Source of the DNA: Atherinomorus stipes
Taxonomy: Eukaryota; Chordata; Actinopteri; Atheriniformes; Atherinidae
Reading direction: 5' to 3'
Length of the DNA: 64,000 nt
Assembly: GCA_023101725.1 (NCBI GenBank)
Contig: JALJCO010012628.1
Span: forward strand, 17,624 to 81,623
Below the pieces are notes generated by a model. The model ran no database searches. It was given only the letters and a program-made list of their open reading frames with translations, and was not told the origin of the DNA. A program made the position numbers and the translations under genes. How positions within the stretch are numbered: position 1 is the first letter of the stretch; each line of letters begins with the position of its first letter. This document shows positions 1 through 64,000 of this stretch, piece by piece.

Positions 1-3000
1 TGGGACTGGATCTGGTCTTACCTGGGTGTGTACTCCAGGTGGGACTGGATCTGGTCTGGTCTTACCTGGGTGTATACTCCAGGTGGGACTGGATCTAGAT
101 CTGGTCTTACCTGGGTGTGTTCCCCAGGTGGGACTGGATCTGGTCTTACCTGGGTGTGTACTCCAGGTGGGACTGGATCTGGTCTGGTCTTACCTGGGTG
201 TGTACTCCAGGTGGGACTGGATCTAGATCTGGTCTTACCTGGGTGTGTTCCCCAGGTGGGACTGGATCTGGTCTTACCTGGGTGTGTACTCCAGGTGGGA
301 TTGGATCTGGTCTTACCTGGGTGTGTACTCCAGGTGGGACTGGATCTGGTAGTACCTGGGTGTATACTCCAGGTGGGACTGGATCTGGTCTTACCTGGGT
401 GTGTACTCCAGGTGGGACTGGATCTGGTCTTACCTGGGTGTGTACTCCAGGGTGGGACTGGATCTGGTAGTACCTGGGTGTGTACTCCAGGTGGGACTGG
501 ATCTGGTAGTACCTGGGTGTATACTCCAGGTGGGACTGGATCTGGTCTTACCTGGGTGTGTACTCCAGGTGGGACTGGATCTTGTCTTACCTGGGTGTGT
601 ACTCCAGGTGGGACTGGATCTGGTCTAACCTGGGTGTGTACTCCAAGTTGGACTGGATCTGGTCTTACCTGGGTGTGTACTCCAGGTTGGACTGGATCTG
701 GTCTTACCTGGTGTGTACTCCAGGTGGGACTGGATCTGGTCTTTCCAGGGTGTGTACTCCAGGTGGGACTGGATCTGGTCTTACCTGGGTGTGTACCCCA
801 TGTGGGACTGGATCTGGTCTTACCTGGGTGTGCACTCCAAGTTGGACTGGATCTGGTCTTACCTGGGTGTATACTCCTGGTGGGACTGGATCTGGTCTTA
901 CCTGGGTGTGCACTCCAGGTGGGACTGATCTTGTCTTACCTGGGTGTGTACTCCAGGTGGGACTGGATCTGGTCTTACCTGGGTGTGCACTCCAAGTTGG
1001 ACTGGATCTGGTCTTACCTGGGTGTGTACTCCAGGTGGGACTGGATCTGGTCTTACCTGGGTGTGCACTCCAAGTTGGACTGGATCTTGTCTTACCTGGG
1101 TGTGTACTCCAGGTGGGACTGGATCTGGTCTTACCTGGGTGTGCACTCCAAGTTGGACTGGATCTGGTCTTACCTGGGTGTGTACTCCAGGTGGGACTGG
1201 ATCTGGTCTTACCTGGGCGTGTACTCTAAGTGGGACTGGATCTGGTCTTACCTGGGTATGTACTCCAGGTGGGACTGGATCTGGTCTTACCTGGGTGTGT
1301 ACTCCAGGTGGGACTGGATCTGGTCTTACCTGGGTGTGTACTCCAGGTGGGACTGGATCTGGTCTTACCTGGGTGTGTACTCCAGATGGGACTGGATCTG
1401 GTCTTACCTGGGTGTGCACTCCAAGTTGGACTGGATCTGGTCTTACCTGGGTGTGTACTCCAGGTGGGACTGGATCTGGTCTTACCTGGGTGTGCACTCC
1501 AGGTGGGACTGGATCTTGTCTTACCTGGGTGTGTACTCCAGATGGGACTGGATCTGGTCTTACCTGGGTGTGCACTCCAGGTGGGACTGGATCTTGTCTT
1601 ACCTGGGTGTGTACTCCAGGTGGGACTGGATCTTGTCTTACCTGGGTGTGTACTCCAGGTGGGACTGGATCTGGTCTGACCTGGGTTTGTACTCCAGGTG
1701 GGACTGGATCTGGTCTTACCTGGGTGTGAATCTCCAGGTGGGACTGGATCTGGTCTTACCTGGGTGTGTACTCCAGGTGGGACTGGATCTGGTCTGACCT
1801 GGGTTTGTACTCCAGGTGGGACTGGATCTGGTCTTACCTGGGTGTGTACTCCAGGTGGGACTGGATCTGGTCTTAGCTGGGTTCACACTCCAGGTGGGAC
1901 TGGATCTGGTCTTACCTGGGTTTGTACTCCAGGTGGGACTGGGTCTGGTCTTACCTGGGTGTGTACTCCAGGTGGGACTGGATCTAGATCTGGTCTTACC
2001 TGGGTGTGTACTCCAGGTGGGACTGGATCTGGTCTTACCTGGGTGTGTACTCCAGGTGGGACTGGATCTGGTCTTACCTGGGTGTGTACTCCAGGTGGGA
2101 CTGGATCTGGTCTTACCTGGGTGTGTACTCCAGGTGGGACTGGATCTGGTCTTAACTGGGTGTTTACTCCAGGTGGGACTGGATCTGGTCTTACCTCGGT
2201 GTGTTCTCCAGGTGGGACTGGATCTGGTCTTACCTGGGTGTGTACTCCAGGTGGGACTGGATCTGGTCTTACCTGGGTGTATACTCCAGGTGGGACTGGA
2301 TCTGGTCTTACCTGGGTTGGTACTCCAGGTGGGACTGGATCTGGTCTTACCTGGGTGTGTACTCCAGGTGGGACTGGATCTGGTCTTACCTGGGTGTATA
2401 CTCCAGGTGGGACTGGATCTGGTCTTACCTGGGCGTGTACTCCAGGTGGGACTGGATCTGGTCTTACCTGGGTGTGTACTCCAGGTGGGACTGGATCTAG
2501 ATCTGGTCTTACCTGGGTGTGTACTCCAGGTGGGACTGGATCTGGTCTTACCTGGGTGTGTACTCCAGGTGGGACTGGATCTGGTCTTACCTGGGTGTGT
2601 ACTCCAGGTGGGACTGGGTCTGGTCTTACCTGGGTGTGTACTCCAGGTGGGACTGGATCTAGATCTGGTCTTACCTGGGTGTGTACTCCAGGTGGGACTG
2701 GATCTGGTCTTACCTGGGTGTGTACTCCAGGTGGGACTGGATCTGGTCTTACCTGGGTGTGTACTCCAGGTGGGACTGGATCTGGTCTTACCTGGGTGTT
2801 TACCTCCAGGTGGGACTGGATCTGGTCTTACCTCGGTGTGTTCTCCAGGTGGGACTGGATCTGGTCTTACCTGGGTGTGTACTCCAGGTGGGACTGGATC
2901 TGGTCTTACCTGGGTGTATACACCAGGTGGGACTGGATCTGGTCTTACCTGGGTTGGTACCCAGGTGGGACTGGATCTGGTCTTACCTGGGTTGGTACTC

Positions 3001-3571
3001 CAGGTGGGACTGGATCTGGTCTTACCTGGGTGTGTACTCCAGGTGGGACTGGATCTGGTCTTACCTGGGTGTATACTCCAGGTGGGACTGGATCTGGTCT
3101 TACCTGGGCGTGTACTCCAGGTGGGACTGGATCTGGTCTTACCTGGGTGTGTACTCCAGGTGGGACTGGATCTGGTCTTACCTGGGTGTGTACTCCAGGT
3201 GGGACTGGATCTGGTCTTACCTGGGTGTGTTCTCCAGGTGGGACTGGATCTGGTCTTACATGGGTGTGTTCTCCAGGTGGGACTGGATCTGGTCTTACCT
3301 GGGTGTGTACACCAGGTGGGACTGGATCTGGTCTTACCTGGGTTTGTAGTCCAGGTGGGACTGGATCTGGTCTTACCTGGGTGTGTACTCCAGGTGGGAC
3401 TGGATCTGGTCTTACCTGGGTGTGTACTCCAGGTGGGACTGGATCTGGTCTTACCTGGGTGTGTACTCCAGGTGGGACTGGATCTGGTCTTACCTGGGTT
3501 TGTAGTCCAGGTGGGACTGGATCTGGTCTTACCTGGGTGTGTACTCCAGGTGGGACTGGATCTGGTCTTAC
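1..3571 (-). repeat. 39-bp minisatellite in class II beta intron 3, made of exon end plus 5' splice site
   Basis: There are about 91 tandem copies of a 39-bp unit, running off the left edge. Read on the gene strand, each unit is CAGATCCAGTCCCACC, then TGGAGTACACACCCAG, then GTAAGAC. These are the last 32 nt of the beta-2 exon plus the first 7 nt of the intron, so nearly every unit carries a strong 5' splice site (CAG/GTAAGA). The array touches the exon with no spacer; the exon tail is its last unit. Some units have a 6-bp insert (TCTAGA context). At about 348, 466 and 505 the donor is replaced by GTACTAC, the exon-like form. Copies near the left edge are more varied than those near the exon. 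Confidence 0.96.
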
Positions 3572-6500
3572 CTGGGTGTGTACTCCAGGTGGGACTGGAT
3601 CTGGTAGTACCAGTCCCCGTCCTCCATCTCATCGGTGGAAGTGACATCAGAGGTGACCTCCTGTCCATCTCTGAGCCAGGTGACCCGGATGTGTTTGGGG
3701 TAGAAGTCGTAGATGCTGCAGACCAGCATGGCAGGATGACGACCAGCAGGGGGCGTGGTGGAGTACAGCCGGACGTAGGGTTCAGCTGGAACACAGACGA
3801 GGGTATTCATCACTATTTCATAGTAGAACTGTACAACATGTTGTTTTAGGGTCACATGGTTGGTACAGGGCGAAGCCGACACGTAAAGCCTCTGGAGTGT
3901 GTTACACCAGAACCGTTTGGTGGTAAAAAGGAACATCCAGACGCTGTTCTAGCAGATAAAAGCTGTTTTATTCTTCCTTTGACTTCCTCATCAGTAAAAC
4001 ATCATAGAGTGATAGAGTGTTTCTCGCCAAGCGGTCAAACCCAACGTGCCTTTCAGGTAAAACACACACCAATACGCACATCACTTCCTGTCTTATAGAC
4101 TTATAGACTGTCTTATAAACATTGGCTTCTACATACCGGCCCCTGATTGTTAGTCATGATTCTCAGCATTTCTACAAGTCAAGCAGGGCAAGTTTATCTG
4201 TACAGCACATTTCATGTACAGGACGATTCAAAGTGCTTCACATAAAACATTATCAACATTACAGTGGGGGACAGATAATAAGAACAAGAAAGTAGAAGCA
4301 TGACTTACAATTTAAAACATTAAAAATATTTAAGATTAAAAAGAGAGTATATAGAGTCGTGTGGATTTTAACTTTTGAGTAAATCTCTGAAGATGCAGCT
4401 GCGAACAGGAGGGTCTTTAATCTGGATTAAAATAAACTGTTCCAACTGATCTGAGACTTTCTGGGAGTTTGTTCCAGACATGTGGAGCATAGAAGCTGAA
4501 CACAGCAGATCCAGGTCTGGTCCTGATTCTGGAACTGATAAAAGACCGGATCCAGGTCTGGTTCTGACTCTGGAACTGATAAAAGACCGGATCCAGGTCT
4601 GGTTCTGACTCTGGAACTCATAAAAACCGGATCCAGGTCTGGTTTTGACTCTGGAACTGATAAAAAAAAAACGGATCCAGGTCTGGTTCTGACTCTGGGA
4701 ACTGATAAAAGACCGGATCCAGGTCTGGTTCTGACTCTGGAACTGGTAAAAAACGGATCCAGGTCTGGTTCTGACTCTGGGAACTGATAAAAGACCAGAT
4801 CTAGGTCTGGTTCTGACTCTGGAACTGATAAAAGACCAGATCCAGGTCTGGTTCTGACTCTGGAACTGATAAAAGACCGGATCCAGGTCTGGTACTGACT
4901 CTGGAACTGATAAAAGACCGGATCCAGGACTGGTTCTGACTCTGGAACTGATCAAAGACCGGATCCAGGTCTGGTTTTGACTCTGGAACTGATAAAAGAC
5001 CGGATCCAGGTCTGGTTTTGACTCTGGAACTGATAAAAGACCAGATCCAGGTCTGGTTCTGACACTGGAACTGATAAAAGACCGGATCCAGGTCTGGTTC
5101 TGACTCTGGAACTGATAAAAGACCGGATCCAGGTCTGGTTCTGACTCTGGAACTCATAAAAAACCGGATTCAGGTCTGGTTTTGACTCTGGAACTGATAA
5201 AAAAAACGGATCCAGGTCTGGTTCTGACTCTGGGAACTGATAAAAGACCGGATCCAGGTCTGGTTCTGACTCTGGAACTGGTAAAAAAAACGGATCCAGG
5301 TCTGGTTCTGACTCTGGGAACTGATAAAAGACCAGATCTAGGTCTGGTTCTGACTCTGGAACTGATAAAAGACCGGATCCAGGTCTGGTTCTGACTCTGG
5401 AACTGATAAAAGACCGGATCCAGGTCTGGTTCTGACTCTGGAACTCATAAAAAACCGGATCCAGGTCTGGTTTTGACTCTGGAACTGATAAAAAACGGAT
5501 CCAGGTCTGGTTCTGACTCTGGGAACTGATAAAAGACCGGATCCAGGTCTGGTTCTGACTCTGGAACTGGTAAAAAAAACGGATCCAGGTCTGGTTCTGA
5601 CTCTGGGAACTGATAAAAGACCAGATCTAGGTCTGGTTCTGACTCTGGAACTGATAAAAGACCAGATCCAGGTCTGGTTCTGACCCTGGAACTGATAAAA
5701 GACCGGATCCAGGTCTGGTACTGACTCTGGAACTGATAAAAGACCGGATCCAGGACTGGTTCTGACTCTGGAACTGATCAAAGACCGGATCCAGGTCTGG
5801 TTTTGACTCTGGAACTGATAAAAGACCGGATCCAGGTCTGGTTTTGACTCTGGAACTGATAAAAGACCAGATCCAGGTCTGGTTCTGACACTGGAACTGA
5901 TAAAAGACCGGATCCAGGTCTGGTTCTGACTCTGGAACTGATAAAAGACCGGATCCAGGTCTGGTTCTGATTCTTGAACTGATAAAAGACCGGATCCAGG
6001 TCTGGTTCTGACTCTGGAACTGATAAAAGACCAGATCCAGGTCTGGTTCTGACTTTGGAACTGATAAAAGACCAGATCCAGGTCTGGTTCTGACTCTGGA
6101 ACTGATAAAAGACCGGATCCAGGTCTGGTTCTGACTCTGGAACTGATAAAAGACCGGATCCCGGTCTGGTTCTGACTCTGGAACTGATAAAAGACCGGAT
6201 CCAGGTCTGGTTCTGACTCTGGAACTGATAAAAAACCAGATCCAGGTCTGGTTCTGACTCTGGAACTGATGAAAGACCTGATCCAGGTCTGGGTCTGGTT
6301 CTGGAACTGATAAAAGACCGGATCCAGGTCTGGTTCTGATTCTGGAACTGATAAAAGACCAGATCCAGGTCTGGTTCTGATTCTGGAACTGATAAAAGAC
6401 CAGATCCAGGTCTGGTTCTGAATCTGGAACTGATAAATGACCGGATCCAGGTCTGGTTCTGACTCTGGAACTGATAAAAGACCGGATCCAGGTCTGGTTC

Positions 6501-9500
6501 TGATTCTGGAACTGATAAAAGACCAGATCCAGGTCTGGTTCTGATTCTGGAACTGATAAAAGACCAGATCCAGGTCTGGTTCTGACTCTGGAACTGATAA
6601 AAGACCGGATCCAGGTCTGGTTCTGATTCTGGAACTGATAAAAGACCAGATCCAGGTCTGGTTCTGACTCTGGGAACTGATAAAAGACTGGATCCAGGTC
6701 TGGTTCTGATTCTTGAACTGATAAAAGACCAGATCCAGGTCTGGTTCTGACTTTGGAACTGATAAAAGACCAGATCCAGGTCTGGTTCTGATTCTGGAAC
6801 TGATAAAAGACCAGATCCAGGTCTGGTACTGACTCTGGAACTGATAAAAGACCGGATCCAGGTCTGGTTCTGACTCTGGAACTGATAAAAGACCAGATCC
6901 AGGTCTGTTTCTGATTCTGGAACTGATAAAAGACCAGATCCAGGTCTGGTTCTGACTTTGGAACTGATAAAAGACCAGATCCAGGTCTGGTTCTGACTCT
7001 GGAACAGATAAAAGACCAGATCCAGGTCTGGTTCTGACTCTTGAACTGATAAACGACCGGATCCAGGTCTGGTTCTGATTCTGGAACTGATAAAAGACCA
7101 GATCCAGGTCTGGTTCTGATTCTTGAACTGATAAACGACCGGATCCAGGTCTGGTTCTGATTCTGGAACTGATAAAAGACCGGATCCAGGTCTGGTTCTG
7201 ATTCTGGAACTGATAAAAGACCAGATCCAGGTCTGGTTCTGACTCTGGGAACTGATAAAAGACCGGATCCAGGTCTGGTTCTGATTCTTGAACTGATAAA
7301 AGACCAGATCCAGGTCTGGTTCTGACTTTGGAACTGATAAAAGACCAGATCCAGGTCTGGTTCTGATTCTGGAACTGATAAAAGACCAGATCCAGGTCTG
7401 GTTCTGACTTTGGAACTGATAAAAGACCAGATCCAGGTCTGGTTCTGATTCTTGAACTGATAAAAGACCGGATCCAGGTCTGGTTCTGACTTTGGAACTA
7501 ATAAAAGACCAGATCCAGATCTCTGGTTCTGACTCTGGAACTGATAAAAGACCGGATCCAGGTCTGGTTCTGACTCTGGAACTGATAAAAGACCGGATCC
7601 AGGTCTGGTTCTGACTCTGGAAGTGATAAAAGACCGGATGCAGGTCTGGTTCTGATTCTGGAACTGATAAAAGACCGGATCCAGGTCTGGTTCTGACTCT
7701 GGAACTGATAAAAACCGGATCCAGGTCTGGTTCTGACTCTGGGAACTGATACAAGACCGGATCCAGGTCTGGTTCTGACTCTGGAACTGATAAAAGACCG
7801 GATCCAGGTCTAGGTCTGACTCTGGGAACTGATCAAAGACCGGATCCAGGTCTGGTTCTGACTCTGGAACTGATAAAAGACCTGATCCAGGTCTGGGTCT
7901 GGTTCTGGAACTGATAAAAGACCAGATCCAGGTCTGGTTCTGATTCTGGAACTGATAAAAGACCAGATCCAGGTCTGGTTCTGACTCTGGAACTGATAAA
8001 TGACCGGATCCAGGTCTGGTTCTGATTCTGGAACTAATAAAAGACCGGATCCAGGTCTGGTTCTGACTCTGGAACTGATAAATGACCGGATCCAGGTCTG
8101 GTTCTGACTCTGGAACTGATAAAAGACCGGATCCAGGTCTGGTTCTGACTCTGGAACTAATAAATGACCGGATCCAGGTCTGGTTCTGACTCTGGAACTG
8201 ATAAATGACCGGATCCAGGTCTGGTTCTGATTCTGGAACTAATAAAAGACCGGATCCAGGTCTGGTTCTGATTCTGGAACTGATAAAAGACCAGATCCAG
8301 GTCTGGTTCTGACTCTGGAACTGATAAAAGACCGGATCCAGGTCTGGTTCTGACTCTGGAACTGATAAAAGACCGGATCCAGGTCTGGTTCTGACTCTGG
8401 AACTGCTAAAAAGACCGGATCCAGGTCTGGTTCTGACTCTGGAACTGATAAAAGACCGGATCCAGGTCTGGTTCTGATTCTGGAACTGATAAAAGACCAG
8501 ATCCAGGTCTGGTTCTGACTCTGGAACTGATAAAAGACCGGATCCAGGTCTGGTTCTGATTCTGGAACTGATAAAAGACCAGATCCAGGTCTGGTTCTGA
8601 CTCTGGAACTGATGAAAGACCGGATCCAGGTCTGGTTCTGACTTTGGAACTGATAAAAGACCAGATCCAGGTCTGGTTCTGACTCTGGAACAGATAAGAC
8701 TGGATCCAGGTCTGGTTCTGATTCTGGAACTGATAAAAGACCAGATCCAGGTCTGGTTCTGACTCTGGAACTGATAAAAGACCAGATCCAGGTCTGGTTC
8801 TGACTTTGGAACTGATAAAAGACCAGATCCAGGTCTGGTTCTGATTCTGGAACAGATAAAAGACTGGATCCAGGTCTGGTTCTGATTCTGGAACTGATAA
8901 AAGACCAGATCCAGGTCTGGTTCTGACTCTGGAACAGATAAAAGACCAGATCCAGGTCTGGTTCTGACTCTGGAACTGATAAAAGACTGGATCCAGGTCT
9001 GGTTCTGATTCTGGAACTGATAAATGACCGGATCCAGGTCTGGTTCTGATTCTGGAACTAATAAAAGACCGGATCCAGGTCTGGTTCTGACTCTGGAACT
9101 GATAAATGACCGGATCCAGGTCTGGTTCTGACTCTGGAACTGATAAAAGACCGGATCCAGGTCTGGTTCTGACTCTGGAACTAATAAATGACCGGATCCA
9201 GGTCTGGTTCTGACTCTGGAACTGATAAATGACCGGATCCAGGTCTGGTTCTGATTCTGGAACTAATAAAAGACCGGATCCAGGTCTGGTTCTGATTCTG
9301 GAACTGATAAAAGACCAGATCCAGGTCTGGTTCTGACTCTGGAACTGATAAAAGACCGGATCCAGGTCTGGTTCTGACTCTGGAACTGATAAAAGACCGG
9401 ATCCAGGTCTGGTTCTGACTCTGGAACTGCTAAAAGACCGGATCCAGGTCTGGTTCTGACTCTGGAACTGATAAAAGACCGGATCCAGGTCTGGTTCTGA

Positions 9501-11843
9501 TTCTGGAACTGATAAAAGACCAGATCCAGGTCTGGTTCTGACTCTGGAACTGATAAAAGACCGGATCCAGGTCTGGTTCTGATTCTGGAACTGATAAAAG
9601 ACCAGATCCAGGTCTGGTTCTGACTCTGGAACTGATGAAAGACCGGATCCAGGTCTGGTTCTGACTTTGGAACTGATAAAAGACCAGATCCAGGTCTGGT
9701 TCTGACTCTGGAACAGATAAGACTGGATCCAGGTCTGGTTCTGATTCTGGAACTGATAAAAGACCAGATCCAGGTCTGGTTCTGACTCTGGAACTGATAA
9801 AAGACCAGATCCAGGTCTGGTTCTGACTTTGGAACTGATAAAAGACCAGATCCAGGTCTGGTTCTGATTCTGGAACAGATAAAAGACTGGATCCAGGTCT
9901 GGTTCTGATTCTGGAACTGATAAAAGACCAGATCCAGGTCTGGTTCTGACTCTGGAACAGATAAAAGACCAGATCCAGGTCTGGTTCTGACTCTGGAACT
10001 GATAAAAGACTGGATCCAGGTCTGGTTCTGATTCTGGAACTGATAAAAGACCAGATCCAGGTCTGGTTCTGACTCTGGAACTGATAAAAGACCAGATCCA
10101 GGTCTGGTTCTGACTTTGGAACTGATAAAAGACCAGATCCAGGTCTGGTTCTGATTCTGGAACAGATAAAAGACTGGATCCAGGTCTGGTTCTGATTCTG
10201 GAACTGATAAAAGACTGGATCCAGGTCTGGTTCTGATTCTGGAACAGATAAAAGACCAGATCCAGGTCTGGTTCTGATTCTGGAACAGATAAAAGACTGG
10301 ATCCAGGTCTGGTTCTGACTCTGGAACAGATAAAAGACCAGATCCAGGTCTGGTTCTGACTTTGGAACTGATAAAAGACCAGATCCAGGTCTGGTTCTGA
10401 TTCTGGAACTGATAAAAGACCGGATCCAGGTCTGGTTCTGATTCTGGAACTGATAAAAGACCGGATCCAGGTCTGGTTCTGATTCTGGAACTGATAAAAG
10501 ACCGGATCCAGGTCTGGTTCTGATTCTGGAACTGATAAAAGACCGGATCCAGGTCTGGTTCTGATTCTGGAACTGATAAAAGACCAGATCCAGGTCTGGT
10601 TCTGATTCTGGAACTGATAAAAGACCAGATCCAGGTCTGGTTCTGATTCTGGAACTGATAAAAGACCGGATCCAGGTCTGGTTCTGATTCTGGAACTGAT
10701 AAAAGACCGGATCCAGGTCTGGTTCTGATTCTGGAACTGATAAAAGACCGGATCCAGGTCTGGTTCTGATTCTGGAACTGATAAAAGACCGGATCCAGGT
10801 CTGGTTCTGACACTGGAACTGATAAAAGACTAGATCCAGGTCCTCTGATCTGGTTCCAGTCTTCAGGATCACAGTGATCCAGGTTTCTGGGTCTCATTTC
10901 AAAGGTTTGGACCCAGAAACCTGGATCAGAGGTGGAACTGGATCCCAGATCTGGATCAGATCTTTAGGACCGGATCTGGTCTGGAAACCAGTTTCTGGGT
11001 CAAATCCTGGATCCTGGAGATGAAACCAGACCAGCAGCTGATCTGAGGTCACAGGTGCAGCCTGATCTTCATCATGATGAGGAAGAGGATGGAACACTCA
11101 CCTGATTTAGGCAGAATGTTGTTGTACCAGATCCCAATGTTGTGTTTGCAGTACGTCTCCTTCTGAGCTCTCTCACCAGCCAGAATTCCTTGATCTTTGT
11201 TCCAGGCTGCAGCGTTCTTCACTCCAAACTCCGTGTATCCTACATACTCTCCCACGCTGCTGTCAAACCTGATGATCTCCTTCTTGTTGAAGTAATACGA
11301 GTCGATGTACTCGATGTCGTTCAGATCAGTGGAGTTAAACACACACCGACCCACTCTATAATTCTCAAATCCATCTGGAACAGAAACAAGCTCAGTATTG
11401 ATCTCTGATCACATTATTGATGCTGAACATTCATTCATCAGGAACCAGAATATTGATCAGAGTATTGATTATCTATCAGTGATCAGTGATCAGTAAACAA
11501 GTTCCTCCTGATCATAAACCACCTGCAGCTCATTGATCAGAGTATTGATTATCTATCATTGATCAGTGATAAATAAACAAGTTCCTCCTGATCATAAACC
11601 ACCTGCAGCTCATCAATCAGAGTATTGATTATCTATCATTGATCAGTGATAAATAAACAAGTTCCTCCTGATCATAAACCACCTGCAGCTCATGGATCAG
11701 AGTATTGATCAGCCTACTGCCAGCAGCTGGATAAAGTCGTGAAGTACCAATAACATATTGATCAGTGATCAGTGAGTATTGATCCTACCTGCCGGGTAGA
11801 CGGTGATGAAGAGGAGGGTGAGGAGGAGGAAGGATGAAGCCAT
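1..11843 (-). CDS. DAB: MHC class II beta chain gene, partial (exons 1, 2 and first half of the beta-2 exon)
   Basis: The product would be the beta chain of the class II peptide-presenting heterodimer on antigen-presenting cells. Three exons are visible on the minus strand (11843-11789, 11374-11102, 3785-3572), with canonical splice sites and matching phases (1, 1, 2), giving 180 codons plus 2 nt. Residues 1-18 are a signal peptide, 19-109 the beta-1 domain, and 110-181 the first half of the immunoglobulin-like beta-2 domain. The second beta-2 cysteine, connecting peptide, membrane segment and tail must lie beyond the left edge. Introns 2 and 3 are swollen by minisatellites; intron 3 starts directly with a 39-bp array made from the exon end. 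The gene is head-to-head with the alpha gene at 12880, the expected partner. No frameshift or stop is seen in the visible exons. The DA lineage name is inferred from general similarity; the class II beta identity is firm. Confidence 0.93.
3572..3785 (-). CDS. DAB: MHC class II beta exon 3, first half of the beta-2 immunoglobulin domain
   Basis: The acceptor TGTGTTCCAG precedes 214 nt encoding residues 110-181, from AEPYVRLYSTTPPAGRHPAM to HLEYTPR. It contains the first Ig cysteine (Cys132 in LVCSIYDFYPK) and the Trp of VTWLRDG. The exon stops at CCCAG followed by GTAAGAC, in phase 2, before the second Ig cysteine. This matches the extra intron known to split the beta-2 exon in percomorph fishes. 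The last 32 nt of the exon plus the first 7 nt of the intron form the unit of the 39-bp array to the left. I place the exon end at the first donor because reading on gives an in-frame TAA two nucleotides later. Confidence 0.9.
3786..4184 (-). other. 3' end of class II beta intron 2, unique sequence
   Basis: This stretch leads into the exon 3 acceptor. It contains no array, and I see no gene or recognisable element in it. Short open frames here have no family features. Confidence 0.6.
4185..4504. mobile_element. Fragment of a dispersed teleost repeat, source of the adjoining 41-bp array
   Basis: The start (GCAAGTTTATCTGTACAGC, then TTCAAAGTGCTTCACATAAA) and the later text (GTTTGTTCCAGACATGTGGA, GAAGCTGAACACAGCAG) resemble a non-coding dispersed repeat that I recall as common in fish genomes. 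The element text runs without a break into the first copies of the 41-bp array, whose GGTTCTGACTCTGG belongs to the same element type. The family name is not recognised; identification is from memory of the pattern and would need a repeat-library search. Confidence 0.5.
4505..10830 (-). repeat. 41-bp minisatellite in class II beta intron 2
   Basis: There are about 154 tandem copies of a 41-bp unit of the form GGATCCAGGTCTGGTTCTGA followed by CTCTGGAACTGATAAAAGACC (plus strand). Variants alternate GACTCT with GATTCT, CCGG with CCAG, and ACTGATAAAAG with ACAGATAAAAG or ATAAATG. Larger blocks are themselves duplicated: a block at about 7980-8950 recurs about 1,023 bp to the right (for example ACTGCTAAAA at 8402 and 9425, CAGATAAGAC at 8691 and 9714). 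On the gene strand each unit contains TTTTATCAG and TTCCAG, which look weakly like 3' splice sites. The array makes up most of a 7.3-kb intron. Confidence 0.95.
10831..11101 (-). other. 5' part of class II beta intron 2
   Basis: The sequence directly after the exon 2 donor is rich in GGATC, CTGG and CCAGG words like those of the 41-bp array but not organised in units. It may be decayed array edge. No gene is seen. Confidence 0.5.
11102..11374 (-). CDS. DAB: MHC class II beta exon 2 (peptide-binding beta-1 domain)
   Basis: This 273-nt exon encodes residues 19-109, half of the peptide-binding groove. The acceptor is CTGTTCCAG and the donor GTGAGTGTTCC. Family hallmarks are all present: the GRCVFNST motif with Cys29 and the conserved N-glycosylation site Asn32-Ser-Thr, the YVGYTE strand, the helix segment with AAAWNKD, and the second cysteine Cys94 in ETYCKHN. 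This is the exon that normally carries most allelic polymorphism. It is open and looks functional. Confidence 0.95.
11375..11788 (-). repeat. Class II beta intron 1 with three 80-bp tandem repeats
   Basis: The 414-bp intron carries three near-identical 80-bp units at 11455-11534, 11535-11614 and 11615-11694, plus a partial fourth. Each starts near (G/A)ATCAGAGTATTGATTATC and ends with ACCTGCAGCTCAT. This is the only intron in the visible gene pair of ordinary size, yet it too has a young tandem repeat. Confidence 0.9.
11789..11843 (-). CDS. DAB: MHC class II beta exon 1 (signal peptide)
   Basis: The ATG at 11843 opens a 55-nt exon encoding MASSFLLLTLLFITVYPA, a classic hydrophobic signal peptide. 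It ends in phase 1 at a GTAGGATC donor (11781-11788). The split codon joins G to AT of exon 2 to give Asp19, the usual first mature residue region of fish class II beta chains. Start choice rests on the leader and on the position just downstream of the X-box promoter. Confidence 0.93.
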
Positions 11844-11940
11844 GTCTCTGAGTCCAGATTCAAACTGATCCAGTCTGACTGAGACTCGCTGTAAAAACCA
11901 GAGGACGGGTCACATGACTGCATCATCTGTTACCGGGTAG
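11844..11940 (-). promoter_or_regulatory. Class II beta promoter with X box and weak Y box
   Basis: On the minus strand an X-box-like motif, CCCGGTAACAGATGATGCAG, lies at 11937-11918. It matches the class II X1 pattern (RFX site) running into an X2-like ATGATGCA. The Y box (ATTGG, NF-Y) is expected about 16-18 bp downstream. At that position (about 11902-11895) the sequence is CTCTGGTTTT, with the CCAAT core changed to CCAGA. The CIITA-dependent module is therefore recognisable but the Y box is degenerate. A CATGTGAC E-box-like word lies between them. Confidence 0.7.
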
Positions 11941-12783
11941 AACACGCTGGCTGGAGGCAGCAGCAGAGACAAGTGAGAGTGTGGAGTTAGAGAACGTTCT
12001 GCAGGTTCTGCAGGTTCTGCTGGTTCTAACGGACATTTATACAGGAATAATTAACTATATTAAATGGAAATAAAAGGTGAATCATTTATGCAGGAATAAT
12101 TAATTATATTAAATGAAAATAAAAGTTGAATATATCTGATAGATGTATAATATTAGCATAAAAATATAGATGTGTATAAATGTATGAAATAAATGCCCTC
12201 ATGTTCTTCAGCAGGAACCTGGTTCCTCTCCACCTGGTAGAACCCTTCCTAAAGATACAGGTTCTCATTTCTGACATGCTGATCACCGATCAATAATCAG
12301 AGATAAGAGAATTATAACTCACCACTGTAACCAGCTGGTTTATATTCACTTATAATTAAACTGATCAGATCTAATCAATAACTATCTGGAATGATGTCAG
12401 AGCTCCGTCACTGATAATAAATACTGGTTCTGATCACCTCCTGCTCTCATCAATACTCTGATCAGGTAAAGCTGGAAAATGTTGCTGTTACATCACTGCT
12501 ACCGGTTATTTTTTTTATTTTTCCTCTACACAGAACAGAAGTACCAGAGGTATTATTGATATTTATACAAATCAGAAATATGATTACACATATTTATTAA
12601 TATAATCAATACAATGCTCATAAATAAATATACTGATAATAAATATAAATATCGTTATAAATCTAAATCTTCAATATTTCCAGTCACTGATCATGTAAAT
12701 CTCCATTAAACTCCATCAAACAGATTATTGATTACTGATCAGCATCTGTGTCTCCATCTGACTTCAGCTGCTGACTGAGTCTA
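11941..12783. other. Intergenic region between the two head-to-head class II genes
   Basis: This is AT-rich, non-coding DNA between the two promoters. It holds a short run of GGTTCTGCA repeats (about 11993-12028) and a 49-bp tandem duplication starting CAGGAATAATTAA at 12042 and 12091. I see no gene. It probably contains the shared upstream regulatory DNA of both genes. Confidence 0.6.
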
Positions 12784-12829
12784 CCTGGACACTGATGACA
12801 TCACTGCCTCTCCTCTCTGTGATTGGCTG
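12784..12829 (+). promoter_or_regulatory. Class II alpha promoter X-X2-Y module
   Basis: CCTGGACACTGATGACATCA at 12784-12803 is an X1 box followed by the X2/CRE-like TGACATCA. GATTGGCTG at 12821-12829 is a perfect Y box, 17 bp downstream. Order and spacing fit the RFX, CREB and NF-Y module that recruits CIITA at class II genes. The start codon is 51 bp further on. Confidence 0.85.
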
Positions 12830-12879
12830 CTGAGTGAGTAAGAGCTGAGCTGCTGCAGGACTTTCTGTCAGTCCACCAC

Positions 12880-12937
12880 ATGATGAAGATGAAGCTGCTC
12901 CTCTTCCTCTGCTGGCTCCTCCGGGTCTCTGCTGACG
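12880..12937 (+). CDS. DAA: MHC class II alpha exon 1 (signal peptide)
   Basis: The ATG at 12880 begins [19 protein letters not shown], a hydrophobic leader, and the exon ends in phase 1 at GTGAGTTG. There are three Met codons within the first four residues; the first is taken. The tandem array of intron 1 starts about 8 bp after the splice site. Confidence 0.93.
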
Positions 12938-15900
12938 GTGAGTTGTTGACTGTTTACTGACTGTTTATGATCCAGGTACCAGATGTTTACTGACTGTTTA
13001 TGACCCAGATGTTTACTGACTGTTGATGATCCAGATCCCAAATGTTTACTGACTGTTTATGATCCAGATGTTTACTGACTGTTGATGATCCAGATCCCAA
13101 ATGTTTACTGACTGTTTATGACCCAGATGTTTACTGACTGTTTATGACCCAGATCCCAAATGTTTACTGACTGTTTATGATCCAGATGTTTACTGACTGT
13201 TTATGACCCAGATGTTTCCTGACTGTTGATGATCCAGATGTTTACTGACTGTTGATGACCCAGATGTTTACTGACTGTTGATGATCCAGATCCCAAATGT
13301 TTACTGACTGTTTATGATCCAGATGTTTACTGACTGTTTATGATCCAGATGTTTACTGACTGTTTATGACCCAGATGTTTACTGACTGTTTATGATCCAG
13401 ATCCCAAATGTTTACTGACTGTTTATGATCCAGATGTTTACTGACTGTTTATGGCCCAGATGTTTACTGACCGTTTATGACCCAGATGTTTACTGACTGT
13501 TTATGATCCAGATGTTTACTGACTGTTTATGACCCAAATGTTTACTGTTTATGACCCAGATGTTTACTGACTGTTGATGATCCAGATCCCAAATGTTTAC
13601 TGACTGTTAATGATCCAGATGTTTACTGACTGTTTATGATCCAGATGTTTACTGACTGTTGATGATCCAGATCCCAAATGTTTACTGACTGTTTATGATC
13701 CAGATGTTTACTGTTTATGATCCAGATGTTTACTGACTGTTTATGACCCAGATGTTTACTGACTGTTGAGGATCCAGATCCCAAATGTTTACTGACTGTT
13801 TATGATCCAGGTACCTGATTTTTACTGACTGTTTATGATCCAGATGTTTACTGACTGTTGATGATCCAGATGTTTACTGACTGTTTATGATCCAGATGTT
13901 TACTGACTGTTTATGACCCAGATGTTTACTGACTGTTTATGATCCAGATCCCAAATGTTTACTGACTGTTTATGATCCAGATGTTTACTGACTGTTTATG
14001 ACCAGGATGTTTACTGACCGTTAATGACCCAGATGTTTACTGACTGTTTATGATCCAGATGTTTACTGACTGTTTATGACCCAAATGTTTACTGACTGTT
14101 TATGATCCAGATGTTTACTGACTGTTGATGATCCAGATCCCAAATGTTTACTGACTGTTTATGATCCAGATGTTTACTGTTTATGATCCAGATGTTTACT
14201 GACTGTTTATGACCCAGATGTTTACTGACTGTTTATGACCCAGATGTTTACTGACTGTTGAGGATCCAGATCCCAAATGTTTACTGACTGTTTATGATCC
14301 AGATGTTTACTGACTGTTTATGACCCAAATTTTTACTGACTGTTTATGACCCAGATGTTTACTGACTGTTGATGATCCAGATCCCAAATGTTTACTGACT
14401 GTTAATGATCCAGATGTTTACTGACTGTTTATGACCCAGATGTTTACTGACTGTTGGTGATCAGATCCCAAATGTTTACTGACTGTTTATGATCCAGATG
14501 TTTATTTATTTAACCTTTATTTAACCAGGCAATGACATTAAGAACAAGATTCTTATTTACAATGCCGGCCTGGCGACATTGTAATGTTTACTGACTGTTT
14601 ATGATCCAGATGTTTACTGACTGTTTATGACCCAGATGTATACTGACTGTTGATGATCCAGATCCCAAATGTTTACTGACTGTTTATGATCCAGATGTTT
14701 ACTGACTGTTGATGATCCAGATCCAAGATGTTTACTGACTGTTTATGATCCAGATGTTTACTGACTGTTGATGATCCAGATCCCAAATGTTTACTGACTG
14801 TTTATGACCCAGATGTTTACTGACTGTTTATGATCCAGATGTTTACTGACTGTTGATTATCCAGATGTTTACTGACTGTTTATGACCCAGATGTTTACTG
14901 ACTGTTGATGATCCAGATCCCAAATGTTTACTGACTGTTTATGATCCAGATGTTTACTGACTGTTGATGATCCAGATGTTTTCTGACTGTTTATGACCCA
15001 GATGTTCTTACTGACTGTTGATGATCCAGATCCCAAATGTTTACTGACCGTTTATGACCCAGATGTTTACTGACTGTTTATGATCCAGGTACCTGATGTT
15101 TACTGACTGTTTATGACCCAAATGTTTACTGACTGTTTATGATCCAGGTACCTGATGTTTACTGACTGTTTATGACCCAAATGTTTACTGACTGTTTATG
15201 ACCCAGATGTTTACTGACTGTTTATGATCCAGGTACCTGATGTTTACTGACTGTTTATGACCCAAATGTTTACTGACTGTTTATGATCCAGGTACCTGAT
15301 GTTTACTGACTGTTTATGACCCAAATGTTTACTGACTGTTTATGACACAGATGTTTACTGACTGTTTATGATCCAGATGTTTACTGACTGTTGATGATCC
15401 AGATGTTTACTGACTGTTTATGATCCAGATGTTTACTGACTGTTTATGACCCAAATGTTTACTGACTGTTTTTGATCCAGATGTTTACTGACTGTTGATG
15501 ACCCAGATGTTTACTGACTGTTGATGACCCAGATGTTTACTGACTGTTTATGATCCAGATGTTAACTGACTGTTGATGATCCAGATGTTTACTGACTGTT
15601 TATGATCCAGATCCCAAATGTTTACTGACTGTTAATGATCCAGATGTTTACTGACTGTTTATGACCCAGATGTTTACTGACTGTTGATGATCCAGATCCC
15701 AAATGTTTACTGACTGTTGATGATCCAGATGTTTACTGACTGTTTATAACCCAGATGTATACTGACTGTTGATGATCCAGATCCCAAATGTTTACTGACC
15801 GTTTATGACCCAGATGTTTACTGACTGTTTATGACCCAAATGTTTACTGACTGTTTATGATCCAGATGTTTACTGACTGTTTATGACCCAAATGTTTACT

Positions 15901-18900
15901 GACTGTTTATGATCCAGATGTTTACTGACTGTTTATGATCCAGATGTTTACTGACTGTTGATGATCCAGATGTTTACTGACTGTTTATGATCCAGATGTT
16001 TACTGACTGTTTATGACCCAAATATTTACTGACTGTTTATGATCCAGATGTTTACTGACTGTTTATGACCCAGATGTTTACTGACTGTTTATGACCCAGA
16101 TGTTTACTGACTGTTGATGATCCAGATCCCAAATGTTTACTGACTGTTTATGATCCAGATGTTAACTGACTGTTGATGATCCAGATGTTTACTGACTGTT
16201 TATGATCCAGATCCCAAATGTTTACTGACTGTTTATGATCCAGATGTTTACTGACTGTTTATGACCCAGATGTTTACTGACTGTTGATGATCCAGATCCC
16301 AAATGTTTACTGACTGTTTATGAGCCAGGTGTTTACTGACTGTTGATGATCCAGATCCCAAATGTTTACTGACTGTTGATGATCCAGATGTATACTGACT
16401 GTTGATGATCCAGATCCCAAATGTTTACTGACCGTTTATGACCCAGATGTTTACTGACTGTTTATGACCCAAATGTTTACTGACTGTTTATGATCCAGAT
16501 GTTTACTGACTGTTTATGATCCAGGTACCTGATGTTTACTGACTGTTTATGACCCAAATGTTTACTGACTGTTTATGATCCAGGTACCTGATGTTTACTG
16601 ACTGTTTATGACACAGATGTTTACTGACTGTTTATGATCCAGATGTTTACTGACTGTTGATGACCCAGATGTTTACTGACTGTTTATGATCCAGATGTTT
16701 ACTGACTGTTTATGACCCAAATGTTTACTGACTGTTTTTGATCCAGATGTTTACTGACTGTTGATGACCCAGATGTTTACTGACTGTTGATGACCCAGAT
16801 GTTTACTGACTGTTTATGATCCAGATGTTAACTGACTGTTGATGATCCAGATGTTTACTGACTGTTTATGATCCAGATCCCAAATGTTTACTGACTGTTT
16901 ATGATCCAGATGTTTACTGACTGTTTATGACCCAGATGTTTACTGACTGTTGATGATCCAGATCCCAAATGTTTACTGACTGTTTATGAGCCAGGTGTTT
17001 ACTGACTGTTGATGATCCAGATCCCAAATGTTTACTGACTGTTTATGATCCAGATGTTTACTGACTGTTGATGATCCAGATGTTTACTGACTGTTTATGA
17101 CCCAGTTGTTCTTACTGACTGTTGATGATCCAGATCCCAAATGTTTACTGACCGTTTATGACCCAGATGTTTACTGACTGTTTATGATCCAGGTACCTGA
17201 TGTTTACTGACCGTTTATGACCCAGATGTTTACTGACTGTTTATGATCCAGGTACCTGATGTTTACTGACTGTTTATGACCCAAATGTTTACTGACTGTT
17301 TATGATCCAGGTACCTGATGTTTACTGACTGTTTATGACCCAAATGTTTACTGACTGTTTATGACCCAGATGTTTACTGACTGTTGATCCAGATCCCAAA
17401 TGTTTACTGTTAATGATCCAGATGTTTACTGACTTTTTATGATCCAGATGTTTACTGACTGTTGATGATCCAGATCCCAAATGTTTACTGACTGTTTATG
17501 ATCCAGATGTTTACTGACTGTTGATGATCCAGATCCCAAATGTTTACTGACTGTTTATGATCCAGGTGTTTACTGACTGTTGATGATCCAGATCCCAAAT
17601 GTTTACTGACTGTTTATGATCCAGATGTTTACTGACTGTTTATGACCCAGATGTTCTTACTGACTGTTGATGATCCAGATCCCAAATGTTTACTGACTGT
17701 TTATGATCCAGGTGTTTACTGACTGTTGATGATCCAGATCCCAAATGTTTGCTGACTGTTGATGACCCAGATGTTTACTGACTGTTGATGATCCAGATCC
17801 CAAATGTTTACTGACTGTTTATGATCCAGATGTTTACTGACTGTTGATGATCCAGATGTTTACTGACTGTTTATGACCCAGATGTTCTTACTGACTGTTG
17901 ATGATCCAGATCCCAAATGTTTACTGACTGTTTATGATCCAAGTGTTTACTGACTGTTGATGATCCAGATCCCAAATGTTTACTGACTGTTGATGACCCA
18001 GATGTTTACTGACTGTTTATGACCCAGATGTTTACTGACTGTTGATGATCCAGATCCCAAATGTTTACTGACTGTTTATGACCCAGATGTTTACTGACTG
18101 TTGATGATCCAGATCCCAAATGTTTACTGTTTATGATCCAGATGTTTACTGACTGTTTATGATCCAGGTACCTGATGTTTACTGACTGTTTATGACCCAA
18201 ATGTTTACTGACTGTTTATGATCCAGGTATCTGATGTTTACTGACTGTTTATGATCCAGATGTTTACTGACTGTTGATGATCCAGATGTTTACTGACTGT
18301 TGATGATCCAGATGTTTACTGACTGTTTATGACCCAGATGTTCTTACTGACTGTTGATGATCCAGATCCCAAATGTTTACTGACTGTTTATGATCCAGAT
18401 GTTTACTGACTGTTTATGATCCAGATGTTTACTGACTGTTGGTGATCCAGATTCCAAATGTTAACTGACTGCTTATGATCCAGATGTTTACTGACTGTTG
18501 ATGATCCAGATGTTTACTGACTGTTTATGACCCAGATGTTTACTGACCGTTTATGACCCAGATGTTTACTGACTGTTTATGATCCAGATGTTTACTGACT
18601 GTTTATGATCCAGGTACCTGATGTTTACTGACTGTTTATGACCCAAATGTTTACTGACTGTTTATGATCCAGGTACCTGATGTTTACTGACTGTTTATGA
18701 TCCAGATGTTTACTGACTGTTGATGATCCAGATGTTTACTGACTGTTTATGACCCAGATGTTTACTGACTGTTTATGATCCAGATGTTTACTGACTGTTT
18801 ATGACCCAGATGTTTACTGACTGTTGATGATCCAGATCCCAAATGTTTACTGACTGTTTATGATCCAGATGTTTACTGACTGTTGGTGATCCAGATCCCA

Positions 18901-20590
18901 AATGTTAACTGACTGTTTATGATCCAGATGTTTACTGACTGTTGATGATCCAGATGTTTACTGACTGTTGATGATCCAGATGTTTACTGACTGTTTATGA
19001 CCCAGATGTTTACTGACCGTTTATGACCCAGATGTTTACTGACTGTTTATGATCCAGATGTTTACTGACTGTTTATGACCGAAATGTTTACTGACTGTTT
19101 ATGACCCAGATGTTTACTGACTGTTGATGATCCAGATCCCAAATGTTTACTGACTGTTAATGATCCAGATGTTTACTGACTGTTGATGATCCAGATGTTT
19201 ACTGACTGTTGATGATCCAGATGTTTACTGACTGTTTATGACCCAGATGTTTACTGACCGTTTATGACCCAGATGTTTACTGACTGTTTATGACCCAGAT
19301 GTTTACTGACCGTTTATGACCCAGATGTTTACTGACTGTTTATGATCCAGATGTTTACTGACTGTTTATGACCCAAATGTTTACTGACTGTTTATGACCC
19401 AGATGTTTACTGACTGTTGATGATCCAGATCCCAAATGTTTACTGACTGTTTATGACCCAGATGTTTACTGACTGTTGATGATCCAGATCCCAAATGTTT
19501 ACTGACTGTTTCTGATCCAGATGTTTACTGACTGTTTATGAACCAGATGTTTACTGACTGATAAACAAACAAACAGAGCAGGTAAACAATCATCTTCTAT
19601 GTGTTGCAGTTCTACATGAGGACCTGTCTATCGGTGGGTGTTCAGAGTCTGATGGAGAGAAGATGTACGCTCTGGATGGAGAGGAGCTGTGGTACGCTGA
19701 CTTCCAGCAGGGGAAAGGAGTCGAGCCTCAGCCTCCGTTTGTAGATCATATCAGCTACCCAGGAGCTTATGAAAACGCTGTGGGTGAGCTACAGATCTGC
19801 CAGTCAAACCTGGGGATTGCTCGTAAAGCCATGAAGGACTTTCCTGTGGAACGCGGTAAGCTCTGATCTTCATCTTCATCTTCCTCCTGTAGAAACTATC
19901 AGGCAGGTGATCACATGATCTGATCATAGACATGCAGCTGGTTTCCATGGTAACGTAGTCAAACATGATCAGCGGTTGGAGCTGTAACAGACATGATCTG
20001 GTCTAGAACTGATCATTACTGATCAATAACTGATCAGTTTCCACCACAAACTTTCCTCCAATCACACGTCTGATTTCTGGATGATGTCACCTCCAGAATC
20101 CCAGAGTCCAGGTCCTGGACCTCAGAGTCCTGCAGAGAAAGCTGTGTAGACCAGAAGATCTGGGACCAGGTCTTCATGTCCAGATGATGACGATGATGAT
20201 GATGACGATGATGATGATGAGGGTTTGATGGAGAACCAGCTTCACATGCAGGACAGTTCAGATGTTCATTCACCTTTTAGCCCCGCCCACTTTTCCAACA
20301 GAGGCGCTTCCATTTTCTCTCAGTTCTTCCGGTGAGGGTGTTCCTTAGTGGTGGGGGGATGAAGAACGTGCCTGAAAAGCTCCAGGAAAACACGTCTGGT
20401 CCCCCCCCCCCCCCCCGTTCTCATACCAGAGGGAGGATGACATCATCACCAGTCCCGTTTCCCTGAGAACTGTAGGTAGACCAGATCTAGCATCTGCTGA
20501 ACGTGTTGGGTGGCTGTATGAAAGCAGCCTTTCTGATGAAAATCCATCCTGGAAAGCTCCACCCAGCAGAAGCATCCCTGATCATCATCC

Positions 20591-20630
<40 letters not shown>

Positions 20631-23211
20631 CCAGATCAGATGTACTGAGGGAATCACATCTCTCCACGGATACGTCACTGAGCGGCAGCCGTGAGCCGCG
20701 GCAGGAATCAGGTGATGTGACGCCATCAGCTGATTTCTGGGCGCTGCGGCAGCAGATAGAACAGACCACGGAGAAAAACGCCGTCTGATTTTACTGAAAA
20801 TAAAAATAAAATCATTTCTAAGGTTTAAAAGTCGCCATGATCGGTTCATGAAGAACAAGAACATGTTCTTCCGAAAGCCGGCGTCAGTCCAAGTCCAGCG
20901 GCCTCTCACTGGGCCTGGGTGTTGGTACGAGCTAACAGAGCTAACAGAGCTAACGGGGCTAACGGGGCTAAAGCCCCATTCATACCCTACGGTAAATACG
21001 GATACGGACGCTTTCATTTGTATCCGGGGGGTCGTTGGGGGCAGTATAGAGTCTGAGTTTACCAATTCATGAAAATCGATGAAGAAGAGGGCATAAACCT
21101 GATGGTGCAAAACCTGACAGAACGATTGTGTGAGTTGGTGAGGGGGCGTATACACCTCTACGACGCAGCGGTACCCGGTCAGAGGGACAAACAACGCTGT
21201 AAGAACAGCTGGGAGGAAATATCAAGCCTGGGACTGACAGTAAAAGCGGCGCGAAACAAATGGAATTTAGCCAGGGACCGATATGTCCGCGCCCACAGAG
21301 ATGCGGTGGCGAAGAGGAGCGGTGATGCTGCTGGGGGGCCAGAGCATCCCATTCTACAGCGTTTGGCGTGATTACAGATCCACATCAAGCATCGTAACGC
21401 CTCCTCTAACTTTGATGTAAGTAACCTTTTGACTTCTTTGTAAAATGGTCTATATTGAGTTGTTTGTTGTTCGGGGATACTGTCCTTTAAATGATTGATA
21501 GTTGATAAATAAGTCGCTTTGGATAAAACTATATGCTACATGCAAAGTTTGCTTTCTAAAATCATGTAGGCTATTGGTAGCATGGGAATAAAAACACTTT
21601 TAATCAAACACACATCAGTGAGAAACTGTATAACCACAGGTTAAACATGGCAAAGGCCGTCCCTCTACCAACTGACCCAAATATTGTCTTTCTGAACATT
21701 TCTATGTCCCACACCAATCTAAATAGAAGTAGAAGTTTATGTTAATGTATTTCATATATGATTGTGTACTTCTAGAGTCAAGATCAAGCTGAGGAGGTGC
21801 AGCTGGAAGAGACAGAGGAGGAGGAGGAGGAGGAGGAGGTGCAGCTGGAAGAGACCGAGGAGGAGGAGGAGGAGGAGGAGGAGGAGGAGGAGGAGGAGGA
21901 GGTGCAGCTGGAAGAGACAGAGGAGGAGGAGGAGGAGGAGGAGGTGCAGCTGGAAGAGACCGAGGAGGAGGAGGAGGAGGAGGAGGAGGAGGAGGAGGAG
22001 GAGGAGGGTACACTGCCTGCAGAATCCTCTGTGCCAAAAGCAGTACCACCACCAGCTGATGCTGGAAGCCTCCCCCCTTCTCAGAGCCCCCAGCCTGGAG
22101 CCTCCAAGAAGAGGAAAAGACAGGCAGAGGTTGATCCAGTCGATGCTGCTCTGTTGGAGAGACTGGCAGAGGAACAGCGCGAGTCACAGCAGAGCAAGAA
22201 TGTGTTCAGCACTTCCACGTCTTCCCTGAACACTTTTCTCCAGGACCTACCTCCTGCAGATGCCAAGAAACTGATGAAGCAGATCCAGGAGCTAATGCTT
22301 TCATATGGATGGTCATAGATGTATCTGCAGTTCTGCTGAACTATTGTTAGAATTGTTATAATATAACATTATATTGTTATATTGTTGTTCAGTACTGTTT
22401 TTATACAGTTTTTCTCAGCTGTTGCACTTTAGTGCTAAAAATAAACAAGCACTCTAACATTTGTTTGTTGTCATTTAAGTATTATAACCACACTTTGTAT
22501 AGATTATAGCCATGGACTGTATATAAAAAAAACAGTATTTTATGTTAGTGGAAAACATTCACTGAAAACATTTCATATTGCAGCATTACAATAACAACAA
22601 CAATAACATGTTTATCAAATGGTCAAACAGACATTCAGGTTACGTTATGTAGAGTGCCACATCTGACATGCCGATCCTGCCAATCGATCCTTCCTTGATC
22701 CGTCTGGAAGTACTCCTTAAAAATCTCCCTGACAGTCATGCCATCCTGAGTGGCTCTTGTGGCTGTGAAGCGGCGGGTCGGGATGAGGTTGGTGTCTCCC
22801 TGGACCACCTGTCTCCACTCTCCAGGTGGACCATCCCTGGAGGTATGCGGCGGCTTTGTTCGGGCAGGTCTTGGTCTCCCTTCATCAAAAAATTGTGGAG
22901 CACCACACAAGCCTTTGTGACGTCCTCCGCCGTGTCAACAGAACACGCCATAGCCCCCCCCAGTATGCGCCACCTGGCAGCTAGAATGCCGAAGGCATTT
23001 TCCATGACCCGCCTTGCACGTGAATGCCGGAAATTATAAACCTTCTGGTCGTGAGTCAGTTGCTGAGATCCTATTAAGAGAAAAATTATATTAGAAAACC
23101 CTGGTCTTTCTCAAAACAATACAAATGCAGCCAGAATTAAAGAGCATATTATAGGTCCATGGACCAAGCACTGTATATGGAAGGGCTGGAAAATACTTGC
23201 TGTTGTATAAG

Positions 23212-23253
<42 letters not shown>

Positions 23254-23349
23254 ATATATATCTATATATATATATACTGTGTGTATATATATATATATAC
23301 TGTGTATATATATATATATATGTATACACAGTATATATATATATATATA

Positions 23350-23385
<36 letters not shown>

Positions 23386-23560
23386 TGTGTATATATATAT
23401 ATATGTGTATATACACACATAAATAGAGATACACCAATCCAATACCTGGATCGGATATCGGCTCAGAAACTAACAAATTAGCTGTATTGGATATCAGATG
23501 AATATGACATATCCAGTTATTTCTATTTTTATTAACACCATAATCCATGTTAATTTGTTA

Positions 23561-23595
<35 letters not shown>

Positions 23596-26500
23596 ATTTT
23601 TTTTTGCAAGTTAAGATAGTTACCAGTACATGGACAAAACACTTTACAATTCAGAATAGATAAACACTCCAGTAAGATGTCACTTATATCATGAATAACA
23701 TACTGTTTTTTTTTGTTTTTTTTGTTTTTTTTACATAAGAATGAACAGCTGAACAAAACAGAACACAGGGCATAAAACAAGAAGTGTTAAAATACTGATG
23801 AGAATAGAAAAGTGTATTTACAGATATGACAGTAATTTAAAAAGAAAAGACAAAAAAAAACACAACCAAATGTATGAATAAATAAATTGACCCAGTCAAG
23901 ACAGGAAAAGCTCCACCCCCGCTCCATGTAATGATCGAAGTGTTAATCATCCAGAGACTGAATAGAGTTAACATAAGAAAGGAAAGAACCCCAAGTTTTG
24001 TTAAAGAGATCAGAGCATTTTCTCATGCTGTATTTAATTTTTTCTAGGTAAAGAAAAGCCATTAGGTCTTTCAACCAAGAATTAGATGGAGGGGGTTTAG
24101 AGTCCTTCCACTGGAGTAAGATGCGTCTACGAGCCACAAGCGAAGCAAAAGCGATAACATCTGTTTCCCCACGAGTGAAGCAGCTGAGGTCGGCAGGGAC
24201 ACCAAAGATGGAGATGGCGGGGCTTGGGGTCAAAGGTCGATTAAGAATTTTTGATAGTGTGCCATAAAAAGAGGACCAAAATAGATCCAACTTTGGACAT
24301 GAAAAAAACATGTGGGTATGATTACCAGAGGAAACAGAGCACCTGTTGCACATGTCGCTTACATTGAACATCTTTTTAAGTTTAACCTTAGAAAGGTGTA
24401 TTCTGTGAACGACCTTAAATTGTATTAACGTTAGGCTGGCACAAGGTGATGTAGTGTTGACCCTTTCTAGGGCCTTCTTCCACCATTCAGTTTTAAAGGT
24501 GATACCCAGCTCTTTTTCCCAAATACTTCTGACTGCTAGGGGACATGAGGAAGATGTAATTAATCTCATAACTGCTGAAATAAATTTATGATCTGTGGGA
24601 AAAGACAAAATAGTCTCAGTAAAGGAATCAGAAGGTAGATAAGGAAAGTTGGGGATATTGTGTCGCACAAAGTTGCGAACTTGAAAGTATCTAAATAAGT
24701 GAGATTGCGGTAAGTCAAACATAGCTTTAAGGCTGTTAAAGGAAGCAAAGGTATTGTCAATAAAAAGTTGCTTAAAACAGGATAATCCCTTATTCTTCCA
24801 CACGCTGAAAGCCGTGTCAACTGATGGGGGAAAAAAATAGGTGATTGTTGCAGATGGGCATCAGTGATGAGGTGGAGGAGATATTAAATTTGTGCCTGAA
24901 CTGCTTCCAAATTTTCACAGTGGATAAAACGACTGGGTTAGAGGTGTAGTTTGAAGGATAGGAGTTAAGAGGAGCACAGATCAAGGCTGCTAATGAAACA
25001 GACTTACATGAACCTGCTTCCATCTGACACCAACCAGTATTAGGGAGATTATACCATGTGTAGATTTTTTGAATATTGGCTGACCAATCATATGCTAAAA
25101 GTTGGGAAGTGAGAGGCCACCCTCTTCTTTTGATCTATGTAAAGTAGAGTAGTTTGCCCTGGGGGTCTTCCCTGCCCATATAAAATATGAGATATGCTGG
25201 TCAAGATCTTTGAAAAACGACTTTGGAAGGTAAACAGGTAAGCATTGAAAAAGGAATAAAAATCTTGGGAGTACGTTCATTTTTATTGTATTTATTCTTC
25301 CTAAAAGGGAAAGAGGGAGGGCATTCCAGCGCTTGAAGTCAGACTTAATTTGATTAAGTAAATATAAAAAGTTATCTTTATAAATAGAGGAAAGGTTGTT
25401 TGAGATGTTGATACCTAAATAACGGAAACTGGAGGTGTTCAAATGAAAAGGTAAAACTTGGGCTGGGATTAGTTTTGCAGCATCATTAAGAGGGAAGCAT
25501 TCACTCTTATTGATGTTTAGCTTATAGCCTGAGAAGGATCCAAATGTATGTAAGATTTCCAAGATCCTGCCAATACAGACATCAGGGTGCGAAATGTACA
25601 ACAATAAATTGTCTGCGTAAAGTGAGATCTTATGCTCAACTCCGTATCTGGAAATCCAGTGAAAGATGAAGAACCTTTTAGGGCGAGGGACAGTGGCTCA
25701 ATGGCGAGAGCAAATAAAATGGGTGAAAGAGGGCAACCTTGGCGGCAGCCTCGAGTTAATGGGAATGGTTTAGACCGGGTAGAGTTGGTAATAACGCATG
25801 CTGTGGGTTTATTGTATAACAACTGAATCCATGTAATGAATTTTTGACCAAACCCGAATTTACTGAGGACTGAGAATAAGTACTCCCACTCTACCCGGTC
25901 GAAGGCCTTCTCTGCATCCATAGAAATGACCATTTCTGCTGCAGTTGGGTTCGGCTTGGAGAGTATTATGTTAAGCAATCTACGAATATTTGAAGAGAGC
26001 TGTCTGCCTCTTATGAAGCCAGTTTGGTCGTCAGAAATGATCTCGGGAAGACATGGATCTAAACGATTGGCAAGAATTTTCGCCAATAGTTTTACATCAG
26101 AGTTGAGCAGACCAATTGGTGCACTCTTCCAGATTCTTATTGGGTTTGGGAAGTAATGAGATTGAGGCTTGAGTTAAAGAAGGGGGAAGTGCTCCATTCT
26201 CCAAAGAGTCCTTAAACATATCTAATAACAAAGGGGCAAGTTGGTTGGAAAATTTCTTTAAGAATTCAACCGGAAAGCCGTCCGGTCCCGGCGCTTTGCC
26301 ATTCTGCATTAATTTGAGGTTAGCCAAAAGTTCACCTAGAGAGAGTGGGGCATCAAGGCGGCTTTTAGTGGTATTGTCTATCTCAGGGAAAACTAAGCTA
26401 TCTAAGAAGTTGTGCATTTGGGTTTTGTCGGGTGGCGCTTCTGATCTATAAAGAGAGGTATAAAACTGAGTAAATACTTCATTAATTTCATTTTCATCTG

Positions 26501-29500
26501 AGACCAAGGTAGACTGATTTTTACGGATCTGAATGATGGAACGTGCTGTAGCTTGACGTTTCAATTGCATAGCAAGAAGTTTGCTGGTCCTGTTCCCATG
26601 CTCATAGTATGTGCTCTTTGTACGCCTTAAGAGTGATTCTGCCTTATTTGTGGAAAGTATATCAAATTCTGTTTGAAGCTTAAGCCTTTCAGTTCTAAGA
26701 TTGCCATTCGGAGTCAACGCGTGCTGTCTGTCGATGCGCTGGATTGCCTCAAGCAACTCGCACTGTCGCAATTTTCTCTGCTTGTGAATTCTAGCATTAT
26801 AAGAGATGATCTCACCTCGTAACACTACTTTCAGAGTTTCCCACAAGAGGGAGGGCGAAGTGGACTCAGATTTGTTGGTCTGAATAAAAAAGGATATTTT
26901 CTCCGATATGAGTTCAAGAAAACATCTGAGGATAATAATTCTGTGTTGAGTCACGATTGAGAATGTCTAGGCCTCGGAAAGAGTTCCAAATCCATCAGAA
27001 TGGGGGCGTGATCTGAAATTACTATGGACGAGTATTCACATGATTTAACTGAGGGTATTAAAATTTGGTCTACAAAATAGTAATCAATACGTGAATGAGA
27101 GTGGTGAACTGGAGAGTAAAATGAAAAATCTTTAGCTCTTGGGTGGTAAAACCGCCAAGGATCAACACACCCTATCTGGTCCATGAGAGAGATAAGGGTT
27201 TTTGCCATATTGGACATGGACAAGTTATTTGAATTAGATTTGTCTAGTGTGGGGTCTATTACTAAATTAAGGTCTCCTCCGAGTATTAAATGATGTGAGT
27301 CTAGGCTTGGTAGGTGTGAAAATAGAGCTGACATAAAATTTGGGCAATCCCAATTTGGAGCATAAACGGAGGTCAGGATAACAGGTGTTTTAAATAACAT
27401 TCCCACAACTATAACAAAACGACCATTGGGGTCTGAGATTATCTGCTCTGGGGAAAACTGCAAGCATTTATGCATAAGTATTGCTGTGCCTCTTGATCGG
27501 CTATTAAAACTTGAATGAAAAATTTGGCCAACCCAGGGTTTCCGCAGTCTAGTGTGGTCGCCAATACGCAAGTGGGTTTCCTGGAGAAAGATTATTTCAG
27601 ACTTCAGGCTCTTCAGGTGTGAAAATACTCTTGCTCTTTTTATAGGACCACCGAGTTCTCTTACATTCTAGCTTGTAAACCTGATGGATCCTAATCCCAT
27701 CGCGTGGTCCGATAGCCATCTATAATAAGTTTGGGTGAAACCATTCAGGATGACCATTATAAAAAGGTGTGTTAATCAACTGAGTAACATAAAATGGTGT
27801 AAAAACTGCCATAAATGTACAAGAAGAAGGTACACAAGTAGTACATAAATAAAAAGTACTGCCCTGTGTGTTTGAACTAGAACAGAAGCCTTAACTGGCT
27901 CCAAGAGTCCAAGAGTGAAAAAAAGAAAAATCTGTAACACAGATGTCCTAAACCCATCCCACAACACAGGAGAGTAAGCAGGAGATAACATCTCACTGGA
28001 TTCCCGTAGGGAGGGTGCGTCCTTAAACAGGCAACATGTCTGCACCAGTAAAGGAACATAAATAAAAATAAAAACTGCACCTCCTCTAAACATAACTAAT
28101 GTAGTCACTCTGAGCCACCAAAGTTATTCTTAATCGGCCTCACAAAACACGAGAAACCCAGAAACATCTAGCTAGCTCATACAGCTCACTTACTCTTTAA
28201 GTTCTGATAGCAGAGTTCAGCATCTTCCGCCGAGTCGAAAACGCGCGTCATCCCGTTGATAGTGACCCGCAGCCGAGCCGGGTACACCATGCCGAAGCGT
28301 ATGCCATCTTTGTACAGCAGGGACTTCACGTTGTTGAACTTGGCCCGTTTTCTGGCGAGTGAGGCACTGAAGTCTTCGAAGATCCTGATAGGCTGGCCGC
28401 GGAACGAGATGTCTCGGTTCTTCTTGGCCCACAGCAGTACACGCTCTTTATGGATGTACTTGTGAAAACGGATGATAAAGGGACGGCAACCTTCGGACGG
28501 TCTTGGAGCTCGGCTGCGGTGTGCACGTTCCAGATCCTGCAGCATGTCGCCGGTTACTTCTTTAAGCAGCTCAGTCATGAAGAGTCGAGCGTCGCTCCCC
28601 CCTGCCCATTCTTTTACACCGATGATGCGGAGATTCTTACGTTTGGAGCGGGAAATCAGATCCTCGACCGCCAGTTGTAATGCTTCGTTCGCCTGCATGG
28701 TGGATTCCAGCTTCGACTTCAGTGTGGACACTTCATTTTCCAGAGTGGATATCCCATCTGAGTGAGCGGAAAGTGCTGTTTCCATATCCGAAATTGTGCT
28801 GGCGTGAGCCGCCACCGTATCGGTTATTGACTGAAGTGAGGCATTAATCGGAGCCAAGGCTGTGTTCAGAGAGTTGGTGAGTTCACTGGTTACATTTTTA
28901 CGTAGTTTTTCGAGCTCTCCAACTAGCATCTCGAGGGTTAGATGCCCCCCGCTGCCTGCTGCCTCAGAAGCGGCTCCGCCAGTCTCTCGGCTCGGCGTCG
29001 GTGGGTTAAAGTGTTGAGTGAGTTGAGGCTGGTTTTTATTACGAGCACTGTGAGTTTTACTCATTCTGTTGCACAGGAATTGTAGATGTAGCGTTTGTGG
29101 CTTGAAATAACACGGAGGCAACGAAGGGGTTTGGTGCTATCAACAGAAAAAACACATTGTCGGGAGGCACACTTCACGCGTCTATTCACAGCGCCGCCAT
29201 CTTGGAATCCGCCAATTTGTTACCTTTTTAAAACCAGAACAAATGTTTATGTGAAGGTTGATGCCTTCACTCACATGGTAAGGTATACAGTTCATTCATC
29301 CAACTGTATGGGATCTGTATCAGCCGATATGCTCAGCCCAGGTATCAGATCGGATTGGATCGAAAAAAATAGATTGTGCATCTCTACACACATGTATGCT
29401 TGCAAGTTATGTGAACTTTCTAGTTCACAAGTGTATCTAGATTAGACAGATGTTCTGTTTATGATATTTTCATTTGATAAACAGTGGAGTAATCATGAGA

Positions 29501-32500
29501 GTTGCTGCGACAGAAGGTGTCACAGTCAGAGCTGAAGCTGTTTATTCCTACAGTATGAATAAAGTACTTATCTTATTAAAATAAGTGTGATTCATTAGTT
29601 TTTAATATGTAGCCTATAGGCTGTTCTACGCACCTGGGTATGGGCGCATGAGGTTGACCTTTTGGGGGAGGGCCTCATCAGCTACAAACACCGGTGGTGT
29701 CAGCACATCTGTCCCAGGCAGAGGGGCGTATGGTGGCAGGGGGAGTTGGCCTTGGATGAGCTGCGCTCCAAAGTTGGTCCGACTGAAGACACCAGCATCA
29801 CTTTCCTTGCCGAACGCTCCAATGTGGACAAATGTAAAGCGGTAGTTGGCATCACAGGCTGCCATCATCACGAAGCTGAAAAATCCTTTGTAGTTGAAAA
29901 AACTACTGCCACTGTTGGCTGGCGCTTTGATGCGGACGTGCTTGCCGTCGATCGCTCCGATACAGTTGGGGTAATCCCACTGCGTCCAAAACCCATCACG
30001 TATCACCTCCCACCCGTCGCCTTGCGGGTACTTCGCCTCATCCTCCAGCCCAGCCCACAGAGCCCGACACACCTCCTTAATGATGGTAGAAACTGTCGCT
30101 GTCCCCAGTTTATAGCTCGCGGCGAGGGCTTGCTGGCTGATCCCTGCTGCCAGAAAACGTAACGTGACCGCCAGACGCTCAGCATCACTGACAGGGGCTC
30201 TGTGGGATGCGGCATGTTGAATGAGCGGCGATACCCGGCGTAGTAAGCTGTCAAAAGTTACGGTAGCCATCCTGAAATACAGAAATGGCGCTCATCATCC
30301 AATTCCCGCATTGACAAAACCAAAGAAAAAAAATCCCCATTTATATGGCGATTTACATGAAGTGGTCAGACATGCCACCGCCGCGTACACTTATTTTTTT
30401 CCCACCTTTTCTGTAGTAGACGCAGCAAAACTACCTCCTCTATCGATGCCATATTCGCGATTATCGATGCCGGAAAATTTCGACGCAACACTGCCCTCTA
30501 GAGTTTGAACGGAGTAACATTCATAACAACGCTGAAACCGGACGGAGGTATGTAGACCAGTAGCGGAGACAATGTTTGGTACGGACGGGACAATTTCGTC
30601 CGTATCCAGAGGTATGAAGCAAGCTTAACGGAGCCAACGGAGCTAACGGGGCTAACGGAGCTAACGGGGCTAACGGAGCTAATGGAGCTAATGGAGCTAA
30701 CAGAGCTAACGGAGCTAACGGGGCTAATGGAGCTAATGGAGCTAACAGAGCTAATGGAGCCAACGGAGCTAACAGAGCTAACAGAGCTAACGGAGCTAAC
30801 AGAGCTAACGGAGCTAACGGAGCTAATGGAGCTAACGGAGCTAATGGAGCAAACAGAGCTAACGGTGCTAACGGGGCTAACGGAGCTAATGGAGCAATCG
30901 GGGCTAACGGAGCTAACGGAGCTAACGGGGCTAATGGAGCTAACAGGGCTAATGCCAGGATGCTCTGGTATGCAGGGATGGGACGGTCCTGCAGCCAAGC
31001 AGCCGCCATGTTGTGGAGAGGATGTTTATCTTAAGAAAACAGGACTTTATGATCTGTACAATTATTATTTCACCAGGTAGCGGTTAGCAAGAGGGATGGG
31101 TACCAAAACCTGGTATCAAAATGGCGCCGGGGCCGAGTCCGATGGTCCACCTGGACCGATAAGCTTCAGTCTGACTGGTCCTCTTATCGGTACCTGCAGT
31201 TAAGGTCGTTCTCAGTTTGTGCAGCAGACTAGCTAAGACATGATCTAACCTCCTCCTGAACAAGTACCCATGCTGCAGGACTGGAAGGAGGCTGCTGCAC
31301 TCTCACATGTCCACCCCCCTCCATGGAGGAGCTCCCTCACCAGCAGGAACAGCTGTGATGGCAGAGCAGTCTGGCTCCAGATGTTCATGTTATGGCTGGC
31401 TACTCTGTCTCTGTGGGAAGTCCTCAACCTTAAATCAAACTCCCCAAATCAGCAACTCTGCCGCACCTGCAGCCTGAAGCTGGTTGCTGCTAAACGTTGC
31501 TCAGCAGCAGGAGATCATGTCAATGTTAGCAGCTCTGAGAAGAGAGGGGAGCCCCATGATGATAACGATGGAGAGAGAGGGGCGTCCCACAGACAGATGC
31601 AGAGCAAAGAAAGCCAGACAGCTGTTTGGGCTGATGGTGGGAAATGTTGGATTGTTACATTTATTTTCTATCTGAACCGGTTTTTGTTGCTCACTATGAA
31701 AAACTTTAATAAAGATTACAGCAGCTAAACTCTAAACATTTAACCTGTAAAGTGCCACCTGCAGCAGGAACGTACACATGTACAGAACAGAACTGATGGG
31801 TCAGGAAGTGTTGTTTTACTTTTTAGAGTTCTGGCATATAGAAACGTAATACTCCAACAGTACAAAAATATACACTAATATTCATGTTTAGTATAATTAC
31901 TATTATGGATAACCATTTTATCCATTTTATGGATCTAACCCTAACCCCTCTATATGAAAAACTTCAATAAAGATTACAGCAGCTAAACTCTAAACATTTA
32001 ACCTGTAAAATGGTGTTCCTGTCCTCAGATCCTCCGTCCAGCCTGATCATCTACACCAGAGACTTTGTGGAACCGGAGGTGAAGAACTCCCTGATCTGCC
32101 ACGTGTCCGGGTTCTACCCTGCTCCTGTCAAAGTCCACTGGACCAAGAACGGAGAGAAAGTGACCGACGGAACCAGCATCAACGTCCCCTTCCCCAACAA
32201 AGACGGGTCCTTCACCCAGATCTCCAGACTGGCCTTCGTCCCCCAGCAGGGAGACATCTACACCTGTACAGTGGAGCATCTGGCCCTGACCCAGTCCCAG
32301 ACCCGGATCTGGGGTAAGACCTGGATCTGGACACGCAGACCTCCATGAGGACGTCCATGTCTCTGTGTTCTGTCTCCATGAGGAGGTCCATGTCTCTGTT
32401 TTCTGTCTCTATGAGGAGGTCCATGTCTCTGTCTTCTTTCTCCATGAGGAGGTCCATGTCTCTGTTTCATGTCTCCATGAGGAGGTCCATGTCTCTGTTT

Positions 32501-35500
32501 TCTTTCTCTATGAGGAGGTCCATGTCTCTGTGTTCTGTCTCCATGAGGAGGTCCATGTCTCTGTGTTCTGTCTCCATGAGAAGGTCCATGTCTCTGTGTT
32601 CTGTCTCCATGAGGAGGTCCATGTCTCTGTGTTCTGTCTCCATGAGGAGGTCCATGTCTCTGTGTTCTGTCTCCATGAGGAGGTCCATGTCTCTGTTTTC
32701 TGTCTCCATGAGGAGGTCCATGTCTCTGTGTTCTGTCTCTATGAGGAGGTCCATGTCTCTGTCTTCTGTCTCTATGAGGAGGTCCATGTCTCTGTGTTCT
32801 GTCTCTATGAGGAGGTCCATGTCTCTGTCTTCTGTCTCCATGAGGAGGTCCATGTCTCTGTCTTCTGTCTCCATGAGGAGGTCCATGTCTCTGTTTTCTG
32901 TCTCTGTGAGGAGGTCCATGTCTCTGTTTCCTGTCTCTGATGAGGAGGTCCATGTCTCTGTTTTCTGTCTCCATGAGAAGGTCCATGTCTCTGTCTTCTG
33001 TCTCCATGAGGAGGTCCATGTCTCTGTTTTCTGTCTCCATGAGGAGGCTCCATGTCTCTGTGTTCTTGTCTCCATGAGGAGGTCCATGTCTCTGCTCTTC
33101 TTTCTCCATGAGGAGGTCCATGTCTCTGTTTTCTGTCTCCATGAGGAGTTCCATGTCTCTGTTTCCTGTCTCTATGAGGGAGGTCCATGTCTCTGTTTTC
33201 TGTCTCCATGAGGAGGTCCATGTCTCTGTGTTCTGTCTCCATGAGAAGGTCCATGTCTCTGTCTTCTTTCTCCATGAGGAGGTCCATGTCTCTGTTTTCT
33301 GTCTCCATGAGGAGGTCCATGTCTCTGTTTCCTGTCTCTATGAGGAGGTCCATGTCTCTGTTTTCTGTCTCCATGAGAAGGTCCATGTCTCTGTCTTCTG
33401 TCTCCATGAGGAGGTCCATGTCTCTGTTTTCTTTCTCCATGAGGAGGGCCATGTCTCTGTCTTCTGTCTCCATGAGAAGGTCCATGTCTCTGTCTTCTGT
33501 CTCCATGAGGAGGTCCATGTCTCCTGTTTTCTTTCTCCATGAGGAGGGCCATGTCTCTGTTTTCTTTCTCATGAGGAGGGCCATGTCTCTGTTTTCTGTC
33601 TCCATGAGAAGGTCCATGTCTCTGTCTTCTGTCTCCATGAGGAGGTCCATGTCTCTGTTTTCTGTCTCCATGAGAAGGTCCATGTCTCTGTCTTCTGTCT
33701 CTATGAGGAGGTCCATGTCTCTGTCTTCTTTCTCCATGAGGAGGTCCATGTCTCTGTTTTCTGTCTCCATGAGGAGGTCCATGTCTCTGTTTTCTGTCTC
33801 CATGAGGAGGTCCATGTCTCTGTTTTCTGTCTCCATGAGGAGGTCCATGTCTTTGTTTTCTGTCTCCATGAGAAGGTCCATGTCTCTGTCTTCTGTCTCC
33901 ATGAGGAGGTCCATGTCTCTGTTTTCTTTCTCCATGAGGAGGTCCATGTCTCTGTTTTCTGTCTCCATGAGAAGGTCCATGTCTCTGTCTTCTGTCTCCG
34001 TGAGGAGGTCCACGCTCTCTGTTTTCTGTCTCTATGAGGAGGTCCATGTCTTTGTTTTCTGTCTCCATGAGAAGGTCCATGTCTCTGTCTTCTGTCTCCA
34101 TGAGGAGGTCCATGTCTCTGTCTTCTGTCTCCATGAGGGAGGTCCATGTCTCTGTTTTCTGTCTCTGAGGAGGTCCATGTCTCTGTCTTCTTTCTCCATG
34201 AGGAGGTCCATGTCTCTGTTTTCTGTCTCCATGAGGAGGTCCATGTCTCTGTTTTCTGTCTCCATGAGAAGGTCCATGTCTCTGTCTTCTGGCTCCATGA
34301 GGAGGTCCATGTCTCTGTTTTCTTTCTCCATGAGGAGGGCCATGTCTCTGTTTTCTGTCTCCATGAGAAGGTCCATGTCTCTGTCTTCTCTCCATGAGAA
34401 GGTCCATGTCTCTGTTTTCTGTCTCCATGAGGAGGTCCATGTCTCTGTTTTTCTGTCTCCATGAGGAGGTCCATGTCTCTGTTTTCTGTCTCCATGAGGA
34501 GGTCCATGTCTTTGTTTTCTGTCTCCATGAGAAGGTCCATGTCTCTGTCTTCTGTCTCCATGAGGAGGTCCATGTCTCTGTTTTCTTTCTCCATGGAGGA
34601 GGTCCATGTCTCTGTTTTCTGTCTCCCATGAGAAGGTCCATGTCTCTGTCTTCTGTCTCCGTGAGGGGGTCCATGTCTCTGTTTTCTTTCTCTATGAGGA
34701 GGTCCATGTCTCTGTTTTCTTTCTCCATGAGGAGGTCCATGTCTCTGTTTTCTGTCTCCATGAGGAGGTCCATGTCTCTGTTTTCTGTCTCCATGAGGAG
34801 GTCCATGTCTTTGTTTTCTTTCTCCATGAGGAGGGCCCCCTGTCTCTGTTTTCTGTCTCCATGAGAAGGTCCATGTCTCTGTCTTCTGTCTCCATGAGGA
34901 GGTCCATGTCTCTGTTTTCTGTCTCCATGAGGAGGTCCATGTCTTTGTTTTCTGTCTCCATGAGAAGGTCCATGTCTCTGTCTTCTGTCTCCATGAGGAG
35001 GTCCATGTCTCTGTTTTCTTTCTCCATGAGGAGGTCCATGTCTCTGTTTTCTGTCTCCATGAGAGGGTCCATGTCTCTGTCTTCTGTCTCCGTGAGGAGG
35101 TCCATGTCTCTGTTTTCTGTCTCTATGAGGAGGTCCATGTCTCTGTTTTCTGTCTCCATGAGGAGGTCCATGTCTCTGTCTTCTGTCTCCATGAGGAGGT
35201 CCATGTCTTTGTTTTCTGTCTCCATGAAGGTCCATGTCTCTGTCTTCTGTCTCCATGAGGAGGTCCATGTCTCTTTCTTTTCTGTCTCATGAGGAGGTCC
35301 ATGTCTCTGTTTTTTTGTCTCCATGAGAAGGTCCATGTCTCTGTCTTCTGTCTCCATGAGGAGGTCCATGTCTCTGTTTTCTGTCTCTATGAGGAGGTCC
35401 ATGTCTCTGTCTTCTTTCTCCATGAGGAGGTCCATGTCTCTGTCTTCTGTCTCCATGAGGAGGTCCATGTCTCTGTCTTCTGTCTCCATGAGGAGGTCCA

Positions 35501-38500
35501 TGTCTCTGTCTTCTTTCTCCATGAGGAGGTCCATGTCTCTGTTTTCTGTCTCCATGAGGAGGTCCATGTCTCTGTTTTCTGTCTCCATGAGAAGGTCCAT
35601 GTCTCTGTCTTCTGTCTCCATGAGGAGGTCCATGTCTCTGTTTTCTTTCTCCATGAGGAGGGCCATGTCTCTGTTTTCTGTCTCCATGAGAAGGTCCATG
35701 TCTCTGTCTTCTGTCTCCATGAGGAGGTCCATGTCTCTGTTTTCTTTCTCCATGAGGAGGTCCATGTCTCTGTTTTCTGTCTCCATGAGGAGGTCCATGT
35801 CTTTGTTTTCTGTCTCCATGAGAAGGTCCATGTCTCTGTCTTCTGTCTCCATGAGGAGGTCCATGTCTCTGTTTTCTTTCTCCATGAGGAGGTCCATGTC
35901 TCTGTTTTCTGTCTCCATGAGAAGGTCCATGTCTCTGTCTTCTGTCTCCGTGAGGAGGTCCATGTCTCTGTTTTCTGTCTCTATGAGGAGGTCCATGTCT
36001 TTGTTTTCTGTCTCCATGAGAAGGTCCATGTCTCTGTCTTCTGTCTCCATGAGGAGGTCCATGTCTCTGTCTTCTGTCTCCATGAGAAGGTCCATGTCTC
36101 TGTTTTCTGTCTCTATGAGGAGGTCCATGTCTCTGTCTTCTTTCTCCATGAGGAGGTCCATGTCTCTGTCTTCTGTCTCCATGAGGAGGTCCATGTCTCT
36201 GTTTTCTGTCTCCATGAGAAGGTCCATGTCTCTGTCTTCTGTCTCCATGAGGAGGTCCATGTCTCTGTTTTTTCTCCATGAGGAGGGCCATGTCTCTGTT
36301 TTCTGTCTCCATGAGAAGGTCCATGTCTCTGTCTTCTGTCTCCATGAGGAGGTCCATGTCTCTGTTTTCTTTCTCCATGAGGAGGTCCATGTCTCTGTTT
36401 TCTGTCTCCATGAGGAGGTCCATATCTTTGTTTTCTGTCTCCATGAGAAGGTCCATGTCTCTGTCTTCTGTCTCCATGAGGAGGTCCATGTCTCTGTTTT
36501 CTTTCTCCATGAGGAGGTCCATGTCTCTGTTTTCTGTCTCCATGAGAAGGTCCATGTCTCTGTCTTCTGTCTCCGTGAGGAGGTCCATGTCTCTGTTTTC
36601 TGTCTCTATGAGGAGGTCCATGTCTTTGTTTTCTGTCTCCATGAGAAGGTCCATGTCTCTGTCTTCTGTCTCCATGAGGAGGTCCATGTCTCTGTTTTCT
36701 GTCTCTATGAGGAGGTCCATGTCTCTGTTTTTTGTCTCCATGAGAAGGTCCATGTCTCTGTCTTCTGTCTCCATGAGGAGGTCCATGTCTCTGTTTTCTT
36801 TCTCCATGAGGAGGTCCATGTCTCTGTTTTATGTCTCTATGAGGAGGTCCATGTCTCTGTTTCATGTCTCCATGAGGAAGGAGGTCCATGTCTCTGTTTT
36901 CTGTCTCCATGAGGAGGTCCATGTCTTTGTTTTCTGTCTTAATGAGGAGGTCCATGTCTCTGTTTTCTGTCTCCATGAGGAGGTCCATGTCTCTGTTTCA
37001 TGTCTCCATGAGGAAGGAGGTCCATGTCTCTGTTTTCTGTCTCCATGAGGAGGTCCATGTCTTTGTTTTCTGTCTTAATGAGGAGGTCCATGTCTCTGTT
37101 TTCTGTCTCTATGAGGAGGTCCATGTCTCTGTTTCATGTCTCCATGAGGAAGGAGGTCCATGTCTCTGTTTTCTGTCTCCATGAGGAGGTCCATGTCTCT
37201 CTTTTCTGTCTCTATGAGGAGGTCCATGTCTCTCTTTTCTGTCTCTATGAGGAGGTCCATGTCTCTGTTTCCTGTCTCTATGAGGAGGTCCATGTCTCTG
37301 TTTTCTGTCTCCATGAGAAGGTCCATGTCTCTGTCTTCTGTCTCCATGAGGAGGTCCATGTCTCTGTTTTCTTTCTCCATGAGGAGGGCCATGTCTCTCT
37401 GTTTTCTGTCTCCATGAGAAGGTCCATGTCTCTGTTTTCTGTCTCTATGAGGAGGTCCATGTCTCTGTTTTCTGTCTCCATGAGGAGGTCCATGTCTCTG
37501 TTTTCTGTCTTCATGATGAGGTCCATGTCTCTGTTTTCTGTCTCCATGAGGAGGTCCATGTCTCTGTTTTCTGTCTCCATGAGGAGGTCCATGTCTCTGT
37601 TTTCTGTCTCCATGAGGAGGTCCATGTATCTGTTTTCTGTCTCTATGAGGAGGTCCATGTCTCTGTGTTCTGTCTCCATGAGGAGGTCCATGTCTCTGTT
37701 TTCTGTCTCTATGAGGAGGTCCATGTCTCTGTTTTCTGTCTCCATGAGGAGGTCCATGTCTCTGTTTTCTGTCTCTATGAGGAGGTCCATGTCTCTGTTT
37801 TCTGTCTCTATGAGGAGGTCCATGTCTCTGTTTTCTGTCTCCATGAGGAGGTCCATGTCTCTGTTTTCTGTCTTCATAAGGAGGTCCATGTCTCTGTTTT
37901 CTGTCTCCATGAGGAGGTCCATGTCTCTGTTTTTTGTCTCCATGAAGAGGTCCATGTCTCTGTTTTCTGTCTCCATGAGGAGGTCCATGTATCTGTCTTC
38001 TGTCTCCATGAGGAGGTCCATGTCTCTGTGTTCTGTCTCCATGAGGAGGTCAATGTCTCTGTTTTCTGTCTCCATGTGGAGGTCCATGTCTCTGTTTTCT
38101 TTCTCTATGAGGAGGTCCATGTCTCTGTTTTCTGTCTCCATGAGGAGGTCCATGTCTCTGTTTTCTGTCTCCATGAGGAGGTCCATGTCTCTGTTTTCTG
38201 TCTCCATGAGGAGGTCCATGTCTCTGTTTTCTGTCTCCATGAGGAGGTCCATGTCTCTGTTTTCTTTCTCCATGAGGAGGTCCATGTCTCTGTTTTCTGT
38301 CTCCATGAGGAGGTCCATGTCTCTGTTTTCTGTTTCCATGAGGAGGTCCATGTCTTTGTTTTCTGTCTCCATGAGGAGGTCCATGTCTCTGTTTTCTGTC
38401 TCCATGAGGAGGTCCATGTCTCTGTTTTCTGTCTCCATGAGGAGGTCCATGTCTCTGTTTTCTTTCTCTATGAGGAGGTCCATGTCTCTGTTTTCTGTCT

Positions 38501-41500
38501 CCATGAGGAGGTCCATGTCTCTGTTTTCTTTCTCCATGAGGAGGTCCATGTCTCTGTTTTCTTTCTCTATGAGGAGGTCCATGTCTCTGTTTTCTGTCTC
38601 CATGAGGAGGTCCATGTCTCTGTTTTCTTTCTCTATGAGGAGGTCCATGTCTCTGTTTTCTGTCTCCATGAGGAGGTCCATGTCTCTGTTTTCTTTCTCT
38701 ATGAGGAGGTCCATGTCTCTGTTTTCTGTCTCCATGAGGAGGTCCATGTCTCTGTTTTCTTTCTCTATGAGGAGGTCCATGTCTCTGTTTTCTGTCTCCA
38801 TGAGGAGGTCCATATCTCTGTTTTCTGTCTCTATGAGGAGGTCCATGTCTCTGTTTTCTGTCTCCATTAGGAGGTCCATGTCTCCGTCTTCTGTCTCCAT
38901 AAGGAAGTCCATGTCTCTGTTTTCTGTCTCTATGAGGAGGTCCATGTCTTTGTTTTCTGTCTCTATGAGGAGGTCCATGTCCCCGTCTTCTGTCTCCATG
39001 AGGAGGTCCATGTCTCAGTCTTCTGTCTCTATGAGGAGGTCCATGTCTCCGTCTTCTGTCTCTATGAGGAGGTCCATGTCTCTGTTTTCTGTCTCCATGA
39101 GGAGGTCCATGTCTCTGTTTTCTGTCTCCATGAGGATGTCCATGTCTCTGTTTTCTGTCTCCATGAGGAGGTCCATGTCTCTGTCTTCTGTCTCTGTGAG
39201 GAGGTCCATGTCTCTGTTTTCTGTCTCCATGAAGAGGTCCATGTCTCTGTTTTCTGTCTCCATGAGCAGGTCCATGTCTCTGTTTCATGTCTCCATGAGG
39301 AGGTCCATGTCTCTGTTTTCTGTCTCTATGAGGAGGTCCATGTCTCTGTTTCATGTCTCCATGAGGCAGGAGGTCCATGTCTCTGTTTTCTGTCTCCATG
39401 AGGAGGTCCATGTCTCTGTTTCATGTCTCCATGAGGAAGGAGGTCCATGTCTCTGTTTTCTGTCTCCATGAGGAGGTCCATGTCTTTGTTTTCTGTCTTC
39501 ATGAGGAGGTCCATGTCTCTGTTTTTTGTCTCCATGAGAAGGTCCATGTCTCTGTCTTCTGTCTCCATGAGGAGGTCCATGTCTCTGTTTTCTGTCTCTA
39601 TGAGGAGGTCCATGTCTCTGTCTTCTTTCTCCATGAGGAGGTCCATGTCTCTGTCTTCTGTCTCCATGAGGAGGTCCATGTCTCTGTCTTCTGTCTCCAT
39701 GAGGAGGTCCATGTCTCTGTTTTCTGTCTCTATGAGGAGGTCCATGTCTCTGTCTTCTTTCTCCATGAGGAGGTCCATGTCTCTGTTTTCTGTCTCCATG
39801 AGGAGGTCCATGTCTCTGTTTTCTGTCTCCATGAGAAGGTCCATGTCTCTGTCTTCTGTCTCCATGAGGAGGTCCATGTCTCTGTTTTCTTTCTCCATGA
39901 GGAGGGCCATGTCTCTGTTTTCTGTCTCCATGAGAAGGTCCATGTCTCTGTCTTCTGTCTCCATGAGGAGGTCCATGTCTCTGTTTTCTTTCTCCATGAG
40001 GAGGTCCATGTCTCTGTTTTCTGTCTCCATGAGGAGGTCCATGTCTTTGTTTTCTGTCTCCATGAGAAGGTCCATGTCTCTGTCTTCTGTCTCCATGAGG
40101 AGGTCCATGTCTCTGTTTTCTTTCTCCATGAGAAGGTCCATGTCTCTGTCTTCTGTCTCCGTGAGGAGGTCCATGTCTCTGTTTTCTGTCTCTATGAGGA
40201 GGTCCATGTCTTTGTTTTCTGTCTCCATGAGAAGGTCCATGTCTCTGTCTTCTGTCTCCATGAGGAGGTCCATGTCTCTGTCTTCTGTCTCCATGAGGAG
40301 GTCCATGTCTCTGTTTTCTGTCTCTATGAGGAGGTCCATGTCTCTGTCTTCTTTCTCCATGAGGAGGTCCATGTCTCTGTTTTCTGTCTCCATGAGGAGG
40401 TCCATGTCTCTGTTTTCTGTCTCCATGAGAAGGTCCATGTCTCTGTCTTCTGTCTCCATGAGGAGGTCCATGTCTCTGTTTTCTTTCTCCATGAGGAGGG
40501 CCATGTCTCTGTTTTCTGTCTCCATGAGAAGGTCCATGTCTCTGTCTTCTGTCTCCATGAGGAGGTCCATGTCTCTGTTTTCTTTCTCCATGAGGAGGTC
40601 CATGTCTCTGTTTTCTGTCTCCATGAGGAGGTCCATGTCTTTGTTTTCTGTCTCCATGAGAAGGTCCATGTCTCTGTCTTCTGTCTCCATGAGGAGGTCC
40701 ATGTCTCTGTTTTCTTTCTCCATGAGGAGGTCCATGTCTCTGTTTTCTGTCTCCATGAGAAGGTCCATGTCTCTGTCTTCTGTCTCCGTGAGGAGGTCCA
40801 TGTCTCTGTTTTCTGTCTCTATGAGGAGGTCCATGTCTTTGTTTTCTGTCTCCATGAGAAGGTCCATGTCTCTGTCTTCTGTCTCTATGAGGAGGTCCAT
40901 GTCTCTGTTTTTTGTCTCCATGAGAAGGTCCATGTCTCTGTCTTCTGTCTCCATGAGGAGGTCCATGTCTCTGTTTTCTTTCTCCATGAGGAGGTCCATG
41001 TCTCTGTTTTATGTCTCTATGAGGAGGTCCATGTCTCTGTTTCATGTCTCCATGAGGAAGGAGGTCCATGTCTCTGTTTTCTGTCTCCATGAGGAGGTCC
41101 ATGTCTTTGTTTTCTGTCTTAATGAGGAGGTCCATGTCTCTGTTTTCTGTCTCCATGAGGAGGTCCATGTCTCTGTTTCATGTCTCCATGAGGAAGGAGG
41201 TCCATGTCTCTGTTTTCTGTCTCCATGAGGAGGTCCATGTTTTTGTTTTCTGTCTTAATGAGGAGGTCCATGTCTCTGTTTTCTGTCTCTATGAGGAGGT
41301 CCATGTCTCTGTTTCATGTCTCCATGAGGAAGGAGGTCCATGTCTCTGTTTTCTGTCTCCATTAGGAGGTCCATGTCTCTCTTTTCTGTCTCTATGAGGA
41401 GGTCCATGTCTCTCTTTTCTGTCTCTATGAGGAGGTCCATGTCTCTGTTTCCTGTCTCTATGAGGAGGTCCATGTCTCTGTTTTCTGTCTCCATGAGAAG

Positions 41501-44500
41501 GTCCATGTCTCTGTCTTCTGTCTCCATGAGGAGGTCCATGTCTCTGTTTTCTTTCTCCATGAGGAGGGCCATGTCTCTGTTTTCTGTCTCCATGAGAAGG
41601 TCCATGTCTCTGTTTTCTGTCTCTATGAGGAGGTCCATGTCTCTGTTTTCTGTCTCCATGAGGAGGTCCATGTCTCTGTTTTCTGTCTTCATAAGGAGGT
41701 CCATGTCTCTGTTTTCTGTCTCCATGAGGAGGTCCATGTCTCTGTTTTCTGTCTCCATGAGGAGGTCCATGTCTCTGTTTTCTGTCTCCATGAGGAGGTC
41801 CATGTATCTGTTTTCTGTCTCTATGAGGAGGTCCATGTCTCTGTGTTCTGTCTCCATGAGGAGGTCCATGTCTCTGTTTTCTGTCTCTGAGGAGGTCCAT
41901 GTCTCTGTTTTCTGTCTCCATGAGGAGGTCAATGTCTCTGTTTTCTGTCTCTATGAGGAGGTCCATGTCTCTGTTTTCTGTCTCTATGAGGAGGTCCATG
42001 TCTCTGTTTTCTGTCTCCATGAGGAGGTCCATGTCTCTGTTTTCTGTCTTCATAAGGAGGTCCATGTCTCTGTTTTCTGTCTCCATGAGGAGGTCCATGT
42101 CTCTGTTTTCTGTCTCCATGAAGAGGTCCATGTCTCTGTTTTCTGTCTCCATGAGGAGGTCCATGTATCTGTCTTCTGTCTCCATGAGGAGGTCCATGTC
42201 TCTGTGTTCTGTCTCCATGAGGAGGTCAATGTCTCTGTTTTCTGTCTCCATGTGGAGGTCCATGTCTCTGTTTTCTTTCTCTATGAGGAGGTCCATGTCT
42301 CTGTTTTCTGTCTCCATGAGGAGGTCCATGTCTCTGTTTTCTGTCTCCATGAGGAGGTCCATGTCTCTGTTTTCTGTCTCCATGAGGAGGTCCATGTCTC
42401 TGTTTTCTGTCTCCATGAGGAGGTCCATGTCTCTGTTTTCTTTCTCCATGAGGAGGTCCATGTCTCTGTGTTCTGTCTCTATGAGGAGGTCCATGTCTCT
42501 GTTTTCTGTCTCCATGAGGAGGTCCATGTCTCTGTTTTCTGTTTCCATGAGGAGGTCCATGTCTTTGTTTTCTGTCTCCATGAGGAGGTCCATGTCTCTG
42601 TTTTCTGTCTCCATGAGGAGGTCCATGTCTCTGTTTTCTGTCTCCATGAGGAGGTCCATGTCTCTGTTTTCTTTCTCTATGAGGAGGTCCATGTCTCTGT
42701 TTTCTGTCTCCATGAGGAGGTCCATGTCTCTGTTTTCTTTCTCCATGAGGAGGTCCATGTCTCTGTTTTCTTTCTCTATGAGGAGGTCCATGTCTCTGTT
42801 TTCTGTCTCCATGAGGAGGTCCATGTCTCTGTTTTCTTTCTCTATGAGGAGGTCCATGTCTCTGTTTTCTGTCTCCATGAGGAGGTCCATGTCTCTGTTT
42901 TCTTTCTCTATGAGGAGGTCCATGTCTCTGTCTTCTGTCTCCATGAGGAGGTCCATATCTCTGTTTTCTGTCTCTATGAGGAGGTCCATGTCTCTGTTTT
43001 CTGTCTCCATTAGGAGGTCCATGTCTCCGTCTTCTGTCTCCATAAGGAAGTCCATGTCTCTGTTTTCTGTCTCTATGAGGAGGTCCATGTCTTTGTTTTC
43101 TGTCTCTATGAGGAGGTCCATGTCCCCGTCTTCTGTCTCCATGAGGAGGTCCATGTCTCAGTCTTCTGTCTCTATGAGGAGGTCCATGTCTCCGTCTTCT
43201 GTCTCTATGAGGAGGTCCATGTCTCTGTTTTCTGTCTCCATGAGGAGGTCCATGTCTCTGTTTTCTGTCTCCATGAGGATGTCCATGTCTCTGTTTTCTG
43301 TCTCCATGAGGAGGTCCATGTCTCTGTCTTCTGTCTCTGTGAGGAGGTCCATGTCTCTGTTTTCTGTCTCCATGAAGAGGTCCATGTCTCTGTTTTCTGT
43401 CTCCATGAGCAGGTCCATGTCTCTGTTTCATGTCTCCATGAGGAGGTCCATGTCTCTGTTTTCTGTCTCTATGAGGAGGTCCATGTCTCTGTTTCATGTC
43501 TCCATGAGGCAGGAGGTCCATGTCTCTGTTTTCTGTCTCCATGAGGAGGTCCATGTCTCTGTTTCATGTCTCCATGAGGAAGGAGGTCCATGTCTTTGTT
43601 TTCTGTCTTCATGAGGAGGTCCATGTCTCTGTTTTCTGTCTCTATGAGGAGGTCCATGTCTCTGTTTTCTGTCTCTATGAGAAGGTCCATGTCTCTGTTT
43701 CATGTCTCCATGAGGAAGGAGGTCCATGTCTCTGTTTTCTGTCTCCATGAGGAGGTCCATGTCTTTGTTTTCTGTCTTCATGAGGAGGTCCATGTCTCTG
43801 TTTTTCCGTCTCCATGAGGAGGTCCATGCCTCTGTTTCCTGTCTCTATGAGGAGGTACATGTCTCTGTTTTCCGTCTCTATGAGGAGGTCCATGTCTCTG
43901 TTTCCTGTCTCCATGAGGAGGTCCATGTCTCTGTTTTCTGTCTCTATGAGGAGGTCCATGTCTCTGTCTTCTGTCTCCATGAGGAGGTCCATGTCTCTGT
44001 TTTCTGTCTCTATGAGGAGGTCCATGTCTTTGTTTTCTGTCTCTGTGAGGAGGTCCATGTCTCTGTTTTCTGTCTCCATGAGGAGGTTCATGTCTCTGTT
44101 TTCTGTCTCCATGAGGAGGTCCATGTCTCTCTTTTCTGTCTCTATGAGGAGGTCCATGTCTCTGTTTTCTGTCTCCATGAGGAGGTCCATGTCTCTCTTT
44201 TCTGTCTCCATGAGGAGGTCCATGTCTCTCTTTTCTGTCTCTATGAGGAGGTCCATGTCTCTGTTTTCTGTCTCCATGAGGAGGTCCATGTCTCTGTTTT
44301 CTGTCTCTGAGGTCCATGTCTCTGTTTTCAGTCTCCATGAGGAGGTCCATGTCTCTGTTTTCTGTCTCTATGAGGAGGTCCATGTCTTTGTTTTCTGTCT
44401 CTGTGAGGAGGTCCATGTCTCTGTTTTCTGTCTCCATGAGGAGGTTCATGTCTCTGTTTTCTGTCTCCATGAGGAGGTCCATGTCTCTCTTTTCTGTCTC

Positions 44501-45224
44501 TATGAGGAGGTCCATGTCTCTGTTTTCTGTCTCCATGAGGAGGTCCATGTCTCTCTTTTCTGTCTCCATGAGGAGGTCCATGTCTCTCTTTTCTGTCTCT
44601 ATGAGGAGGTCCATGTCTCTGTTTTCTGTCTCCATGAGGAGGTCCATGTCTCTGTTTTCTGTCTCTGAGGTCCATGTCTCTGTTTTCAGTCTCCATGAGG
44701 AGGTCCATGTCTCTGTTTTCTGTCTCTGAGGTCCATGTCTCTGTTTTCAGTCTCCATGAGGGAGGTCCATGTCTCTGTTTTCTGTCTCCATGAGGAGATC
44801 CATGTCTCTGTTTTCTGTCTCCATGAGGAGGTCCATGTCTCTGTTTTCTGTCTCCATGAGGAGGTCCATGTCTCTGTTTTCTGTCTCTGAGGTCCATGTC
44901 TCTGTTTTCAGTCTCCATGAGGAGGTCCATGTCTCTCTTTTCTGTCTCTGAGGTCCATGTCTCTCAGGTCCAGGTCTCCTTGGTCAAGGTTTCTGAGGTC
45001 CATGTCTCTGTTTTCTGTCTCCGTGAGGAGGTCCAGGTCTCAGAGGTCTATGTCTCCTTGGTCCAGTTGTCTGAGGTTCATGTCTCTGTCTTCTGTCTCC
45101 AGAGGTGAAGACGACTGAACCCGGTGTTGGACCAGCGGTCTTCTGTGGTCTGGGTCTGACTATTGGACTTCTCGGTGTCGCTGCTGGAACTTTCTTCCTC
45201 ATCAAAGGAAACGAGTGCAGCTGA
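12880..45224 (+). CDS. DAA: MHC class II alpha chain gene, complete (4 exons)
   Basis: The product is the alpha chain of the class II peptide-presenting heterodimer, a type I membrane protein of 236 residues. Exons are 12880-12937, 19610-19855, 32029-32313 and 45103-45224 (58, 246, 285 and 122 nt; 711 nt with stop), all joined in phase 1 at canonical GT-AG sites. Layout: signal peptide about 1-19, alpha-1 20-101 (Cys30 and Cys83), alpha-2 Ig domain 102-196 (Cys125 and Cys181), then connecting peptide, membrane segment with glycine-spaced helix, and a tail ending GNECS. No lesion is seen. No N-glycosylation sequon is seen. The oddity is size: 32.3 kb, with introns of 6.7, 12.2 and 12.8 kb filled by minisatellites and nested transposons. 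The DA name is inferred; the class II alpha identity is firm. Confidence 0.95.
12946..19562 (+). repeat. 26/33-bp minisatellite filling class II alpha intron 1
   Basis: There are roughly 240 tandem units of two interleaved types. The 26-bp type is GATCCAGATG followed by TTTACTGACTGTTTAT. The 33-bp type has an extra CCCAAATG or a GTACCTGATG segment. The array runs from about 8 bp after the exon 1 donor to 47 bp before the exon 2 acceptor, so it is almost the whole 6.67-kb intron. Nearly every unit holds TTTACTGAC on the sense strand, which fits the vertebrate branch-point pattern (YTNAY, here CTGAC). Larger blocks are duplicated, for example units with TATGAGCCAGGTG at about 16319 and 16984. 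It is broken once by a transposon scrap at about 14497-14583. Confidence 0.95.
14497..14583 (+). mobile_element. Short dispersed-repeat fragment inside the intron 1 array
   Basis: The text TTATTTAACCAGGCAATGAC, then TTAAGAACAAGATTCTTATT and TACAATGCCGGCCTGG resembles a dispersed repeat that I recall as common in teleost genomes. It interrupts the tandem units once, so it either inserted into the array or was captured by it. Family assignment is from memory. Confidence 0.55.
19610..19855 (+). CDS. DAA: MHC class II alpha exon 2 (alpha-1 domain)
   Basis: Preceded by GTGTTGCAG and followed by GTAAGCTC, the 246-nt exon encodes residues 20-101, from [20 protein letters not shown] to KDFPVER. Fish class II alpha hallmarks are present: the Cys30-Cys83 pair, [11 protein letters not shown], and the PQPPFVD turn. 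It forms the alpha half of the peptide groove. Open and apparently functional. Confidence 0.95.
19856..20927 (+). other. Class II alpha intron 2, left unique part with microsatellites
   Basis: Non-coding intron. It holds (GAT)n-type repeats at about 20184-20222 and (ATC)n at about 20590-20632, and a C-run at about 20401-20416. Open frames here follow the microsatellites and are not gene-like. Confidence 0.7.
20928..20971 (+). repeat. Left remnant of a 9-bp (GCTAACGGA)n array
   Basis: About five copies of GCTAACAGA/GCTAACGGG end in GGGGCTAA, the last three bases being the Harbinger target site duplication. The array continues at 30626 on the far side of the element. Confidence 0.9.
21069..22318 (+). 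pseudogene. Harbinger accessory MADF-domain protein, nonsense-mutated
   Basis: Two exons are inferred: 21069-21416 (donor GTAAGTAA, phase 0) and 21776-22318 (acceptor ACTTCTAG). The first encodes a MADF (Myb/SANT-like) DNA-binding domain: [15 protein letters not shown], then [11 protein letters not shown], and [20 protein letters not shown]. These proteins are known partners that bring Harbinger transposase to DNA. The second exon begins [15 protein letters not shown], has long Glu runs from a GAG repeat (about 21815-22007), and ends with a BESS-like helix ([20 protein letters not shown]). A TGA at 21369-21371 stands where Trp is expected before LQIHIKHRN, so the gene is broken. A poly(A) signal AATAAA lies near 22440. 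Confidence 0.8.
23211..23423. repeat. (TG)n and (TA)n microsatellite
   Basis: A TG run (about 23211-23240), TATG steps, then TA-rich repeats with interspersed CTGTG up to the border of the MITE. The high-Tyr/Ile open frames here are low-complexity artefacts. Confidence 0.95.
23943..27700 (-). pseudogene. L1 ORF2 (endonuclease and reverse transcriptase), multiply broken
   Basis: The start is [10 protein letters not shown] at 27700. A TAG at 27670-27668 replaces the Trp expected before NVRELGG. The apurinic endonuclease follows ([35 protein letters not shown]). A TGA and a frame change lie at about 26925-26955. The RT domain has [45 protein letters not shown] and [15 protein letters not shown]. 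There are frame changes at about 26100 and 25640, and the active site reads YADN instead of YADD. The C-terminal part (to 23943) has a [18 protein letters not shown] cysteine motif. Another break lies near 24810. It cannot make an active enzyme. Confidence 0.87.
28186..29064 (-). CDS. L1 ORF1 protein (RNA-binding, coiled coil plus RRM), open
   Basis: The frame encodes 292 residues from [18 protein letters not shown]1 ORF1p is the trimeric RNA-binding chaperone of the retrotransposon particle. Visible are a heptad-rich coiled coil (about 60-140, with [20 protein letters not shown]), the RRM start [17 protein letters not shown], and the C-terminal domain with [17 protein letters not shown] and [15 protein letters not shown]. 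The open frame extends 19 codons upstream, but MSKTHS is preferred because similar proteins start near this point. It is intact although its partner ORF2 is dead. Confidence 0.82.
   Translation of the reverse strand: MSKTHSARNKNQPQLTQHFNPPTPSRETGGAASEAAGSGGHLTLEMLVGELEKLRKNVTSELTNSLNTALAPINASLQSITDTVAAHASTISDMETALSAHSDGISTLENEVSTLKSKLESTMQANEALQLAVEDLISRSKRKNLRIIGVKEWAGGSDARLFMTELLKEVTGDMLQDLERAHRSRAPRPSEGCRPFIIRFHKYIHKERVLLWAKKNRDISFRGQPIRIFEDFSASLARKRAKFNNVKSLLYKDGIRFGMVYPARLRVTINGMTRVFDSAEDAELCYQNLKSK
30626..30955 (+). repeat. Right part of the 9-bp (GCTAACGGA)n array
   Basis: About 36 copies of GCTAACGGA with variants GCTAACGGG, GCTAATGGA and GCTAACAGA. The first three bases (TAA) are the right target duplication of the Harbinger. 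Because 9 is divisible by 3, both strands are open ([12 protein letters not shown] text); this is not a gene. Confidence 0.95.
30956..32028 (+). other. Class II alpha intron 2, right part with a direct duplication
   Basis: Non-coding. A segment of about 57 bp beginning TATGAAAAACTT(T/C)AATAAA and ending AACATTTAACCTGTAAA occurs at about 31696-31752 and again at 31953-32009. The second copy sits directly before the exon 3 acceptor (TTCCTGTCCTCAG). A 152-codon open frame at 31270-31728 has no recognisable domain. Confidence 0.7.
32029..32313 (+). CDS. DAA: MHC class II alpha exon 3 (alpha-2 immunoglobulin domain)
   Basis: Preceded by TTCCTGTCCTCAG and followed by GTAAGACC, the 285-nt exon encodes residues 102-196. 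It has the full C1-set Ig signature: Cys125 in [17 protein letters not shown], Trp139, and Cys181 in [12 protein letters not shown]. It ends QSQTRIW. This membrane-proximal domain is the usual CD4-facing region. No lesion. Confidence 0.96.
32340..45100 (+). repeat. 33-bp minisatellite filling class II alpha intron 3, resembling the exon 4 splice acceptor
   Basis: About 385 tandem units of TGTCTCTGTTTTCTGTCTCC followed by ATGAGGAGGTCCA. It starts about 27 bp after the exon 3 donor and runs to the exon 4 acceptor, whose last 30 bp (GTTCATGTCTCTGTCTTC, then TGTCTCCAG) are themselves a unit with a small deletion. Common variants are CTCTATGAGG, CTTCTTTCTCC and TTTCATG. Short units with TCTCTGAGGTCC cluster near 44300-44950. 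A block at about 35300-39470 is repeated at about 39470-43600 (offset 4,143-4,213 bp). Both strands are open for hundreds of codons because 33 is divisible by 3; these frames lie inside the intron and are not genes. Confidence 0.96.
45103..45224 (+). CDS. DAA: MHC class II alpha exon 4 (connecting peptide, membrane segment, tail)
   Basis: The exon begins after TCTTCTGTCTCCAG in phase 1 and encodes 40 residues: [14 protein letters not shown], then a membrane helix with regularly spaced glycines ([16 protein letters not shown]), and a short tail LIKGNECS before TGA at 45222-45224. Glycine-spaced helices are typical of class II alpha chains, where they pair with the beta-chain helix. Confidence 0.95.
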
Positions 45225-45551
45225 TTGGACAGAGCCATGATGATGTCATCAGTTACCGTGTAGATGTTCATGCTTCAGCTTCAGTAGAATCGCGTCTTTC
45301 TGATCATCAGAACTTTCTGCTTTCACCAGTTTATTAAATATTCTCTGTCAGAAACTCTCTAAACTGTATTTCTACACGTGTTAATGTCATAAAGGCAGAA
45401 ATTAATCTCTTCATCGTTGTATCTGATTTATAAATAGTTTGTTTTGACCTGTAACCAGATTAACTATCACAGTCCCAGACAGGAGAACCAGATCCTGATC
45501 TTCCTGTTTCCTGTCATCTGCAGCATCTTCCTGTCTGGTTTCATGATTAAA
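45225..45551 (+). other. Class II alpha 3' UTR with polyadenylation signal
   Basis: Non-coding sequence after the stop; ATTAAA at 45546-45551 is the likeliest poly(A) signal. The 3' end of the transcript is not otherwise defined. Confidence 0.6.
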
Positions 45552-46679
45552 GGTTTTTCTGAAACAAAACTGATTCATTTATTTTCTACAGTTCAGAACC
45601 GTCACATGTTTCACCACCAATAGATAAAACCTCAGTCTCAGGCTCGAATGTTTACGCAGGTCACAAAAACTGCAAGTTTTTCTCCCGGAGGGATGAATGA
45701 GTGACCTGAACAGAGCAACAGGACGTCAGTCAGGGTGTTGTCATGGTTACCGTGGTTGTACCTGTGCAGTAGGACCAGCCAGCGGGGACGATCAGCACCC
45801 AGATGCTCCACAGGTCAGAGACAACGGTGCTACACGAACGTTCTACTCGGTTCCCTGTGACCCCATGTGACAAGTTCTGATGAACACGAGATGTCTGGAA
45901 AAACGACTCCGTACTCGGTCTCAGGTTTTCCTCGTACCCATGTACTCATGACTCATCCTGGAAAACATGTAAATCCGGCATACACGGAGATGTTTGGCCG
46001 GTTTAGAGCCGGATTTCCAGTTGTCCGACAGTTTTGGGGATCGAGCGACTTTTGGCCAAGTCATGCATCGTCTAGTAAAGAGGGTGGTCATGAGAGGCGA
46101 TTGGCACCTCACAACAAGTTTCTGATCAAACATCGTGGGTCACAAGAAAAACCTGTTTAATATTCTGGTCGTGGCTCACGAGAGATTCTCATGTTAAAAC
46201 GGAGCCACGACCAGACTGAGAACTCTGTCCTCCCAGATTTTCACGTTTCACATGTGTGAAACAGAAATGGAAGTAAATCCGAGGCAGCATGGAGACCCGG
46301 AGTGTCACACTGCAAGTCTGGGTCCTGCACCTGAACCCAGACATGCAGGTCTCAGGTCGCAGCATCTCCTGGCTGGCTCGCCAAAATGTGATGGATAAAA
46401 TGAATTACTGGAGACGGTTTCTGGTGGTGGAAAAGTGTTCCCCGTTTTATTATTCACAGAGAGAATCCATGACAGGCTTTTGGGGGCAGACCCTGTCTTA
46501 CCGCAGTGACGCTTTATGTGACAGGATGATGTCAAGATTGATCTTACCCCCGTATCATGTTAAATGTCAATTAGTTATATTTAGTCACAGCTTTAATCCA
46601 TCCTCGGGTCAAAACATCATCTGCTGTGTGTCAGTCAAATGTCTCCTTCGTGTGACAGCAGTTTTAGAGTTAGATAGGA
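45552..46679. other. Intergenic stretch without recognised features
   Basis: No gene, array or known element is recognised. Open frames at 45867-46160 and 46289-46936 have no family features. Confidence 0.5.
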
Positions 46680-46902
46680 AATACACTACAATACAAATAC
46701 TGCAAAACATAAATATTAGCAAGTATGTTTTTCTGATTTCTAGCCCAAAATATCTCATCACACTCAAAATAAGAAAATATCCAAACGAAAAATATTTCAG
46801 TGAGATAAAGGAACTTGTTTTAAGGCAATGCATCTTATTTCAAGAAATTTTATCAAGAAACTTTTGCCTGTTCCACTGGCAGAATTTGTTGCTTATTACA
46901 AG

Positions 46903-46933
<31 letters not shown>

Positions 46934-46974
46934 TGATAGATTTAGCTTATTACAGACTCAATGCTGCTGCAGTG
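46680..46974. mobile_element. Possible MITE arm and (TA)n run
   Basis: AT-rich text including CACTCAAAATAAGAAAATAT has a partial reverse-complement match to TATTTTCTTATTCTAAGAGTG at about 49268-49288. This suggests a palindromic element later split by the two Tc1-type elements. A TA run lies at about 46906-46933. Confidence 0.35.
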
Positions 46975-47315
46975 CTGATTTTGCGCTGCAGTTCAAATCA
47001 GCATCAGGACGAGGAAGAACTGTGTTTACGTGACGCTGAACAATTCACACAGACTCACCAACATTGGACAATAGAAGATGGAGAAATGTTGCCTTGTCTG
47101 ATGAGTCTCCATTTCTGCTACCAAATTCAGATGCTAGGCTCAGAATTTGGTGTCAACAACATGAAAGCATGGATCCATCCTGCCTTGTATCAACGGTTCA
47201 GCTTGGTGGTAGTGGTATGATGTTGTGGGAGATTTTCTGATTTTCAGTTCTGAAGGCAAAAGGGGTCCAACCCGGTACGAGCAAGAGATACCTAATAAAG
47301 CGGCCAGCAAGTGCA
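46975..47315 (+). pseudogene. Internally deleted Tc1-like transposase fragment
   Basis: In frame: RWRNVALSDESPFLLPNSDA, then RIWCQQHESMDPSCLVSTVQ and GSGMMLWEIF, then a stop. After a deletion follows the transposase C-terminus KAKGGPTRYEQEIPNKAA. This is a fish Tc1-like transposase (the first Asp of the DDE triad lies in SDES). Its inverted repeats are not seen, apart from the likely right-end text GCGGCCAGCAAGTGCA. Confidence 0.75.
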
Positions 47316-47594
47316 TACAGGTACGACCCAAAAAATTAGAATATCCTGAAAAAGTTGTTGTATTTCTGTTATTTAACTTAGAAGGTGTAATTTACATATT
47401 GTTTAGATAAATAATATGCAAATCAATATATTTGCAGCTTTTATTTGTTTGGATGTTGCTGATAAGAAGTTGCAGATGAAGAAAACCTCAAATTCTAAAA
47501 CTCAAAATTAGAATATTGCATGAAATCAATTTAAAAAGAACTTTGAATACAAAAATATGCGTCTTCCTGCAGTGAAATCTTGCATGTGTACTTA

Positions 47595-48348
47595 GCTAGC
47601 AGCTTTAACCCAGCGTGGCATGGATGCTAGCAGCTTTAACCCGGCGTGGCATGGATGCTAGCAGCTTTAACCCGGTGTGGCATGGATGCTAGCAGCTTTA
47701 ACCCGGCATGGCATGGATGCTAGCAGCTTTAGCCCGGCGTGGCATGGATGCTAGCAGCTTTAGCCCAACGTGGCATGGATACTAGCAGCTTTAGCCCGGC
47801 GTGGCCTGGATGCTAGCAGCTTTAGCCCGGCGTGGCATGGATGCTAGCAGCTTTAGCCCAACGTGGCATGGATGCTAGCAGCCTTAACCAGGCGTGGCAT
47901 GGATGCTAGCAGCTTTAACCCGCTGTGGCATGGATGCTAGCAGCCTTAACCAGGCGTGGCATGGATGCTAGCAGCTTTAACCCGGCGTGGCCTGGATGCT
48001 AGCAGCTTTAACCCGCTGTGGCATGGATGCTAGCAGCCTTAACCAGGCGTGGCATGGATGCTAGCAGCTTTAACCCGGCGTGGCATGGATGCTAGCAGCT
48101 TTAACCCGGCATGGCATGGATGCTAGCAGCTTTAACCCGCTGTGGCATGGATGCTAGCAGCCTTAACCAGGCGTGGCATGGATGCTAGCAGCTTTAACCC
48201 GGCGTGGCATGGATGCTAGCAGCTTTAACCCGCTGTGGCATGGATGCTAGCAGCCTTAACCAGGCGTGGCATGGATGCTAGCAGCTTTAACCCGGCGTGG
48301 CATGGATGCTAGCAGCTTTAACCTGGCGTGGCTTGGATGCTAGCAGCT
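47595..48348 (-). repeat. 31-bp minisatellite derived from a Tc1-type transposase C-terminus
   Basis: About 24 copies of GCTAGCAGCTTTAACCCGGC followed by GTGGCATGGAT. On the element strand one frame reads SMPRRVKAA, which matches the C-terminal motif of Tc1-type transposases, so the array grew from coding sequence. As 31 is not a multiple of 3, the frame changes in each unit. Confidence 0.92.
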
Positions 48349-48960
48349 TGTGGCATATCTCAGCTGTTATGGAGACCAACATGCTTCCATCACAGCCTTG
48401 AGCTCTTCTTTATTGTTTGCTCTCTTCCCGTTCAGCTTTCTCTGACGATGTCCCACATGTTTTCAATTGGGTTCAGGTCAGGTGGGTTTGCGGGCCAATC
48501 CAGCATGGTGATCCATGGTTGTTGAAGCAGGATGTGGTCGTTTTGGCAGTGTGGGCAGGTGCCAAGTCCTGCTGGAAGATGAAGTCTGCATCCCCATACA
48601 GCTGGTCCACTGAAGCAAGCATGAAGGTCTCCAAAATGTCCTGGTAGACGGCTGCATTGATGCTGGACTTGATGAAGCTCACAGGTCCATTCCTCATGAA
48701 GTCCTCCACACGTTTGAAAGGCCCTTTCCTGACCATCTTCTCCAGGCTGCTGTCAGCCCTCCGGCTTCTACACCGTTTTCTTCCACACTTCTTCCTTCCA
48801 CTTAACTGTCCATTAATGTGCTTTGAGACACTCTGAGAACATCCAGCTTCTTTTCTATCACTTTTTGTGTCTTTCCACCTTGTGCAGGGAGTCAATGATG
48901 GTTTTCTGCACAACTGTCAGATCAGCATCTTCCCCATGATTGTGAATTCTTCTAAACCAA
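48349..48960 (-). pseudogene. Tc1/mariner transposase, deleted and frameshifted
   Basis: Visible parts: helix-turn-helix region (EAGCSQSVSKHINGQLSG, KKCGRKR), then KGPFKRVEDF joined by deletion of the first catalytic region to SSINAAVYQDILETFML, then DADFIFQQDLAPAHTAK with the second catalytic Asp. A one-base frame change at about 48515 is followed in the next frame by ITMLDWPANPPDLNPIEN with the final catalytic residue. The C-terminus is replaced by the 31-bp array. It cannot encode an active enzyme. Confidence 0.87.
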
Positions 48961-49265
48961 CACAGAGACTTTTTAAAGGCTCAGGGTACTTATGGAGGTG
49001 TTTGGATTACTGACCTGATCAGAATGTGACACTCTGAACCTGCAATACTGGAGCTTTTCACACTATTCTAGTTTTTGGAGTTTTTGAATTTGAGGTTTTC
49101 GAAAGCTGCAACTTCTAATCAGAAACATCCAGACAAATGAAAGATTGAAATATATTGATTTGCATACTATTTATCTATACCATATGTAAATTGCACCTTT
49201 TAAGTTGAATTACAGAAATTAATGAACTTTTTCAGGATATTCTCATTTTTTGGGTAGTACCTGTA

Positions 49266-50092
49266 TATATTTTCTTATTCTAAGAGTGGCCAAGATGTGT
49301 TTTGCTTGTTCCAGACCGGTCCTGTCTTTGAGGACGTCCAGTGTCAGTAGTCAGATCACATCTGAGCGTCGGTTCGTACAGTCAGAGGACAAACATCACA
49401 AGCTGGGAACCTCTGAACTTTGCGACTGATTTGCATAATTAGAGTTAGAGCTGTGAGCAACGATTGAACATATCGTGCAGAGTATCCCAGACTTTAGATC
49501 AGTGGTCTCAGTGACACCCGGAACATCTACCAGATCCCCAGGAACACCCCCGTGGGACCCCTTCCACCACAGTACACCATCCATGACCACATAGCCCTGA
49601 GCGTGACCTCTGATGTCATTCAACAGCCTGAAAACACGACTTCACATCAGACTTCTGCTCCGACACAGATCATCTGGTGTAGCAGGATGAGGGGCTTAGA
49701 AAACAAAGGCCCACAGATGTATGTGGAGACGTGAACATGTGGAAAATAACACTGAAAAATGTTCTTTTCTGAGTCGCCTCTGATTACTTTTCATTTTTAG
49801 ATGTTGTACAAGAAGCTTGGTGTCACATTTAGACGTCTCAGAGGTCTACGGTCTGCAGACCGTTTAAAAATCTGTTCCTGTTTATCTGATTCATCGTATT
49901 TCAGCACCATCATTCTGTATCCGTTGAGGTTTTCAGTGTTTAAGCAACAGTTGCTGATGAATCTCCATGTAGATGAGACGGAGTCCGCTCCAGCGGATGA
50001 CCTGGGGCACGCACATCCACCGAACAGCGACTGCGTCCGTGTGTTTACGTCCACCAACAACTGTCTCCATTACACCTCAACAAACCCAGCAG
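49266..50092. other. Unique sequence without recognised features
   Basis: Apart from the possible MITE arm at its left edge, no gene, array or element is recognised. Several open frames of under 120 codons overlap each other and have no domain signature. Confidence 0.5.
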
Positions 50093-50865
50093 CGGGACAT
50101 TTTCCCTTTGACTCTGTCCACAGATGTCTCTGCTAACAGCAGCAGGACATTTTCCTTTGACTCTGTCCACAGATGTCTCTGCTAACAGCAGCGGGACATT
50201 TTCCCTTTGACTCTGTCCACAGATGTCTCTGCTAACAGCAGCAGGACATTTTCCTTTGACTCTGTCCACAGATGTCTCTGCTAACAGCAGCGGGACATTT
50301 TCCCTTTGACTCTGTCCACAGATGTCTCTGCTAACAGACTCTGTCCACAGATGTCTTAGCTAACAGCAGCGGGACATTTCCCTTTGACTCTGTCCACAGA
50401 TGTCTCTGCTAACAGCAGCGGGACATTTTCCTTTGACTCTGTCCACAGATGTCTCTGCTAACAGCAGCGGGACATTTCCCTTTGACTCTGTCCACAGATG
50501 TCTCTGCTAACAGCAGCGGGACATTTTCCTTTGACTCTGTCCACAGATGACTCTGCTAACAGCAGCGGGACATTTCCCTTTGACTCTGTCCACAGATGTC
50601 TCTGCTAACAGCAGCGGGACATTTCCCTTTGACTCTGTCCACAGATGACTCTGCTAACAGCAGCGGGACATTTCCCTTTGACTCTGTCCACAGATGTCTC
50701 TGCTAACAGCAGCGGGACATTTTCCTTTGACTCTGTCCACAGATGTCTCTGCTAACAGCAGCGGGACATTTTCCTTTGACTCTGTCCACAGATGTCTCTG
50801 CTAACAGCAGCAGGACATTTCCCTTTGACTCTGTCCACAGATGACTCTGCTAACAGCAGCAGGAT
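50093..50865 (+). repeat. 50-bp minisatellite
   Basis: About 15 copies of AGATGTCTCTGCTAACAGCA followed by GCGGGACATTTTCCCTTTGA and CTCTGTCCAC, with one-base length variants and one truncated copy near 50330. No relation to a nearby gene is seen. Confidence 0.95.
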
Positions 50866-51160
50866 CGTTAGCATAGAATGTCCATAAATGTCCAGATGTC
50901 CATAAAAACATGTATAAGTTCTTTAGTATGGCTACATAATTATTGTATTCTTAATTTCATTGTAAATAGATGCTTTGGTATTGTAAACTTATTTAGTTTT
51001 TTCTTTTAAAATGTTTGCTTAGTATTGTATTTTAATTTAGTTAACCTGTTTTTGTTGATTGTATGTTCAAAATTTATGTTGATCTGGATCCCAGGAAGAC
51101 TAGTCTTCACTGGTGAAGACGAATGGGGATCCATAATAAACTAAACTAAACTAAACTATG
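50866..51160 (+). mobile_element. Probable 3' end of a non-LTR retrotransposon
   Basis: GATCTGGATCCCAGGAAGAC, then AATGGGGATCCATAATAAAC and a short (TAAAC) tail-like repeat (about 51080-51157) resemble the 3' end of a LINE that I recall as frequent in fish genomes. The AT-rich text before it may belong to the same element. The family is not certain. Confidence 0.5.
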
Positions 51161-52719
51161 TCAGGTAAACAGGTTTCCTTATTAAAGACGCTGTGTCTCG
51201 ACTGGACTTACCTGTAAATAAAGTTTTTAAATACCTCCTTCCACTGAAAACCCGTTTAACTTGCTCCTTCTGAAATACGAGGGTTTCCCCTTGTTTACTT
51301 ACACATGCTGACTTGCTAGCGTTGCGTTGCCCCCAGTCGGCTGTGCTTTCTCATCACAGAAACAATACGAAGAAAAGAGCGAATCGGGAACAGCCTCGCA
51401 CTTCACGCCACATTGCAAATAGCGTATCCCACGTGGGGTTTCTATCTGTCCATTGGAAGGCAGGTAACCCTCCACTACACACTAGAAGTAAAGACGGCAC
51501 GACTGTAGCTTCGGAGTTGAGAAGCTAATTAGCTAACTGTTTGTTAGCATGGCGGAACAAACTTGTTTGTCGGCTCTATTTCCTGTCTGTAACAAAATAA
51601 GAGCGGAGGGCGGAGCTTCCTTCATACACTGATGGGAGCCAGCCAATCAGACGGATATTCATGAGAAGGACCCGGAAAAGCTGCCGTTGGACCACAAGCG
51701 CTCTCTTCTAGTATACAAATACAGCTGGATACAAAGATACCAGAAGGTTTTTTTAAACAGAAACGATGCAGAATGCATTCAATAATAATGGAGAACACAG
51801 AAATATTCATGACATCACCATGGAAGTACAACTTTAAATAAAAAATTAAAAATAGCTACTTTTACCAGTAAACTGATAACTTTCATTAGTCAAATGCTTT
51901 GAATTTTAATATTCAAATCTATATTACATTTGGAAGTAACAGGACAAACTTCAGTAATTATTTCACCTACAGCATAAAAGATTAAATATTTACATATTTA
52001 CATCTTAAGTGACATTTTTTTCACCACAGGCAGGATCATCACCAAATATGGTCATGTTCCGCCTTTATGGTTCACAATGCAGCAATGAATTATGGGTAAT
52101 ATGCTTCAGTGAAGTCTGCATAGATGCGGACTTCACTGAAGTGTGGATTGAGGGCGCAGAGGGGGGGCGTGACGGACTTCCACCCTCCAGCAGCCCTGGA
52201 GAACCGGGACACACTACGTACTTCAACCCCTCAATGGGAGCATTGTAGGGGCGTGAGGGTGGAAGTGGGGGTGTTGGGACAGGGCCTGAGAAGGAGAGTC
52301 CCCCCCCCCCTCCCCCTCCCTTTTTAAGTAACACTTTCTGGTTGTTTTCAACTTAAGAGACCGATCAGTTCCTGCTTCGTCTCGGGAAGATTATCTGCTG
52401 TTATAAAGAACATGAAACATGAACTGTAACTTGCTGGAGTTTCTTCTTCCAAACATCATCATCAGGATGAAACATCGTCATCGTCAGACTCTACCACCAT
52501 CTGATCTCTGATCTTCATCTTCCTCATTTATAAAGATTCATCAGTAAACAACCCGGAGGTGGGAAATGTAAATGTAAATGACCTCCAGGATGAATAAAGT
52601 TGTGTGAATGTGAACAACAGACAGTTGGTGATCAGCATGTGGATCAGAGTCATCATCATCTGATCTCTGAGCTTCATCTTCCTCCTCCTTCATATTCCTC
52701 ACCTCAGCTCCGTGTCTCT
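51161..52719. other. Intergenic stretch with a hairpin and a possible MITE
   Basis: No coding gene is recognised. CTTCAGTGAAGTCTGCAT and its inverted copy ATGCGGACTTCACTGAAG at 52104-52141 form a near-perfect 38-bp palindrome. ACTTCCACCCTC (about 52168) and GAGGGTGGAAGT (about 52256) form a second inverted pair, suggesting a small palindromic element at about 52030-52330. It ends in a C-run near 52300. Confidence 0.5.
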
Positions 52720-52861
52720 GGAAAGTCCCGACTCTCTACTTTCACTTCCTGTTCAGCCAGCAGCCAATCAGAGCGCACGGTAACTCCTGCTCTGTGAGGA
52801 GGGAGAGAATTCTCAGCAGCCAATCACAGAGCAGCTGCTGGGTGTGTCACCGGTTACCAGG
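52720..52861 (-). promoter_or_regulatory. Leftward immune-type promoter: X box, two Y boxes, ETS-IRF and NF-kB sites, no gene recognised
   Basis: On the minus strand, in order: CCTGGTAACCGGTGACACAC (52861-52842, X box), GATTGG (52825-52820, Y box, 16 bp on), a second GATTGG (52769-52764), GGAAGTGAAA (52749-52740, matching the ETS-IRF composite GGAANNGAAA), and GGGACTTTCC (52729-52720, a perfect NF-kB site). The X-to-Y spacing and the words TGTGATTGGCTGCTGAG closely match the class II alpha promoter at 12784. A CTGAG/GTGAGG donor-like site follows at about 52704. No leader or MHC exon is recognised downstream. Confidence 0.72.
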
Positions 52862-53149
52862 TAAACTTCTCAGTGATCTTTGCTGTTGGTTTACAGGTTT
52901 TCTTCATCGTTTAATCAAATGAAACTTTATTTATAAAAAGCTTTTCCTGCCAAAGGCAGCACATTTACACACTGATGCTGGTACTTGAGTCAGTGATCAC
53001 AACATGTAACTCTTAAACTGGGGGTCACTAAGGCTACTGGCTTACTGGCTGCTTCGAACCTCTGCTATCTCAGTATTCGGTCACGTTTCCTTCAACATCA
53101 CATCCAGATGCAGCTGAATGTTTACAGACGTGAAGGGAGAAAAGAAACG
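52862..53149. other. Unique sequence between promoter module and 32-bp array
   Basis: No gene or repeat is recognised; the right end grades into the first units of the 32-bp array. Confidence 0.5.
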
Positions 53150-56100
53150 AGTAGTATTATCAGTGATGTACTCGTTATAGTTCATGTAGTATCGGTGATG
53201 TACTCGTTATAGTTCATGTAGTTGCAGTGATGTCTCGTTATAGTTCATGTAGTATCAGTGATGTACTCGTTATAGTTCATGTAGTATCAGTGATGTACTC
53301 GTTATAGTTCATGTAGTATCAGTGATGAACTCGTTATAGTTCATGTAGTATCAGTGATGAACTCGTTATAGTTCATGTAGTATCAGTGATGTACTCGTTA
53401 TAGTTCATGTAGTATCAGTGATGTACTCGTTATTGTTCATGTAGTATCAGTGATGAACTCGTTATAGTTCATGTAGTATCAGTGATGAACTCGTTATAGT
53501 TCATGTAGTATCAGTGATGTACTCGTTATAGTTCATGTAGTATCAGTGATGTACTCGTTATAGTTCATGTAGTATCAGTGATGTACTCGTTATTGTTCAT
53601 GTAGTATCAGTGATGAACTCGTTATAGTTCATGTAGTATCAGTGATGAACTCGTTATAGTTCATGTAGTATCAGTGATGTACTCGTTATAGTTCATGTAG
53701 TATCAGTGATGAACTCGTTATAGTTCATGTAGTATCAGTGATGTACTCGTTATAGTTCATGTAGTATCAGTGATGTACTCGTTATAGTTCATGTAGTATC
53801 AGTGATGTACTCGTTATAGTTCATGTAGTATCAGTGATGTACTCGTTATAGTTCATGTAGTATCAGTGATGTACTCGTTATAGTTCATGTAGTATCGGTG
53901 ATGTACTCGTTATAGTTCATGTAGTATCAGTGATGTACTCGTTATAGTTCATGTAGTTGCAGTGATGTACTCGTTATAGTTCATGTAGTATCAGTGATGT
54001 ACTCGTTATAGCTCATGTAGTATCGGTGATGTACTCGTTATAGTTCATGTAGTATCAGTGATGTACTTGTTGTAGTTCATGTAGTATCAGTGATGTACTC
54101 GTTATAGTTCATGTAGTATCAGTGATGTACTCGTTATAGTTCATGTAGTACCGTTATGTACTCGTTATAGTTCATGTAGTATCAGTGATGTACTCGTTAT
54201 AGTTCATGTAGTATCAGTGATGTACTCGTTATAGTTCATGTAGTATCGGTGATGTACTCGTTATAGTTCATGTAGTATCAGTGATGTACTTGTTGTAGTT
54301 CATGTAGTATCAGTGATGTACTCGTTATAGTTCATGTAGTATCAGTGATGTACTCGTTATAGTTCATGTAGTATCGGTTATGTACTCGTTATAGTTCATG
54401 TAGTATCAGTGATGTACTCGTTATAGTTCATGTAGTATCAGTGATGTACTCGTTATAGTTCATGTAGTATCAGTGATGTACTCGTTATAGTTCATGTAGT
54501 ATCAGTGATGTACTCGTTATAGTTCATGTAGTATCAGTGATGAACTCGTTATAGTTCATGTAGTATCAGTGATGTACTCGTTATAGTTCATGTAGTATCA
54601 GTGATGAACTCGTTATAGTTCATGTAGTATCAGTGATGAACTCGTTATAGTTCATGTAGTATCAGTGATGTACTCGTTATAGTTCATGTAGTATCAGTGA
54701 TGTACTCGTTATAGTTCATGTAGTATCAGTGATGTACTCGTTATAGTTCATGTAGTATCAGTGATGAACTCGTTATAGTTCATGTAGTATCAGTGATGTA
54801 CTCGTTATAGTTCATGTAGTATCAGTGATGTACTCGTTATAGTTCATGTAGTATCAGTGATGTACTCGTTATAGTTCATGTAGTATCATTGATGTACTCG
54901 TTTTAGTTCATGTAGTATCAGTGATGTACTCGTTATAGTTCATGTAGTATCAGTGATGTACTCGTTATAGTTCATGTAGTATCAGTGATGTACTCGTTAT
55001 AGTTCATGTAGTATCAGTGATGAACTCGTTATAGTTCATGTAGTATCAGTGATGTACTCGTTATAGTTCATGTAGTATCAGTGATGTACTCGTTATAGTT
55101 CATGTAGTATCAGTGATGAACTCGTTATAGTTCATGTAGTATCAGTGATGTACTCGTTATAGTTCATGTAGTATCAGTGATGTACTCGTTATAGTTCATG
55201 TAGTATCAGTGATGAACTCGTTATAGTTCATGTAGTATCAGTGATGTACTCGTTATAGTTCATGTAGTATCAGTGATGTACTCGTTATAGTTCATGTAGT
55301 ATCGGTGATGTACTCGTTATAGTTCATGTAGTATCAGTGATGTACTCGTTATAGTTCATGTAGTATCAGTGATGTACTCGTTATAGTTCATGTAGTATCA
55401 GTGATGTACTCGTTATAGTTCATGTAGTATCAGTGATGAACTCGTTATAGTTCATGTAGTATCAGTGATGTACTCGTTATAGTTCATGTAGTATCAGTGA
55501 TGAACTCGTTATAGTTCATGTAGTTGCAGTGATGTACTCGTTATAGTTCATGTAGTATCGGTGATGTACTCGTTATAGTTCATGTAGTATCGGTGATGTA
55601 CTCGTTATAGTTCATGTAGTATCGGTGATGTACTCGTTATAGTTCATGTAGTATCAGTGATGTACTCGTTATAGTTCATGTAGTTGCAGTGATGTACTCG
55701 TTATAGTTCATGTAGTATCAGTGATGTACTCGTTATAGCTCATGTAGTATCGGTGATGTACTCGTTATAGTTCATGTAGTATCAGTGATGTACTTGTTGT
55801 AGTTCATGTAGTATCAGTGATGTACTCGTTATAGTTCATGTAGTATCAGTGATGTACTCGTTATAGTTCATGTAGTATCGGTTATGTACTCGTTATAGTT
55901 CATGTAGTATCAGTGATGTACTCGTTATAGTTCATGTAGTATCAGTGATGTACTCGTTATAGTTCATGTAGTATCAGTGATGTACTCGTTATAGTTCATG
56001 TAGTATCGGTTATGTACTCGTTATAGTTCATGTAGTATCGGTGATGTACTCGTTATAGTTCATGTAGTATCAGTGATGTACTCGTTATAGTTCATGTAGT

Positions 56101-59100
56101 ATCAGTGATGTACTCGTTATAGTTCATGTAGTATCAGTGATGTACTCGTTATAGTTCATGTAGTATCGGTTATGTACTCGTTATAGTTCATGTAGTATCA
56201 GTGATGTACTCGTTATAGTTCATGTAGTATCAGTGATGTACTCGTTATAGTTCATGTAGTATCAGTGATGAACTCGTTATAGTTCATGTAGTATCAGTGA
56301 TGTACTCGTTATAGTTCATGTAGTATCAGTGATGTACTCGTTATAGTTCATGTAGTATCAGTGATGAACTCGTTATAGTTCATGTAGTATCAGTGATGTA
56401 CTCGTTATAGTTCATGTAGTATCAGTGATGAACTCGTTATAGTTCATGTAGTATCAGTGATGTACTCGTTATAGTTCATGTAGTATCAGTGATGTACTCG
56501 TTATAGTTCATGTAGTATCGGTGATGTACTCGTTATAGTTCATGTAGTATCAGTGATGTACTCGTTATAGTTCATGTAGTATCAGTGATGTACTCGTTAT
56601 AGTTCATGTAGTATCAGTGATGTACTCGTTATAGTTCATGTAGTATCAGTGATGAACTCGTTATAGTTCATGTAGTATCAGTGATGTACTCGTTATAGTT
56701 CATGTAGTATCAGTGATGAACTCGTTATAGTTCATGTAGTTGCAGTGATGTACTCGTTATAGTTCATGTAGTATCGGTGATGTACTCGTTATAGTTCATG
56801 TAGTATCGGTGATGTACTCGTTATAGTTCATGTAGTATCGGTGATGTACTCGTTATAGTTCATGTAGTATCAGTGATGTACTCGTTATAGTTCATGTAGT
56901 TGCAGTGATGTACTCGTTATAGTTCATGTAGTATCAGTGATGTACTCGTTATAGCTCATGTAGTATCGGTGATGTACTCGTTATAGTTCATGTAGTATCA
57001 GTGATGTACTTGTTGTAGTTCATGTAGTATCAGTGATGTACTCGTTATAGTTCATGTAGTATCAGTGATGTACTCGTTATAGTTCATGTAGTATCGGTTA
57101 TGTACTCGTTATAGTTCATGTAGTATCAGTGATGTACTCGTTATAGTTCATGTAGTATCAGTGATGTACTCGTTATAGTTCATGTAGTATCAGTGATGTA
57201 CTCGTTATAGTTCATGTAGTATCGGTTATGTACTCGTTATAGTTCATGTAGTATCGGTGATGTACTCGTTATAGTTCATGTAGTATCAGTGATGTACTCG
57301 TTATAGTTCATGTAGTATCAGTGATGTACTCGTTATAGTTCATGTAGTATCAGTGATGTACTCGTTATAGTTCATGTAGTATCGGTTATGTACTCGTTAT
57401 AGTTCATGTAGTATCAGTGATGTACTCGTTATAGTTCATGTAGTATCAGTGATGTACTCGTTATAGTTCATGTAGTATCAGTGATGTACTCGTTATAGTT
57501 CATGTAGTTGCAGTGATGTACTCGTTATAGTTCATGTAGTATCAGTGATGTACTCGTTATAGTTCATGTAGTATCAGTGATGTACTCGTTATAGTTCATG
57601 CAGTATCAGTGATGTACTCGTTATAGTTCATGTAGTATCAGTGATGTACTCGTTATAGTTCATGTAGTATCAGTGATGTACTCGTTATTGTTCATGTAGT
57701 ATCAGTGATGAACTCGTTATAGTTCATGTAGTATCAGTGATGTACTCGTTATAGTTCATGTAGTATCAGTGATGTACTCGTTATAGTTCATGTAGTATCA
57801 GTGATGTACTCGTTATAGTTCATGTAGTATCAGTGATGAACTCGTTATAGTTCATGTAGTATCAGTGATGTACTCGTTATAGTTCATGTAGTATCAGTGA
57901 TGTACTCGTTATAGTTCATGTAGTTGCAGTGATGTACTCGTTATAGTTCATGTAGTATCAGTGATGTACTCGTTATAGTTCATGTAGTATCAGTGATGTA
58001 CTCGTTATAGTTCATGTAGTATCAGTGATGTACTCGTTATAGTTCATGTAGTATCAGTGATGTACTCGTTATAGTTCATGTAGTATCAGTGATGTACTCG
58101 TTATAGTTCATGTAGTATCAGTGATGTACTCGTTATAGTTCATGTAGTATCAGTGATGTACTCGTTATAGTTCATGTAGTATCAGTGATGTACTCGTTAT
58201 AGTTCATGTAGTTGCAGTGATGTACTCGTTATAGTTCATGTAGTATCGGTGATGAACTCGTTATAGTTCATGTAGTATCAGTGATGTACTCGTTATAGTT
58301 CATGTAGTATCAGTGATGTACTCGTTATAGTTCATGTAGTATCAGTGATGTACTCGTTATAGTTCATGTAGTTGCAGTGATGTACTCGTTATAGTTCATG
58401 TAGTATCAGTGATGTACTCGTTATAGTTCATGTAGTATCGGTGATGTACTCGTTATAGTTCATGTAGTATCAGTGATGTACTCGTTATAGTTCATGTAGT
58501 TGCAGTGATGTACTCGTTATAGTTCATGTAGTATCAGTGATGTACTCGTTATAGCTCATGTAGTATCGGTGATGTACTCGTTATAGTTCATGTAGTATCA
58601 GTGATGTACTTGTTGTAGTTCATGTAGTATCAGTGATGTACTCGTTATAGTTCATGTAGTATCAGTGATGTACTCGTTATAGTTCATGTAGTATCGGTTA
58701 TGTACTCGTTATAGTTCATGTAGTATCAGTGATGTACTCGTTATAGTTCATGTAGTATCAGTGATGTACTCGTTATAGTTCATGTAGTATCAGTGATGTA
58801 CTCGTTATAGTTCATGTAGTATCGGTTATGTACTCGTTATAGTTCATGTAGTATCGGTGATGTACTCGTTATAGTTCATGTAGTATCAGTGATGTACTCG
58901 TTATAGTTCATGTAGTATCAGTGATGTACTCGTTATAGTTCATGTAGTATCGGTTATGTACTCGTTATAGTTCATGTAGTATCAGTGATGTACTCGTTAT
59001 AGTTCATGTAGTATCAGTGATGTACTCGTTATAGTTCATGTAGTATCAGTGATGTACTCGTTATAGTTCATGTAGTTGCAGTGATGTACTCGTTATAGTT

Positions 59101-62100
59101 CATGTAGTATCAGTGATGTACTCGTTATAGTTCATGTAGTATCAGTGATGTACTCGTTATAGTTCATGCAGTATCAGTGATGTACTCGTTATAGTTCATG
59201 TAGTATCAGTGATGTACTCGTTATAGTTCATGTAGTATCAGTGATGTACTCGTTATTGTTCATGTAGTATCAGTGATGTACTCGTTATAGTTCATGTAGT
59301 ATCAGTGATGTACTCGTTATAGTTCATGTAGTATCAGTGATGTACTCGTTATAGTTCATGTAGTATCAGTGATGTACTCGTTATAGTTCATGTAGTTGCA
59401 GTGATGTACTCGTTATAGTTCATGTAGTATCAGTGATGTACTCATTATAGTTCATGCAGTATCAGTCATGTACTCGTTGTAGTTCATGTAGTATCAGTGA
59501 TGTACTCGTTATAGTTCATGTGGTAGTGATGTACTCGTTATAGTTCATGTAGTATCAGTGATGTACTCGTTATAGTTCATGTGGTAGTGATGTACTCGTT
59601 ATAGTTCATGTAGTATCGGTGATGTACTCGTTTTAGTTCATGTAGTATCAGTGATGTACTCGTTATAGTTCATGTAGTATCAGTGATGTACTCGTTATAG
59701 TTCATGTAGTATCAGTGATGTACTCGTTATAGTTCATGTAGTTGCAGTGATGTACTCGTTATAGTTCATGTAGTATCAGTGATGTACTCGTTATAGTTCA
59801 TGTAGTATCAGTGATGTACTCGTTATAGTTCATGTAGTATCAGTGATGTACTCGTTATAGTTCATGTAGTATCAGTGATGTACTCGTTATAGTTCATGTA
59901 GTATCAGTGATGTACTCGTTATAGTTCATGTAGTATCAGTGATGTACTCGTTATAGTTCATGTAGTATCAGTGATGTACTCGTTATAGTTCATGTAGTAT
60001 CAGTGATGAACTCGTTATAGTTCATGTAGTTGCAGTGATGTACTCGTTATAGTTCATGTAGTATCAGTGATGTACTCGTTATAGTTCATGTAGTATCAGT
60101 GATGAACTCGTTATAGTTCATGTAGTATCAGTGATGTACTCGTTATTGTTCATGTAGTATCAGTGATGAACTCGTTATAGTTCATGTAGTATCAGTGATG
60201 TACTCGTTATAGTTCATGTAGTATCAGTGATGAACTCGTTATAGTTCATGTAGTATCAGTGATGTACTCGTTATAGTTCATGTAGTATCAGATATGTACT
60301 CGTTATAGTTCATGTAGTATCAGTGATGTACTCGTTATAGTTCATGTAGTATCAGTGATGTACTCGTTATAGTTCATGTAGTATCAGTGATGTACTCGTT
60401 ATAGTTCATGTAGTTGCAGTGATGTACTCGTTATAGTTCATGTAGTATCAGTGATGAACTCGTTTTAGTTCATGTAGTATCAGTGATGTACTCGTTATAG
60501 TTCATGTAGTATCAGTGATGTACTCGTTATAGTTCATGTAGTATCAGTGATGTACTCGTTATAGTTCATGTAGTATCAGTGATGTACTCGTTATAGTTCA
60601 TGTAGTATCAGTGATGTACTCGTTATAGTTCATGTAGTATCAGTGATGTACTCGTTATAGTTCATGTAGTATCAGTGATGAACTCGTTATAGTTCATGTA
60701 GTTGCAGTGATGTACTCGTTATAGTTCATGTAGTATCAGTGATGTACTCGTTATAGTTCATGTAGTATCGGTGATGAACTCGTTATAGTTCATGTAGTAT
60801 CGGTGATGTACTCGTTATAGTTCATGTAGTATCAGTGATGTACTCGTTATAGTTCATGTAGTATCAGTGATGTACTCGTTATAGTTCATGTAGTTGCAGT
60901 GATGTACTCGTTATAGTTCATGTAGTATCAGTGATGTACTCGTTATAGTTCATGTAGTATCGGTGATGTACTCGTTATAGTTCATGTAGTATCAGTGATG
61001 TACTCGTTATAGTTCATGTAGTTGCAGTGATGTACTCGTTATAGTTCATGTAGTATCAGTGATGTACTCGTTATAGCTCATGTAGTATCGGTGATGTACT
61101 CGTTATAGTTCATGTAGTATCAGTGATGTACTTGTTGTAGTTCATGTAGTATCAGTGATGTACTCGTTATAGTTCATGTAGTATCAGTGATGTACTCGTT
61201 ATAGTTCATGTAGTATCGGTTATGTACTCGTTATAGTTCACGTAGTATCAGTGATGTACTCGTTATAGTTCATGTAGTATCAGTGATGTACTCGTTATAG
61301 TTCATGTAGTATCAGTGATGTACTCGTTATAGTTCATGTAGTATCGGTTATGTACTCGTTATAGTTCATGTAGTATCGGTGATGTACTCGTTATAGTTCA
61401 TGTGGTAGTGATGTACTCGTTATAGTTCATGTAGTATCAGTGATGTACTCGTTATAGTTCATGTAGTAACGGTGATGTACTCGTTATAGTTCATGTGGTA
61501 GTGATGTACTCGTTTTAGTTCATGTAGTATCAGTAATGTACTCGTTATAGTTCATGTAGTATCAGTCATGTACTCGTTGTAGTTCATGTAGTATCAGTCA
61601 TGTACTCGTTGTAGTTCATGTAGTATCAGTCATGTACTCGTTATAGTTCATGTGGTAGTGATGTACTCGTTATAGTTCATGTAGTATCAGTCATGTACTC
61701 GTTGTAGTTCATGTAGTATCAGTGATGTACTCGTTATAGTTCATGTAGTATTGGTGATGTACTCGTTATAGTTCATGTAGTATCAGTGATGTACTCGTTA
61801 TAGTTCATGTAGTATCAGTCATGTACTTGTTGTAGTTCATGTAGTATCAGTCATGTACTCGTTATAGTTCATGTGGTAGTGATGTACTCGTTATAGTTCA
61901 TGTAGTATCGGTGATGTACTCGTTATAGTTCATGTAGTATCAGTGATGTACTCGTTATAGTTCATGTAGTATCAGTCATGAACTCGTTATAGTTCATGTG
62001 GTAGTGATGTACTCGTTATAGTTCATGTAGTATCAGTCATGTACTCGTTGTAGTTCATGTAGTATCAGTGATGTACTCGTTATAGTTCATGTAGTATCAG

Positions 62101-64000
62101 TGATGTACTCGTTATCGTTCATGTAGTATCAGTGATGTACTCGTTATAGTTCATGTAGTATTGGTGATGTACTCGTTATAGTTCATGTAGTATCAGTGAT
62201 GTACTCGTTATAGTTCATGTAGTATCAGTGATGTACTCGTTATAGTTCATGTAGTATCAGTAATGTACTCGTTATAGTTCATATATTATCAGTGATGTAC
62301 TCGTTATAGTTCATGTAGTATCAGATATGTACTCGTTATAGTTCATGTAGTATCAGTGATGTACTCGTTATAGTTCATGTAGTATCAGTGATGTACTTGT
62401 TATAGTTCATGTAGTATCGGTGATGTACTCGTTATAGTTCATGTAGTATCAGATATGTACTCGTTATAGTTCATGTAGTATCAGTGATGTACTCGTTATA
62501 GTTCATGTAGTATCAGTGATGTACTCGTTATAGTTCATGTAGTATCAGTGATGTACTCGTTATAGTTCATGTAGTATCAGTGATGTACTTGTTGTAGTTC
62601 ATGTAGTATCAGTGATGTACTCGTTATAGTTCATGTAGTATCAGTGATGTACTCGTTATAGTTCATGTAGTATCAGTGATGTACTCGTTGTAGTTCATGT
62701 AGTATCAGTGATGTACTCGTTATAGTTCATATATTATCAGTGATGTACTCGTTATAGTTCATGTAGTATCAGTGATGTACTCGTTATAGTTCATGTAGTA
62801 TCAGATATGTACTCGTTATAGTTCATGTAGTATCAGATATGTACGCGTTATAGTTCATGTAGTATCAGATATGTACGCGTTATAGTTCATGTAGTACCAG
62901 TGATGTACTCGTTATAGTTCATGTAGTATCAGTGATGTACTCGTTATAGTTCATGTAGTATCAGTGATGTACTTGTTATAGTTCATGTAGTATCGGTGAT
63001 GTACTCGTTATTGTTCATGTAGTATCAGTGATGTACTTGTTGTAGTTCATGTAGTATCAGTGATGTACTCGTTATAGTTCATGTAGTATCAGTGATGTAC
63101 TCATTATAGTTCATGTAATATCAGTGATGTACTCGTTATAGTTCATGTAGTATCAGTAATGTACTCGTTATAGTTCATATATTATCAGTGATGTACTCGT
63201 TATAGTTCATGTAGTATCAGTGATGTACTCGTTATAGTTCATGTAGTATCAGATATGTACTCATTATAGTTCATGTAGTATCAGTGATGTACTCGTTATA
63301 GTTCATGTAGTATCAGTAATGTACTCGTTATAGTTCATATATTATCAGTGATGTACTCGTTATAGTTCATGTAGTATCAGATATGTACTCGTTATAGTTC
63401 ATGTAGTATCAGATATGTACGCGTTATAGTTCATGTAGTATCAGATATGTACGCGTTATAGTTCATGTAGTATCAGTGATGTACTCGTTATAGTTCATGT
63501 AATATCAGTGATGTACTCGTTGTAGTTCATGTAGTATCAGTGATGTACTCGTTATAGTTCATGTAGTATCAGTGATGTACTCGTTGTAGTTCATGTAATA
63601 TCAGTGATGTACTCGTTATAGTTCATGTAGTATCAGTGATGTACTCGTTATAGTTCATGTAGTATCAGTGATGTACTCGTTGTAGTTCATGTAGTATCAG
63701 TGATGTACTCGTTGTAGTTCATGTAGTATCAGTGATGTACTCGTTGTAGTTCATGTAGTATCAGTGATGTACTCGTTGTAGTTCATGTAGTATCAGTGAT
63801 GTACTCGTTGTAGTTCATGTAGTATCAGATATGTACGCGTTATAGTTCATGTAGTATCAGTGATGTACTCGTTATAGTTCATGTAATATCAGTGATGTAC
63901 TCGTTGTAGTTCATGTAGTATCAGTGATGTACTCGTTATAGTTCATGTAGTATCAGTGATGTACTCGTTGTAGTTCATGTAGTATCAGTGATGTACTCGT
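53150..64000 (+). repeat. 32-bp minisatellite, more than 10.8 kb, runs off the right edge
   Basis: About 339 copies of AGTGATGTACTCGTTATAGT followed by TCATGTAGTATC. Variants include GATGAACTCG, GTTGCAGTG, TATCGGTGATG, ACTTGTTGTAG and, near the right end, GATATGTACGCG and ATATTATC. A marker pair (GCTCATG unit followed two units later by ACTTGTTGTAG) recurs at about 54011, 55738, 56954, 58554 and 61076, showing larger duplicated blocks. No gene can be tied to it within the window. Confidence 0.96.

What the first reader, a model, noticed from the sequence alone, without database searches (positions are those of the whole stretch)
1..3785. A minisatellite built from an exon end and its 5' splice site
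On the beta gene strand each 39-bp unit is the last 32 nt of the beta-2 exon plus GTAAGAC. About 90 strong donor sites (CAG/GTAAGA) therefore follow the true one in an unbroken array. Only the first gives the normal protein; the next in-frame codon after it is TAA. This is a natural tandem test of 5' splice-site choice in an essential immune gene, and I know of no described case like it.
Basis: partly seen in the sequence, partly recalled or inferred. Interest (0 to 1): 0.88.

Follow-up and report, generated by a model that had tools for sequence, protein, structure and literature searches.

The report
Exon end and splice signal, repeated hundredfold
In a fish immune gene (MHC class II beta), the end of one coding exon together with its splice signal is repeated head to tail about a hundred times, so 87 more full copies of the signal follow the first one; the cell likely has to use the first every time, which would make this gene a natural test of how splice sites are chosen.

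Summary
The window lies in a fish genome (G000:C6622). The beta-2a exon (window 3572-3785, minus) ends CCCAG|GTAAGA. A 39-bp unit (last 32 exon bases plus GTAAGAC) then repeats for 4.0 kb, past the window edge: 100 full units, 88 with CAG|GTAAG (87 decoys). A second copy of the gene (C2036, likely the other haplotype) has 116 units and 96 decoys. Both genes have open reading frames. Related proteins run LEYTPR-SGEKISC uninterrupted, so the first donor is the true exon end; reading past it meets TAA at once. Most decoys match the true site in strength, none of the array scored as an acceptor, and flanking introns are 7.3 and 8.7 kb. Exon definition would therefore likely pick the first donor, as published minigenes with two identical donors do. 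No RNA was available. The novelty claim needs trimming: this is a known extra intron of spiny-rayed fishes, and short splice-motif repeats in it are published. New here are the size, the coding unit and the recurrence: in this genome a kalirin-like gene and a ZP-domain gene also have minisatellites made of exon end plus donor. New variant of a known kind.

The parts
3572..3785 (-). beta-2a exon (exon 3) of the MHC class II beta gene, 214 nt, ends ...LEYTP + AG
   Evidence: spliced model and homologs
3566..3571 (-). true 5' splice site, CAG|GTAAGA
   Evidence: next exon found at C6622:12462
1..3611 (-). in-window part of the 39-bp exon-end-plus-donor array (its first 40 bases, 3572-3611, are exon); continues to C6622:17254
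11102..11374 (-). beta-1 exon (exon 2), 273 nt
11789..11843 (-). beta leader exon (exon 1), 55 nt of coding sequence
4508..10842 (-). 41-bp minisatellite in beta intron 2; 128 acceptor-like sites in the gene's sense by a recalled matrix
12880..12937 (+). leader exon of the divergent MHC class II alpha gene
   Evidence: sequence and start/donor positions
19610..19855 (+). alpha-1 exon (PF00993, 6.4e-23)
32029..32313 (+). alpha-2 exon; open in the right frame. The Pfam scan used a wrong frame and found nothing, so the name rests on the translation and position
45103..45224 (+). last alpha coding exon (connecting peptide, transmembrane, stop)
32341..45102 (+). 33-bp minisatellite of alpha intron 3, whose last unit is the true 3' splice site

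Best explanation
The 39-bp array is a minisatellite built from the end of a coding exon plus its 5' splice site, and splicing is likely to use only its first donor because the exon would be recognised as a unit from its single upstream acceptor. Shown: unit make-up, about 100 copies, most decoys as strong as the true site, open reading frames in two gene copies, TAA directly after the first donor, flanking introns of 7.3 and 8.7 kb, no acceptor-like site in the array at the threshold used. Inferred: with long introns, cross-exon pairing picks the donor nearest the acceptor, so the 214-nt exon would beat exons of 253 nt and more. A leak to donor 2 or later would carry the stop and is predicted to be removed by nonsense-mediated decay. 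The array would then be a tolerated by-product, with at most a small cost in expression. Inferred for its origin: repeated unequal exchange or slippage between near-repeats GGTACTACCAG (in the exon) and GGTAAGACCAG (at the junction), possibly helped by a hairpin that each unit can form.
For: First donor is the true exon end. Two gene copies with open frames, each with its own array. Decoys equal in strength: 87 of 99 and 96 of 115 array units pair with U1 as well as the true site. No acceptor scoring 7 or more in the array, recalled matrix. Intron lengths fit exon definition; in PMC9225289 (abstract and Results part 1 read) five minigenes with two identical strong donors used the upstream one exclusively, and long-intron events with near-equal donors prefer the upstream site. 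Exchange between exon and array: three C6622 units carry the exon's GGTACTACCAG.
Against: No RNA. The same paper reports about 60% downstream preference before donor strength is controlled, and in long-intron exons too; its experiments had two donors, not 88. The true donor is not predicted to be more open than decoys: rank 86 of 88 and 94 of 97 with a 150-nt window, 43 of 88 and 38 of 97 with 80 nt. Donor columns are not depleted of good donors (rank 19 and 24 of 39), which fits harmless decoys but does not show that they are unused. Hairpins are not peculiar to this array: the 49-bp array folds as well against its shuffles.
Confidence: 0.6

Rival explanations
1. Rheostat: neighbouring decoys capture a real share of transcripts, which carry the TAA and are degraded, so the number and pattern of intact donors would tune how much class II beta each haplotype makes.
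For: Decoys are full strength from the second unit on; donor 2 would make an exon of only 253 nt. Intronic repeats can direct splicing (TERT, PMC3948165, abstract), and a minisatellite is reported to affect class II beta expression in brook charr (PMC3891768, passage citing Croisetiere 2010).
Against: Minigenes with identical donors used the upstream site exclusively (PMC9225289). No measurement in this species.
Confidence: 0.2
2. Intron-proximal rule: the spliceosome would favour the donors nearest the downstream acceptor, so much of the array would be kept in mRNA and the gene would be largely silenced by its array.
For: Downstream donors are favoured in about 60% of human events overall (PMC9225289).
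Against: Both gene copies keep open frames, and their beta-1 exons differ at 43 of 273 bases while exons 4 and 5 differ at 0 of 68 and 1 of 114, the pattern of a working, polymorphic class II gene. The last donor lies 4820 nt from the acceptor and 4126 nt from the exon start, a setting for exon definition.
Confidence: 0.07
3. U1 platform: the many U1 sites would help the long intron, by recruiting splicing factors or by blocking premature polyadenylation.
For: About 88 good U1 sites in 4 kb.
Against: Intron 3 has no AATAAA and two ATTAAA, both beyond the array, so there is little to block there; donor columns are not conserved above others.
Confidence: 0.06
4. Assembly artefact: the array is inflated or misplaced.
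For: The assembly is in 7656 contigs and no reads are at hand; copy number of tandem arrays is easily misassembled.
Against: Two contigs carry the gene, each with an array at exactly this junction, with 43 and 35 unit types of which 7 are shared and no shared run of four or more units that includes a variant, and matching sequence on both sides of the array.
Confidence: 0.05

Closest known systems
Extra intron 3 of class II B in perch-like fishes, with CCAGGT repeats (Figueroa et al. 1995, cited in PMC4394517) and GTCCAGTTGA repeats in flounders (PMC4394517)
   Same: Same intron, same place in the gene; the repeats hold 5' and 3' splice motifs, and CCAGGT is the junction sequence itself here.
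   Different: Units of 6 and 10 bases and introns of 86-770 bp in the croaker and flounder papers (155 bp to 5 kb in Midas cichlid). Here the unit is 39 bp with 32 coding bases, about 100 copies, full-strength donors, an 8.7-kb intron. Figueroa 1995 was not held; I know it from passages citing it.
Intron gain by tandem duplication of an AGGT-bearing exon piece (Rogers model; fission yeast 24-bp repeats with introns spanning several copies; PMC4974935, passages read)
   Same: Tandem copies of exon sequence carrying AG|GT next to an intron.
   Different: There the repeats make a new intron. Here the intron is older and the repeats lengthen it; the array shows no acceptor-like site at the threshold used.
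Minisatellite of the brook charr class II beta gene (Croisetiere 2010, cited in PMC3891768)
   Same: Minisatellite acting in cis on the same kind of gene.
   Different: I did not read that paper; in the passage seen there is no mention of splice sites in its unit.
TERT intron 6 38-bp repeats (PMC3948165, abstract)
   Same: Variable intronic minisatellite with an effect on splicing.
   Different: Acts more than 1 kb from exon junctions by RNA pairing; its units are not exon ends.
Two-donor minigenes under exon definition (PMC9225289)
   Same: Identical strong CAG/guaag donors behind one acceptor, exon-defined.
   Different: Two engineered donors against about 88 natural ones.

Membership tests
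MHC class II B gene of teleosts | beta-1 domain and C1-set beta-2 domain in an open frame with transmembrane exon | tested here: met
   PF00969 and PF07654 above cut-off; six-exon model in both copies
MHC class II B gene of teleosts | expression at the cell surface with an alpha chain | not testable with these tools
   no RNA or protein data; an alpha gene lies beside it
Extra intron 3 of acanthopterygian class II B | intron splits the beta-2 domain between LEYTPR and SGEKISC | tested here: met
   exons of 214 and 68 nt with the junction in the R codon; six of eight other beta-2 hits in this genome were looked at and have no intron here
Extra intron 3 of acanthopterygian class II B | repeats containing splice motifs inside the intron | tested here: met
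   39-bp units with CAG|GTAAG
Minisatellite | head-to-tail units of 10-100 bp, variable between alleles | tested here: met
   100 and 116 full units, 7 shared unit types; that the two contigs are alleles is likely, not shown
Intron gained by tandem AGGT duplication | both splice sites of the intron come from duplicated copies | tested here: not met
   the acceptor TTGCAG|GTCTGG lies 4.8 kb beyond the last array donor and is not an array unit
Exon-defined choice of the nearest donor | use of the donor nearest the upstream acceptor in RNA | not testable with these tools
   no transcripts at hand

The most novel reading that the evidence does not exclude
Splice donors of coding exons seed minisatellites in this fish genome. 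The exon-intron junction is duplicated again and again, the exon end belongs to the array and trades sequence with it, and cells ignore scores of perfect donors because exon definition looks only for the nearest one. The array is then both a live record of how introns lengthen and a reservoir that can rewrite the last eleven codons of the exon.
Probability: 0.3. Interest if true: 0.82.

Novelty: new variant of a known kind. Interest (0 to 1): 0.68.

Why it matters
Choice among several good splice donors has been studied mostly with a few engineered sites. Here nature supplies 88 donors behind one acceptor, in two gene copies, in a gene whose correct splicing should matter for immunity. If only the first is used, exon definition is stricter than pairwise tests can show; if not, the array would set the output of an immune gene. 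A ZP-domain gene in the same genome, with nine donors in a 398-nt intron, would be the short-intron contrast. Recurrence in three genes suggests that exon-intron junctions can nucleate minisatellites, one way in which introns may grow.

Tried and rejected
RNA structure as the discriminator: not supported, the true donor is not predicted to be more open than decoys. Selection against decoys: no sign. Coding constraint on array units: distinct substitutions in the first 30 columns are 7 synonymous, 15 non-synonymous and 1 stop in C6622, and 6, 13 and 3 in C2036, against 20, 65 and 5 possible; no clear constraint. A third array on C902: chance match inside a (CTGGAT)n array. Shielding from polyadenylation: little support. 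Relatives with an insert at the junction: none among the 120 listed of 1169. Alpha-2 and last alpha exon on C2036: no match in C2036 1-45800. Complete list of donor arrays: only the broad pattern search was answered and its list of 100 rows stops at C1704; narrower patterns did not complete. In one search my score for the beta-1 acceptor was misaligned and is not used. Literature: 9 of 10 paper searches; I saw no donor-bearing coding minisatellite in their listings, but Figueroa 1995 and most subscription papers are not held (one search was a wrong identifier of mine).
Full report
What was checked. The window is G000:C6622:17624-81623 of a 1.18-Gb genome in 7656 contigs. The best matches of its class II beta protein are silverside and rainbowfish chains (best 80%, Melanotaenia boesemani), so the owner is likely an atherinomorph-like fish; no tool names the species.

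The gene. On the minus strand lies an MHC class II beta gene: leader (window 11789-11843), beta-1 (11102-11374), beta-2a (3572-3785) and, beyond the window, beta-2b (C6622:12462-12395), connecting/transmembrane (12302-12189) and a proposed last exon GRILVPTN-stop from 11514, chosen among three candidate frames. The predicted product is 249 aa with PF00969 and PF07654 matches and resembles solved HLA class II beta chains. A divergent alpha gene sits beside it. A second copy on C2036 has the same exons, also open; the five exons compared differ at 1/55, 43/273, 8/214, 0/68 and 1/114 bases. The array search hit only these two contigs apart from a chance match on C902, and the two best beta-2 hits are the same two. 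Other arrays also appear twice in the assembly (same units on C265 and C1518, on C730 and C1381), so C6622 and C2036 are likely two haplotypes of one locus; paralogy is not excluded.

The true exon end. One search gave eight further beta-2 hits; I looked at six (three on C4803, two on C1671, one on C6438), not at the two weakest (C4560, C3688). In all six the exon runs through this position without an intron, five in frame and the second C1671 copy one base out of frame. Among the 120 best of 1169 related proteins, 115 match a junction pattern with 7 (114) or 8 (1) residues between LEYTP and CxVEH; the other 5 missed the pattern by substitutions and have no insert either. In C6622 the acceptor TTGCAG|GTCTGGAGAG restores R-S-G-E-K-I-S-C exactly. 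So the first donor is the true one.

The array. Wrap-around alignment gives 3981 bp and 100 full units in C6622, and 4588 bp and 116 full units in C2036; both begin inside the exon at GGTACTAC and end in a partial unit at the same column. These counts include the exonic first unit. Exact consensus: 37 of 100 and 28 of 116; CAG|GTAAG: 88 and 97; GT: 97 and 113. Without the true donor this makes 87 and 96 decoys. In the window alone CAGGTAAGA occurs 79 times against 0.90 expected; the other 60 kb of the window hold one CAGGTAAG on each strand. The commonest spacing is 39 nt, and reading on from the exon gives ...LEYTPR-stop at once. By recalled weight matrices the in-window array holds 84 donors scoring 7 or more in the gene's sense, 78 of them at least as high as the true site, and no acceptor of 7 or more; its other strand holds 79 such donors and 4 such acceptors; the other six long arrays of the window hold no such donor on either strand.

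Decoys versus the true site. U1 pairing is equal or stronger in 87 of 99 array units (C6622) and 96 of 115 (C2036); donor columns are neither more nor less diverged than others (rank 19 and 24 of 39). Predicted openness does not favour the true site: it ranks 86 of 88 and 94 of 97 with a 150-nt window, 43 of 88 and 38 of 97 with 80 nt. So position is the only feature found that sets the true donor apart.

Mechanism. Flanking introns are 7316 and 8732 nt in C6622, 2369 and 9471 nt in C2036, a setting for exon definition. In PMC9225289 (abstract and Results part 1 read) events with long flanking introns and near-equal donors favour the upstream donor, and five minigenes with two identical CAG/guaagu donors used the upstream one exclusively. 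Before strength is controlled the same paper finds about 60% downstream preference, the strongest published argument against my reading. Applied here, the 214-nt exon would be preferred to the 253-, 292- and 331-nt exons of donors 2-4. A transcript using donor 2 would carry the TAA about 35 nt before its own junction, with another junction 68 nt beyond (arithmetic), so decay is predicted. The application to this gene is inference throughout.

Turnover and origin. The arrays share 7 unit types (of 43 and 35) and no run of four or more units that includes a variant; the printed C2036 string shows a block of roughly 25 units twice with small changes. Three C6622 units, and none in C2036, carry GGTACTACCAG, the exon's own upstream sequence, joined to CCCA: a mark of exchange between exon and array. 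Units with the exon's ACG codon of C2036 are 14 of 115 there and 3 of 99 in C6622 (p 0.02, but units are not independent). Each unit can fold into a hairpin in which ACCTGG pairs with CCAGGT of the donor (two units as RNA, z -5.3; as DNA, z -4.4). Of the six other arrays tested, the 49-bp (z -4.6) and 41-bp (z -3.0) ones also fold better than their shuffles and four do not, so the hairpin may help expansion but does not single this array out.

Not alone. A pattern of three CAGGTAAG with 15-45-base gaps matched 416 times forward and 588 reverse in this genome, against 145 and 103 for the backward-read control. Matches overlap, this gene's two arrays are among them, and a few arrays dominate (C1226 gives 52 of the 100 listed rows), so these are not counts of arrays. 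The list stops at C1704; it shows 13 arrays by my count, with two pairs that look like haplotype copies. I held DNA for 8 of the 13 and looked at the first donor of each. Two start at a coding exon: C140, a kalirin-like spectrin-repeat exon (PF23323, 4.5e-27; PDB search weak) followed by units CTGAGGTCCAGGCATCAG|GTAAGGTC with 14 CAG|GTAAG including the first; and C863, a ZP-C domain exon (PF00100 5.3e-13; GP2 and uromodulin structures) followed by 22-bp units GTCCTGATCCAG|GTAAGACCAG, nine CAG|GTAAG including the first in a proposed 398-nt intron. For the other six I could not tell whether an exon precedes.

What is known. PMC4394517 (passages read) describes the extra intron 3 of class II B in Percomorpha and Atherinomorpha, cites Figueroa 1995 for CCAGGT repeats with splice motifs in it, and reports decamer repeats in flounders. 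Published lengths of this intron: about 86 bp (PMC3162010, passages), 136-770 bp (PMC4394517), 155 bp to 5 kb (PMC5310070, passages). PMC4974935 (passages) reviews intron gain by tandem AGGT duplication, including fission yeast 24-bp repeats. PMC3948165 (abstract) reports that intronic 38-bp repeats direct TERT splicing. The present array is a much enlarged case in this circle, with a coding unit and full-strength donors: a new variant of a known kind.

Limits. No reads, no RNA, no species name, no DNA of this exon from related species; splice-site scores rest on recalled matrices; copy number depends on the assembly.

Noticed in passing
window 32341-45102 (+): Mirror image in the alpha gene: the 33-bp array of intron 3 (381 copies by TRF) ends in the true acceptor, and that last unit differs from the consensus by two substitutions and one base; units read TCTC[CT]ATGAG 331 times where the true acceptor reads TCTCCAG, which occurs once in 32315-45120. 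Unlike the beta donors, these acceptors look disabled.
   Followed up: partly
window 4508-10842 (-): The 41-bp array of beta intron 2, upstream of the same exon, holds 128 acceptor-like sites scoring 7 or more in the gene's sense (the true beta-2a acceptor scores 7.7) and no such donor (recalled matrix).
   Followed up: partly
L024 (C140) and L049 (C863): Minisatellites made of exon end plus 5' splice site also follow a kalirin-like exon and a ZP-domain exon.
   Followed up: partly
L042 (C730), L050 (C1021): Arrays whose unit joins an acceptor-like tract directly to a donor: a 50-bp unit with TTTTCCTTCCACAG|GTAAGC (7.8 copies) and a 39-bp unit that looks like a whole tiny intron, GTAAGT...TCTCTTTCAG (3.2 copies). 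Recursive splicing could be looked for there.
   Followed up: no
window 20400-31000: Alpha intron 2 holds transposon remains: a DDE_Tnp_4 (Harbinger-type) frame at 29626-30270 (-) and LINE-like frames with RVT_1 (25517-26086) and weaker endonuclease matches (26951-27571).
   Followed up: partly
window 53154-64000: A 32-bp array of about 340 copies runs to the right edge; seven long arrays fill 41.5 of the window's 64 kb.
   Followed up: no
C6622:12799-14333 (L010 3999-5533): A second, 62-bp array lies in the same beta intron 3, near its acceptor; the C2036 copy has a similar one.
   Followed up: no
window 1-3570 (+): The opposite strand of the 39-bp array also carries donors (CAG|GTGGGA 77 times), because the unit is nearly an inverted repeat.
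   Followed up: no
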